The notes beneath the pieces are model-generated. The model saw nothing but the letters and a program-made list of their open reading frames with translations, did not search any database and had not been told where the DNA came from. From the NCBI GenBank assembly GCA_902509695.1, contig CABWYP010000001.1:95932-137844 (forward strand): 41,913 nucleotides of DNA, in the 5' to 3' direction. The position numbers and the translations under genes were made by a program. Within the stretch, counting starts at the first letter, position 1; the number at the start of each line of letters is the position of its first letter. Below are positions 1 to 41,913 of the stretch, piece by piece. The stretch comes from an uncultured Alphaproteobacteria bacterium (GTDB taxonomy: Bacteria; Pseudomonadota; Alphaproteobacteria; HIMB59).

Positions 1-2
1 GT

Positions 3-743
3 GGTTATATTTCTTATTGGACCATGACAGTAATGGGTGCCAACTGGATATTTGTACTGCCTATGGCTTTTCTTGCAGGAATTGTAATGGGTTACATATA
101 TTATCATTTAATAATAAGACACATTTACTCTAAGGAAAATTTTTCTGTGAATATAATTATAGCCTCCGTAGCTCTCGCTGCTTTAGGAGAAAATGCATAT
201 TTAAATCTTGCTGGAGGAGAGGCTTTAAGACAACCATTTCGTTTTAATGGAGGTCTAGAAATGATTGGAGTTGTTTTAACTTTTCAAACCATCTTTACAG
301 TATTTGTTGCTGTTTTGTTAATGGTTATTCTTTCATTAATAATGTCTAAAACCAAGCTTGGTCAGGTAATAAGAGCAGTATCTCAACAACCAACCGCATC
401 AAAACTTATGGGTATAAATGTTCAAAAATCGTTCGCTACGGCTTTAATGCTTTATGGAAGTATAGCAGCTATATCTGGAGTACTAGTTACAGGGACTTCT
501 CAGGTATTCCCATCAGTAGGATATGACAGCACAGTCAAAGCACTAGTAATATTGATTGTTGCAGGCTTAGGAAATTTAAGAGCTGGTATTTTTATGGCTT
601 TCGCACTTGGTTTTTTAGAGATGGGGGTTAACTATGTTTTAGGTGCTAGATATGGCTTCCCATCTATGCTGGCTTTCGTAATTATAGTTCTTTTATTTAA
701 ACCTAATGGATTTTTTGGAAAGGAACAAATTACTAGAGTATAG
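3..743 (+). CDS. LivH-type branched-chain amino acid/amide ABC transporter permease (5' end missing)
   Basis: This is one of two inner-membrane permease subunits of a HAAT-type (branched-chain amino acid, urea or amide) ABC importer. The frame is open from the first bases of the window, so the gene starts upstream; the first Met in view (base 24) is probably internal, because about 245 codons remain and LivH proteins usually have about 290. The visible part is a string of hydrophobic helices. It includes the family's cytoplasmic loop (AVSQQPTASKLMGINV), the region thought to contact the ATPase, and ends in the typical LFKPNGFFG tail. The LivM gene follows after 5 bases. The binding protein and ATPases are not downstream, so they are presumably upstream. 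The substrate cannot be read from the sequence; the coupled Amt gene suggests a nitrogen compound. The family is clear, the substrate unknown. Confidence 0.88.
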   Translation, partial: GYISYWTMTVMGANWIFVLPMAFLAGIVMGYIYYHLIIRHIYSKENFSVNIIIASVALAALGENAYLNLAGGEALRQPFRFNGGLEMIGVVLTFQTIFTVFVAVLLMVILSLIMSKTKLGQVIRAVSQQPTASKLMGINVQKSFATALMLYGSIAAISGVLVTGTSQVFPSVGYDSTVKALVILIVAGLGNLRAGIFMAFALGFLEMGVNYVLGARYGFPSMLAFVIIVLLFKPNGFFGKEQITRV

Positions 744-748
744 AAAAT

Positions 749-1966
749 ATGGAATTATATCAAATTTCAATATTGATTACTGCTATAGGTATACTAGTAG
801 CAATAGTTGCTTACTTCTGGGGTACTTCTAGATCAGAAAATTTTGTTTCCAAAGTCAGAAGTGACTCAAGAAATACTTTGTTATGGCGAGATTTTTGGAT
901 TGGACTAATACTAGTTGCATTTGCTTTAATTTTTCCTGCATTCGGAGCTGGCAAGTATATTTTAGGTCAAGTAATTCTTTTCTTTATTTGGGCCGCTGTT
1001 GTAACACAATGGAATTTAGTTTTTGGATTTGCAGGAATTTTCACCCTTGGACATATGGCTGTCTTTGCAATTGGTGGATATATTACTGCGATGACAGGAT
1101 TATATTTAGGATGGAGCCTTTGGGCTGCTTTACCAGTTGGTGCTCTAGCTACCGTAATATTTAGCTTTTTAATGGGAGCTACTATAATACGACTTCGTGG
1201 CCCTTATATAGCTGTGATGACATTAGCTATAGCAATAGCTATGCAAAAACTCATTGTCAGTGATGTAGAGTGTTTTATTACTAAGGATCTGATCTGTTAT
1301 AATTTTACTGGCGGAGCGAAAGGTTTGTTTGGTTACGGAGGCTTTGGCTTTAAAGAATGGCTCGGGTTTAAGGGGAGAATATATGGGGAGTATTATCTAG
1401 CTCTACTTTTACTTATTTTAAGCACATTGTTTGCTTTATATGTAATATACAGTCCTCTTGGTTCTACGTTTAGATCAATAAGAGATAACGAAATATGTGC
1501 TAGTTCAAGAGGAGTTAATAGAGTTAAATACCAACTTATAGTTTTTACTTTATCTGGTATTTTCACAGGCCTTGCTGGGGGAGTTTTTGCTGGACTTCAA
1601 ACAACTATCGGTCCTAATATATTATCTCTAAGCTTATTATTATTTTTATTATCGATGATAGTTGTTGGAGGCCGGGGTACAAATTGGGGCCCTTTAATAG
1701 GTGCAGCAACTTTAATGTTAGCTGATACAGTTTTAAGAGATTTAAATGAATTAAGAGTAGCTGGACTGTCACTAATTATTTTACTAGTAATGTTATTTTT
1801 ACCTAACGGTGTTGTTGGTTTAATCGGTGGAATATTTAATTGGAAACCTAAGAATAATCAATCTAACACTGATGGACAAAAAAATCTTAAACAGGTACTT
1901 AGATCTAATAGGAATCAAGTTTTTAAAAAAGGAAATTGGATTAAATCTTTCGGAGATGAAAAATGA
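749..1966 (+). CDS. LivM-type ABC transporter permease
   Basis: This is the second permease subunit of the HAAT-family importer, 405 residues, partner of the LivH-like protein just upstream. It starts with a hydrophobic helix and a polar segment. The core follows from about residue 50, with the conserved LivM features WNLVFGFAGIFTLGHMA near residue 90 and the cytoplasmic loop around SIRDNEICASSRGVN, where the ATPase is expected to dock. The C-terminal 45 or so residues are Lys/Asn-rich and look like a soluble tail beyond the last helix (LFLPNGVVGLIGG). The stop codon overlaps the start of the next gene as ATGA, so translation is coupled to the Amt-like gene. No obvious frameshift or lost motif. 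Substrate unknown; a urea/short amide-type or amino acid importer would both fit. Confidence 0.9.
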   Translation: MELYQISILITAIGILVAIVAYFWGTSRSENFVSKVRSDSRNTLLWRDFWIGLILVAFALIFPAFGAGKYILGQVILFFIWAAVVTQWNLVFGFAGIFTLGHMAVFAIGGYITAMTGLYLGWSLWAALPVGALATVIFSFLMGATIIRLRGPYIAVMTLAIAIAMQKLIVSDVECFITKDLICYNFTGGAKGLFGYGGFGFKEWLGFKGRIYGEYYLALLLLILSTLFALYVIYSPLGSTFRSIRDNEICASSRGVNRVKYQLIVFTLSGIFTGLAGGVFAGLQTTIGPNILSLSLLLFLLSMIVVGGRGTNWGPLIGAATLMLADTVLRDLNELRVAGLSLIILLVMLFLPNGVVGLIGGIFNWKPKNNQSNTDGQKNLKQVLRSNRNQVFKKGNWIKSFGDEK

Positions 1967-3348
1967 TAGAGGTAGTATCCAATAAGGTTGATTATATAAA
2001 TCTAATCTATGATTTAATTACCGTACTTTTTTTAATTTTTTTATCTTTTGGAATTATTTTAAGAACCTATGGAATTAGCAGAGAAAAATTTGCTTTGACA
2101 AATATTAAAATTCTCTTTTTTTCATTTCCAGTAATTGTTTTATCATCATATCTTTTTGGCTGGGCAATATCCTTTGCATTTTCTTCTGGTCCAATAGTCA
2201 AAGGAGGTTTTAGAGAGTTTGCTTTCGCATTGCCTTGGAGTGAATTTATGGGTCCAAATTTAGACAATAATCAAACTTTCGTAAATGATTATCAAAAATC
2301 ACCGATGTCACTCATTAAATTTATTTTGGTTACATGGTCTATGATTATTTTTTTTGGCTCTGCTATCATTGAAAGAATTCGAATTGGAGCTTTTCTAATT
2401 TTATCAATCATATTAGGTTCAATATTTTGGCCAATATGCTCCTCATGGTCTTGGTCCTCTAATGGTTGGATGAGCGAAGTATTCGGATATCATGATGCTT
2501 TTGGCTCAGGTGCTTTTCATACTATACTTGGTGGCTTTGCATTAGGTGTATTAGGAAAATTAGGTTCTAGAAAAATAAAATTTAATAGTTTTTCAAAAGC
2601 TCGTGACATTCCAGCCAATAGTGAAATAAGTTTAATTTTTGGAAATATCTTAGTTGTCTTTGGAATATTTGGTTTATTTTTATACTCAATTAATCCCTTC
2701 TCTGAAATAAAAAATGAATTTGGATCTTATATGTTTACTCTCAATATTTATGGAAATCCAATTTCATTTTATGGTGTCTTATTAAATTTCGTGATGGGTA
2801 TCTCTGGAGGATTGGTTATTTCTGCAATACATTCATTTAATAACAATAAAAAAATATTTATTGGTGGAATAGTTGGAATTGTCTCAATTTCAGCGGGCGC
2901 TGATTACTATCATCCTGTACATTGTTTACTAATATCAATGATCGTTACTTTAGCTGTTTTTAAAAGCTTTAACTATCTTGAGGAAAAGTTCAAGATAGAC
3001 GATGCTTCTGACATTATTGTCTCTCACGGATTTGCAGGTTTTTGGGGTTTGATTATTGCTAGCATACTTCTTTGGGGTTATCCCTCTTCTATGGCTGAAG
3101 GTTCAGTTTTCACAAATCCCTTTGGGCAATTTGCCGGTGCACTAATCATTTTTTGGATACTTGGTTTTATTCCAGGATATTTAACAGCAGGGATCTTAAA
3201 ATTTTTTAATATATTGCACCTCAGCGACACTATTCAAATCACAGGACAAGATATCTTATCAACAAGAGATAAAATTATTGAAACAAATAATATTTATGAG
3301 GCTGAGAAAAAAATAATTAGTGATATGAAGGCAGATAAAAAATCATGA
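1963..3348 (+). CDS. Divergent ammonium transporter (Amt) family protein
   Basis: A 461-residue Amt/Mep/Rh-family membrane channel. The pore histidine pair is present: H186 in the D-x7-H arrangement with D178 (YHDAFGSGAFH), equivalent to E. coli AmtB Asp160/His168, and H355 in SHGFAGFWG, equivalent to His318. The Glu-Arg signature (IIERIRIGAF) is also present. It is clearly diverged from the canonical paralogue at 22742-24040: it has an extra N-terminal segment, a longer insertion near residues 85-110 and a hydrophilic C-terminal tail. The start ATG overlaps the LivM stop by four bases and the stop overlaps the next start in the same way. It is therefore part of the ABC transporter operon. 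Ammonium or methylammonium conduction is expected from the family; a sensory or altered-substrate role is possible. Confidence 0.88.
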   Translation: MIEVVSNKVDYINLIYDLITVLFLIFLSFGIILRTYGISREKFALTNIKILFFSFPVIVLSSYLFGWAISFAFSSGPIVKGGFREFAFALPWSEFMGPNLDNNQTFVNDYQKSPMSLIKFILVTWSMIIFFGSAIIERIRIGAFLILSIILGSIFWPICSSWSWSSNGWMSEVFGYHDAFGSGAFHTILGGFALGVLGKLGSRKIKFNSFSKARDIPANSEISLIFGNILVVFGIFGLFLYSINPFSEIKNEFGSYMFTLNIYGNPISFYGVLLNFVMGISGGLVISAIHSFNNNKKIFIGGIVGIVSISAGADYYHPVHCLLISMIVTLAVFKSFNYLEEKFKIDDASDIIVSHGFAGFWGLIIASILLWGYPSSMAEGSVFTNPFGQFAGALIIFWILGFIPGYLTAGILKFFNILHLSDTIQITGQDILSTRDKIIETNNIYEAEKKIISDMKADKKS

Positions 3349-3596
3349 GCAGAGGTGAATTAAATAACTGGATTGTAGATTTAGCTGATATTTCATCAAT
3401 ATACATATTTTCTGGGTCAGAAGGTCTTTGGTTTGTTTTATGTGTAATAGTTTTTTTATGGTTCATACTTGCCATTTACAGAGTAGAAAAATCTAATCAA
3501 GATAAAGTGGATGATGAACTTGGTTCCAAAGAAAATTTAAACTCACTCATAGATCTGTTTCATCAAGATAATGAGGAAAAAGATAACGGTAATTAA
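3345..3596 (+). CDS. Small single-helix membrane protein paired with Amt
   Basis: An 83-residue protein whose start overlaps the Amt-like stop as ATGA, so it is translationally coupled. It has an acidic/polar N terminus, one hydrophobic helix at about residues 28-46, then a charged tail rich in Asp, Glu, Lys and Asn. I know no named family for it. It resembles the 63-residue protein directly after the other Amt gene (24067-24258): both have Asp-Ile ten residues before a Ser-Glu-Gly triplet that leads straight into the only transmembrane helix. That shared spacing and the same gene context suggest an accessory subunit or small regulator of Amt channels. The function is inferred from context only. 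Confidence 0.75.
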   Translation: MSRGELNNWIVDLADISSIYIFSGSEGLWFVLCVIVFLWFILAIYRVEKSNQDKVDDELGSKENLNSLIDLFHQDNEEKDNGN

Positions 3597-3622
3597 ATAA
3601 ATTTTTTATTAAAAATTTATTT
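3595..3622. terminator. AT-only hairpin between convergent genes
   Basis: A perfect 12-base inverted repeat (arms 3595-3606 and 3611-3622, loop TATT) sits exactly where the left operon and the leftward tmm gene converge, overlapping both stop codons. Each arm ends in a T run in its own direction, so it could end transcription from both sides. The stem has no G or C, so it is weak. Confidence 0.4.
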
Positions 3623-4951
3623 GGTATCTAAATAAGTAGCCATTGAGTCATCCATGGCATCTAACCATGTTGTATGATGCGCTGGACCAGTAGAACCAGT
3701 TACAGGCGAAGAAAAAGACTTATCTCTGTATGTAAGAATATTTGCTTCCTTGTCATGCTCCCAGTCATAAAAATGCTTTTTGATAAGTTCAAAATCAATT
3801 TTTGGATAATCAATAGCAGAACATAAATCGACACAATAATCAGTCTGAAAATCAATCATTTGATATGCATCCTCGAGTGCCTCTTCTTTGCTAACCCAAC
3901 TATTAATATCATTTGAAATCTCATCATTACTTGGAAGTTTAATTTTATTCATAATGATATCTCGGACATACCAAGCTTGAGCATCAAACATATTAAATGT
4001 GTGAAATTGATCCTGCATACCTAAGTAAAATAAATTGTGATTATTTTGCCATACAACTCCCTTATATAACATAGGGGGATAAAGCCTATTATGTGTTTTT
4101 AATTTTAAATCTTCAGATAAAAATGGGAAGTGATGCAAATAACCAGTACAAAGGATAAGAGCGTCCATCTCTTGGACTGTCCCATCTTTAAAGACAGCTT
4201 TGTTACCATCGATTTTATCCATGTAGTGAACTTCTTTCATGCCCTCAGGCCAGTTAAAACCCATAGGATTATTTCGATAGCCAATTGTTACACTCTTAGC
4301 TCCATACTTATAACATTGTAACGCAACGTCTTCAGCAGAATAACTACTTCCAAGTATGACGACATTTTTATTTCGAAACTCTTCAGCATCTCTAAAATCA
4401 TGAGAATGCAAAATTCTTCCAGGAAAAGTATTCATACCTTCATACTCTGGAATATAAGGCACTGAAAAATGACCAGTCGCTACAACTAACTTATCAAAAC
4501 TATCTGTTGAAACAGAACCATCAACTTTATTAGTATATTTAATATCAAATCCATTACCGTTATCTGAAACACTATTGACTGTTGTATTGAACTTTACATA
4601 TTTTTTTACATCAGATTTCTCTGCTCTTCCTAAGATATAACTTTGTAAAACTTCTCTTGGAGGGAAAGATGGGATAGGCTTTTTAAAGTGTTCATCAAAA
4701 GAGTAATCAGCAAATTCAAGGCATTCTTTTGGACCGTTTGACCATAAATACCTATACATGCTATTGGGTACTGGATCGCCAAATTGATCAGAGCCAGTTC
4801 TCCAAGTGTAATTCCATAAACCACCCCAATCTGCTTGTTTGTCAAAAGCAACAACATCAGGTATTTCTTCACCATTTTTTTCAGCTTGATGAAGAGATCT
4901 TAAAAATGAGAGCCCACAAGGCCCAGTACCAATTAAAGCGATTTTAGTCAT
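3617..4951 (-). CDS. tmm: Trimethylamine monooxygenase (flavin-containing monooxygenase)
   Basis: Predicted to oxidise trimethylamine to trimethylamine N-oxide with NADPH and oxygen, in the cytoplasm. It is 444 residues long, the size of bacterial Tmm. The N-terminal FAD motif GTGPCG begins at residue 8, the FMO fingerprint FPGRILHSHDF lies near residue 175, and the NADPH motif ILGSSYSAED lies near residue 200. The start at base 4951 is chosen over an in-frame ATG 48 bases upstream because GGAGGAA lies 4-10 bases before it and the protein then begins directly with the FAD strand (MTKIALIG). Divergent from the mgd operon, with a palindromic operator between them. The product would need TMAO demethylase to go further, and that gene is not in the window. 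Dimethylsulfide oxidation is a known side activity in the family. Confidence 0.88.
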   Translation of the reverse strand: MTKIALIGTGPCGLSFLRSLHQAEKNGEEIPDVVAFDKQADWGGLWNYTWRTGSDQFGDPVPNSMYRYLWSNGPKECLEFADYSFDEHFKKPIPSFPPREVLQSYILGRAEKSDVKKYVKFNTTVNSVSDNGNGFDIKYTNKVDGSVSTDSFDKLVVATGHFSVPYIPEYEGMNTFPGRILHSHDFRDAEEFRNKNVVILGSSYSAEDVALQCYKYGAKSVTIGYRNNPMGFNWPEGMKEVHYMDKIDGNKAVFKDGTVQEMDALILCTGYLHHFPFLSEDLKLKTHNRLYPPMLYKGVVWQNNHNLFYLGMQDQFHTFNMFDAQAWYVRDIIMNKIKLPSNDEISNDINSWVSKEEALEDAYQMIDFQTDYCVDLCSAIDYPKIDFELIKKHFYDWEHDKEANILTYRDKSFSSPVTGSTGPAHHTTWLDAMDDSMATYLDTK

Positions 4952-4954
4952 ATA

Positions 4955-4961
4955 TTCCTCC
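4955..4961 (-). promoter_or_regulatory. Shine-Dalgarno site that fixes the tmm start
   Basis: GGAGGAA on the minus strand, three bases before the ATG at 4951. The upstream in-frame ATG at 4999 has no comparable site. Confidence 0.7.
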
Positions 4962-5025
4962 GAATTCATAAATATAAATTCAATTTTAATATTTTCCAAT
5001 CCATTTTTAGACGCATATGGTACAA

Positions 5026-5031
5026 ATTATA
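5026..5031 (-). promoter_or_regulatory. Extended -10 element of the tmm promoter
   Basis: On the minus strand the sequence reads TGGTATAAT, a consensus -10 hexamer with the TGn extension. The hexamer 16 bases upstream (TGAAAC) matches the -35 consensus poorly and is half of the palindromic operator at 5048-5064. Transcription would start near base 5019. A promoter with a good -10 and a poor -35 overlapped by a regulator site is the usual layout for an activator-dependent gene. Confidence 0.5.
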
Positions 5032-5047
5032 CCACTATATAAATGAT

Positions 5048-5064
5048 GTTTCATATTATGAAAC
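5048..5064. promoter_or_regulatory. Palindromic operator 1 (probable IclR-family site)
   Basis: GTTTCATATTATGAAAC is a perfect 8+1+8 inverted repeat in the divergent tmm/mgdA intergenic region. Its reverse complement is identical to the site before the IclR gene at 13229-13245, and the site at 14059-14075 differs by one arm mismatch. It overlaps the -35 position of tmm and lies 56 bases before the mgdA start codon. Confidence 0.75.
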
Positions 5065-5068
5065 AGTA

Positions 5069-5097
5069 TTGTTACAGTGCAAAGTTTTGTATATACA
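5069..5097 (+). promoter_or_regulatory. Candidate mgd operon promoter
   Basis: TTGTTA (5069-5074), a 17-base spacer and TATACA (5092-5097) form a reasonable sigma-70 pair directly downstream of operator 1, and 24 bases before the mgdA start. The DNA is AT-rich, so chance matches are common. Confidence 0.3.
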
Positions 5098-5120
5098 TTT
5101 TCGAAGAGGTAAACTGAATC

Positions 5121-6377
5121 ATGCAAAAATACTCTATATTTAGTCTTGTTAAAAATGCTCTTACTAATCATCAAGATTGGGAAGTTGCATGGAAAGATCC
5201 CGAACCAAAAAAAGAATATGATGTTGTTATAGTTGGAGGCGGAGGCCACGGACTTGCAACGGCATATTACTTAGCTAAAGAACATGGAATTACTAATGTT
5301 GCTATCTTAGAAAAAGGTTGGATAGGCGGAGGTAATGTAGGAAGAAATACAACTATCTTAAGATCTAACTATATGTTTGATGCTAATTCTCATTTTTATG
5401 AATATGGAATGAAGTTATGGGAAACCCTAAGCCAAGAATTAAATTATAATGTTATGTATTCTCCAAGAGGAATAATTAATTTAGCACACTCTGATGCGCA
5501 AATGAATGCCTATGCAAGAAGAGGTAATTCAATGAGACTAAATGGTATCGATGCAGTTTTACTTGGAAGAGATGAGTTAAAAAAAATGATACCTTTTGCT
5601 GACTTCTCTGACACTTGTCGTTTTCCAATTCATGGTGGGTTAATGCAGCCTCGTGGTGGAACAGCTCGTCATGATGCTGTTGCATGGGGTTATGCAAGAC
5701 AAGCAGATTCAATGGGTGTTGATATAATTCAAAATTGTGAAGTTACTGGATTTGATGTTGTTGATGGAAAAGTTTCTGGAGTTCAAACTTCTAGAGGAAA
5801 TATTAAAACAAAGAAAGTTGGTCTATGTGTAGCCGGTAGTACAACATTACTAGCTGACATGCTAAACATGAGACTTCCTATTGAAGCTCATGTTTTACAA
5901 GCTTGTGTATCTGAACCCGTAAAGCCCTTGCTCGATCAAGTGGTTACTTTTGGAGCAGGTCATTTTTATTGCAGTCAATCTGACAAAGGTGAAATGGTAA
6001 TGGGTGGCGATTTAGATGGTTATAACAGTTATGCACAAAGAGGAAATATGCCGATGATCCAGCATGTTTTAACAGGGGGTTTAGCTGTATTTCCTAATTT
6101 TAGTAGACTTAAAATGCTTAGAACTTGGGGCGGTATTATGGATATGTCCATGGACGGATCGCCTATTATAGATAAAACACATGTTGATGGTGTTTATCTA
6201 AATTGTGGATGGTGCTACGGTGGTTTCAAAGCTATACCTTGCTCTGGTTGGGTTTTTGCTCATACAATTGCCAAAAATGAAGTTCATGAATTAAATGCTG
6301 ATTTTAACTTAGAGCGCTTTCATACAGGAAGAATTATCGATGAAAAAGGTGTAGGACCTAAGCCCTGGATTGGTTAA
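5121..6377 (+). CDS. mgdA: N-methylglutamate dehydrogenase / sarcosine oxidase beta-type subunit
   Basis: The flavin subunit of a heterotetrameric secondary-amine dehydrogenase, which removes the methyl group of N-methylglutamate (or sarcosine). It is 418 residues, usual for SoxB/MgdA. The Rossmann FAD motif GGGGHG is at residues 39-44, followed by the family stretch GRNTTILRSNY near residue 74. H184 in the segment TARHDAVAW aligns with the histidine that carries covalent FMN in tetrameric sarcosine oxidase. It is the first gene of a tight seven-gene run; the next gene starts 3 bases after its stop. The ORF begins after AAGAGG at 5104-5109. The mgsABC genes downstream favour N-methylglutamate as substrate, but sequence alone cannot exclude sarcosine oxidase (soxB). 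Confidence 0.85.
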   Translation: MQKYSIFSLVKNALTNHQDWEVAWKDPEPKKEYDVVIVGGGGHGLATAYYLAKEHGITNVAILEKGWIGGGNVGRNTTILRSNYMFDANSHFYEYGMKLWETLSQELNYNVMYSPRGIINLAHSDAQMNAYARRGNSMRLNGIDAVLLGRDELKKMIPFADFSDTCRFPIHGGLMQPRGGTARHDAVAWGYARQADSMGVDIIQNCEVTGFDVVDGKVSGVQTSRGNIKTKKVGLCVAGSTTLLADMLNMRLPIEAHVLQACVSEPVKPLLDQVVTFGAGHFYCSQSDKGEMVMGGDLDGYNSYAQRGNMPMIQHVLTGGLAVFPNFSRLKMLRTWGGIMDMSMDGSPIIDKTHVDGVYLNCGWCYGGFKAIPCSGWVFAHTIAKNEVHELNADFNLERFHTGRIIDEKGVGPKPWIG

Positions 6378-6380
6378 TAA

Positions 6381-6653
6381 ATGTTAGAAATTAAATGCCC
6401 TTACTGCGGTAAGAGATCTCAAAATGAATTTTCATATGGTGGAGACGGTAATATTAAAAGACCACCTCTAGGTGAAGAAATTAATACAAAAGACTGGGAC
6501 GATTTTGTTTACTTTAGAGACAACCCCAGAGGAAAACATACTGAGTTATGGCATCATGCTTCAGGTTGTAGACAATGGTTTAAAGCCTCTAGAGACACAG
6601 CAACTCACGAGATATTTGCAACTTGTAAGATGAACGAGGATTTTAATGTCTAA
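6381..6653 (+). CDS. mgdB: N-methylglutamate dehydrogenase / sarcosine oxidase delta-type subunit
   Basis: The small zinc-binding subunit of the same heterotetramer, 90 residues, the normal SoxD length. Cys6, Cys9, His59 and Cys63 match the four zinc ligands of tetrameric sarcosine oxidase in both identity and spacing. The C-terminal half keeps the family segment with GCRQWFKASRDT. It begins 3 bases after mgdA with no clear Shine-Dalgarno site, and overlaps the start of the alpha subunit gene by 8 bases, so translation is probably coupled. It has no catalytic role of its own and stabilises the assembly. Confidence 0.88.
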   Translation: MLEIKCPYCGKRSQNEFSYGGDGNIKRPPLGEEINTKDWDDFVYFRDNPRGKHTELWHHASGCRQWFKASRDTATHEIFATCKMNEDFNV

Positions 6654-9645
6654 TCAATTCAGAACTACTAATTCCTCAGGTTTAATTAACAAAAATAAAA
6701 TAATTAATTTTTCATTTAATGGTGAGTCTCTCCAAGGCTATGAGGGTGATACATTAGCTTCAGCCTTAATAGCTAATGGTGTTCACCTAGTTGGAAGAAG
6801 TTTTAAATATCATAGACCTCGAGGTTTTTTAGGCGCAGGTGTTGAAGAGCCCAATGCTATGGTCCAACTTCATGAAGGCAATCGTTCTGAACCAAATATC
6901 ATGGCAACAGAAGTTGAACTTGTAGAAGGATTAGTTGCTAATAGCCAAAATTGCTGGCCATCAGTTAAATTTGACATAGGTGAAATAAATAATTTATTAA
7001 ATCGTTTTTTTCCGGCTGGTTTTTATTACAAAACATTCATGTGGCCAAAAAGTTTTTGGTACAAAATATACGAACCTGTAATTAGAAAAGCAGCGGGTAT
7101 GGGAATAGCACCTTTAAACCCTGATCCTGATAGGTATGAACATAATTATGAACATTGCGATGTATTAGTTGTTGGTTCAGGACCTTCTGGCTTAGCAAGT
7201 GCTCTGGCAGCAGCAAAAAATGGGGCTAAGGTTATTTTAGCTGAAGATAAAGCTCATTTTGGCGGTTCTCTTTTAAATGATGACGTTACTATAGGTAACA
7301 TGTCAGGAAGAGAATGGGCCAGTGATGTAATTTCTCAACTAAAAAATCTTCCTAATGTGATTGTCAAAAATAGATCACAAGTGTTCGGATACTATGATCA
7401 CAATATGACAGTTATGTTTGAAAGAGTCAGTGATCATATAGAAAACCCAAATAAATATACACCTCGTCAAAGACTCCATTATATAAGAGCAGGTGAGGTG
7501 ATTGTTTCTACTGGATCTATTGAACGTCCAATATCTTTTGGAAATAACGATAGACCAGGAATATTACTAGCATCAGCAGCAAGAGAATATATGAAGATTT
7601 ATGAGACTTTAGTTGGAAAGAAACCAATTATATTTACCAATAACGATACTGCATACTCAACTGCATTAGAATTTCTAAAGAATAATATTACACCTATTAT
7701 ATTAGATACTAGAAATGGCTCTGATGGTGAGTTAGTTAAAGAAGTTCAAAACCTAGGGGTGGATATTAAATTTAATTCTGGTATCGCAAATACCAAAGGT
7801 CATCTTAAAATTAAATCTGCAACTATTGGTAAGTTAGATAAAGAAAAAGAAAATTTTATTTCATACGAGGAAGTCGACTGTGATTGTATTTGTATGTCAG
7901 GTGGTTGGACTCCTACTGTTCATTTATCATCGCAAGCTGGAAATAAACTAAAATTCAAAGAAGAAATAGATGCATATATTCCAGATCAAAAAAGACAAAA
8001 GGAAACTGCTATTGGAGCAGCTAACGGCTCGTACACTTTAGATCAATCATTAGCAGAGGGTTTTCAAGTTGGTTTTGAATTATCTAATAAATTTACTTCA
8101 AATAATTCAAAAACAGACACTCCATCCTCAAAAGAACCTAGTTTTGAAAGCCATGAAAGGTTATGGTGCATGCCTTTACCAGAAGGAAAAAAACCTAAGA
8201 GATTTATTGACTTCCAAAATGATGTTGCTGTCTCAGATGTAGAATTGGCATTAAGAGAGGGTTTCAGATCAATAGAACATGTTAAAAGATACACAACTCT
8301 TGGCATGGCCGGCGATCAAGGAAAAACCAGTAACTTAAATGGTCTTCAATACGTATCTAAAATTGAAAAGAAGATTGTGCCAGAGGTAGGGCATACAACT
8401 TTTAGACCTCCATATACTCCAGTAACTATAGGAACTATTGTAGGTAGAGAGGTTGGTAATCACTATCTGCCAACTAGAAAATCACCAGTTCATCATTGGC
8501 ATGAAGAAAATAATGCTGTCTTTGTTGCTGCAGGGCTTTGGGTAAGACCTAGATATTATCCAAGAGGAAGTGAAACAATGAGTGATGCCGTAAACCGTGA
8601 AGCAGCAAATGTTAGAAAAAATGTAGGTATATGTGATGTAACCACATTAGGTAAAATTGATATTAAAGGTCCAGATGCACCAGAGTTTTTGAATAGAATT
8701 TATACTAACGCTTGGATGAAACTTCCAGTAGGAAAGGCTCGTTATGGAGTGATGCTAAGAGAAGATGGCATGGTAATGGATGATGGAACAACATCTAGGT
8801 TATCAGAAAATCATTTTCATATGACGACAACTACTGCACAAGCAGCAAATGTTTTATCTCATTTAGAGTACTATCTTCAAGTTGTTTGGCCTGAACTCGA
8901 TGTAAATGTATTGTCTACAACAGAGCAATGGGCTGGCATTGCAGTTGCCGGTCCTAAATCAAGAGAGCTTTTAAGTAAGTTATTTCCTTCTGATGATTTA
9001 TCCAATGAAGGTCTGCCTTTTATGGGGTTAATCGATACAAAACTTGGAAATATACCTGCGAGGATATATAGAATTTCTTTCTCAGGTGAATTAGCTTATG
9101 AGGTAAATGTAGAGTCTAATTATGGGCTTCATTTATGGAAAAAGATTATTGAAATCGGCTCTGACTTTGGTGTTCAACCATACGGTACCGAAGCCTTGTC
9201 CACACTTAGAATTGAAATGGGGCACGTTGCTGGACCAGAATTAGATGGAAGAACTATTCCTTTTGATGTCGGTCTAAATGGAATGGTTAGCCAGAAAAAA
9301 GATTTTATAGGTAAGAGATCTTTATCTAAAGATGCTTTTGTGGCAGAAGATAGACAAACAATTGTAGGTTTAGTTCCTGTTGATAAAAAGAGTAAAATAC
9401 CTGAGGGCTCACACATTGTTGAAAATGATAAAGCTCCCACACCAAATCCTAAATTAGGACATGTTTCCTCATCTTGTTGGAGCGTTGAATATAATAACCC
9501 TTTTTCTATTGCCATTATGAAAGATGGGAAAAAACAAATTGGTAAAACTCTTTATGCAGTGTCCCCAGTGAAAGATATCTCAATACCTGTTGAGGTTGTA
9601 TCATCTCACTATGTTGACCCAAAAGGGGAGAGGGTTAGGTCTTAA
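6646..9645 (+). CDS. mgdC: N-methylglutamate dehydrogenase / sarcosine oxidase alpha-type subunit
   Basis: The large subunit, 999 residues, full length for SoxA/MgdC. Domains in order: an N-terminal 2Fe-2S-like fold (about 15-100, with FKYHRPRGFLGAG); a pyridine-nucleotide-disulfide-oxidoreductase-type domain (about 170-480) with dinucleotide motif GSGPSG; a linker; and a C-terminal GcvT-like tetrahydrofolate-binding domain (about 600-990). By family knowledge, electrons from the beta subunit pass through bound cofactors, and formaldehyde from the methyl group is captured on tetrahydrofolate in the GcvT domain as methylene-THF. The start overlaps mgdB by 8 bases; GAGGA precedes it. The stop is one base before mgdD. 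No domain is missing. Function as N-methylglutamate dehydrogenase rather than sarcosine oxidase is inferred from the mgs genes. Confidence 0.87.
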   Translation: MSNQFRTTNSSGLINKNKIINFSFNGESLQGYEGDTLASALIANGVHLVGRSFKYHRPRGFLGAGVEEPNAMVQLHEGNRSEPNIMATEVELVEGLVANSQNCWPSVKFDIGEINNLLNRFFPAGFYYKTFMWPKSFWYKIYEPVIRKAAGMGIAPLNPDPDRYEHNYEHCDVLVVGSGPSGLASALAAAKNGAKVILAEDKAHFGGSLLNDDVTIGNMSGREWASDVISQLKNLPNVIVKNRSQVFGYYDHNMTVMFERVSDHIENPNKYTPRQRLHYIRAGEVIVSTGSIERPISFGNNDRPGILLASAAREYMKIYETLVGKKPIIFTNNDTAYSTALEFLKNNITPIILDTRNGSDGELVKEVQNLGVDIKFNSGIANTKGHLKIKSATIGKLDKEKENFISYEEVDCDCICMSGGWTPTVHLSSQAGNKLKFKEEIDAYIPDQKRQKETAIGAANGSYTLDQSLAEGFQVGFELSNKFTSNNSKTDTPSSKEPSFESHERLWCMPLPEGKKPKRFIDFQNDVAVSDVELALREGFRSIEHVKRYTTLGMAGDQGKTSNLNGLQYVSKIEKKIVPEVGHTTFRPPYTPVTIGTIVGREVGNHYLPTRKSPVHHWHEENNAVFVAAGLWVRPRYYPRGSETMSDAVNREAANVRKNVGICDVTTLGKIDIKGPDAPEFLNRIYTNAWMKLPVGKARYGVMLREDGMVMDDGTTSRLSENHFHMTTTTAQAANVLSHLEYYLQVVWPELDVNVLSTTEQWAGIAVAGPKSRELLSKLFPSDDLSNEGLPFMGLIDTKLGNIPARIYRISFSGELAYEVNVESNYGLHLWKKIIEIGSDFGVQPYGTEALSTLRIEMGHVAGPELDGRTIPFDVGLNGMVSQKKDFIGKRSLSKDAFVAEDRQTIVGLVPVDKKSKIPEGSHIVENDKAPTPNPKLGHVSSSCWSVEYNNPFSIAIMKDGKKQIGKTLYAVSPVKDISIPVEVVSSHYVDPKGERVRS

Positions 9646-9646
9646 A

Positions 9647-10240
9647 ATGACTGATATAAACGTTTCCGCTCTACACTTTGATCATAAATTAGGACTTTTT
9701 GGAGATTATGAGAGTAAATCTAACATTATTAAGATTTCAGAAGTAAAAGATTTGACTATAGTCCAAATAGCTAAATTTAAAAAAAGCCAAGTTAATATTG
9801 ACCAAATTAAAATTGACAATTTATCTTTACCTATAAGTTACCCTGAAGTTTCACATAATAATAACTTAAGAATTTTATGGACAGGTCCTGATACATGGAT
9901 ATGTGTTTCACAAAACTCCTCTACGCTTGATGAAATTAAAAAATATTGTAATGATAATGATTTTGGTATCACTGATTTATCGCACTCAAGAGCGGTTGTT
10001 CAAATACAAGGCGATCAGTCAATCGACGTCCTAAAAAAAGGCTCACCTTTTAATTTCAACCAAGATAATTTCTCTGTCAATAATAGTGCAAATACCTCCT
10101 ATAACGGTATTAACGTCATGATCGATTATTTAAATGACAATCCTAAAACATTTAATATTTATTCTCTTCGAAGTTTTGGTGGATCTTTTTATCACAGCAT
10201 CACTGACTCTGCATTAGAGTATGGATATGAAGGCATCTAA
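9647..10240 (+). CDS. mgdD: N-methylglutamate dehydrogenase / sarcosine oxidase gamma-type subunit
   Basis: The fourth subunit, 197 residues, typical of SoxG/MgdD. The start at 9647 lies one base after the alpha stop codon; a longer reading frame begins at 9590 but its first 19 residues lie inside mgdC and do not look like the family, while MTDINVSALHFDH does. The family is poorly conserved: recognisable parts are the segment ending WTGPDTWICV and the ITDLSHSRAVVQIQG stretch, which resemble the GcvT/SoxG fold. Gene order B-D-A-G matches sox and mgd operons. Five bases separate it from the amidotransferase gene that follows. Confidence 0.82.
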   Translation: MTDINVSALHFDHKLGLFGDYESKSNIIKISEVKDLTIVQIAKFKKSQVNIDQIKIDNLSLPISYPEVSHNNNLRILWTGPDTWICVSQNSSTLDEIKKYCNDNDFGITDLSHSRAVVQIQGDQSIDVLKKGSPFNFNQDNFSVNNSANTSYNGINVMIDYLNDNPKTFNIYSLRSFGGSFYHSITDSALEYGYEGI

Positions 10241-10245
10241 ATTAA

Positions 10246-11127
10246 ATGTGTGGTATTGTTGGAATTTATTTAAAAAATAAAAAATATCATAAAGACTTAG
10301 GAAAATTATTAACAGTTATGATGAATAACATGGCTACGAGAGGTCCTGACAGTGCTGGCTTTGCAATTTACTCTCCTGAAAAAAAAAAGAAATTTAAATA
10401 TTCAGTTTGTTTTCAAAAAAATGATTCAAAAAGCTTTAAAAAAATAATTTCCAAAGAAATTAAAGATGCCAAAATAAAAGTTATTTCTGATCACTTAGTT
10501 ATTGAAACATCTTCACACCCTTCAAAAGTACTCAATATTATTAAAAATTTTGAAGACTTAAATTTAGTTGGATACGGAAATTCTATAGAAATTTTTAAAC
10601 AAGTTGGAAATCCTAAAGATGTTGTTAAAGAATTTTCACTTGAGAAATTTTCAGGAACTCATGCCATAGGTCATACAAGAATGGCAACTGAAAGTGCCAT
10701 CACAACAGACGGATCTCATCCTTATTCTACTGGGGAAGACGAGTGTCTAGTTCATAATGGTTCTTTATCTAATCATAATAACCTCAGAAGAACGCTAAAA
10801 AAAAGAGGAGTTGAGATAAAATCTCAAAATGACACTGAAGTTGCAGCTGGTTATATCTCAGATGGTCTATCTAATAAAAAATCATTAAAAGAAACGCTTA
10901 TTGAAGGTTTAAAGGATTTAGATGGGTTCTACACTTTTATATCAGGTACAAAAAAAGGAATGGCAATTGTAAGAGATGAAATTGCGTGTAAACCTGCAGT
11001 CGTAGCTGAGACTAAAGACTATGTAGCTATAGCTTCTGAGTTTCAAGCAATGGCTCATCTACCTAATGTAAATAAAGCAAAAATTTTTGAACCAGAGCCT
11101 GGTTTAGTTTATAGCTGGGGCGAGTGA
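10246..11127 (+). CDS. mgsA: N-methylglutamate synthase subunit A (class II glutaminase-type), copy 1
   Basis: A 293-residue N-terminal-nucleophile amidotransferase domain. Cys2, exposed after Met removal (MCGIVG), is the expected nucleophile. Other family landmarks are RGPDSAGFAIYS near residue 33, GHTRMATES near residue 141 and HNGSLSNHNN near residue 167. In glutamate synthase the equivalent domain frees ammonia from glutamine; in N-methylglutamate synthase it is thought to free methylamine from gamma-glutamylmethylamide. It follows mgdD by five bases without a clear ribosome site, and its stop overlaps mgsB as ATGA. The Lys-rich stretch near residues 45-85 is shorter than in copy 2 at 16991-17935. 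Assignment to Mgs rather than another split glutamate synthase rests on the mgd genes before it. Confidence 0.82.
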   Translation: MCGIVGIYLKNKKYHKDLGKLLTVMMNNMATRGPDSAGFAIYSPEKKKKFKYSVCFQKNDSKSFKKIISKEIKDAKIKVISDHLVIETSSHPSKVLNIIKNFEDLNLVGYGNSIEIFKQVGNPKDVVKEFSLEKFSGTHAIGHTRMATESAITTDGSHPYSTGEDECLVHNGSLSNHNNLRRTLKKRGVEIKSQNDTEVAAGYISDGLSNKKSLKETLIEGLKDLDGFYTFISGTKKGMAIVRDEIACKPAVVAETKDYVAIASEFQAMAHLPNVNKAKIFEPEPGLVYSWGE

Positions 11128-11810
11128 TGAAATTAAATTTAAAAAAAGAAACATTAAGGAATGTTAATGAATTTCTTCAAAATGTTGATCTAAAATCTAA
11201 TAACCGTAGTTTTAAGATTACAAATCCTGATGGCAATCATGCTATCTGCGCTGGTCTTAAAGAGGAAATTGAAGTCACTATTGATGGTCATGCAGGATAC
11301 TATTGTGCTGGCATGAATATGAACGCAGATATTATTATCAACGGAAATGTTGGCACAGGAGTTGGTGAAAATATGATGTCAGGAACTGTTCATGTCAAAG
11401 GAAATGCTTCCCAATCTGCAGGAGCCACTGCCCATGGAGGAACATTAATCATTGATGGAAATACAAGTTCTAGATGCGGTATTTCTATGAAGGGTATTGA
11501 CATTATAGTGAAGGGATCAGTAGGACATATGTCGGCATTTATGGCACAGTCTGGAAATTTAGTCATATGCGGAGATGCTGGAGATGCCTTAGGAGATAGT
11601 ATTTATGAAGCTAAAATATTTATTATTGGAAAAGTAAAATCTCTTGGAGCGGATTGTGAAGAAAAAAAAATGAATGAAAAAGATAAAAAAATTCTTAAAT
11701 CTCTTTTAAAGAAAGCTGGTATTAATGAAAAAACATTCTCTAATTTTAAAATGTATGGATCAGCAAGAAAACTTTATAATTTTAATATAGATAATGTCTC
11801 GGAGTATTAA
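11124..11810 (+). CDS. mgsB: N-methylglutamate synthase subunit B (GltB C-terminal beta-helix type), copy 1
   Basis: A 228-residue protein of the GXGXG family, equal to the C-terminal right-handed beta-helix domain of glutamate synthase large subunit. The repeat is visible as successive turns with Gly-Asn-x-Gly (INGNVGTGVGEN, VKGNASQSAGA, VKGSVGHMSAF), followed by the LGADCEEKKMNE segment typical of GlxC. In glutamate synthase this domain is structural and helps form the tunnel between the amidotransferase and synthase sites. It lacks about 50 N-terminal residues present in the paralogue at 17923-18762. The start is ATG at 11124 overlapping mgsA; the next codon is also ATG. The stop overlaps the mgsC start by one base. 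Confidence 0.85.
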   Translation: MMKLNLKKETLRNVNEFLQNVDLKSNNRSFKITNPDGNHAICAGLKEEIEVTIDGHAGYYCAGMNMNADIIINGNVGTGVGENMMSGTVHVKGNASQSAGATAHGGTLIIDGNTSSRCGISMKGIDIIVKGSVGHMSAFMAQSGNLVICGDAGDALGDSIYEAKIFIIGKVKSLGADCEEKKMNEKDKKILKSLLKKAGINEKTFSNFKMYGSARKLYNFNIDNVSEY

Positions 11811-13132
11811 TGTCAGATAAATATAAAACAATTCCTAGAAAATCATGGACTTTTGATGATTATACTAATTCTGAAATCAGAAGAGCTGCAGAAACTGGTA
11901 TTTATGACATTCGAGGAGGAGGGTCAAAAAAACGACTACCTCATTTCGATGATTTGCTTTTCTTAGGAGCATCGATGTCACGATACCCCTTAGAAGGATA
12001 TAGAGAAAAATGTGACACAAGTGTTACACTTGGTACTAGATTTGCTAAAAACCCATTACACCTAGATATACCAATTACAATAGCGGGTATGAGTTTTGGT
12101 GCTTTGTCAGGACCTGCTAAAGAAGCTTTAGGAAGAGGTGCCAGTATAGCTGGAACCTCAACTACAACTGGTGATGGTGGAATGACACCTGAAGAAAGAG
12201 GTCAATCAAAACATCTTGTTTATCAATTACTGCCATCTAGATATGGAATGAATCCAGATGATTTAAGAAAAGCTGATGCTATTGAAGTTGTCATTGGTCA
12301 AGGTGCAAAACCAGGTGGCGGAGGAATGTTACTAGGTCAAAAAATAAGTGACCGGGTAGCAGAGATGCGAACTCTCCCTAAAGGCATTGATCAAAGATCA
12401 GCTTGTCGTCACCCAGATTGGACTGGTCCAGATGATCTAGAAATTAAGATATTAGAACTTAGAGAAATAACTGGTTGGAAAGTTCCAATTTTTGTTAAAC
12501 TCGCAGGGGCAAGACCATATTACGACACTGCTTTAGCAGTTAAAGCAGGAGCTGATGTAGTTGTGTTAGATGGAATGCAAGGTGGAACAGCTGCTACACA
12601 AGAGGTGTTTATTGAAAATGTAGGTCAACCAACATTAGCTTGCATTAGACCTGCTGTAGATGCTTTATTAGATTTAGATATGCATAGAAAAGTTCAGTTA
12701 ATTGTATCTGGAGGTATAAGAAATGGTGCAGATGTTGCTAAAGCTATGGCACTGGGCGCAGATGCAGTATCAATAGGCTCATCAGCACTTATTGCTTTAG
12801 GAGATAATGATCCTAAATGGGAAAATGATTACAAAAAATTAGGTAGTACAGCTGGAGCTTTTGATGATTGGCATGAAGGAAAAGATCCCTCTGGCATTAA
12901 TACACAAGACCCAGAATTAATGAAAAGATTAGATCCAGTAAAAGGTGGAAAAAGATTATCAAATTATTTAAAAGTAATGACTTTAGAAGCTCAAACTATA
13001 GCCAGGGCTTGCGGAAAAAACGATCTTCATAATTTAGAACCAGAGGACTTATGTGCACTTACTGTCGAGGCAGCAGCAATGGCAAGAGTTCCATTGGCAG
13101 GCACAGGATGGGTACCTGGTACTAAATTATAA
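11810..13132 (+). CDS. mgsC: N-methylglutamate synthase subunit C (FMN domain of glutamate synthase), copy 1, without Fe-S cysteines
   Basis: A 440-residue protein equal to the FMN-binding synthase domain of glutamate synthase (TIM barrel). Conserved parts include ITIAGMSFGALSGPAKEAL near residue 87, the stretch TTTGDGGMTPEE near 120, SGGIRNGADVAKAMALGADAV near 302 and the C-terminal LAGTGW. At residues 348-360 it reads AGAFDDWHEGKDP, where the copy 2 protein has AGFCYHCHTGRCP. The three cysteines expected to hold the 3Fe-4S cluster are replaced by F351, W354 and D359. The protein may therefore lack the cluster and take electrons in another way, or be flavin-only. The overlap with mgsB is one base. 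It ends the mgd-mgs operon. Family certain; methylamine-specific role inferred. Confidence 0.85.
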   Translation: MSDKYKTIPRKSWTFDDYTNSEIRRAAETGIYDIRGGGSKKRLPHFDDLLFLGASMSRYPLEGYREKCDTSVTLGTRFAKNPLHLDIPITIAGMSFGALSGPAKEALGRGASIAGTSTTTGDGGMTPEERGQSKHLVYQLLPSRYGMNPDDLRKADAIEVVIGQGAKPGGGGMLLGQKISDRVAEMRTLPKGIDQRSACRHPDWTGPDDLEIKILELREITGWKVPIFVKLAGARPYYDTALAVKAGADVVVLDGMQGGTAATQEVFIENVGQPTLACIRPAVDALLDLDMHRKVQLIVSGGIRNGADVAKAMALGADAVSIGSSALIALGDNDPKWENDYKKLGSTAGAFDDWHEGKDPSGINTQDPELMKRLDPVKGGKRLSNYLKVMTLEAQTIARACGKNDLHNLEPEDLCALTVEAAAMARVPLAGTGWVPGTKL

Positions 13133-13168
13133 TTTTTATTTTTTAGTATTTTCAATACATTTTAAAGT

Positions 13169-13190
13169 AAAATGAAATTCATTTCATTTT
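13169..13190 (+). terminator. Candidate terminator after mgsC
   Basis: AAAATGAAA and TTTCATTTT form a 9-base perfect stem with loop TTCA and run into further T residues, 36 bases after the mgsC stop. The stem is AT-rich. The arms also resemble the IclR-site arms in reversed order (ATGAAA...TTTCAT), so a regulatory role is an alternative. Confidence 0.4.
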
Positions 13191-13193
13191 TTA

Positions 13194-13222
13194 TTGCTTA
13201 GTAAACAATATTCTGTTAATTT
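13194..13222 (+). promoter_or_regulatory. Candidate promoter of the IclR-family gene
   Basis: TTGCTT (13194-13199), a 17-base spacer and TAATTT (13217-13222) place a start near base 13229, exactly where operator 2 begins. This layout would give autorepression. Weak, because AT-rich DNA gives many such matches. Confidence 0.25.
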
Positions 13223-13228
13223 TCTTTC

Positions 13229-13245
13229 GTTTCATAATATGAAAC
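13229..13245. promoter_or_regulatory. Palindromic operator 2 (probable IclR autoregulatory site)
   Basis: GTTTCATAATATGAAAC is a perfect inverted repeat 22 bases before the GTG start of the IclR-family gene. It is the exact reverse complement of operator 1 at 5048-5064. Confidence 0.75.
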
Positions 13246-13267
13246 ATAGGGAGTAAGGATAGGTTAA

Positions 13268-14038
13268 GTGGCAGATGATCTGAAATATATTAATAAGTCT
13301 TTAGAAAAATCTTTTAAGATATTAGAGATTTTATCAAAATCCTTATTTCCATTAAAAGCTGCAAATATTTCTAGAAAAGCTTCTATCTCTAGAACCACAA
13401 CTTTTAGACTGTTATCTGTTTTATCTCATCTTGGATACATACATAAAAATAATAATACCAATACTTACATTATGGGACACAAGGCATTTCAATTTGGAGA
13501 AACCTCAGACTATCTACAATCTATCTCTGAAACTTCCAAAGAAATATTAGAAGAGATTTCCTCCAAAACAAATTTAATTACATATCTAGCTATGTTAGAG
13601 GGTTCACAAATTGTTCACTCTGATAAAATATCTAATAACACCAACGATGCATCTCATAGAACATTTCGTATGAGGCTAGATGCACATTGTTGTGCTCTAG
13701 GTAAAGTTATGCTTGCTTATAGGCCAGAGAATGAGATCGCATCCGTTTATAAAAGGTATAACTTTTATCCTCATACCAATAATACCCTCGCTAATCTTAA
13801 TGATTTAAAAAAACATCTATCTAAAATTAGAGCGCAAGGGTATGCACTAAATCACGGTGAGGCTTTTGATAATGTTTACGGAATTGGCGTTGCTATATTA
13901 GACAAAGATAAAAGGTCATTTGCTGGAATCTCTTTGTCAGGAAGTAAAAATATAATGAATCCAAAAACAATGATGGAGTTTGTTTCCCTGCTACAAAATG
14001 CTTCAATTAAGATATCTAAGCTTATTGTTGATAAATAA
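13268..14038 (+). CDS. IclR-family transcriptional regulator
   Basis: A 256-residue regulator with an N-terminal winged helix-turn-helix (about 10-75; the recognition part is ASISRTTTFRLLSVLSHLGY) and a C-terminal IclR effector domain (about 85-250, with RMRLDAHCCALGKVMLAYRP and the GVAILDKDKRSFAGISLSG segment). It probably senses an intermediate of methylated amine breakdown. The start is GTG at 13268, with AAGGAT upstream. The same 17-base palindrome lies just before this gene, before the operon at 14138 and between tmm and mgdA. The gene sits between the two amine modules, so it is the natural controller of both. Whether it activates or represses cannot be read directly; the site positions suggest activation of tmm and autorepression. 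Confidence 0.88.
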   Translation: MADDLKYINKSLEKSFKILEILSKSLFPLKAANISRKASISRTTTFRLLSVLSHLGYIHKNNNTNTYIMGHKAFQFGETSDYLQSISETSKEILEEISSKTNLITYLAMLEGSQIVHSDKISNNTNDASHRTFRMRLDAHCCALGKVMLAYRPENEIASVYKRYNFYPHTNNTLANLNDLKKHLSKIRAQGYALNHGEAFDNVYGIGVAILDKDKRSFAGISLSGSKNIMNPKTMMEFVSLLQNASIKISKLIVDK

Positions 14039-14058
14039 GTATTTCTAATCAAAATTTT

Positions 14059-14075
14059 GTTTCATAATTTGAAAC
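14059..14075. promoter_or_regulatory. Palindromic operator 3 before the second amine module
   Basis: GTTTCATAATTTGAAAC matches operators 1 and 2 with a single mismatch in one arm. It lies 62 bases before the start of the FAD oxidoreductase gene and 20 bases after the IclR-family gene. Confidence 0.7.
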
Positions 14076-14098
14076 GGTAAGTGTTTTTTCCACTTACC
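14076..14098. promoter_or_regulatory. 8-base inverted repeat in the second module leader
   Basis: GGTAAGTG (14076-14083) and CACTTACC (14091-14098) are perfect complements around a loop of TTTTTTC. It begins at the base after operator 3. It has no following T run, so it is a poor terminator; it could be a second operator, an mRNA-stabilising 5' hairpin, or the end of the IclR gene transcript. Confidence 0.45.
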
Positions 14099-14137
14099 TA
14101 GATCAAAATGTAGTTCTTAAACCGGAGGTTAATCAAA

Positions 14138-15484
14138 ATGAGCTTACCATCAAAGTGTGAATACTTAATAATTGGAGGAGGTATTCATGGACTCAGTACC
14201 GCTTGGCATTTATGCAAAAAATTAGCAAATAAAGGTCAACTCAAAGAAGACTCTGTTGTTGTTTTGGAAAAAACAAAAGTAGGCGAAGGAGCAACTAGTG
14301 TCGCTTGTGGTATTGTTAGAAATAATTATTACCAACCAGCTATGAGAAGACTTATGGCTCATTCAGTTAATGTCTGGAATGAAAACGCAGAAGCTTTAAC
14401 TTTTAGACGTGTTGGTTATATGCAAATTAATTCTCAGCTTATGCATGAAGGCATGTCAGAAGTTTATCACCAACAAAAAGAAATAGGGTATGACTCAACT
14501 TTTATTGAGGGAGCATCTGACTGTGATAAATATATGAAAGAAATGTTACCTGATTGGCAAGCACAAGGTATTACCTCAGTTCTACACGAAAAAAATTCAG
14601 GCTATGGTGCGAACCTAGGTGCAAACATGGGTTTTAAAAAATTAGCTGAGTCTGCTGGAGCTAAAATTTTAGAGGGAGTAGAAGCCACAAATTTAATTTC
14701 TTCAAATGGTAGTGGTGCTGTTTCTGCTGTTGAAACAAATCAAGGTACTATTGAATGTACCCAGTTAGTAGTAGCGGCTGGACCTTGGGTAAGAAAATTT
14801 TGGGAAATACTTGAACTTCCTAATTCTGTAAAAATTAAACAACCTGATGGATCTTATACTGATGAAATTCCTATGTGGTCTTACATGGCTTTAGAGGAGG
14901 GTGAACTCGAAGTTGATCCTCATAGTTATAAAACTGCACAGGGTAATGAATATCCCGTTATTCATGTTGATACAGAGTCTACACTTGTTTCTAACAAGAG
15001 TGGTGATGTTATTCATGAAAATGAGATGTGGGGTTTTTACTATAAACCTGATGTATACAGAAATGGTATTCAAGGAGGATCGTCTCCTTATGATGTAACA
15101 AAACCAGCAAGTGAAGTAAGCATTGATCCTTATGGACACAAGTCTAATGAGTTTCAACCACGTGCCTCATTTGAAGATAAATTCACATCTGCTATGGCTT
15201 TTTGTCAAAAGCAGTTTGATGGATGTCATGCAAAATATAAAAAGCAAAAAGCAGGTGGTATAGGCTGTGTGACACCAGATCGTTTTCCTGTATTCGACCA
15301 ATACAGAGAAAATGTATATATTATAGCTGACGCTAATCATGGATATAAAATGGCCGGTGTTGGTGATTTAGTATCTGATGAAGTACTTGGGAATAAGTCT
15401 GATATTCTAGAACCTTTCAGATTTTCCCGCTACGAAGAAGGGAAATTACATCCGGTCTCAAACAGTCCGTTCCCTTGGAGTTGA
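14138..15484 (+). CDS. FAD-dependent amine oxidase/dehydrogenase (DAO family, SoxB-like), second module
   Basis: A 448-residue DAO-family flavoprotein. The FAD Rossmann motif GGGIHGLSTAWHL begins near residue 13, and the stretch CGIVRNNYYQPAMRRLMAHS (about 57-76) parallels the GRNTTILRSNY part of SoxB. The C-terminal FAD motif ADANHGYKMAGVGDLVSDE is near residue 400. It is not a copy of mgdA: it has a long insertion between about residues 225 and 330 that I do not recognise, and no alpha, gamma or delta subunit gene accompanies it. It is the first gene of a six-gene operon containing a glutamine-synthetase-like ligase and a split glutamate synthase, so its likely job is to oxidise an N-substituted glutamate or related amine. 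GGAGG at 14124-14128 precedes the start. Substrate unknown. Confidence 0.78.
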   Translation: MSLPSKCEYLIIGGGIHGLSTAWHLCKKLANKGQLKEDSVVVLEKTKVGEGATSVACGIVRNNYYQPAMRRLMAHSVNVWNENAEALTFRRVGYMQINSQLMHEGMSEVYHQQKEIGYDSTFIEGASDCDKYMKEMLPDWQAQGITSVLHEKNSGYGANLGANMGFKKLAESAGAKILEGVEATNLISSNGSGAVSAVETNQGTIECTQLVVAAGPWVRKFWEILELPNSVKIKQPDGSYTDEIPMWSYMALEEGELEVDPHSYKTAQGNEYPVIHVDTESTLVSNKSGDVIHENEMWGFYYKPDVYRNGIQGGSSPYDVTKPASEVSIDPYGHKSNEFQPRASFEDKFTSAMAFCQKQFDGCHAKYKKQKAGGIGCVTPDRFPVFDQYRENVYIIADANHGYKMAGVGDLVSDEVLGNKSDILEPFRFSRYEEGKLHPVSNSPFPWS

Positions 15485-15487
15485 TGT

Positions 15488-15495
15488 AAAGGAGG
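15488..15495 (+). promoter_or_regulatory. Consensus Shine-Dalgarno site of the second-module ligase gene
   Basis: AAAGGAGG, seven bases before the ATG at 15503, is close to full complementarity to the 16S tail. It is unusually strong for this window and points to high expression. Confidence 0.6.
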
Positions 15496-15502
15496 AATAA
15501 AA

Positions 15503-16969
15503 ATGACAGCATTAGAAACATACGTTTCAGATAAAGAAAGAAATGAAAACGTAAAAAAAGTAAGAAAGAAAATTGATGAGTTAGGTATTGAATATATTTA
15601 CTATCAATTTATTTCTGTAACAGGAAGAATTGTTGGTAAAGGATACCCTGCAGACCATTGGGAAACTGTTGCACAAAAAGGCTTCCAATTAGTTTACGGA
15701 TCAACAGCAAACTTATTCACAAATAGAAATGGTGATTATATAGGCTATGGACCTGAGGCTCATGAATTAGTGGGTATTCCAGATCCAGAAACTTTCATTC
15801 AGTTACCATGGGATAAAAGAATTGCCAGAGTTTTTTGTACTTGCTTCAGAAACAGAGAAGAAGAAGAAGATCCAGGTGGATTTTTAACTTCTGATTGTAG
15901 AGGCAACCTTAAAAGACAACACAAAGAATTTAAAGAGAAACACGGTTTAGAATTACGCGCAGGCACTGAACCAGAAATGATGTGGTTGACTAAAAACGAA
16001 GATGGAACTCCAACTGGTTCTGGTTTTTCAAAGCCATATTGTTATCACATCGACCAATTTGAATCTTTAAGACCTGTTTATATGAAGGTTATCGAGTATT
16101 CCAGATTTATGGGTCTTGATATCATTCAAGGTGATCATGAAGATGCTCCTGGTCAATTAGAATTAAACTTTAATTATGATGATGTTTTAAGAAATGCAGA
16201 CAGGCTTTCTACTTACAGGCAGATTTGTGCTCAAGTAGCCAGAGAATTCAACTTGATCGCTTGTTTTTTATCTAAGCCTTTCGTTGGTGTTTCTGCCTCT
16301 GGTTGCCATACTAATATTTCCCTATGGAGAGATGGCGAAGATCAAATTATCCCTTGTGGTAATGACACAAAAGCACTTCCAGGAATGGAGCAAGTATACC
16401 ATCACAGAAGAGGTGGTGAAAACGTCTTTATGCCTGATACTGATGATAGAAAAATCCCTGGTAAAATTGGTTTAAACGCCATTGGTGGTGTAATGGAGCA
16501 CTTACCTGCTTTAACAGCTTTAGGGTCTTCAACAGTTAATTCATATAGAAGATTATGGGATGCTGGTTTTTGGGCACCTGTTTACGCTGACTGGGGTTAT
16601 CAAAACAGAACTTGTGGCTTAAGAGTTTCTGCGCCAGGTAGATTTGAATACCGTTCAGTAGACTCTGCTCACAATCCGTATTTAATGGGTTCAGGTTTGC
16701 TAGCTGCATTCGGTCATGGTATTGAAGAAAAAATGGACCCAGGCAAGCCAGAACAGCAAAATATGTATGAAGCTAATGCAGGTAAAGAAAAATTACCTAT
16801 GACACTTGGAGAAGCACTAGATAAGTTGGACAAAGATAAACTTATTCAAGGAGCCCTACCAGGAGACATGTTAAGAGTGTTCACTGAATACAAAAGAGAT
16901 GAATGGGAAGAATTCCTTGCAACTCCAACTCAGTGGGATCTTGATAAATATTTGGATTGCTTACCATAA
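15503..16969 (+). CDS. Glutamine-synthetase-family gamma-glutamyl-amine ligase, second module
   Basis: A 488-residue ATP-dependent ligase of the glutamine synthetase fold. The metal-binding motif GTEPEMMWL (E-x-E) is near residue 153, the GQLELNF motif near 214, and the SGCHTNISLW histidine near 268. NSYRRL near 345 keeps the arginine equal to E. coli GS Arg321, and RFEYRS near 381 keeps Glu357/Arg359. At the flap, where ammonia-using GS has Glu327 before Ala-Pro, it has Trp (GFWAP). This suggests an amine bulkier than ammonia. It lies between an FAD amine oxidase and a split glutamate synthase, so it likely makes the gamma-glutamyl amide used by the synthase. It is distinct from the gmaS-type protein at 21229-22536. 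Family certain; substrate unknown. Confidence 0.82.
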   Translation: MTALETYVSDKERNENVKKVRKKIDELGIEYIYYQFISVTGRIVGKGYPADHWETVAQKGFQLVYGSTANLFTNRNGDYIGYGPEAHELVGIPDPETFIQLPWDKRIARVFCTCFRNREEEEDPGGFLTSDCRGNLKRQHKEFKEKHGLELRAGTEPEMMWLTKNEDGTPTGSGFSKPYCYHIDQFESLRPVYMKVIEYSRFMGLDIIQGDHEDAPGQLELNFNYDDVLRNADRLSTYRQICAQVAREFNLIACFLSKPFVGVSASGCHTNISLWRDGEDQIIPCGNDTKALPGMEQVYHHRRGGENVFMPDTDDRKIPGKIGLNAIGGVMEHLPALTALGSSTVNSYRRLWDAGFWAPVYADWGYQNRTCGLRVSAPGRFEYRSVDSAHNPYLMGSGLLAAFGHGIEEKMDPGKPEQQNMYEANAGKEKLPMTLGEALDKLDKDKLIQGALPGDMLRVFTEYKRDEWEEFLATPTQWDLDKYLDCLP

Positions 16970-16990
16970 AATAAATATAAGGAGAAAAGT

Positions 16991-17935
16991 ATGTGTGGAA
17001 TAGCTGGAGTAATAAATAGAAAAAAGACTGTTAACGTCGGAGAGCAAATGCGTTTGATGTTACAAGGTATCAAACATAGAGGACCAGACTCAACTGGTTA
17101 TGCTATGTACGGCAAACCTAAGAAGGATGGATTCATTTTACGTTTTAAAGTATCAGAAAACGCTGCTGAGAAAGTAAACGTGAAGCCTGAAGATCCTGAA
17201 CTTCTTAAAGATCGTAAAAAACAAATTGATACTATTATGAAACAACATGGTGCTAAAATTACTAAACAGTCCTCCAGCACTCCATATGCTTTTAGATACG
17301 AGTTTTCATATAAAAGTGAAAATCTTGAAGAACTTGCAAAGGCTATCGAAACTGTAGAAAAGGCTGAAATCTTATCTATCGGTAAGGGTTTAGAACTTAT
17401 TAAAGATCTTGGCGATGCCACAACAGTAGCTGATCAATATGGATTAAATAAATTCATGGGAACCCATGGTATTGGCCATACTAGAATGGCTACTGAGTCT
17501 GATGTAGATATAAAATCTGCTCACCCTTACTGGGCTTTTCCATACCAAGACGTAGCTGTTGTTCATAACGGGCAATTAACAAATTATTGGGGTAATAGAA
17601 GAGTTCTAGAGAGAAGCGGATATAGATTTAATTCTAATTGCGACTCTGAAATTATTGCAGTTTATATTGCTGATAAGATGGCCAAAGGCATCAATCTAGA
17701 GCAAGCAATGCATGATAGTCTCGATGAATTGGACGGTGTTTTCACATATATTGTTTCCACAAAAGATCAATTAGGTATGGCTAAAGATTATATGGCCGCT
17801 AAGCCTATGGTGATCTATGAAAGCAAAGATGTCGTAGCTTGTGCATCAGAGGAAGTTGCTATAAGGAATATCTTCCCTCATGAAATTAAAACTTACGACC
17901 CATATGAAGCGGAGGTAAAAGTATGGCAGGTATAG
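16991..17935 (+). CDS. glxB: Class II glutaminase-type subunit (GlxB/MgsA-like), second module
   Basis: A 314-residue N-terminal-nucleophile amidotransferase, paralogue of mgsA at 10246-11127. Cys2 (MCGIAG) is the expected nucleophile; RGPDSTGYAMYG near residue 33, GHTRMATESDV near 158 and HNGQLTNYWGNRR near 184 are the matching landmarks. The middle region (about 60-110, Lys/Glu-rich) is longer than in mgsA. Predicted to release an amine or ammonia from a gamma-glutamyl amide and pass it to the FMN subunit. AAGGAG lies before the start, and the gene overlaps the next by 13 bases. The order amidotransferase, beta-helix, FMN domain is the same as in copy 1 and in rhizobial glxBCD. Confidence 0.85.
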   Translation: MCGIAGVINRKKTVNVGEQMRLMLQGIKHRGPDSTGYAMYGKPKKDGFILRFKVSENAAEKVNVKPEDPELLKDRKKQIDTIMKQHGAKITKQSSSTPYAFRYEFSYKSENLEELAKAIETVEKAEILSIGKGLELIKDLGDATTVADQYGLNKFMGTHGIGHTRMATESDVDIKSAHPYWAFPYQDVAVVHNGQLTNYWGNRRVLERSGYRFNSNCDSEIIAVYIADKMAKGINLEQAMHDSLDELDGVFTYIVSTKDQLGMAKDYMAAKPMVIYESKDVVACASEEVAIRNIFPHEIKTYDPYEAEVKVWQV

Positions 17936-18762
17936 CTAAAAAACAAAATACAGCTTTTTCTGATGAAAATTTATCAGGAAGAACTCAACAATTATACTTT
18001 AACCCTACTGAGGAAGAAAACTACACTTATTATGGTAATGTTGAAGTTGATTTCAATAAAAGAACATCTATTGATTGTACCGACTTAGAAGCTAGAACCT
18101 TAAATCAAAAAATAAGAGATGTGATGAAAAAAGGTTACGGAACTGTAGTTATAAAAAATCCTGGTGCTAAACACTCTTTAGGTGTTGGCATCCTAAATAA
18201 GCTCAATGTTATTTTTGAAGGAAGCTTGGGTTATTTCGGAGTGGGATGTATTGACGGTCCAACAGTTAGAATTAAAGGAAGAGTTGGTTGGTCATGTGCA
18301 GAAAATATGATGGCTGGAAAAGTTCTTGTTGAGAATAACGCTGGTTCATGTTTTGGCGCTGCTCTTAGAGGCGGTGATTTAATAGTAAAAGGTAATGCTG
18401 GTGCCAGAACTGGTATTGATATGAAAGGTGGTACTATCCTTATTGGTGGTAATGCTGGTGCCTTTACTGGTTTCATGATGCAAAGAGGAAGAATTATAGT
18501 CTGTGGCGATGTTAGCGCAAATATGGGTGACTCTATGTATGATGGAATGATTTTTGTTGGCGGAGAAGTTAAGTCTTTAGGAAGTGATTGTGTTGAAGGT
18601 GAAATGAACGAGTATGAAATTAGATGGCTTGAACAAAAACTTAACAATGCAGAAATCAATTCAAAGACACCTGTTAGCAAATTTAAAAAATATGTTTCTG
18701 GTAAGAAGCTTTGGAACTATGACAATTTAGAACCAAGTGAGAGAAAAGGTATATTAGGTTAG
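17923..18762 (+). CDS. glxC: GltB C-terminal-type beta-helix subunit (GlxC/MgsB-like), second module
   Basis: A 279-residue GXGXG-family protein, paralogue of mgsB at 11124-11810 but with about 50 extra N-terminal residues. The beta-helix repeat is very regular from about residue 85: FEGSLGYFGVG, IKGRVGWSCAEN, VENNAGSCFGAA, VKGNAGARTGIDMKGG, IGGNAGAFTGFM. Then comes the LGSDCVEGEMNEYE segment typical of GlxC. It should form the structural and tunnel part of a split glutamate-synthase-like enzyme with the genes on either side. Its start lies inside the preceding gene with GGAGG at 17911-17915, so it is strongly translated and coupled. No motif is missing. Confidence 0.87.
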   Translation: MAGIAKKQNTAFSDENLSGRTQQLYFNPTEEENYTYYGNVEVDFNKRTSIDCTDLEARTLNQKIRDVMKKGYGTVVIKNPGAKHSLGVGILNKLNVIFEGSLGYFGVGCIDGPTVRIKGRVGWSCAENMMAGKVLVENNAGSCFGAALRGGDLIVKGNAGARTGIDMKGGTILIGGNAGAFTGFMMQRGRIIVCGDVSANMGDSMYDGMIFVGGEVKSLGSDCVEGEMNEYEIRWLEQKLNNAEINSKTPVSKFKKYVSGKKLWNYDNLEPSERKGILG

Positions 18763-18770
18763 GAGATAAT

Positions 18771-20105
18771 ATGGCAAAAAGAAATACACAACTTTTAGGT
18801 AAAAACGCAATCTTCACTCCTGACGTCATGGATGATATCCATATTAAGGCGCAGTTAGGAAGATACAGAATGAGAGGAATGGCTCTCATGAAAAAAATCC
18901 CTCATTGGGATGATTTAACTTTTCTTCCAGGAACTTTAACACGTTTTGTTATTGAAGGTTATCGTGAGAAATGTTTAACAGAGACAGTCATTGGACCTCG
19001 TGCTAAAAATCCAATTAAACTTGATATTCCTGTCTACATTACAAGTATGAGTTTTGGTGCTCTTTCCTATGAAGCTAAAACTGCATTAGCTAGAGGCGCT
19101 ACTATGGCTGGCTCTGCTACTTGTTCTGGAGAAGGAGGAATGATCCCTGACGAAAGAAGATATTCCAATAAGTGGTATTATCAATGTATCCAATCTAGAT
19201 ATGGTTTTAACCCTCATCACGCACAGTTAGCTGACGCTATAGAGGTTTTTATTGGTCAAGGTCAAAAAGTAGGTATGGGTGGACATTTAATGGGTCAAAA
19301 AGTTACTGATCAGGTAGCTGAAATGAGATCATTACCTGCTGGTATTGATCAAAGATCACCTGCTAGACATCCTGACTGGATGGGCCCAGATGATCTTGCT
19401 TTAAAAGTAGCAGAATTAAGAGAGCTCACAGATAATCAAGTTCCTATTCAGCTTAAGCTAGGTGCATCAAGAGTTTATGATGATGTCAGAATGGCTGCTA
19501 AATGTGACCCTGACTCTATTTTCCTAGACTCAATGGAAGGCTCAACTGGTGCGGGACCACACGTTGCAGCTGCTAACACAGGTATTCCAGGTATTGGCGC
19601 AGTAAGAGAAGCAAGAAGAGCTTTAGATGATGTGGGTAAATCAGGTGAAGTAACTCTTGTTTATGCAGGTGGAATTAGAGACGGTGTTGATATGGCTAAA
19701 GCTTTGGCTTTGGGTGCTGATGCAATTGCTATTGGTACAGCCGGACTTATAGCTCTTAACTGTAATAAAGATATTCCAGAAGCAGATTTTGAAAAAGAAA
19801 TGGGAGTTGAAGCAGGATTTTGCTATCACTGTCACACAGGCAGATGTCCTGTTGGTGTAGCGACACAAGATCCAGTTTTGAGAAGTCGTTTAGATCCTAC
19901 AGAGGCTGCTGAAAGAGTTTATAACATGCTTAATACTATGACCTTAGAGGCACAGCTAATGGCTAGAGCTTGTGGTAAAACAAATCTTCATTCATTAGAG
20001 CCAGAAGATTTAGCTGCTCTAACAATGGAAGCATCAGCAATGGCGAAGGTTCCCCTAGCAGGAACAGATATGACCGTTGGTGTAAAAAACTACCATTCTA
20101 TTTAA
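18771..20105 (+). CDS. glxD: FMN/Fe-S glutamate synthase domain protein (GlxD/MgsC-like), second module
   Basis: A 444-residue FMN-binding synthase domain, paralogue of mgsC at 11810-13132. Shared landmarks are YITSMSFGALSYEAK near residue 86, CSGEGGMIPDE near 121, YAGGIRDGVDMAKALALGADAI near 301 and the final LAGTDM. Unlike copy 1 it keeps three cysteines, C351, C354 and C359, in FCYHCHTGRCPVG, the place where glutamate synthase holds its 3Fe-4S cluster (first spacing CxxC rather than the Cx5C of bacterial GltB). It should therefore be able to pass electrons from ferredoxin or a flavoprotein to FMN and reduce a 2-iminoglutarate intermediate. AGGAG precedes the start. Product may be glutamate or an N-substituted glutamate. 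Confidence 0.87.
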   Translation: MAKRNTQLLGKNAIFTPDVMDDIHIKAQLGRYRMRGMALMKKIPHWDDLTFLPGTLTRFVIEGYREKCLTETVIGPRAKNPIKLDIPVYITSMSFGALSYEAKTALARGATMAGSATCSGEGGMIPDERRYSNKWYYQCIQSRYGFNPHHAQLADAIEVFIGQGQKVGMGGHLMGQKVTDQVAEMRSLPAGIDQRSPARHPDWMGPDDLALKVAELRELTDNQVPIQLKLGASRVYDDVRMAAKCDPDSIFLDSMEGSTGAGPHVAAANTGIPGIGAVREARRALDDVGKSGEVTLVYAGGIRDGVDMAKALALGADAIAIGTAGLIALNCNKDIPEADFEKEMGVEAGFCYHCHTGRCPVGVATQDPVLRSRLDPTEAAERVYNMLNTMTLEAQLMARACGKTNLHSLEPEDLAALTMEASAMAKVPLAGTDMTVGVKNYHSI

Positions 20106-20117
20106 GGGAGGATAATT

Positions 20118-20615
20118 ATGGCAAAAGCAAAAAAAACTACAAAAACCAAAAAAGCTACAAAAACTAAAAAAGTCAGTAAGTCATTTTCTCTTGGAGTTAA
20201 AGGCGGTGGTTACAAAACTGTTGGCGGAGCTAAACTAAAAGATAAAGATATTAAGTCCGAAAGAGAAAAATCTATTGGTCAACATATTGGATATCGTTAC
20301 GATGTAAATTTGATACCTGATTACAAAAAATTAACCCCATTTTTAAAAACTTATATTGAGACTATGGGTTGGGATGATTTGAATTGGTTAGAAGATGTTC
20401 ATATGGGGTATGAAGGCGATAAGCCTGCCGTTTTTGACAGAAACGCTAACGGTTGGATTACCGTACCAACAAAGATGAAACTCCCTAATGGTCAACAGGA
20501 AAGAGATATGTTAGCAAGAGAACTTTTGATAAAGTTTCAAATGTCTTCAAATCACCCTCTCGTAGCTCTTAAAAAGACCTATGTTAAAGGTGACAACTTT
20601 AAACTTAACGAATAA
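20118..20615 (+). CDS. Unknown lysine-rich protein at the end of the second module
   Basis: A 165-residue protein I do not recognise. The first 22 residues are a low-complexity basic tail of Lys, Thr and Ala (three KxTKTKK-like units). The rest looks folded and soluble, with a Trp/Asp-rich patch (MGWDDLNWLEDVHMGYEGD) and no membrane helix or signal peptide. It starts 12 bases after glxD with a good GGGAGG site and is followed directly by a strong terminator, so it is the last gene of the operon. Its position suggests an accessory subunit of the ligase/synthase system or an electron-donor adaptor. The basic tail might bind nucleic acid or an acidic partner; both are guesses. Confidence 0.72.
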   Translation: MAKAKKTTKTKKATKTKKVSKSFSLGVKGGGYKTVGGAKLKDKDIKSEREKSIGQHIGYRYDVNLIPDYKKLTPFLKTYIETMGWDDLNWLEDVHMGYEGDKPAVFDRNANGWITVPTKMKLPNGQQERDMLARELLIKFQMSSNHPLVALKKTYVKGDNFKLNE

Positions 20616-20640
20616 ATAAAATAATATTTTTGAAATTATA

Positions 20641-20670
20641 AAAGCGGCTTATTTTAAGCCGCTTTTTTTT
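20641..20670. terminator. Bidirectional rho-independent terminator
   Basis: An 11-base perfect stem (AAAGCGGCTTA / TAAGCCGCTTT, loop TTT) followed by a run of eight or more T on the plus strand, and by T residues on the minus strand. It separates the second module from the convergent minus-strand genes. It is the best terminator in the window. Confidence 0.88.
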
Positions 20671-21259
20671 ATTCAGAAATTCGTATTAATTTTGACTTCT
20701 TCCAGTTAGGGATAAATTTAATGACATCAATATCTTTATTTAAACCAGGATTAAAATTAAGATTATGCCAAAAAACATTTTCCCATGCGTCTTCATCCTC
20801 ATCTAATTTAAATGGCGTACATTCAAGTCTATAATTTGTTGATAGATGTATAAAATCTAAAATACATTTCCCTTTTTTTAATATGCTTTCAATAAACTTA
20901 TTTTTTTTTGGAAAAGTCGCATATAAAGCATCACTAAATTTATATTTGTCTAAAAAAAATTCAGACGACAAAAATTTATTAATTTTATCGTAACGCTCTG
21001 CAGGATCATGTGTTTTTTTGAAATTATACTCAAACATTCTAGTTGTTTCTTCACAATCATTCTCAACTAGAATAACAATTATTTGAGAATATTCGTTGCC
21101 TTTATTGTCTAATAAGTGAGGCGTCATAGAAGTATTAGGTCTTCCACCTTGAGTTCTGAAGGCATTCATTCTTGACTGGCACTGCCAATCAAGAAATTTT
21201 TCCTGTAATACTTCTGGTGATAAATCTACTAACAATCTAAAGTTGTTTCTCTTTCCCAA
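20669..21259 (-). CDS. Unknown protein encoded directly after gmaS
   Basis: A 196-residue soluble protein of unknown function. The longest frame begins with TTG at 21259, overlapping the 3' end of gmaS by 31 bases; a second TTG at 21235 would give a smaller overlap. The next ATG (21169) would cut off the conserved-looking start LSPEVLQEKFLDWQCQSR, so a TTG start is preferred. The middle has GGRPNTSMTPHLL and then an Asp/Lys/Phe-rich alpha-helical part. No membrane helix, signal peptide or familiar enzyme motif. It shares the minus-strand transcription unit with gmaS, so a role in methylamine/gamma-glutamylmethylamide metabolism is likely but unproven. Confidence 0.68.
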   Translation of the reverse strand: MGKRNNFRLLVDLSPEVLQEKFLDWQCQSRMNAFRTQGGRPNTSMTPHLLDNKGNEYSQIIVILVENDCEETTRMFEYNFKKTHDPAERYDKINKFLSSEFFLDKYKFSDALYATFPKKNKFIESILKKGKCILDFIHLSTNYRLECTPFKLDEDEDAWENVFWHNLNFNPGLNKDIDVIKFIPNWKKSKLIRISE

Positions 21260-22536
21260 GTAGACAAATGTTTATTAAAAGTGGCCCAATCTTGATTTTT
21301 TAATTTCACGTAGCTATCAACTAAATTGTTACCAAATCCTTCCCTGATAATTTTTGATTTATCAAAATCTCTAATGGCATCTAATAAGTTCAGAGGTAGT
21401 TTTTTAACCTTACCTGCTTTATGACCTTCTGTGTACATATTAATGTCTAATCTTTTACCGGGATCTCTTTTTTTATCTATTCCGTCAAGTCCCAATAGTA
21501 TTATAGCTGCTTGTAACAGGTATGGATTAGTTGCCCCATCCATTAATCTTAGTTCAAATCTTCCAGCGCCTGGTACTCTAACCATATGAGTTCTATTATT
21601 ACCTGCCCAGGTAATTGAACTGGGAGCCCAAGTAGCACCAGATGTTGTCACACTTCCATTAATTCTTTTATAAGAATTTATAGTGGGATTGAAAATTGCT
21701 GCCATTTTATCTGCGCTCTCCATTATGCCACCTAAAAAATTATAACCTGTATTTGAGAGACCTAATTCATCTTTTTTATCTAAAAACATATTCTTTTTAC
21801 CTGTTTTATCCCAAACAGAAACATGACAATGACAACCATTTCCAGTTAAGTTTGTAAATGGTTTGGGCATGAATGTTGCTCTAAGTGAATGTTTCTCCGC
21901 AATTGATTTAACCATAAATTTAAAAAAAGCATGTCTATCAGCAGTTACAAGACAATCTGAAAAATCCCAATTCATTTCAAATTGACCATTAGCATCCTCA
22001 TGATCATTTTGATAAGGCGACCATCCTAAAGAAATCATAGAGTCACAAATTTCTGTAATTACATCGTACCTTCTCATCAAAGCAGATGAGTCATAGCAAG
22101 GTTTTGCTTGAATGTCTCTGTCATCAGAGAGTGCAGTTCCATCTTCATTCACTAAAAAAAATTCACACTCCACACCCGACTTCATAAAAAGATTTTTTTT
22201 AGATGCTTTTTCTATTTGTCTTTTTAAAGCTATTCTAGGCGATGCCTCAACTGGTTTTCCATCCATGTATAAGTCAGAAGCTACCCAAGCTATTTCTTTA
22301 TTCCAAGGGAGTTGGATAACGCTATCTCCATCAGGCATACCAAACATATCAGAGTCTGCTGGAGACATATCAAGCCAAGTAGCAAAGCCTGCAAAACCTG
22401 CACCATCAGATTGTATTTCATCAATAGCAGTGGCAGGCACTAATTTTGATCTAAGAACTCCAAATAGATCGACAAAACTCACAAAAAAATATTTAACACC
22501 ATTCTTTTTAGCAAATTGGTGAAGATTAACAGCCAT
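21229..22536 (-). CDS. gmaS: Gamma-glutamylmethylamide synthetase (GlnT, type III glutamine synthetase family)
   Basis: Predicted to join methylamine to glutamate with ATP, giving gamma-glutamylmethylamide, the substrate of the mgs enzymes. 435 residues, the usual length for GMAS/GlnT. Motifs: GVECEFFLV (E-x-E) near residue 121, NDHEDANGQFEMNWD near 177, the TGNGCHCHVSVWD histidine near 230, NSYKRI near 286, and RFELRL near 324 with Glu357/Arg359 equivalents. The flap Glu327 before Ala-Pro in ammonia-using GS is Trp here (ATWAP). The whole sequence has the look of rhizobial GlnT and marine GMAS proteins. AGAGGAGT precedes the start. Divergent from an amt gene 205 bases away. Substrate is inferred from family and the tmm, mgd and mgs neighbours; GlnT proteins in some species have been called glutamine synthetase. 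Confidence 0.85.
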   Translation of the reverse strand: MAVNLHQFAKKNGVKYFFVSFVDLFGVLRSKLVPATAIDEIQSDGAGFAGFATWLDMSPADSDMFGMPDGDSVIQLPWNKEIAWVASDLYMDGKPVEASPRIALKRQIEKASKKNLFMKSGVECEFFLVNEDGTALSDDRDIQAKPCYDSSALMRRYDVITEICDSMISLGWSPYQNDHEDANGQFEMNWDFSDCLVTADRHAFFKFMVKSIAEKHSLRATFMPKPFTNLTGNGCHCHVSVWDKTGKKNMFLDKKDELGLSNTGYNFLGGIMESADKMAAIFNPTINSYKRINGSVTTSGATWAPSSITWAGNNRTHMVRVPGAGRFELRLMDGATNPYLLQAAIILLGLDGIDKKRDPGKRLDINMYTEGHKAGKVKKLPLNLLDAIRDFDKSKIIREGFGNNLVDSYVKLKNQDWATFNKHLSTWERETTLDC

Positions 22537-22557
22537 GTAATAACTCCTCTATTTTAA

Positions 22558-22578
22558 AGTATGTTTTATTGACATACT
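22558..22578. promoter_or_regulatory. Inverted repeat between gmaS and amt
   Basis: AGTATGT (22558-22564) and ACATACT (22572-22578) are perfect complements separated by 7 bases, close to the gmaS start. It does not match the GTTTCATA palindrome, so it may belong to another regulator. It also contains TTGACA on the plus strand without a good -10. The rest of the 205-base gap holds no gene. Confidence 0.4.
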
Positions 22579-22741
22579 CCAAAAAACATTGAAAATCAAC
22601 GCTTTTTTATTAATAATTTTAATTATTTCATTTTATAATTTAGTAATAAGAAAGTAAAATAGTTAAAAGGATAGGTTAAATGATTCCCATTACATTTTAG
22701 TTTTGTGAGTTTGAAATCTATAAAATTTAAGGAGAATATTA

Positions 22742-24040
22742 ATGACTTTAGAAGAACTAACGTCCGCACTAGTTGCCCAGACATATGTTGCTGCCGAGGG
22801 GTGGTATTACCTTATGACTGGTCTAATGATAGCGATTCATGTTGGTTTTTTAATGTATGAGGTAGGTGCTTCAAGAATGAAGAATGCTGTCTCCTCAGGT
22901 GTTAAAAACTTACTCGCATTTGCGTTTATGATTCCAACATTTTGGCTATTTGGTTGGTATATTTATCTTGCATTTCCACATGGACTAGTTCCTATGGATT
23001 TAGAAGGTTACGGTGTACCATGGAATGTATCAATGGGCCCAATGCTTTCAGACCAGTTAACTGGTGTTTTTTGGGCAGCATTTACATTATTTGCTTGTAC
23101 TACAGCCTCCGTTTTTTCAGGAGCAGTTATTGAAAGAATAAGAATTAGTTCTTTTGTATTCCTAGCAGTTCTCTTAGGTTCAGTTTGTTGGAACCTTGGT
23201 GCTTCTTGGGGATGGCACTTTGATGGATGGCTTGTAACTTCATTTGGTTATCATGACGTAGCGGCCGCTGGTGTTGTGCACATGATAGCTGGTTGGTTTG
23301 CTTTTGGTGTTATCCTAAACTTAGGACCAAGAGTAGGAAGATATAACGCTGATGGCTCAATGAACGAAATAGAAGGCCATGATTTACGCTTCTCATTTGT
23401 TGGATTACTCATGATAATCGTAGGTTTCTTTGGCTTCCTAGGTGCTTGTTTAATTTGGCCAGGAATTGCTGGTTATGAAGGCGTATATACTTGGACTACT
23501 ATTTACTTTGTTCCTGCAACAATGTCCTCTTTTGCTTACAACACACTAATGGGTCTTGCTGGAGGTATGATTGGTGCTTTCTGGATGAGTAAAGGTAATC
23601 CTTTCTGGATGATGTCAGGTGGACTGGCTGGAATATTCTCTTGTGCTTCCGGTTTAGACGTTTGGTATCCAGGACTCGCTTTTGTACTAGGTTTTGTTGG
23701 TGGTGTAATAATCATTCCTGCAAATGACTGGTTACATAGAGTCTTTAAGATAGATGATCCTGTCGGAGCTGTTTCAGTGCACGGTGTTGCCGGTATTTGG
23801 GGTGTTCTAGCTATGGGTATTTTTGCTTCTGGCTATCCTGGAATGGATGACACAATTCCTCAAGTATCCTTTATGGGTCAAGCAGTAGGTTGTATTGTCA
23901 TGTTCTTAGTTGGATTTGTTCCTGGATATGGTGTCTCTTTTGTCATGAAAATGATGGATTGGCTTAGAGTTCCTGATCACGTTCAAGAAGCAGGTATTGA
24001 CAAAGCAGAACTGGGCTTAAGGGCCACTAACTATAACTAA
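22742..24040 (+). CDS. amt: Ammonium transporter (Amt)
   Basis: A 432-residue Amt/Mep/Rh channel with about eleven hydrophobic helices. The pore His pair is in place: H180 with D172 eight residues before it (YHDVAAAGVVH), and H347 in SVHGVAGIWGV. The Ser-Gly-Ala-x-x-Glu-Arg signature (FSGAVIERIRI) is present. It imports ammonium and may import methylammonium. AAGGAGAAT lies before the start. The gene is divergent from gmaS and followed by a one-helix partner gene. Compared with the diverged paralogue at 1963-3348 it is closer to ordinary bacterial Amt. I saw no glnK/glnB gene near either copy, although amt genes often sit beside one. Confidence 0.92.
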   Translation: MTLEELTSALVAQTYVAAEGWYYLMTGLMIAIHVGFLMYEVGASRMKNAVSSGVKNLLAFAFMIPTFWLFGWYIYLAFPHGLVPMDLEGYGVPWNVSMGPMLSDQLTGVFWAAFTLFACTTASVFSGAVIERIRISSFVFLAVLLGSVCWNLGASWGWHFDGWLVTSFGYHDVAAAGVVHMIAGWFAFGVILNLGPRVGRYNADGSMNEIEGHDLRFSFVGLLMIIVGFFGFLGACLIWPGIAGYEGVYTWTTIYFVPATMSSFAYNTLMGLAGGMIGAFWMSKGNPFWMMSGGLAGIFSCASGLDVWYPGLAFVLGFVGGVIIIPANDWLHRVFKIDDPVGAVSVHGVAGIWGVLAMGIFASGYPGMDDTIPQVSFMGQAVGCIVMFLVGFVPGYGVSFVMKMMDWLRVPDHVQEAGIDKAELGLRATNYN

Positions 24041-24066
24041 ATCTTATTTTGAAAGGATAAAAAGAT

Positions 24067-24258
24067 ATGAGCATTTTTAACTCATGGCCTGGTGACAAAG
24101 CAGCTACAAGCTACGGTGATATAGACGCATATTTCACTTCAGCTGATAGCGAGGGAACACTAATTTTTTGGACCCTTGTTGGTGTAGCCATTCTAATCTT
24201 TACAACCTGGTCAGCTGCAAGGCACGAGTCCGAAACAGCTAAAAATACCAAGAAGTAA
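24067..24258 (+). CDS. Small single-helix membrane protein paired with Amt
   Basis: A 63-residue protein 26 bases after amt, with AAAGGA upstream. Residues 31-48 form one hydrophobic helix (TLIFWTLVGVAILIFTTW) and the C terminus is charged. It matches the 83-residue protein after the first Amt-like gene at 3345-3596: Asp18-Ile19 ten residues before Ser28-Glu29-Gly30, followed at once by the helix. No known family that I can name. The repeated context suggests an Amt-associated subunit or regulator. Confidence 0.75.
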   Translation: MSIFNSWPGDKAATSYGDIDAYFTSADSEGTLIFWTLVGVAILIFTTWSAARHESETAKNTKK

Positions 24259-24270
24259 TTTATTTATTAT

Positions 24271-24297
24271 TAAGGAGCGATTTAAAATCGCTCCTTA
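24271..24297 (+). terminator. Hairpin after the amt operon
   Basis: TAAGGAGCGATTT and AAATCGCTCCTTA are perfect 13-base complements around a single A. No T run follows on the plus strand, so it may be a transcript-end stabiliser or a weak terminator rather than a classic one. The arm contains AAGGAG, but it is locked in the stem. Confidence 0.5.
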
Positions 24298-24310
24298 TAA
24301 GATAGGAAAA

Positions 24311-24487
24311 ATGGAATATACTGGGGCAAATCTTCTTGTTAAAAATTTTGTTGAAGTGATTAAAGAACATAAGTTAATCGCCTCAATAGTGTGGTTGTTA
24401 TTTATGGGTTTTGCACTAAGAAAATTATCAAAAAAAGATAACGATTATTATCTTAAAAAGAGTTTTTTAAAATCATCAAAAAAATAA
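24311..24487 (+). CDS. Small membrane protein (58 residues)
   Basis: An open frame of 58 codons with ATG at 24311 after GATAGGAAAA. It has a short amphipathic start, one hydrophobic stretch around residues 22-36 (LIASIVWLLFMGFAL) and a Lys-rich basic tail. Its TAA is immediately followed, with no gap, by the TTG start of the amidotransferase-fold gene, which supports it as the first gene of that unit. I do not recognise a family. It is short, so it could be a chance frame in AT-rich DNA. Confidence 0.5.
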   Translation: MEYTGANLLVKNFVEVIKEHKLIASIVWLLFMGFALRKLSKKDNDYYLKKSFLKSSKK

Positions 24488-25234
24488 TTGACGAAAATTC
24501 TAATCATCAATGGTTGGACGAAAGATGGTGACGACCAACATGTAAAGGCAAAATGTATTCTCCAAAAGAATATATTTATAAATCTAATTGAGAACTCTTC
24601 ACCAAATTTTAAATTTGAAACATGCGATACATATGAAGAAAGTGAAAATATCATTATAGACTCATATGATGCTTTTATGTGGACTGGTGGTGGTGGAAAT
24701 ATATACGAAAATAACAATCACAATTCTGCACAGCTCAAATTATGTGAAAAAATTATTCTAAAAGAAAAACCAATATGGGGAAGTTGCTGGGGAATGCAGG
24801 TCATAGTAACTGCTTTAGGAGGTAGGGTAATAAAAAGTCAAAAACCTGAATTTGGATACTCTGCAAAAATAAAAATTATTAATCCAATTTTGAACGACTC
24901 GATTTATAAAGGAAAAAATATTACTTTTGATGCACCAGCTCATCATTATGACATAGTTGATATAATACCCAAAGACTTTGAAATAATTTCAAAAAACGAT
25001 TTATGTACTCAGTCTATATACTCAAAGCCTAGAAATATTTTTTGCACTCAATACCATTCTGAGCTTCCATATAATTATATTGGAAACCTGATGAGGTTTT
25101 GGAAAAATAATTATAAAGAATTTTTTTCTGAATTTGAATTCAGTGAACTCCTAAAATATTTAGAAGATAAAGAAAAAGAAGATAAAGGCCAAAGATTGAT
25201 TGAAATTGAAAACTGGTTATCTACTCTAAATTAA
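24488..25234 (+). CDS. Class I glutamine amidotransferase-fold protein
   Basis: A 248-residue GATase1-fold enzyme. The catalytic triad is visible: Cys100 in the nucleophile elbow GSCWGMQ, and His190-x-Glu192 in QYHSEL. The FMWTGGGGN turn is near residue 60. It has no attached synthetase domain, so it is a stand-alone amidase resembling the GMP-synthase glutaminase domain or gamma-glutamyl-amide hydrolases. The start is TTG at 24488, directly after the preceding stop. It sits between amt and a glutamine-synthetase-like ligase gene, so it may split a gamma-glutamyl amide or supply ammonia. Substrate is unknown. Confidence 0.78.
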   Translation: MTKILIINGWTKDGDDQHVKAKCILQKNIFINLIENSSPNFKFETCDTYEESENIIIDSYDAFMWTGGGGNIYENNNHNSAQLKLCEKIILKEKPIWGSCWGMQVIVTALGGRVIKSQKPEFGYSAKIKIINPILNDSIYKGKNITFDAPAHHYDIVDIIPKDFEIISKNDLCTQSIYSKPRNIFCTQYHSELPYNYIGNLMRFWKNNYKEFFSEFEFSELLKYLEDKEKEDKGQRLIEIENWLSTLN

Positions 25235-25530
25235 TTTTCTTTAGTTGCGATTGTTAATAAAACCAGTGCTAATATGGAAACTAAACCTGAACCAACAGAA
25301 AAATAAAATATATTCAAAAGAGCGTAAACAAAAGTAGAAATATCAATAATTTTACGAGCAAATAAAGGGTTTGAGAGGCTTTGATCAATAAGAGTAACAA
25401 AAGAAAGTATTATAAATGTTGTAATAAAAGCTCTCTTATAAAACATCCTCCATTTTTTTTTAAATAAACTGATGTTCATGCAAAAATCTACCATAAAAAA
25501 ATAATTATTCTTAATGAAAAATTTTTCCAT
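25231..25530 (-). CDS. Small hypothetical membrane protein
   Basis: A 99-residue minus-strand frame convergent with the amidotransferase gene (4-base overlap of stops). Two hydrophobic segments are seen at about residues 34-48 and 67-94, the second followed by a short charged end, so a two-helix membrane protein is predicted. The true start is uncertain: Met13, Met18 and Met29 are alternatives, and GGAGG directly abuts the codon for Met29. No family recognised. Gap-filling position and hydrophobic pattern make it plausible but not certain. Confidence 0.45.
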   Translation of the reverse strand: MEKFFIKNNYFFMVDFCMNISLFKKKWRMFYKRAFITTFIILSFVTLIDQSLSNPLFARKIIDISTFVYALLNIFYFSVGSGLVSILALVLLTIATKEN

Positions 25531-25568
25531 CTGCTTATAATAAAATTTAAATATAAGGGGAGCTTCTC

Positions 25569-26966
25569 ATGGGGGAATATATAGAAAATTTTAAAGATTG
25601 TTTACCTGATCCAAAAAAAGTTAAAGAAATTAAAAAAGATTTAGAGTCTAAAGGAGTAAAATATATTTATTCTAATTGGATTGATTTTTTAGGTAGTCCA
25701 AAAACTAAACCTATGCCAATTAGTGATTTTGAAGACTTATGTGCAGGTAAAGGTCCACAATTTGCTGTTCACTCAGTTTCTTTTGTCCCAGAACTAACCC
25801 CTGCAGATAACGATCAAATTCCTGTCCCTGATTTAGATAGTTTAGTTATATGCCCTTGGGATAAAACTTGTGCCTGGGTTTTCGCTGATTTATGGTGGAA
25901 TGATAAGCCATATGATGTGTGCCCAAGACAAACCTTAAAAAAACAAATTCATAAAAATGCTCAAGCTGATTTGAAATTTTATGTTGGTATTGAGCCAGAG
26001 TTCTTTGTTATGAAATGGGAAGATGGTAAACCAGTCAAGGCAATTGATAACGATCCAATACCACTAAGAAGACAAGCTTTTGGGTATGATGCTGAATATT
26101 CCATTGATGGAATGAATTTTTTAAAAGAAATAATAGATATATTAAATAATGACTTACATTGGGATCTCCACGATGTTGTAGCTGAGGGTGCTTATGGCCA
26201 ATATGAATTAGATTTCGGTTATACAGATATCCTAGGTATGGCAGATAGACTCGTCTTTTTAAGAGTTCTCCTTAAAGAAATAGCAAAAAAACATGGTTTT
26301 TTCGTTTCTTTTATGCCAAAAACACAAATAAGTGATTGGAGATCAGGAGCACATATTAACCATAGTGTTGAGTGCATCAGCGAAGGTAATAAAAATATAT
26401 ACAAGGATGGTGATAAATTTTCATCTCGTGCTTACAATGCAGTAGCGGGAATTTTAGAACATGGAGCAGCAATAACTGCTTTAGCTTGTCCGACTGTAAA
26501 TTCATATAATGGATTTGTTCCATCAGTTGAAGGACTGGATGGAGGTATGCATACATGGGCACCAACACACATGACTTATGGAAACAATAATAGGTCATCT
26601 ATGATTAGGCTCCCTCAAAATAGATTTTGTATTGAAGATAGAGCTTCAGATTTAACTCAAAACCCTTATTTAACTTTCTCACTTTTATCAGCCGCTGCTA
26701 CTAAAGGTATAACAGAAAAAATGGACCCCCCAGAAGCCACTAATAAGAGTCTCTACGATATTACTGAAGAAGAGGGTAAAAATATTAAAACTCTTCCAAG
26801 AAACTTATTAGAAGCAATAGATGCTTTTAAATCAGACTCTTTAACCAAAGAAGTTTTTTCTGAAGCAATGTTAAATAATTTTATCGGTTATAAATATGAT
26901 GAATGGAGAAGATACCATACAACGACAACTGATTGGGAAATTCAAGAATACCTCAAGTTATTTTAA
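25569..26966 (+). CDS. Glutamine-synthetase-family ligase, third paralogue, altered glutamate site
   Basis: A 465-residue glutamine-synthetase-fold protein. The metal motif VGIEPEFFVM (E-x-E) is near residue 139, GQYELDF near 211, and the histidine in SGAHINHSVE near 262. NNNRSSMIRLP keeps the Arg339 equivalent and FCIEDRASD keeps Glu357/Arg359. Two key changes are seen: NSYKRL of true GS reads NSYNGF, so the Arg321 equivalent that holds the glutamate carboxylate is lost, and the residue before the flap Ala-Pro is Trp (HTWAP), not Glu327. The acid substrate may therefore not be plain glutamate, and the nucleophile is probably an amine other than ammonia. AAGGGGAG precedes the start. The next gene begins directly after its stop, suggesting a two-gene unit with a hydrolase. 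Confidence 0.8.
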   Translation: MGEYIENFKDCLPDPKKVKEIKKDLESKGVKYIYSNWIDFLGSPKTKPMPISDFEDLCAGKGPQFAVHSVSFVPELTPADNDQIPVPDLDSLVICPWDKTCAWVFADLWWNDKPYDVCPRQTLKKQIHKNAQADLKFYVGIEPEFFVMKWEDGKPVKAIDNDPIPLRRQAFGYDAEYSIDGMNFLKEIIDILNNDLHWDLHDVVAEGAYGQYELDFGYTDILGMADRLVFLRVLLKEIAKKHGFFVSFMPKTQISDWRSGAHINHSVECISEGNKNIYKDGDKFSSRAYNAVAGILEHGAAITALACPTVNSYNGFVPSVEGLDGGMHTWAPTHMTYGNNNRSSMIRLPQNRFCIEDRASDLTQNPYLTFSLLSAAATKGITEKMDPPEATNKSLYDITEEEGKNIKTLPRNLLEAIDAFKSDSLTKEVFSEAMLNNFIGYKYDEWRRYHTTTTDWEIQEYLKLF

Positions 26967-27983
26967 TTGTTTAACAATCAAGAAATTAAATCATTCAAAC
27001 TCAATAACTTCGAGTTAAAATCAGGAGATCTAGTTAATTTAGAATTAAATTATTTAGCATTTGGTAATTTAAATACTGATAAATCAAATGTCATATTGTA
27101 TCCAACAAGATATGCAGGAACTCATCTAGAACAAGGATACTTAATTGGAAATAATCAGCCAATAAACCCAGAGAATTATTTTATTATAATTCCAAATATG
27201 TTTTGCAATGGGGTCTCATCATCTCCTAGTAACACAAAATCGCCATTAAATGGATCTAACTTTCCTTTAATCACTATTCAGGACAATATTTCTGCTCAAA
27301 ATGAATTATTAATACAAGTCCTTGGTATTGAAAAAATAAAATTAGTTATTGGATGGTCAATGGGAGGTCAGCAAGCTTATCAATGGGCTACTCAATTTCC
27401 AGATAAGGTAGAAAATATTATAGCCATGTGTGCACACGCAAAAACAAGTGGACATACCCATGTTTTTTTAGAGGGAATGTATGCTGCCCTTACTTCTGAT
27501 TTAAATTGGAATAATGGTGATTATATCGAACAACCGAATGCAGGAAAAACAACTATGGCCATGACTTGGGCAGGATGGGCATTAGGGCAAAATTGGTTTA
27601 GAGAGAAACTTTATTTAAATGATGGTTATAAAAACCCTCAAGAGGTATTAGATAAATTATGGAAAACTATCTATTTTAAAAGAGATGCTAACGATCTACT
27701 TGCTATGATTAGAACATGGCAAGAACATAATATCAGTGATAACAAATTATTTGAGGGAAACCTTGAAAGAGCCCTAAAATCTATTAAAGCAAATGTTGTA
27801 CTTATGCCTGGAGTAAATGATCTTTACTTTCCACCAGAAGAAAACTTTGAAGAATTAAAATATTTAAAAAATGGTAAAGTTGAAGTTATTCAATCTAATT
27901 ATGGTCATTATGCCGGTGCGGGTAAGTGCAAAGAAGATTTAGAATGTGTAAATAATCAAATAAGAAACTTATTATCTAGTTAA
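26967..27983 (+). CDS. Alpha/beta hydrolase of the MetX-like (homoserine O-acetyltransferase) superfamily
   Basis: A 338-residue alpha/beta hydrolase. The nucleophile elbow GWSMGG contains Ser131; MPGVNDLYF supplies a likely Asp near residue 280 and YGHYAGAG a likely His near 312. The overall layout with its lid region resembles MetX, but the elbow is GWSMGG where true homoserine acetyltransferases usually have GGSMGG, so a hydrolase or other acyltransferase is more likely than methionine synthesis. The start is TTG at 26967, immediately after the stop of the glutamine-synthetase-like gene, and no in-frame ATG comes early enough to replace it. It is coupled to that ligase, and may process its product. 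Convergent with tyrS, overlapping it by 8 bases. Confidence 0.75.
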   Translation: MFNNQEIKSFKLNNFELKSGDLVNLELNYLAFGNLNTDKSNVILYPTRYAGTHLEQGYLIGNNQPINPENYFIIIPNMFCNGVSSSPSNTKSPLNGSNFPLITIQDNISAQNELLIQVLGIEKIKLVIGWSMGGQQAYQWATQFPDKVENIIAMCAHAKTSGHTHVFLEGMYAALTSDLNWNNGDYIEQPNAGKTTMAMTWAGWALGQNWFREKLYLNDGYKNPQEVLDKLWKTIYFKRDANDLLAMIRTWQEHNISDNKLFEGNLERALKSIKANVVLMPGVNDLYFPPEENFEELKYLKNGKVEVIQSNYGHYAGAGKCKEDLECVNNQIRNLLSS

Positions 27984-29178
27984 ATTTTAATTTAAATAAC
28001 TTTTTTTTCCCTAATTTTAAAATTTTTCCATCATCTTTGTTTGTTAAAATTTTGTTGATGTCATTAATTTGATTTTCATCTAATTTAACTCCACCTCCTT
28101 CAATTAATCTCTTCGCTTCTGATTTTGAAGAAACTAAATTTTGAGATGTTATTGCTTCAAAAATTTTTATTTCAGTAATAGTATCAAAATAAATTTCATC
28201 AATATTATCAGATACATTTTTTTCAAATATGGATATGGCCTTATTTTCTGCTTCTTGAGCAGACTCATCGGAATGACAATCAGCAGTAACTAAGTATGCC
28301 AATTTTTTTTTAGCATTATTAATATCTTCAGAGATAAGTTTATTGATTTCATTTTGATCTAGGTCACTAAAAATTAAAAGTAGTTTTTCTACATCGCTAT
28401 CATCAACATTTCTCCAGTATTGATAGAAATCATAAGAGCTAAACTTATTTTGATCTATCCAAACTGCTCCTTGTTCTGTCTTGCCCATTTTCTTTCCTGA
28501 AGAAGTCGTTAAAAGAGGAGTGGTTAAGCCATAGGCATTACTCTTATTAATTTTAGAGATGATCTCCATTCCAAGTACAATATTCCCCCATTGATCAGAC
28601 CCACCAATTTGTAATACACATTCATGGTTTTTATTTAAATATAGAAAGTCAAAACTTTGTAAGATCATGTAATTAAATTCTAAAAAAGATAATGATTGTT
28701 CTCTTTTAAGTCTCTCTTTTACACTTTCAAATGTAAGCATCCTATTTATAGATATATGACCGCCTAAATCTCTTAATAGTTCGATATAATTGAGTTTACT
28801 TAGCCATTCATCATTATTGATAAAAGTTATATTATCCTTGAAATCTCTAAAATAATGCTCAAATATTTTTTTGAAGTTATTAATATTCTTTTGTATTTCT
28901 TCATACGATAAAATTTTTCTTGAGGAGTCTTTACCTGAAGGATCACCAATTTTTGTAGTACCTCCACCTAAAAGAACAACTGCTTTATGACCATTTCTGA
29001 TAAGAGTTTTAATTGCTCTTAATTGGACGAGACTACCAGCATGAAGCGCATCAGCTGTAGCATCAAAGCCTATATAAAATACAATTTTTTTTTTGTTTAA
29101 GAGGTTATTAAGCTCTTTTTCATTGGTACATTGATTGAAAAGATTCCTATCTTTGAATATCTGTATATAATCAATCAT
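27976..29178 (-). CDS. tyrS: Tyrosyl-tRNA synthetase
   Basis: A class I aminoacyl-tRNA synthetase, 400 residues, that charges tRNA-Tyr in the cytoplasm. The HIGH-type motif is HAGS near residue 46 (GFDATADALHAGSL), and the KMSKS-type motif is KMGKT near residue 229. The tyrosine-binding segments YMILQSFDFLYL and QIGGSDQWGNI are present. An S4-like RNA-binding domain follows at about 330-400 (SSKSEAKRLIEGGGVKLD). Full length. Its 3' end overlaps the hydrolase gene, and it is divergent from anmK with only 33 bases between. Confidence 0.96.
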   Translation of the reverse strand: MIDYIQIFKDRNLFNQCTNEKELNNLLNKKKIVFYIGFDATADALHAGSLVQLRAIKTLIRNGHKAVVLLGGGTTKIGDPSGKDSSRKILSYEEIQKNINNFKKIFEHYFRDFKDNITFINNDEWLSKLNYIELLRDLGGHISINRMLTFESVKERLKREQSLSFLEFNYMILQSFDFLYLNKNHECVLQIGGSDQWGNIVLGMEIISKINKSNAYGLTTPLLTTSSGKKMGKTEQGAVWIDQNKFSSYDFYQYWRNVDDSDVEKLLLIFSDLDQNEINKLISEDINNAKKKLAYLVTADCHSDESAQEAENKAISIFEKNVSDNIDEIYFDTITEIKIFEAITSQNLVSSKSEAKRLIEGGGVKLDENQINDINKILTNKDDGKILKLGKKKLFKLKFN

Positions 29179-29211
29179 ATATAATAATTAGCATAATTTT
29201 ATAGATATCAA

Positions 29212-30261
29212 ATGGAATATATTGCATTAGGTTGCATGACTGGAACCTCATTAGATGGCATTGACTGTAGTATTATACAATCAAATGGTACTTCAAAAGC
29301 AACTCAAATCTCAAATAAATTCACTCCTTATTCTAAAGAATTACAAAAAAAACTTATAGAAATAGTTAAGAACAAATATTTAGCTAATTTAGAAGTCTTT
29401 AAATTGCTTAATGAAGAATATCAATCTGCAATTAATTCAATTATTTTAGAAAATAAAATTAAAATTGATGTCATTGGCATCCATGGTCAAACAATTTTTC
29501 ATGATCCTTTATTAAAACTTTCAATTCAACTTTATGATAAGAAAATAGAGTATAACACTTCAGCCCCAGTAATTTGTAATTTTCGAAAAAATGATATTTT
29601 AAACGGTGGTAATGGTGCACCTATAATGCCCATATACCATCAAATTATCGCTAAACAGCTTGGCTTAAAGTCACCAATTTTTATAAATATTGGTGGTGTA
29701 ACAAATATCACCATAATTGATGAGAAAAAAATAAGCGCTGGTGATATCTCATTTGGAAATGCATTGATAAATGATTTACTACTTTCAAAAACTAATCATG
29801 AAATTGACAAAGACGGAAATATTTCTAAATCAGGAAAAAAAATATCAAAAATTTTTAATATAATAAAAAATGATCAATTCTTTAAAAAGAGATTACCTAA
29901 GTCCTTGGATAGAAATTATTTTCATAATTACTTAGAAAAAATAGGTGATGATTATCCTATTGAAGATATTATTTATACATTATTATCTATTATTCCAGAC
30001 AGTGTTAATCAAATTTTAGATCAAGAAAAAAAATATAAAATTATATTAATGGGAGGTGGAAGAAAAAATACAACATTGGTAAAATTATTTAAATTAATAT
30101 TTGAAGATGTTAGTTCCATAGATGATTTTAATTTAGACGGAGATTTTATTGAATCTCAGGGTATGGCTTTATTAGCAATTAGATATTTAAAAAAATTGAA
30201 TTCAACATATGAGAAATCGACTGGTATTTCAAAAAGTATTTATCTTGGTGAAAAAGTTTAA
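29212..30261 (+). CDS. anmK: Anhydro-N-acetylmuramic acid kinase
   Basis: A cell-wall recycling kinase that opens and phosphorylates 1,6-anhydro-MurNAc to MurNAc-6-phosphate. 349 residues, slightly short for the family (about 360-370). The opening motif LGCMTGTSLDGIDC is at residues 5-18. GIHGQTIFHDP is near residue 87 and FINIGGVTNIT near 160. MGGGRKNTTL near 280 is the C-terminal nucleotide-binding part, and SQGMALLAIRYL follows at the end. Divergent from tyrS, an arrangement seen in many alphaproteobacteria. The 3' end overlaps the convergent hydrolase gene by 4 bases. Confidence 0.94.
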   Translation: MEYIALGCMTGTSLDGIDCSIIQSNGTSKATQISNKFTPYSKELQKKLIEIVKNKYLANLEVFKLLNEEYQSAINSIILENKIKIDVIGIHGQTIFHDPLLKLSIQLYDKKIEYNTSAPVICNFRKNDILNGGNGAPIMPIYHQIIAKQLGLKSPIFINIGGVTNITIIDEKKISAGDISFGNALINDLLLSKTNHEIDKDGNISKSGKKISKIFNIIKNDQFFKKRLPKSLDRNYFHNYLEKIGDDYPIEDIIYTLLSIIPDSVNQILDQEKKYKIILMGGGRKNTTLVKLFKLIFEDVSSIDDFNLDGDFIESQGMALLAIRYLKKLNSTYEKSTGISKSIYLGEKV

Positions 30262-30896
30262 CTTTTGTGTTTATGAATATATTTAGTCATCGATGCCATC
30301 AATGGATCTAGCTTGCCCTCAAATAAGTGATTTGATTTAGAAACTGTTTCCATGGTGACTTCAGCATTTTTTTGCTTTTTAAAAGTTTCATGAAATTCTT
30401 TAAGACTATCTTTTTTTACTATTTCATCTTGTTCTGCGCGAAGTATTAATGTTTTAATAGGGCAGGGTGAGAGAAAATTAAAATCATATAAGTTAACTGG
30501 TGGTGCGATTAATATAAGTCCATCAACTTCGGGTCTTCTCATGAGTGTTTGAAATCCAATCCACGCGCCAAAAGAGAACCCAACAATCCAACAAGATCTA
30601 AAATCTTCATTTTTTTTTTGTAGCCAATCTAAAGAAACACTTGCATCATTTAATTCACCCTCTCCTTCAGTAAAGGCTCCATCGCTTTTACCAACTCCTC
30701 TAAAATTTATTCTCAAAGTTGAAAAACCTGCATCTTTCATTACTTTAAAGGCAGCATAATTAACCTTTGTATCCATTGTTCCACCATGTTTTGGATTTGG
30801 GTGAAGCACTATTGCTATATTTGGTTTTTCTTCCTCACTGGGTGAGTATTTTGCTTGAAGTTTACCTTCTCCACCTTGTATAAATACCTCTGGCAT
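30258..30896 (-). CDS. Alpha/beta hydrolase (dienelactone hydrolase/serine aminopeptidase-like)
   Basis: A 212-residue compact alpha/beta hydrolase. The nucleophile elbow is GFSFGAW with Ser near residue 107; LHPNPKHGGTMDTKV near residue 31 is the oxyanion-hole region, typical of a conserved alphaproteobacterial group. Asp in RAEQDEIV near residue 153 and His in KSNHLFEGKL near 193 complete a plausible triad. No signal peptide. Substrate is unknown. Divergent from mnmA with 49 bases between. Confidence 0.82.
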   Translation of the reverse strand: MPEVFIQGGEGKLQAKYSPSEEEKPNIAIVLHPNPKHGGTMDTKVNYAAFKVMKDAGFSTLRINFRGVGKSDGAFTEGEGELNDASVSLDWLQKKNEDFRSCWIVGFSFGAWIGFQTLMRRPEVDGLILIAPPVNLYDFNFLSPCPIKTLILRAEQDEIVKKDSLKEFHETFKKQKNAEVTMETVSKSNHLFEGKLDPLMASMTKYIHKHKS

Positions 30897-30945
30897 AATT
30901 GAACAGGGATTTTAGATTAGTTTTGATCATAATAGCAAGATAATA

Positions 30946-32046
30946 ATGAACACACTTGGATTTAAAAAAGAACCATCAAATACAACTGTAGTAGTTGCTA
31001 TGTCAGGTGGTGTTGACAGTTCTGTAACAGCAGGCTTATTAAAGCAAGAAGGCTATAATGTTATTGGTATAACACTTCAGCTCTATTCTTCTAATTCATC
31101 TGCAAAAAAAGGCTCATGTTGTTCTGGTCTCGATATTTATGATGCTAGAAGAGTTGCTCAAAAATTAGATATACCTCACTACGTTTTTAATTATGAGAAG
31201 ACATTTAAAACAGATGTTATTGATTATTTTATAAACTCATATCAAAATGGAGAAACACCAATTCCATGCGTAAAGTGTAATGAGACAGTAAAATTTAGAG
31301 ACTTAATGAATTTTGCCAAGAAACTCGATGCAGACTGTATGGCTACTGGTCATTATATTAGAAGAAAAGGTGACACCAAAAATGCTCACATGTATAGGGC
31401 AGAGGATAAATCAAAAGATCAAAGTTATTTTTTATTTTCTACTACTCAAGAGCAACTCGACTATTTAAGATTTCCTTTAGGAGAGATTTCAAAAGAAAAG
31501 ACAAGAAAAATTGCTGAAAACATAGGTCTCAATGTTTATAACAAAAAAGACAGTCAAGATATCTGTTTTATTCCAGACGGTGACTATAAAAAATTTATTA
31601 AATCACAAAAGAATAAAGGCGAAATTATCGATTTAAATGGAAATGTTATTGCTCATCATGAAGGTATTCAAAACTTCACAGTTGGTCAAAGAAAAGGTTT
31701 AGGTATATCCAGTGAAAATCCGTTATACGTTATTGATATCCTTAAAGATAATAATCAAATTATTGTTGGTAATAAAAAAGACTTACTTGGCAAATCATTA
31801 TCACTGGATAATTTAAATTTTATTATGCCAGATTTTGACTTAAATAAATCTAGTATGAAAATTCAGTGCAGTGCTAAAATACGATCACTATCTGAGCCTC
31901 AAAGAGGAATTTTATACAAAAATTCAGGTGATTTCTCATTTGAATTTGATGAGCCCGCAGAATCAATAACCAGAGGACAGGCATGCGTACTCTATGATCA
32001 AGATAGAGTGCTAGGTGGCGGCATTATTAAACAAAAACTGAACTAA
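30946..32046 (+). CDS. mnmA: tRNA-specific 2-thiouridylase
   Basis: Makes the 2-thio group of uridine-34 in the wobble position of tRNA for Lys, Glu and Gln. 366 residues, full length. The PP-loop ATP motif [15 protein letters not shown] begins near residue 18. The two catalytic cysteines are in PCVKCN near residue 105 and SQDICF near 204. The long central motif ending GHYIRRK is near 137, and the C-terminal barrel with [11 protein letters not shown] follows. Sulfur would come from a cysteine desulfurase, and the suf operon with sufS starts 61 bases downstream. No membrane or signal segment. Confidence 0.96.
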
Positions 32047-32107
32047 AAACATAGTATTTTCGTATTTTCTTGTAAAATTCTTTAATTATTTTATATATCG
32101 ATATCCA

Positions 32108-33565
32108 ATGGCAGCCACTAAACAAACAATAGAACAAGTTAATAAGCTGGGTAACAATGAATACAAATATGGTTTCTCAACTGATGTTGACGATATAAAG
32201 TCACCTAAGGGTCTAAATGAAGATACTATTAAGTTCATTTCTGCCCAAAAAAACGAGCCTGATTGGATGCTGCAATGGAGATTAAAGGCTTTTAAGGTAT
32301 TTTTAAGATTGCCAAAGCCAAACTGGGCAAAACTAAACATTCCTGAAATAAATTTCCAAGATATTTACTACTATTCATCACCCAAGAGCTTGAAAGACAA
32401 ACCAAAATCTCTTGATGAAATTGATCCTGAAATTTTAAAAACATATGAAAAACTTGGCATACCTTTAGTTGAACAAAAAATGCTAGCAGGAGTTGCAGTT
32501 GATGCTGTATTTGACTCGGTCTCAGTAGCAACTACTTATAAAAAACAGTTAAATGATTTAGGTATTATTTTTTGTCCAATATCAGAAGCAATTAAAAATC
32601 ACCCAGATCTTATAAAGAAATATTTAGGAAGCGTTATACCTGTTACTGATCATTCTTTTGCTGCCTTAAATTCAGCTGTTTTTACTGATGGTTCTTTTGT
32701 ATATATACCCAAAGGCGTTAGATGCCCTGTGGAACTATCAACTTATTTTAGAATAAATGCAGTTAATACTGGTCAATTTGAAAGAACCTTAATAATTGCT
32801 GATGATGACAGCTATGTAAGCTATCTTGAAGGATGCACCGCACCTATGAGAGATGAAAATCAATTACACGCAGCAAATGTAGAATTAGTTGCATTAGGAA
32901 ACGCTGAAATTAAATATTCCACTGTTCAAAATTGGTACCCAGGGGATAGTAATGGTAAAGGTGGTATATATAACTTTGTAACTAAAAGAGGTGCGTGCAG
33001 AGGAAATAATTCAAAAATTTCTTGGACTCAAGTAGAGACGGGATCAGCAATTACTTGGAAATATCCTAGCTGTATTTTACAAGGAGATAATTCTAAGGGC
33101 GAGTTTTATTCTGTTGCTATCACCAACAATATGCAACAAGCAGATACTGGAACTAAAATGATACATATTGGCAAAAACACTACTTCAAAGATAATCTCTA
33201 AAGGTATATCCGCTGGTAAAGCCAACAATACTTACAGGGGTTTAGTGAATATGCAACCAAAAGCTAGTAATTCGAGAAACTTTACACAATGTGACTCACT
33301 GTTAATTGGTAATGAATGTGGTGCTCACACTGTTCCATACATTGAATCAAGTAATTCAGACTCTACTGTTGAACATGAAGCTACTACATCAAAGATCAAC
33401 GAAGAACAGTTATTTTATTGCATGCAAAGAGGATTAAATAGTGAAGATGCAGTTGGTTTAATTGTAAATGGATTTTGTAAAGAGGTATTGCAACATTTAC
33501 CCATGGAGTTTGCCGTCGAGGCACAAAAGCTTGTGGCTATTAGTTTAGAAGGAAGTGTAGGATAA
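32108..33565 (+). CDS. sufB: Fe-S cluster assembly scaffold SufB
   Basis: The main scaffold subunit of the SufBC2D complex, which builds iron-sulfur clusters. 485 residues, normal length. Conserved parts: [17 protein letters not shown] near residue 200, [20 protein letters not shown] near 240, [11 protein letters not shown] near 268, and the C-terminal part [27 protein letters not shown] near 418. It starts a six-gene tight operon, and its stop overlaps the sufC start by one base. There is no convincing Shine-Dalgarno site before the ATG. No IscR/SufR-type regulator lies upstream. Confidence 0.96.
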
Positions 33566-34311
33566 TGTTAGAAATTAAAAATCTTTGTGTATCAATTGAG
33601 GACAAACAAATTCTCAAAGGAATGAATTTAAAAATTAACGATGGAGAGGTTCACGCCCTAATGGGTCCTAATGGATCAGGTAAAAGCACCCTCTCATATG
33701 TTCTTTCAGGTAAAGAAGGTTACGAAATTGTTAGTGGAAGTATTCATTACAACGGTAGAGATTTATTAAATTTAGATGTAGATGAAAGAGCAAACGAGGG
33801 CATTTTTTTGGCATTTCAGTACCCAATGGAAATACCTGGTGTCCAAACTTCTTTCTTTTTAAAAACAGCTATTAATGCAAAAAGAAAATATCAAGGGTTA
33901 GACGAAATAGATGCCTTAGAATTTGCAAAACTTATTAAATCCAAGGCTGGAGATTTAGATATATCACCTGAGATGTTAAAAAGAGATTTAAATGTTAATT
34001 ATTCAGGTGGTGAAAAAAAGAAACAGGAAATACTTCAAATGTCTTTATTAGATCCGTCGATGGCAATATTAGATGAAACAGACTCCGGACTTGATATTGA
34101 TGCTTTAAGAATAGTATCTGAAGGTGTAAATAAATTAAGAACCCCTAATAATGCTTTTTTAGTAATTACACACTACCAAAGACTTTTAAATTATATAAAA
34201 CCTGATTTTGTTCATATTATTGCTGATGGAAAAATAGTCAAATCTGGGGATTTTTCTCTTGCATTGGAATTAGAAGAAAAAGGATATGATGAAATTTCAA
34301 AGTCAGCTTAA
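33565..34311 (+). CDS. sufC: Fe-S cluster assembly ATPase SufC
   Basis: The cytoplasmic ABC ATPase of the SufBCD complex, 248 residues. Walker A GPNGSGKSTL near residue 34, Q-loop in AFQYPMEIPG near 87, the signature NYSGGEKKKQE near 148, and Walker B MAILDETDSGLD near 170 (the Asp-Glu-Thr-Asp form typical of SufC). The H-loop VITHYQRLL follows. It overlaps sufB and sufD by one base each. It has no transmembrane domain, as expected. Confidence 0.97.
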   Translation: MLEIKNLCVSIEDKQILKGMNLKINDGEVHALMGPNGSGKSTLSYVLSGKEGYEIVSGSIHYNGRDLLNLDVDERANEGIFLAFQYPMEIPGVQTSFFLKTAINAKRKYQGLDEIDALEFAKLIKSKAGDLDISPEMLKRDLNVNYSGGEKKKQEILQMSLLDPSMAILDETDSGLDIDALRIVSEGVNKLRTPNNAFLVITHYQRLLNYIKPDFVHIIADGKIVKSGDFSLALELEEKGYDEISKSA

Positions 34312-35414
34312 TGGAAATTAACAAAGAAAATAATCACAAATCCGTAGAAGATATTTCAGCAAAAACTCAATATATAATAGAAAATCAAAACCCTTTTAGA
34401 AACTTTAAACTAGAAAATTATAAATATGCTCAATTGCATAAAAAAATAATCCCTAAAAATTCTGTTAGAGATTTTAAATATTTTAGAGATATTAAGGATT
34501 TATCATTAGATTTATCAACCAAAAGTCTTAAATCTGTTAACTTAAGATCTACTTTAGATAATTGGAGTTTTTATAGTAATGATAGTTATTTTCGAGTTGA
34601 GTCTCTCATCGAAAGATCGGGCTCTCTAATTCCACTAGATGAATTTGAACAAAGTATATTTTCTTTGGATATTTCAAAAATGACTGAAAATATTACTATC
34701 ACTAAAAAAAAAGAAAAACATCAAACTATTATTTTACTTAATACCAATGTGGAAGATGAAGTACCAAAATCTATTTTAATTGATTTATCAGATAATTCTA
34801 ATTTAGATATAATTCATTATAACATATCCAATCATAAATCTTTTTTATACTTTGAATCAAAACAAGGTAATCACTCAAAATTAAACTTTATTACATTTCA
34901 ATCTAATAATGCTCACACTAGAAATGAATATTTTGCATCTTTGGGTAGTCATTGTCACTTTGAACTCTCTGGATTAAATTTTGATAATGTTGGTGTAAAC
35001 GATAATTACTCTTTTATTCAACACCTCAAGCCCTCATCATCTAGTAGGGAAGTTTTTAAATCAATAGTTGACAAGGGTGCTATCACAAATTTTCAAGGTA
35101 AGATATATGTTGATTCTATTGCACAAAAAACTGATGGTTACCAAATGAGTAGATCTTTATTGTTAGACGATATCTCAAAAGCAAATAATAAACCTGAACT
35201 AGAAATTTATGCAGATGATGTAAAATGCTCTCACGGTTCTACAGTATCTCAAATTAACAAAGATCAAATCTATTATTTCAACTCTAGAGGTATTAATAAA
35301 AATGAAGCTCAAAAAATACTTCAAAAAGCTTTTTTATCAGAGACTCTTGAAAATATTAGCTCTGTAGAATTAAAAGACTTTTCACTAAAATTATTAGATA
35401 ATTTGATAAATTAA
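34311..35414 (+). CDS. sufD: Fe-S cluster assembly protein SufD
   Basis: The SufB-like partner of the SufBC2D complex, 367 residues. The N-terminal two-thirds are poorly conserved, as is usual for SufD. The C-terminal beta-helix end is diagnostic: KIYVDSIAQKTDGYQMSRSLLL near residue 265, then ADDVKCSHGSTV near 303 with the conserved Cys and His, then FNSRGINKNEAQKILQKAF. It starts on the last base of sufC and ends 1 base before sufS. Confidence 0.93.
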   Translation: MEINKENNHKSVEDISAKTQYIIENQNPFRNFKLENYKYAQLHKKIIPKNSVRDFKYFRDIKDLSLDLSTKSLKSVNLRSTLDNWSFYSNDSYFRVESLIERSGSLIPLDEFEQSIFSLDISKMTENITITKKKEKHQTIILLNTNVEDEVPKSILIDLSDNSNLDIIHYNISNHKSFLYFESKQGNHSKLNFITFQSNNAHTRNEYFASLGSHCHFELSGLNFDNVGVNDNYSFIQHLKPSSSSREVFKSIVDKGAITNFQGKIYVDSIAQKTDGYQMSRSLLLDDISKANNKPELEIYADDVKCSHGSTVSQINKDQIYYFNSRGINKNEAQKILQKAFLSETLENISSVELKDFSLKLLDNLIN

Positions 35415-35415
35415 T

Positions 35416-36621
35416 ATGAATTTTAAATCTGACTTCCCAATATTAAAAAAAAAGATTAGAGATAACTCTATCACTTATTTAGACTCTGCTGCTACTACTC
35501 AAAAGCCAATTGCAGTAATTAATTCTATTAAAAATTTTTATGAAAACTCCTATGAAAATGTACATAGAGGTATGAACTCATTGAGCATCGACGCTACTGA
35601 CCAATTTGAAAGAACTAGAGAAAGTGTCAAGGAATTTATAAATGCCAAATCAACTAATGAAGTAATTTTTACAAGAGGGGCGACTGACTCTCTAAATATT
35701 ATAGCTAATTCGATCACTTCTAAATTTGAAGATAATGGAGAAATACTTGTAACTGAGCTTGAACATCACTCTAATTATTTGCCTTGGTTGAATATTTGTA
35801 AAAAATCTAATTTAAAACTAAAAATAATTCCTGTTAATCAAAATGGAATTATTGATGAACAGCAAATAATAGATAATTGCAATGATTCAACTAAAATGAT
35901 TGCAATAACACATATGTCTAATGTTACTGGTCAAATATTAGATGTAAAAAAAATTAAAAATAACATTTCTAAAGATATTCTCGTTTCTCTTGATGGATGT
36001 CAATCAATTGCACATTGTGACATAGATGTAAAGGATTTAGATTGTGACTTTTATTCTTTTTCCTCACATAAATTATATGGTCCTTCAGGCGTAGGTATAT
36101 TATTTGGCAAAGAAAATCTCCTCGAGGAAATCGAACCAGTTTTTCTTGGTGGAGGAATGGTTACAGAGGTTTCTCTTGATAGTTACTCATGCGCAATGCT
36201 GCCTAATAAATTCGAACCGGGAACACCTTCTATCGAAGCAGTAATTGGTTTGAGAGCTTCACTGGATTATCTCAAAAAAATAAATTTTTATAGTTTTTTT
36301 GAAGAAGAAAGAGGTCTAAGAAAATTATTAATTGATAAATTAAACAATATACCAGCTGTTGAAATTTATGGGAATTCACCAAATTTAAATGCCAGTTCAA
36401 TTGTCTCATTTAATATCAAAAATATAAATTATAATGATGTCGCTACTTTCTTAGATCAATATGGAGTTATGTTAAGGGGTGGTCAACACTGCTGTCAGCC
36501 TTTAATGAAAAAATTGAATATTCAAGGTTCATGTAGGGCTTCATTTGGTATTTATAATGATGCTGATGATGTCGAAATACTTGTAGAGTCACTAAAAAAA
36601 ACTGTAAAACTTCTGCAATGA
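35416..36621 (+). CDS. sufS: Cysteine desulfurase SufS
   Basis: A PLP enzyme that removes sulfur from cysteine for Fe-S assembly. 401 residues, group II desulfurase. The N-terminal motif YLDSAATTQKP is near residue 20. The PLP lysine is in FSSHKLYGPSGVG near 218. The active cysteine is in GGQHCCQPLM near 357, which has two adjacent Cys where most family members have one. The stop overlaps the sufT start by four bases. No sufE or sufU gene is in the operon to accept the persulfide. Confidence 0.96.
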   Translation: MNFKSDFPILKKKIRDNSITYLDSAATTQKPIAVINSIKNFYENSYENVHRGMNSLSIDATDQFERTRESVKEFINAKSTNEVIFTRGATDSLNIIANSITSKFEDNGEILVTELEHHSNYLPWLNICKKSNLKLKIIPVNQNGIIDEQQIIDNCNDSTKMIAITHMSNVTGQILDVKKIKNNISKDILVSLDGCQSIAHCDIDVKDLDCDFYSFSSHKLYGPSGVGILFGKENLLEEIEPVFLGGGMVTEVSLDSYSCAMLPNKFEPGTPSIEAVIGLRASLDYLKKINFYSFFEEERGLRKLLIDKLNNIPAVEIYGNSPNLNASSIVSFNIKNINYNDVATFLDQYGVMLRGGQHCCQPLMKKLNIQGSCRASFGIYNDADDVEILVESLKKTVKLLQ

Positions 36622-37010
36622 TTGATGATAAAGAATTATCTGATTTCATGCCTAAGGCGAATTCAGATGATGAACTTGTATTTGGTGATATTTCTAATAC
36701 AAAAAAAGACATTGTAACTAAACAAGCAGTTATTGCAGTGTTATCAAAAATCAATGATCCAGAGTTAAAAATCAATATTTATGATTTAGGACTAATTTAT
36801 AGCATCATTATTGATGAATTTAACAATATGAAAATTACAATGACTCTTACTACTGTAAATTGTCCAGTTGCTGATAGTTTCCCATTAGATGTAGCAAAAA
36901 AAGTTCATGAAATGCCTGATGTTGGTCAAGTTAGTGTTAAACTAACATTTGAACCACCTTGGAATAAAGATATGATGAGTGAAGATGCTAAGTTAGCTTT
37001 AGGCTATTAA
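36618..37010 (+). CDS. sufT: SufT-type Fe-S assembly protein (MIP18/DUF59 family)
   Basis: A 130-residue MIP18-family protein. Residues 1-35 form an acidic variable lead, then the domain: VLSKINDPELKINIYDLGLIY near 40-60, TLTTVNCPVADSFP with the conserved Cys near 85, and VSVKLTFEPPWNKDMMSEDAK near 105. Such proteins help Fe-S maturation or delivery; the exact step is not settled. It overlaps sufS by four bases and abuts sufA with no gap. Confidence 0.92.
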   Translation: MIDDKELSDFMPKANSDDELVFGDISNTKKDIVTKQAVIAVLSKINDPELKINIYDLGLIYSIIIDEFNNMKITMTLTTVNCPVADSFPLDVAKKVHEMPDVGQVSVKLTFEPPWNKDMMSEDAKLALGY

Positions 37011-37346
37011 ATGACAACTCCACTCTTTAAATTATCTAATAATGCTGAAGATCAAATTTCCAATCTTTTAAACAAAAATAAAAATGCTATCGGTTTAAAA
37101 ATTGCCCTTAATACTAAAGGTTGTGCTGGTTTAAGCTATGTAATGGAATATGCAAATGAAAATAACATCACCGGTTGTGAATTAGTTAATGAGTACAAGT
37201 TTCCATTATATATAGATAGTAAAGCAGTCATGTTTGTGATTGGAACTGAAATGGATTATGTAAAAGAAGAATTTGGAGAACGTTTTGTTTTCAATAACCC
37301 CAACCAAACAAGTGAATGTGGTTGTGGTGAAAGCTTTCACGTATAA
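37011..37346 (+). CDS. sufA: A-type Fe-S carrier SufA/IscA (HesB family)
   Basis: A 111-residue A-type iron-sulfur carrier. Three conserved cysteines: one in NTKGCAGLSYVM near residue 39 and two in SECGCGESFHV at the C terminus. The AVMFVIGTEMDYVKE segment is typical of SufA/ErpA. It takes clusters from SufBCD and passes them to apoproteins, which here could include glxD and the mgd complex. The start follows the sufT stop without a gap. Confidence 0.95.
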   Translation: MTTPLFKLSNNAEDQISNLLNKNKNAIGLKIALNTKGCAGLSYVMEYANENNITGCELVNEYKFPLYIDSKAVMFVIGTEMDYVKEEFGERFVFNNPNQTSECGCGESFHV

Positions 37347-37355
37347 TATTTTAAA

Positions 37356-38210
37356 ATGACAATATTACTGGGTATTTTATCAGCATTAAGTTTTGGCATA
37401 GGAGACTTTCTGGCAAGATTTTCTTCAAAGGAAGTTGGATTTAAAAACTCTCTTTTTTGGATGCTTGTAGTAGGGGCAATATTTTATTTAATATTGTTTT
37501 ATTTCTTTGGAGATGATCTTAACCCCAATAGTATTGGTTTGAGTAATAGTTTCTTATCTGGAATTCTAATTATGTTTGGACTTCTATTTTTATATAGAGG
37601 TTTACAAATGGGCCCTGTAAGCATAGTTGCTCCAATCGTAGCGACCAATCCCTTTTTTGTGTTTTTAATAAGGTTTTTCTTAGGAAGCGAACCTTCTTTG
37701 ACTCAATGGGCATCAACCCTAGTTGTTATTTCTGGAGCAATTTTAATTTCTATAAGTGCAGAGAGTTTTAAATCAAGTCTAGGTTTAAATAGTAAACAAA
37801 TAAAAGAATCTATTACAATCTCATTTATGTCGAGTGGAATGCTAGCTGTCGGTTTAATTTTTTCACAAGAGGCCTCAAACACAATGGATCCCTTAGAAAC
37901 AGTTATTTATATAAGATTTTTCAGCTTAATTGGAATAGCTCTTTTATTATTGTTTACAAAATCAAAAATAATCTTAACAAAAAAAGCCATACCTATTCTT
38001 TTTTTTCAAGGAATATTAGAAACTACAGGTTATTTTTGTTTAGTCTCTGCTTATGCTTTTGATAAAGTCAGTATAGCTGTAGTTATTTCATCAGGGTTTG
38101 GGCTTGTAACTGTTATACTTGCTAGAATTATAATTAAAGAACAAATATCAAAAATTCAAAGCATAGGAATTTTTTTAACTTTTCTTGGTGTAGTTGGGCT
38201 AACTATCTAG
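37356..38210 (+). CDS. EamA/DMT-family membrane permease
   Basis: A 284-residue inner-membrane protein with about ten hydrophobic helices in two EamA halves. The first half has the helix FLYRGLQMGPVSIVAPIVATNPFF near residue 80; the second has YFCLVSAYAFDKVSIAVVISSGFGLVTV near 230. Drug/metabolite transporter family members export amino acids, nucleotides or other small molecules; the substrate cannot be read here. It starts 9 bases after sufA, so it is probably at the end of the suf transcript, but its function need not relate. Confidence 0.85.
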   Translation: MTILLGILSALSFGIGDFLARFSSKEVGFKNSLFWMLVVGAIFYLILFYFFGDDLNPNSIGLSNSFLSGILIMFGLLFLYRGLQMGPVSIVAPIVATNPFFVFLIRFFLGSEPSLTQWASTLVVISGAILISISAESFKSSLGLNSKQIKESITISFMSSGMLAVGLIFSQEASNTMDPLETVIYIRFFSLIGIALLLLFTKSKIILTKKAIPILFFQGILETTGYFCLVSAYAFDKVSIAVVISSGFGLVTVILARIIIKEQISKIQSIGIFLTFLGVVGLTI

Positions 38211-38217
38211 TAAAATT

Positions 38218-39090
38218 TTAAGTCTTAAATCGATAAGAATTTATTAAAATTGCCAAACAAATAACAATACCTCCAATTATAGTATTTGAACTAGGAACCT
38301 CATTTATTCCTAAAATAGGCAACCAAGCCCATAAAATACCGCCAACTACCTCCAATAACGAAAGCATTGTTAATTCACCAGATAAAAGATGCTTAGATCC
38401 AAAACTAAAAAGTATTAAACCTGCTGCTACAATAGCTCCATGAGTAACACTTAAAAAAATATTTTTAAGAGGTAAATATAGTTCTTGACCATTTAACATC
38501 ATTAAACACAAAGAAATGATTGAACAAAACAATCCAGCATAAATTAAGATATAAAATTTTCTGAAATTACTTTTAGTTCTCAAAGCTACTGAAAACGTAG
38601 CAAAACCTAAACTAGAAATAAAACCCATTATAAGACCAAAAATAGATCCACTAAAAGCACTAGAATAAATTATAATAATAGATCCTAAAAAAGCTATAAC
38701 CATACTCAAAAAGTTTTGAAAGGATATTTTTTCTTTTACAAAAACGTAAGCTATCAATGATGCCAAAAAAGGCATCAAAGCTAACATAAATAATGTAACA
38801 GCAGCTGTTGTATAACTAATAGAATAAATAAAACCCATCATTGCTGTTGTTAAAGATAAACCGCCAATAATTGATATTCGATCAATTTTTATAAAGTTAA
38901 AAAAAAAGTCTATTTTTTCATTAATTAATAAAAATAAACCAATTATAAAAGCAACTGTACTTCCTCTAATTACTAGATAGGGTAATTGATATAACTGAGG
39001 ATCGGTCATATGTTTAACTACCAAGGCACCAAAACTCCATATCAAGCCACTAGTTACTACAATCAAGACAGCTTTTAGATGGTCGCTCAT
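38218..39090 (-). CDS. EamA/DMT-family membrane permease
   Basis: A 290-residue ten-helix EamA-family transporter on the minus strand, only 7 bases from the stop of the convergent EamA gene. The N-terminal start MSDHLKAVLIVVTSGLIWSFGALVV is typical, and the first-half sequence YTTAAVTLFMLALMPFLASLIAYVFVKEKIS marks the EamA repeat. Two EamA genes stop against each other, but they share little obvious identity. Substrate unknown. Confidence 0.86.
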   Translation of the reverse strand: MSDHLKAVLIVVTSGLIWSFGALVVKHMTDPQLYQLPYLVIRGSTVAFIIGLFLLINEKIDFFFNFIKIDRISIIGGLSLTTAMMGFIYSISYTTAAVTLFMLALMPFLASLIAYVFVKEKISFQNFLSMVIAFLGSIIIIYSSAFSGSIFGLIMGFISSLGFATFSVALRTKSNFRKFYILIYAGLFCSIISLCLMMLNGQELYLPLKNIFLSVTHGAIVAAGLILFSFGSKHLLSGELTMLSLLEVVGGILWAWLPILGINEVPSSNTIIGGIVICLAILINSYRFKT

Positions 39091-39129
39091 GAATGAAATT
39101 AGATTAATTCAAAATATAAAAAAAAATAC

Positions 39130-40914
39130 TTAATTATTTTTAAAAAATTCATTTAGTTCTTCAATGTTTTTAAAAGATGTATTTTCACCTTTTCTACTTC
39201 TAACATTAAATGTTTTGGTCTCAATTTCTTTTTCACCAACTACTAAAGAGTAGGGTATTTTTTTAGAAACTGAATTTCTAATTTTATAGCCGAGCTTATT
39301 ATCTGAGGAATCAACTATAGCCCTAACATCAAGATCTTTTAGCTTAGAGTTAATATCATTACAGTGATCTACAAATTTTTCAGATACGGGAAGAATTGCT
39401 AATTGAATAGGAGTAATAAATAATGGAAGCCATCCATTTGTATTTTCTAAAATAATAGCTATAAATCTTTCTAAAGAACCAACAACTGCTCTGTGAATCA
39501 TTATAGGTGTTTGGTTTTTATCATCTTTATCTTTGTACCTTGCTCCTAATCTTTCAGGTAAGTTAAAGTCTAATTGTATTGTTCCACACTGCCATTCTCT
39601 ACCAAGGGAGTCTTCAAGTGTATATTCGATTTTAGGACCATAGAATGCACCCTCGCCATCAAGAATTTTGAAATCCTTACCATTATCAGTAAGAACCTTT
39701 TTTAATTGATTGACGGCATTGTCCCAACTTTCTTGGGATCCAATACTTTTCTCGGGTTTAGTAGAGATATTGTATTTAATTTTTTCAAAACCAAATTTTT
39801 TGTAAACCCTCTCAATTAATTGAGTTGTTTCATTACAAGCATCATAAATCTGCTCATCAGTGCAAAATATATGTGCATCATCTTGGGTAAAACCTCTAAC
39901 TCTAAATAACCCATTTAAAGCACCAGATGGCTCATATCTATGACATTTACCAAATTCTGAATATCTTAGGGGTAAATCTTTATAAGTAATTAATTGGGAG
40001 TTAAATAATACTATATGACAAGGACAATTCATTGGCTTTAAAGCAAAAGTTTTATTATCCTTTTCAGAAGTGAACATATTTTCTTGGAAATTATCCCAAT
40101 GCCCAGATTTGACTAAAAGCTCGTTTGATACTAATTCTGGAGTTTTTACTTCTTTATAATCTAATTTTTGTTGTTCGCTTCTAATAAACTTCTCAATATT
40201 TTGATAGAGCGTTAAACCTTTTTCTTTCCAAAATACATTCCCAGCTGATAAGTCTGTTAATAAAAATAAACCCATATCTGTGCCTAATCTTCTATGATTT
40301 CTCTCTTTAGCTTCCTCTAAATTTTTAAGGTGCTTGTTAAGCTCTTTTTCGGAATAAAAAGCAGTAGCGTAAATTCGTTGCAACATTTTATTCGTGCTGA
40401 TGCCTCTCCAATATGCACCAGATACACTGGTAATTTTAATATTAGCCTCATAATCTTTTGTGGAAGAGTGATGAGGGCCTTTACATAAATCAGTAAAATT
40501 TTTTTGGTCGTATAAATTTATTTCTGCAGAATTATCAAGATTATTGATTAATTCAACTTTGTATTTGTTATCCTTAAAAATTTTCAAAGCTTCTTCTTTA
40601 GAGACTGTTCTTTTTATAAAGCTTCTTCCCTCATTTAAGATCTCTCTCATTTTTTCTTCTATTTTAATTAAATCTTCATCAGAGAGAGTACTTTCCATAT
40701 CGAAGTCATAGTAAAAGCCATTTTTTATAAAAGGACCGATTGTTGGTTTTGCATTAGGAAATAACTGAGTTACAGCTTCAGCTAAAATATGGGCCATATC
40801 GTGACGCATAATATTAAGGGCATCTTCTGATTTAGATTTTACAGGTATGCCATTCTCTATTTCATGATCATAGTATTCGTTGTTATGATCTTTATAGGCT
40901 ATTATATCACTCAT
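39130..40914 (-). CDS. thrS: Threonyl-tRNA synthetase lacking most of the N-terminal TGS domain
   Basis: A class II aminoacyl-tRNA synthetase of 594 residues, against about 640 usual. The editing domain starts almost at once: MRHDMAHILAEA near residue 36, with editing-site His residues, and FTDLCKGPHHSS with its Cys near 140. The catalytic core has the zinc ligands in MNCPCHI, DDAHIF and MIHRAVVGSLERF. The C-terminal anticodon-binding domain ends with LVVGEKEIETKTFNVRSRKGE. Aligned with E. coli ThrS, the histidine motif comes about 40 residues too early, so most of the TGS (N1) domain is missing. The upstream gene hisI overlaps the start by 4 bases, leaving no room for it. Charging and editing should remain intact. 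Confidence 0.95.
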   Translation of the reverse strand: MSDIIAYKDHNNEYYDHEIENGIPVKSKSEDALNIMRHDMAHILAEAVTQLFPNAKPTIGPFIKNGFYYDFDMESTLSDEDLIKIEEKMREILNEGRSFIKRTVSKEEALKIFKDNKYKVELINNLDNSAEINLYDQKNFTDLCKGPHHSSTKDYEANIKITSVSGAYWRGISTNKMLQRIYATAFYSEKELNKHLKNLEEAKERNHRRLGTDMGLFLLTDLSAGNVFWKEKGLTLYQNIEKFIRSEQQKLDYKEVKTPELVSNELLVKSGHWDNFQENMFTSEKDNKTFALKPMNCPCHIVLFNSQLITYKDLPLRYSEFGKCHRYEPSGALNGLFRVRGFTQDDAHIFCTDEQIYDACNETTQLIERVYKKFGFEKIKYNISTKPEKSIGSQESWDNAVNQLKKVLTDNGKDFKILDGEGAFYGPKIEYTLEDSLGREWQCGTIQLDFNLPERLGARYKDKDDKNQTPIMIHRAVVGSLERFIAIILENTNGWLPLFITPIQLAILPVSEKFVDHCNDINSKLKDLDVRAIVDSSDNKLGYKIRNSVSKKIPYSLVVGEKEIETKTFNVRSRKGENTSFKNIEELNEFFKNN

Positions 40915-41243
40915 AATTCAAGTTTTTTAAAGAAACATGATTTAGCTCCAGTATGACAAGCAGCTGAACCCTCTAAATCAACTTCAAAAATTAATGTATC
41001 GTTATCACAGTCTGAATAAATATTAAACAGTTTTAAAATATTTCCAGAAGTCTCTCCTTTGAGCCATATTTTTTTTTTACTTCGACTCCAAAAATAAGCT
41101 TTATTATTTTGAAGAGAGAGTTTTATTGACTCTTTATTAGAATAAGCAACCATTAGGATTTCCTTGGTTGCACGTTCCTGTGCTATAGTTGGTATTAGAC
41201 CATCTATATTGAAAACTAGTTGATTTAATTTGATATTTTCCAA
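40911..41243 (-). CDS. hisI: Phosphoribosyl-AMP cyclohydrolase
   Basis: The third step of histidine biosynthesis: opens the purine ring of phosphoribosyl-AMP. 110 residues, a stand-alone HisI without HisE. ILMVAYSNKESIKLSLQNNKAYFWSRS matches the N-terminal part; WLKGETSGN near residue 60, SDCDNDTL near 77 (Asp-x-Asp-type magnesium site) and ACHTGAKSCF near 95 (zinc cysteines) are the active-site motifs. It overlaps thrS by 4 bases, an uncommon partner. Other his genes are not in the window. Confidence 0.94.
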   Translation of the reverse strand: MENIKLNQLVFNIDGLIPTIAQERATKEILMVAYSNKESIKLSLQNNKAYFWSRSKKKIWLKGETSGNILKLFNIYSDCDNDTLIFEVDLEGSAACHTGAKSCFFKKLEL

Positions 41244-41289
41244 AGATTTGTATTTTTAATGATTTTTACTTTTATTGAAGTATTTTTCA

Positions 41290-41913
41290 ATGAAGAAAAA
41301 AATAAATTCTATGAAATATTATTTAGCACCTATGATGGGTTATTCAGATTGTTACTTGAGAAGTTTAGCTGAGAACTTATATGGAAAAAATATTACAACA
41401 TTTTCCGAGATGATTGTAGATAAGGCAATAATTTTTAATGAAATTAAGACACTAGAGAAACATTTTTTAGAAGAAAATCAAAGTGCCATGCAAATAGCAG
41501 GGTCAAATCCTCTAGAGATCAAAGAGGCAATCCAAAAACTTAACAAAGTAGATTATATAAATCATATAAATTTTAATCTTGGTTGTCCAAGTTCTCGTGT
41601 CCAAGAAAACAAATTAGGCTTAGCTCTAACGAAAGAACCAGAATTGATAAAAAAGTGTTTAGGCTCAATTACAAACTATAAAAATGAAATTTCTATCAAA
41701 TGCCGACTCGGACTTGGCTTAGAAGAAGATAAAGATTATATACTTTCTTACCTAGATTTATTTTCTAGTTTTGGAATTAATAAAATCTTTATACATTGTA
41801 GAAATGGTATTTTAAACTTAGATACAAAAAAAAATCGCTCTATTCCAAAAATTAATTATAAGTTATTTTTAGAGTGTAAAAAAAATTTTCCAAAATTAAA
41901 TCTAATTCCCAAT
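41290..41913 (+). CDS. tRNA-dihydrouridine synthase, DusA-like (3' end beyond the window)
   Basis: The frame runs off the right edge; 208 codons are visible. It is an FMN-dependent TIM-barrel enzyme that reduces uridine in tRNA. YLAPMMGYSDCYLRSL at about residues 10-25 is the FMN-binding start, NLGCPSSRVQ near 97 contains the expected catalytic Cys, IKCRLGLGLEED near 137 is the conserved Lys/Arg phosphate segment, and FIHCRNG near 170 fits the barrel. The usual GxFGAxLM segment after the Cys reads NKLGLALT, so it is a divergent member. Two start codons are possible, 41290 and 41311; the motif position fits either. Divergent from hisI. Confidence 0.82.
   Translation, partial: MKKKINSMKYYLAPMMGYSDCYLRSLAENLYGKNITTFSEMIVDKAIIFNEIKTLEKHFLEENQSAMQIAGSNPLEIKEAIQKLNKVDYINHINFNLGCPSSRVQENKLGLALTKEPELIKKCLGSITNYKNEISIKCRLGLGLEEDKDYILSYLDLFSSFGINKIFIHCRNGILNLDTKKNRSIPKINYKLFLECKKNFPKLNLIPN

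Follow-up and report, generated by a model that had tools for sequence, protein, structure and literature searches.

A conserved six-gene operon of SAR11 and allied Alphaproteobacteria as a candidate oxygenase-independent route for dimethylamine

The question raised by this locus is which amine is handled by a six-gene operon that lies beside a full set of methylamine genes. Few marine heterotrophs are as abundant as the SAR11 bacteria. The TMAO demethylase, tdm, has dimethylamine (DMA) as its product, and in Roseobacters DMA is oxidised by DmmDABC, an oxygen- and haem-dependent DMA monooxygenase. The dmmDABC genes were missing from all SAR11 genomes examined by PMC5520151, which reports no evidence of DMA oxidation by SAR11; the absence of the DMA monooxygenase is described in the literature as a "metabolic bottleneck". 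According to published genome analyses, SAR11 makes DMA from TMAO without a known DMA-using enzyme, which was offered to explain the DMA in marine aerosols (PMC5520151), and the use of TMAO nitrogen by SAR11 is an open question according to PMC8918994.

In the window, by which we mean the whole 41,913-nucleotide stretch of DNA analysed, all six predicted ORFs are present at 14138-20615, co-directional on the + strand and with matching coordinates, in the order DAO, GSx, xA, xB, xC and U165. Their domains agree with the logic of the original prediction, namely a ligase, a three-part synthase and a flavin dehydrogenase. In all 106 loci where both ends are present, GSx-xA-xB-xC-U165 are consecutive; in 96 of these loci DAO heads the row, giving all six genes. 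This gene order is far beyond chance, and the module recurs as a fixed operon in Alphaproteobacteria and in one Gammaproteobacterium. DAO is absent from two genomes (G237 and G523) despite the presence of GSx, and one further genome (G388) has a true gmaS upstream of xABC-U165, with neither GSx nor DAO. U165 is coded on hundreds of stretches, mostly from Pelagibacteraceae (SAR11), and in about 10% of the sampled Alphaproteobacteria. As to whether the cluster had already been characterised, parts of the module have been seen before, and no description of the six-gene module as such was found in the open-access journal literature searched.

The module was also predicted to have its own copy of an IclR operator. 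A DNA pattern search places this palindrome, TTTCATAATTTGAAAC, at 14060-14075, some 60-odd bases upstream of the DAO start. An IclR-family regulator gene (13268-14038, + strand; PF01614/PF09339) lies directly upstream of the module, with the same palindrome in its own promoter (13230-13245), and a further copy is found upstream of soxB (5049). These three sites compare with about one expected by chance when two mismatches are allowed; a reversed control pattern had no match in the whole genome. The operator upstream of DAO is kept in relatives of both families.

The full methylamine set expected beside the module was likewise found, outside the six-gene operon. It comprises gmaS, encoding gamma-glutamylmethylamide synthetase (21229-22536, − strand; matching the solved GmaS structure 7cql with 610 bits), classic mgsABC (10246-13132, + strand) and mgdABCD/soxBDAG (5121-10240, including a 90-aa soxD-like ORF at 6381-6653). 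A class I amidotransferase at 24488 goes with another GS-like gene. Among 43 module genomes, gmaS is present in 36 and absent in 7, and classic mgsABC is absent from 24. The module had been regarded as a second set; it is indeed distinct from the methylamine set, but since 24 of the 43 genomes carry it without classic mgsABC, it is the more widespread of the two and not a mere accessory. Moreover, 17 module genomes have gmaS without classic mgsABC; from these and the gmaS-xABC-U165 arrangement of G388, it can be reasoned that xABC probably serves methylamine as well.

The ligase GSx (15503-16969, + strand; 488 aa; PF00120/Gln-synt_C) was predicted to differ from gmaS. Its score with TIGR03105, a model named type III glutamate-ammonia ligase and used here as the GmaS marker, is 298 bits, below the cut-off of 469.6 bits, whereas the gmaS of the window scores 647 bits. 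Yet the catalytic residues are of the GmaS type. The best solved match is the glutamate-methylamine ligase 9qur, and when 17 GSx homologues of diverse lineages were aligned with RhGmaS, residues K30, Y147, Q175, D177, E179, E186, N188 and R312 were all kept. In the same alignment, the ammonia-specific Asp50 is replaced by Val and the glutamate of the Glu flap by Trp. According to PMC7948447, from which the residue roles are taken, Asp50 and the Glu flap are needed for ammonia and Asp177 is deprotonating. Because the GmaS amine pocket is complete and both catalytic acids of ammonia-type GS are gone, GSx is predicted from its residues to ligate a small amine, not ammonia. The domains Gln-synt_C and Glu_synthase, and a cysteine motif in xC that resembles those of redox-active glutamate synthases, might still suggest ammonia assimilation, with GSx as glutamine synthetase, xABC as glutamate synthase and DAO as an ammonia-releasing amine oxidase. 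However, the two acids are replaced in every GSx examined and the Asp177 of GmaS is kept (roles from PMC7948447), so that this GS/GOGAT reading is scarcely credible, and we rejected it. As the pocket residues are identical in GSx and GmaS, sequence cannot tell DMA from methylamine. GmaS itself glutamylates DMA, though weakly (Km 16 mM vs 27 uM for methylamine; PMC7948447), and the chemistry would therefore be possible in the GSx fold.

The three synthase genes encode, in the order of MgsABC, a class II glutamine amidotransferase subunit (xA, 16991-17935, + strand; PF13522), a structural subunit with the GXGXG feature (xB, 17923-18762, + strand; PF01493) and an FMN-type catalytic subunit of the glutamate-synthase type (xC, 18771-20105, + strand; Glu_synthase, PF01645). 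The xA product begins MCGI with the active-site Cys2, and CGI follows the start in 95 of 105 xA rows; all 134 xC sequences have the cysteine motif C-x2-C-x4-C. Identity between xABC and mgsABC is 34-52%, and xC and mgsC form separate clades, split by a branch with 100/99 support. Loss of the Fe-S cysteines was considered as a general difference between MgsC and xC and was dropped, as one mgsC subtype keeps them. A further difference between xABC and classic mgsABC is U165 (20118-20615, + strand; 165 aa), always located directly after xC and lacking with mgsABC. This is the lysine-rich unknown of the original prediction: in alignments the N-terminal tail is variable and Lys-rich, and the core, residues ~45-157, is strongly conserved. 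It has no match in Pfam, NCBIfam or plasmids; a structure search gave none either, a weak negative given the medium confidence of the model (pLDDT 65). U165 represents a family with no known relatives that accompanies an enzyme of the glutamate-synthase type, possibly as a fourth subunit of xABC or as a maturation factor.

The first gene, DAO (14138-15484, + strand; PF01266), encodes an FAD-dependent oxidoreductase. The dehydrogenase had been described as one chain with a large insertion. It is a single 448-aa chain with the DAO domain only, and so not a heterotetramer with a folate-binding GcvT-type subunit like MgdABCD, but the insertion was overstated: DAO exceeds monomeric sarcosine oxidase by ~50-60 aa, and its AlphaFold model (pLDDT 88.6) shows a continuous sarcosine-oxidase-type fold. 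The nearest solved structures are sarcosine oxidases and dimethylglycine dehydrogenase, and Foldseek with the model returns the beta subunit of heterotetrameric sarcosine oxidase (E ~6e-25) and also dimethylglycine oxidase/dehydrogenase. Judged from sequence and model, DAO appears to be an N-demethylating enzyme of the sarcosine oxidase/dimethylglycine dehydrogenase kind. Such enzymes free C1 units, which speaks against the suggestion that the module assimilates nitrogen alone and releases no C1. In a genome that lacks GSx, a DAO homologue adjoins a Rieske pair resembling glycine betaine monooxygenase, a context in which dimethylated amino acids are produced.

What points to a particular amine is the genomic context. 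In SAR11 the module is directly downstream of tdm, and it adjoins tdm in many lineages; a tdm-like gene lies within 8 kb in 40 of the 70 named loci with GSx, and the co-occurrence of GSx and tdm over 385 genomes has p = 3e-26. Among 35 tdm-bearing genomes, a strong haem N-demethylase match was found in none of the 27 with the module vs 6 of the 8 without it (p = 2e-5), and at family level 13 vs 5 families do not overlap (p = 5e-4); the marker, PF11927, covers haem N-demethylases in general and not Dmm alone, and many of the genomes counted are incomplete. Strong PF11927 matches are also missing from all 37 GSx genomes and from the module itself. HODM matches in the genus of the window, which are short and weak (48-59 bits), were considered as a possible dmm but not counted; the one in the window's own genome adjoins a TauE and a dipeptidase gene. 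Because the module adjoins tdm and replaces dmm, the context points to DMA, and the predicted handling of another amine, which is probable, can be narrowed accordingly.

The same evidence bears on two other substrates. The wider GSx family is diverse, as judged from GSx-like paralogues (54-63%) that occur elsewhere in tandem with a second GS and from the nearest plasmid relative (53%), which adjoins aldehyde dehydrogenases and class I amidotransferases. Together with the ~10 module genomes that lack tdm, these varied settings would fit another amine, e.g., a polyamine, ethanolamine or other alkylamine, with tdm nearby merely through a shared amine regulon. We consider this quite improbable in view of the strong co-occurrence with tdm, the complementarity to the haem demethylase marker and an operon with neither an aldehyde dehydrogenase nor a PuuD-type hydrolase; a polyamine route in particular is held unlikely, as SAR11 is reported to handle putrescine by transamination and not gamma-glutamylation (PMC8437039). 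Alternatively, the module could be a second, stand-alone methylamine pathway. GSx would then be an isozyme of GmaS, with xABC-U165 acting as a variant form of N-methylglutamate synthase and DAO as an N-methylglutamate dehydrogenase made of one chain. The full methylamine pocket of GSx and the pairing of gmaS with xABC-U165 in G388 are in keeping with it; so are the 17 genomes in which xABC-U165 must serve gmaS and the 7 without gmaS, where a stand-alone route fits. Such redundancy is hard to explain, however, in the 36 of 43 module genomes, small streamlined SAR11-type ones included, that keep gmaS with GSx or xABC, and neither the strong association with tdm nor the mutual exclusion with the haem demethylase marker would be accounted for, making this reading rather unlikely.

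On balance, we lean towards the module being a self-contained gamma-glutamyl-amine/N-alkylglutamate route, its substrate most likely DMA, in place of DmmDABC. The amine-ligase/N-alkylglutamate logic is well supported; we infer DMA from context, and likewise the intermediates, the order of steps and the role of U165. In this scheme GSx, as gamma-glutamyl-dimethylamide synthetase, would use ATP to join DMA and glutamate. The amidotransferase domain of xABC, with U165 as obligate extra subunit, would free the amine from gamma-glutamyl-dimethylamide, and xABC would move it on FMN to the alpha-carbon of 2-oxoglutarate, giving N,N-dimethylglutamate. DAO, as N,N-dimethyl-/N-methylglutamate dehydrogenase (demethylase), would oxidatively demethylate this to N-methylglutamate, which DAO or MgdABCD could convert to glutamate, with C1 units passing to the folate pool. 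We know of no precedent for a tertiary amine made by an N-methylglutamate-synthase-type enzyme, and the open-access journal literature searched had nothing relevant on bacterial glutamyl-dimethylamide or dimethylglutamate, even when the searches were broadened. We therefore put forward only tentatively that SAR11 and allied Alphaproteobacteria possess a new oxygenase-independent DMA pathway, in which xABC and U165 form a four-part synthase and the intermediates are gamma-glutamyl-dimethylamide and N,N-dimethylglutamate, such that the DMA bottleneck reflects an unrecognised pathway and not a missing capacity. If true, the operon between tdm and gmaS, replacing dmm, would close the DMA pathway of SAR11 and allow it to draw nitrogen from TMA and TMAO; U165 would be a new metagenome marker for DMA use, which dmm counts alone would greatly underestimate.

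Of the proteins already in the literature, SAR11_1304 was described as a monomeric sarcosine oxidase whose substrate was not known (PMC3160333). Judging from the described gene order, it very probably corresponds to DAO in HTCC1062: upstream lies the aminomethyltransferase SAR11_1303, whose position is that of tdm, and downstream lie mgsABC/gmaS (SAR11_1313-1316). That paper, however, made no tie to ligase or synthase genes or to DMA. In Puu-type pathways (PuuABCD, Streptomyces GlnA3/GlnA4), a GS-like ligase likewise opens amine catabolism by gamma-glutamylation, but the module passes the amide to a glutamate-synthase-like enzyme, and neither a PuuC aldehyde dehydrogenase nor a PuuD class I (gamma-glutamyl) hydrolase was found among the six genes or their invariant neighbours. 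DmmDABC of Ruegeria pomeroyi occupies the same spot in a methylated-amine neighbourhood, near tdm, gmaS and amt; for example, in the Roseobacter-like genome of locus L174 the tdm, tmm, gmaS, mgs, amt neighbourhood holds genes at the Dmm position and not the module. The two systems have no proteins in common, and the module lacks the haem N-demethylase, the flavin reductase and the oxygen chemistry. The N-methylglutamate pathway for methylamine (GmaS+MgsABC+MgdABCD) also ligates the amine to glutamate and employs a three-part glutamate-synthase-like enzyme and a flavin N-demethylating dehydrogenase, with the same amine-pocket residues in GmaS as in GSx. In contrast to that pathway, the module has a ligase below the TIGR03105 cut-off, a synthase in a clade of its own and a single-chain dehydrogenase without a folate-binding subunit, and it adds U165.

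The module is real and widely conserved. Its six genes (14138-20615, plus strand) are present in the window precisely as first noted, the window being a 41.9-kb part (G000:C1:95932-137844) of a 1.0-Mb genome that is about 65% complete. Domain searches assigned, in gene order, a sarcosine-oxidase-fold flavoprotein (DAO; PF01266), a 488-residue GS-like ligase (GSx; Gln-synt_C) and a three-part glutamate-synthase-like enzyme (xA, xB and xC; class II GATase, GXGXG and Glu_synthase), and yielded no family for the final 165-residue protein, U165. The classic methylamine genes are likewise in the window: tmm (3617-4999, minus strand), the mgdABCD-like soxB/soxD/soxA/soxG (5121-10240), mgsABC (10246-13132) and gmaS (21229-22536, minus strand). 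The TMAO demethylase gene tdm (C1:82791-85085; NF053776, 1154 bits) lies ~11 kb upstream of the window. Between U165 and gmaS, a 196-residue protein with no Pfam or NCBIfam match is encoded at 20669-21259 (minus strand); weak homologues (25-37%) adjoin the module in many alphaproteobacterial families, and none was detected next to it in SAR11. Another gamma-glutamylation-like set lies at 24488-27983, next to amt: a class I amidotransferase, a MetX-like hydrolase and, as a third GS-like ligase, a 465-residue protein whose pocket residues differ.

A genome search bore out the gene order: GSx-xA-xB-xC-U165 is a fixed operon, consecutive and co-directional in 106 of 106 loci where both ends (GSx and U165) were seen, with DAO directly upstream of GSx in 96. 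U165 is encoded by 64 of 162 genomes from the window's order, 37 of 385 sampled Alphaproteobacteria, 2 of 299 of the phylum sample and at least 580 genome_contigs stretches, among the matches listed chiefly from Pelagibacteraceae, plus Geminicoccaceae and one Granulosicoccaceae. The usual SAR11 order, tdm - small ORF - DAO-GSx-xA-xB-xC-U165 - amt - optional mgsABC - gmaS, matches the HTCC1062 region when compared at locus tags SAR11_1302 (transporter), 1303 (aminomethyltransferase), 1304 (monomeric sarcosine oxidase), 1313-1315 (glxBCD) and 1316 (glnT) (PMC3160333). One genome of the window's genus (G156, 94% complete) keeps tdm at a contig end, but U165, GSx and DAO all went undetected in it, and it may have lost the module recently.

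The ligase is of the GmaS type, its best solved relatives being 9qur and 7cql. In an alignment of 17 GSx sequences anchored on the numbering of RhGmaS, K30, Y147, Q175, D177, E179, E186, N188, H235, R288, R312 and E325 are kept; the Asp50 position is Val and the Glu flap Trp, in line with GmaS, which has Ala and Trp, and Gly231 to Ala is the sole other constant change from RhGmaS among the positions compared. Read through the catalytic mechanism established on RhGmaS (PMC7948447), these residues make GSx a small-amine ligase rather than one that uses ammonia; the pocket residues alone do not decide between dimethylamine (DMA) and methylamine. GSx-like paralogues (53-63%) at L191-L194 and on a Paracoccus sp. 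TOH plasmid (L008:19866-21452) each form a tandem pair with another GS that is distant from them, without xABC or U165, which suggests related two-GS amine pathways with other substrates.

The synthase is a distinct type: xA, xB and xC share 34, 39 and 52% identity with the same window's mgsABC, and xC and mgsC each fall in a clade of their own (100/99). The N-terminal nucleophile of xA is Cys2, and every xC carries a C-x2-C-x4-C motif, whose cysteines the window's mgsC lacks and another mgsC subtype has. Both subtypes occur in one genus, the cysteines missing in the window (11810-13132) and kept in G111 (L032:16850-18169), where an additional 428-residue ORF lies between iclR and mgsC. U165 has a strongly conserved core and a variable Lys-rich tail; a structure search with its medium-confidence predicted model gave no match.

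Natural gene combinations bear on the roles of these parts. In G388, which has no GSx, DAO or tdm, a true gmaS immediately precedes xABC-U165, with mgdABCD nearby; U165 therefore accompanies the synthase, the choice of amine presumably falls to the ligase, and a genome that lacks tdm can do without GSx and DAO. Classic mgsC is missing from 24 of 43 module genomes, 17 of which have gmaS, so that xABC must serve gmaS there; in the seven with neither, the module stands alone.

The operator copy predicted for the module was also found: the palindrome TTTCATAWTWTGAAAC precedes DAO, soxB and iclR, and the reversed control pattern has zero matches in the genome. The TTTCA-N5-TGAAAC site before DAO is kept in relatives of both families while its middle bases drift, as would be expected of a real operator. 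Since the mgd genes share this palindrome, the DAO-U165 operon is probably under their IclR regulator. A fourth copy (C1:37560-37576; L188:4562) stands ahead of genes for a TPP enzyme, a GntR regulator and the tripartite tricarboxylate transporter TctC, TctB and TctA, and the regulon may thus reach past methylated amines.

Tdm converts TMAO to DMA, and GSx and tdm share 27 genomes of the 385 sampled (p = 3e-26). Among the 35 tdm genomes, a strong match to PF11927, the haem N-demethylase marker, was found in 0 of 27 with GSx versus 6 of 8 without (p = 2e-5); by family, 13 have the module, 5 the demethylase and none both (p = 5e-4), all in plain tests that ignore finer phylogeny. In the same neighbourhood, the Roseobacter-like G411 has tdm, tmm, gmaS, mgsABC and amt, then a GcvT-type gene and three genes at the position of the DMA monooxygenase Dmm, one with a PF11927 match. 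This complementarity is a pattern of non-orthologous replacement, the module replacing Dmm. It agrees with the report that all SAR11 genomes lack dmmDABC (PMC5520151) and with the question left in PMC8918994 of whether nitrogen from TMAO is available to SAR11. On balance, we favor DMA as the module's amine. In the window's own genome, a 396-residue GcvT-type protein (L189:7531-8721) follows tdm in a position resembling that of DmmD, although dmmABC was not found; it could serve as an acceptor for formaldehyde produced by Tdm or DAO.

DAO has a demethylase fold, its AlphaFold2 model (pLDDT 88.6) matching sarcosine oxidases, with dimethylglycine oxidase/dehydrogenase matches ranking lower. G319, where tdm and a strong haem demethylase occur but GSx and U165 do not, carries a DAO homologue adjoining a Rieske oxygenase/reductase pair closest to glycine betaine monooxygenase, a setting consistent with N-methylated amino acids as DAO substrates. 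By family chemistry, GSx would join DMA to glutamate with ATP, giving gamma-glutamyl-dimethylamide; xABC with U165 would hydrolyze the amide and move the amine onto 2-oxoglutarate, giving N,N-dimethylglutamate; and DAO, with or without MgdABCD, would demethylate this to N-methylglutamate and glutamate, the C1 units passing to folate. A route through N,N-dimethylglutamate is plausible, although we hold it tentatively, the weakest links being tertiary amine formation and DMA rather than methylamine as the preferred substrate. The case is strong that the module works as the methylamine pathway does, on a small methylated amine. No prior description was found in the open literature searched, and on that scope the module is new; set against the gamma-glutamyl-amine/N-methylglutamate pathways, it is a variant of that type.
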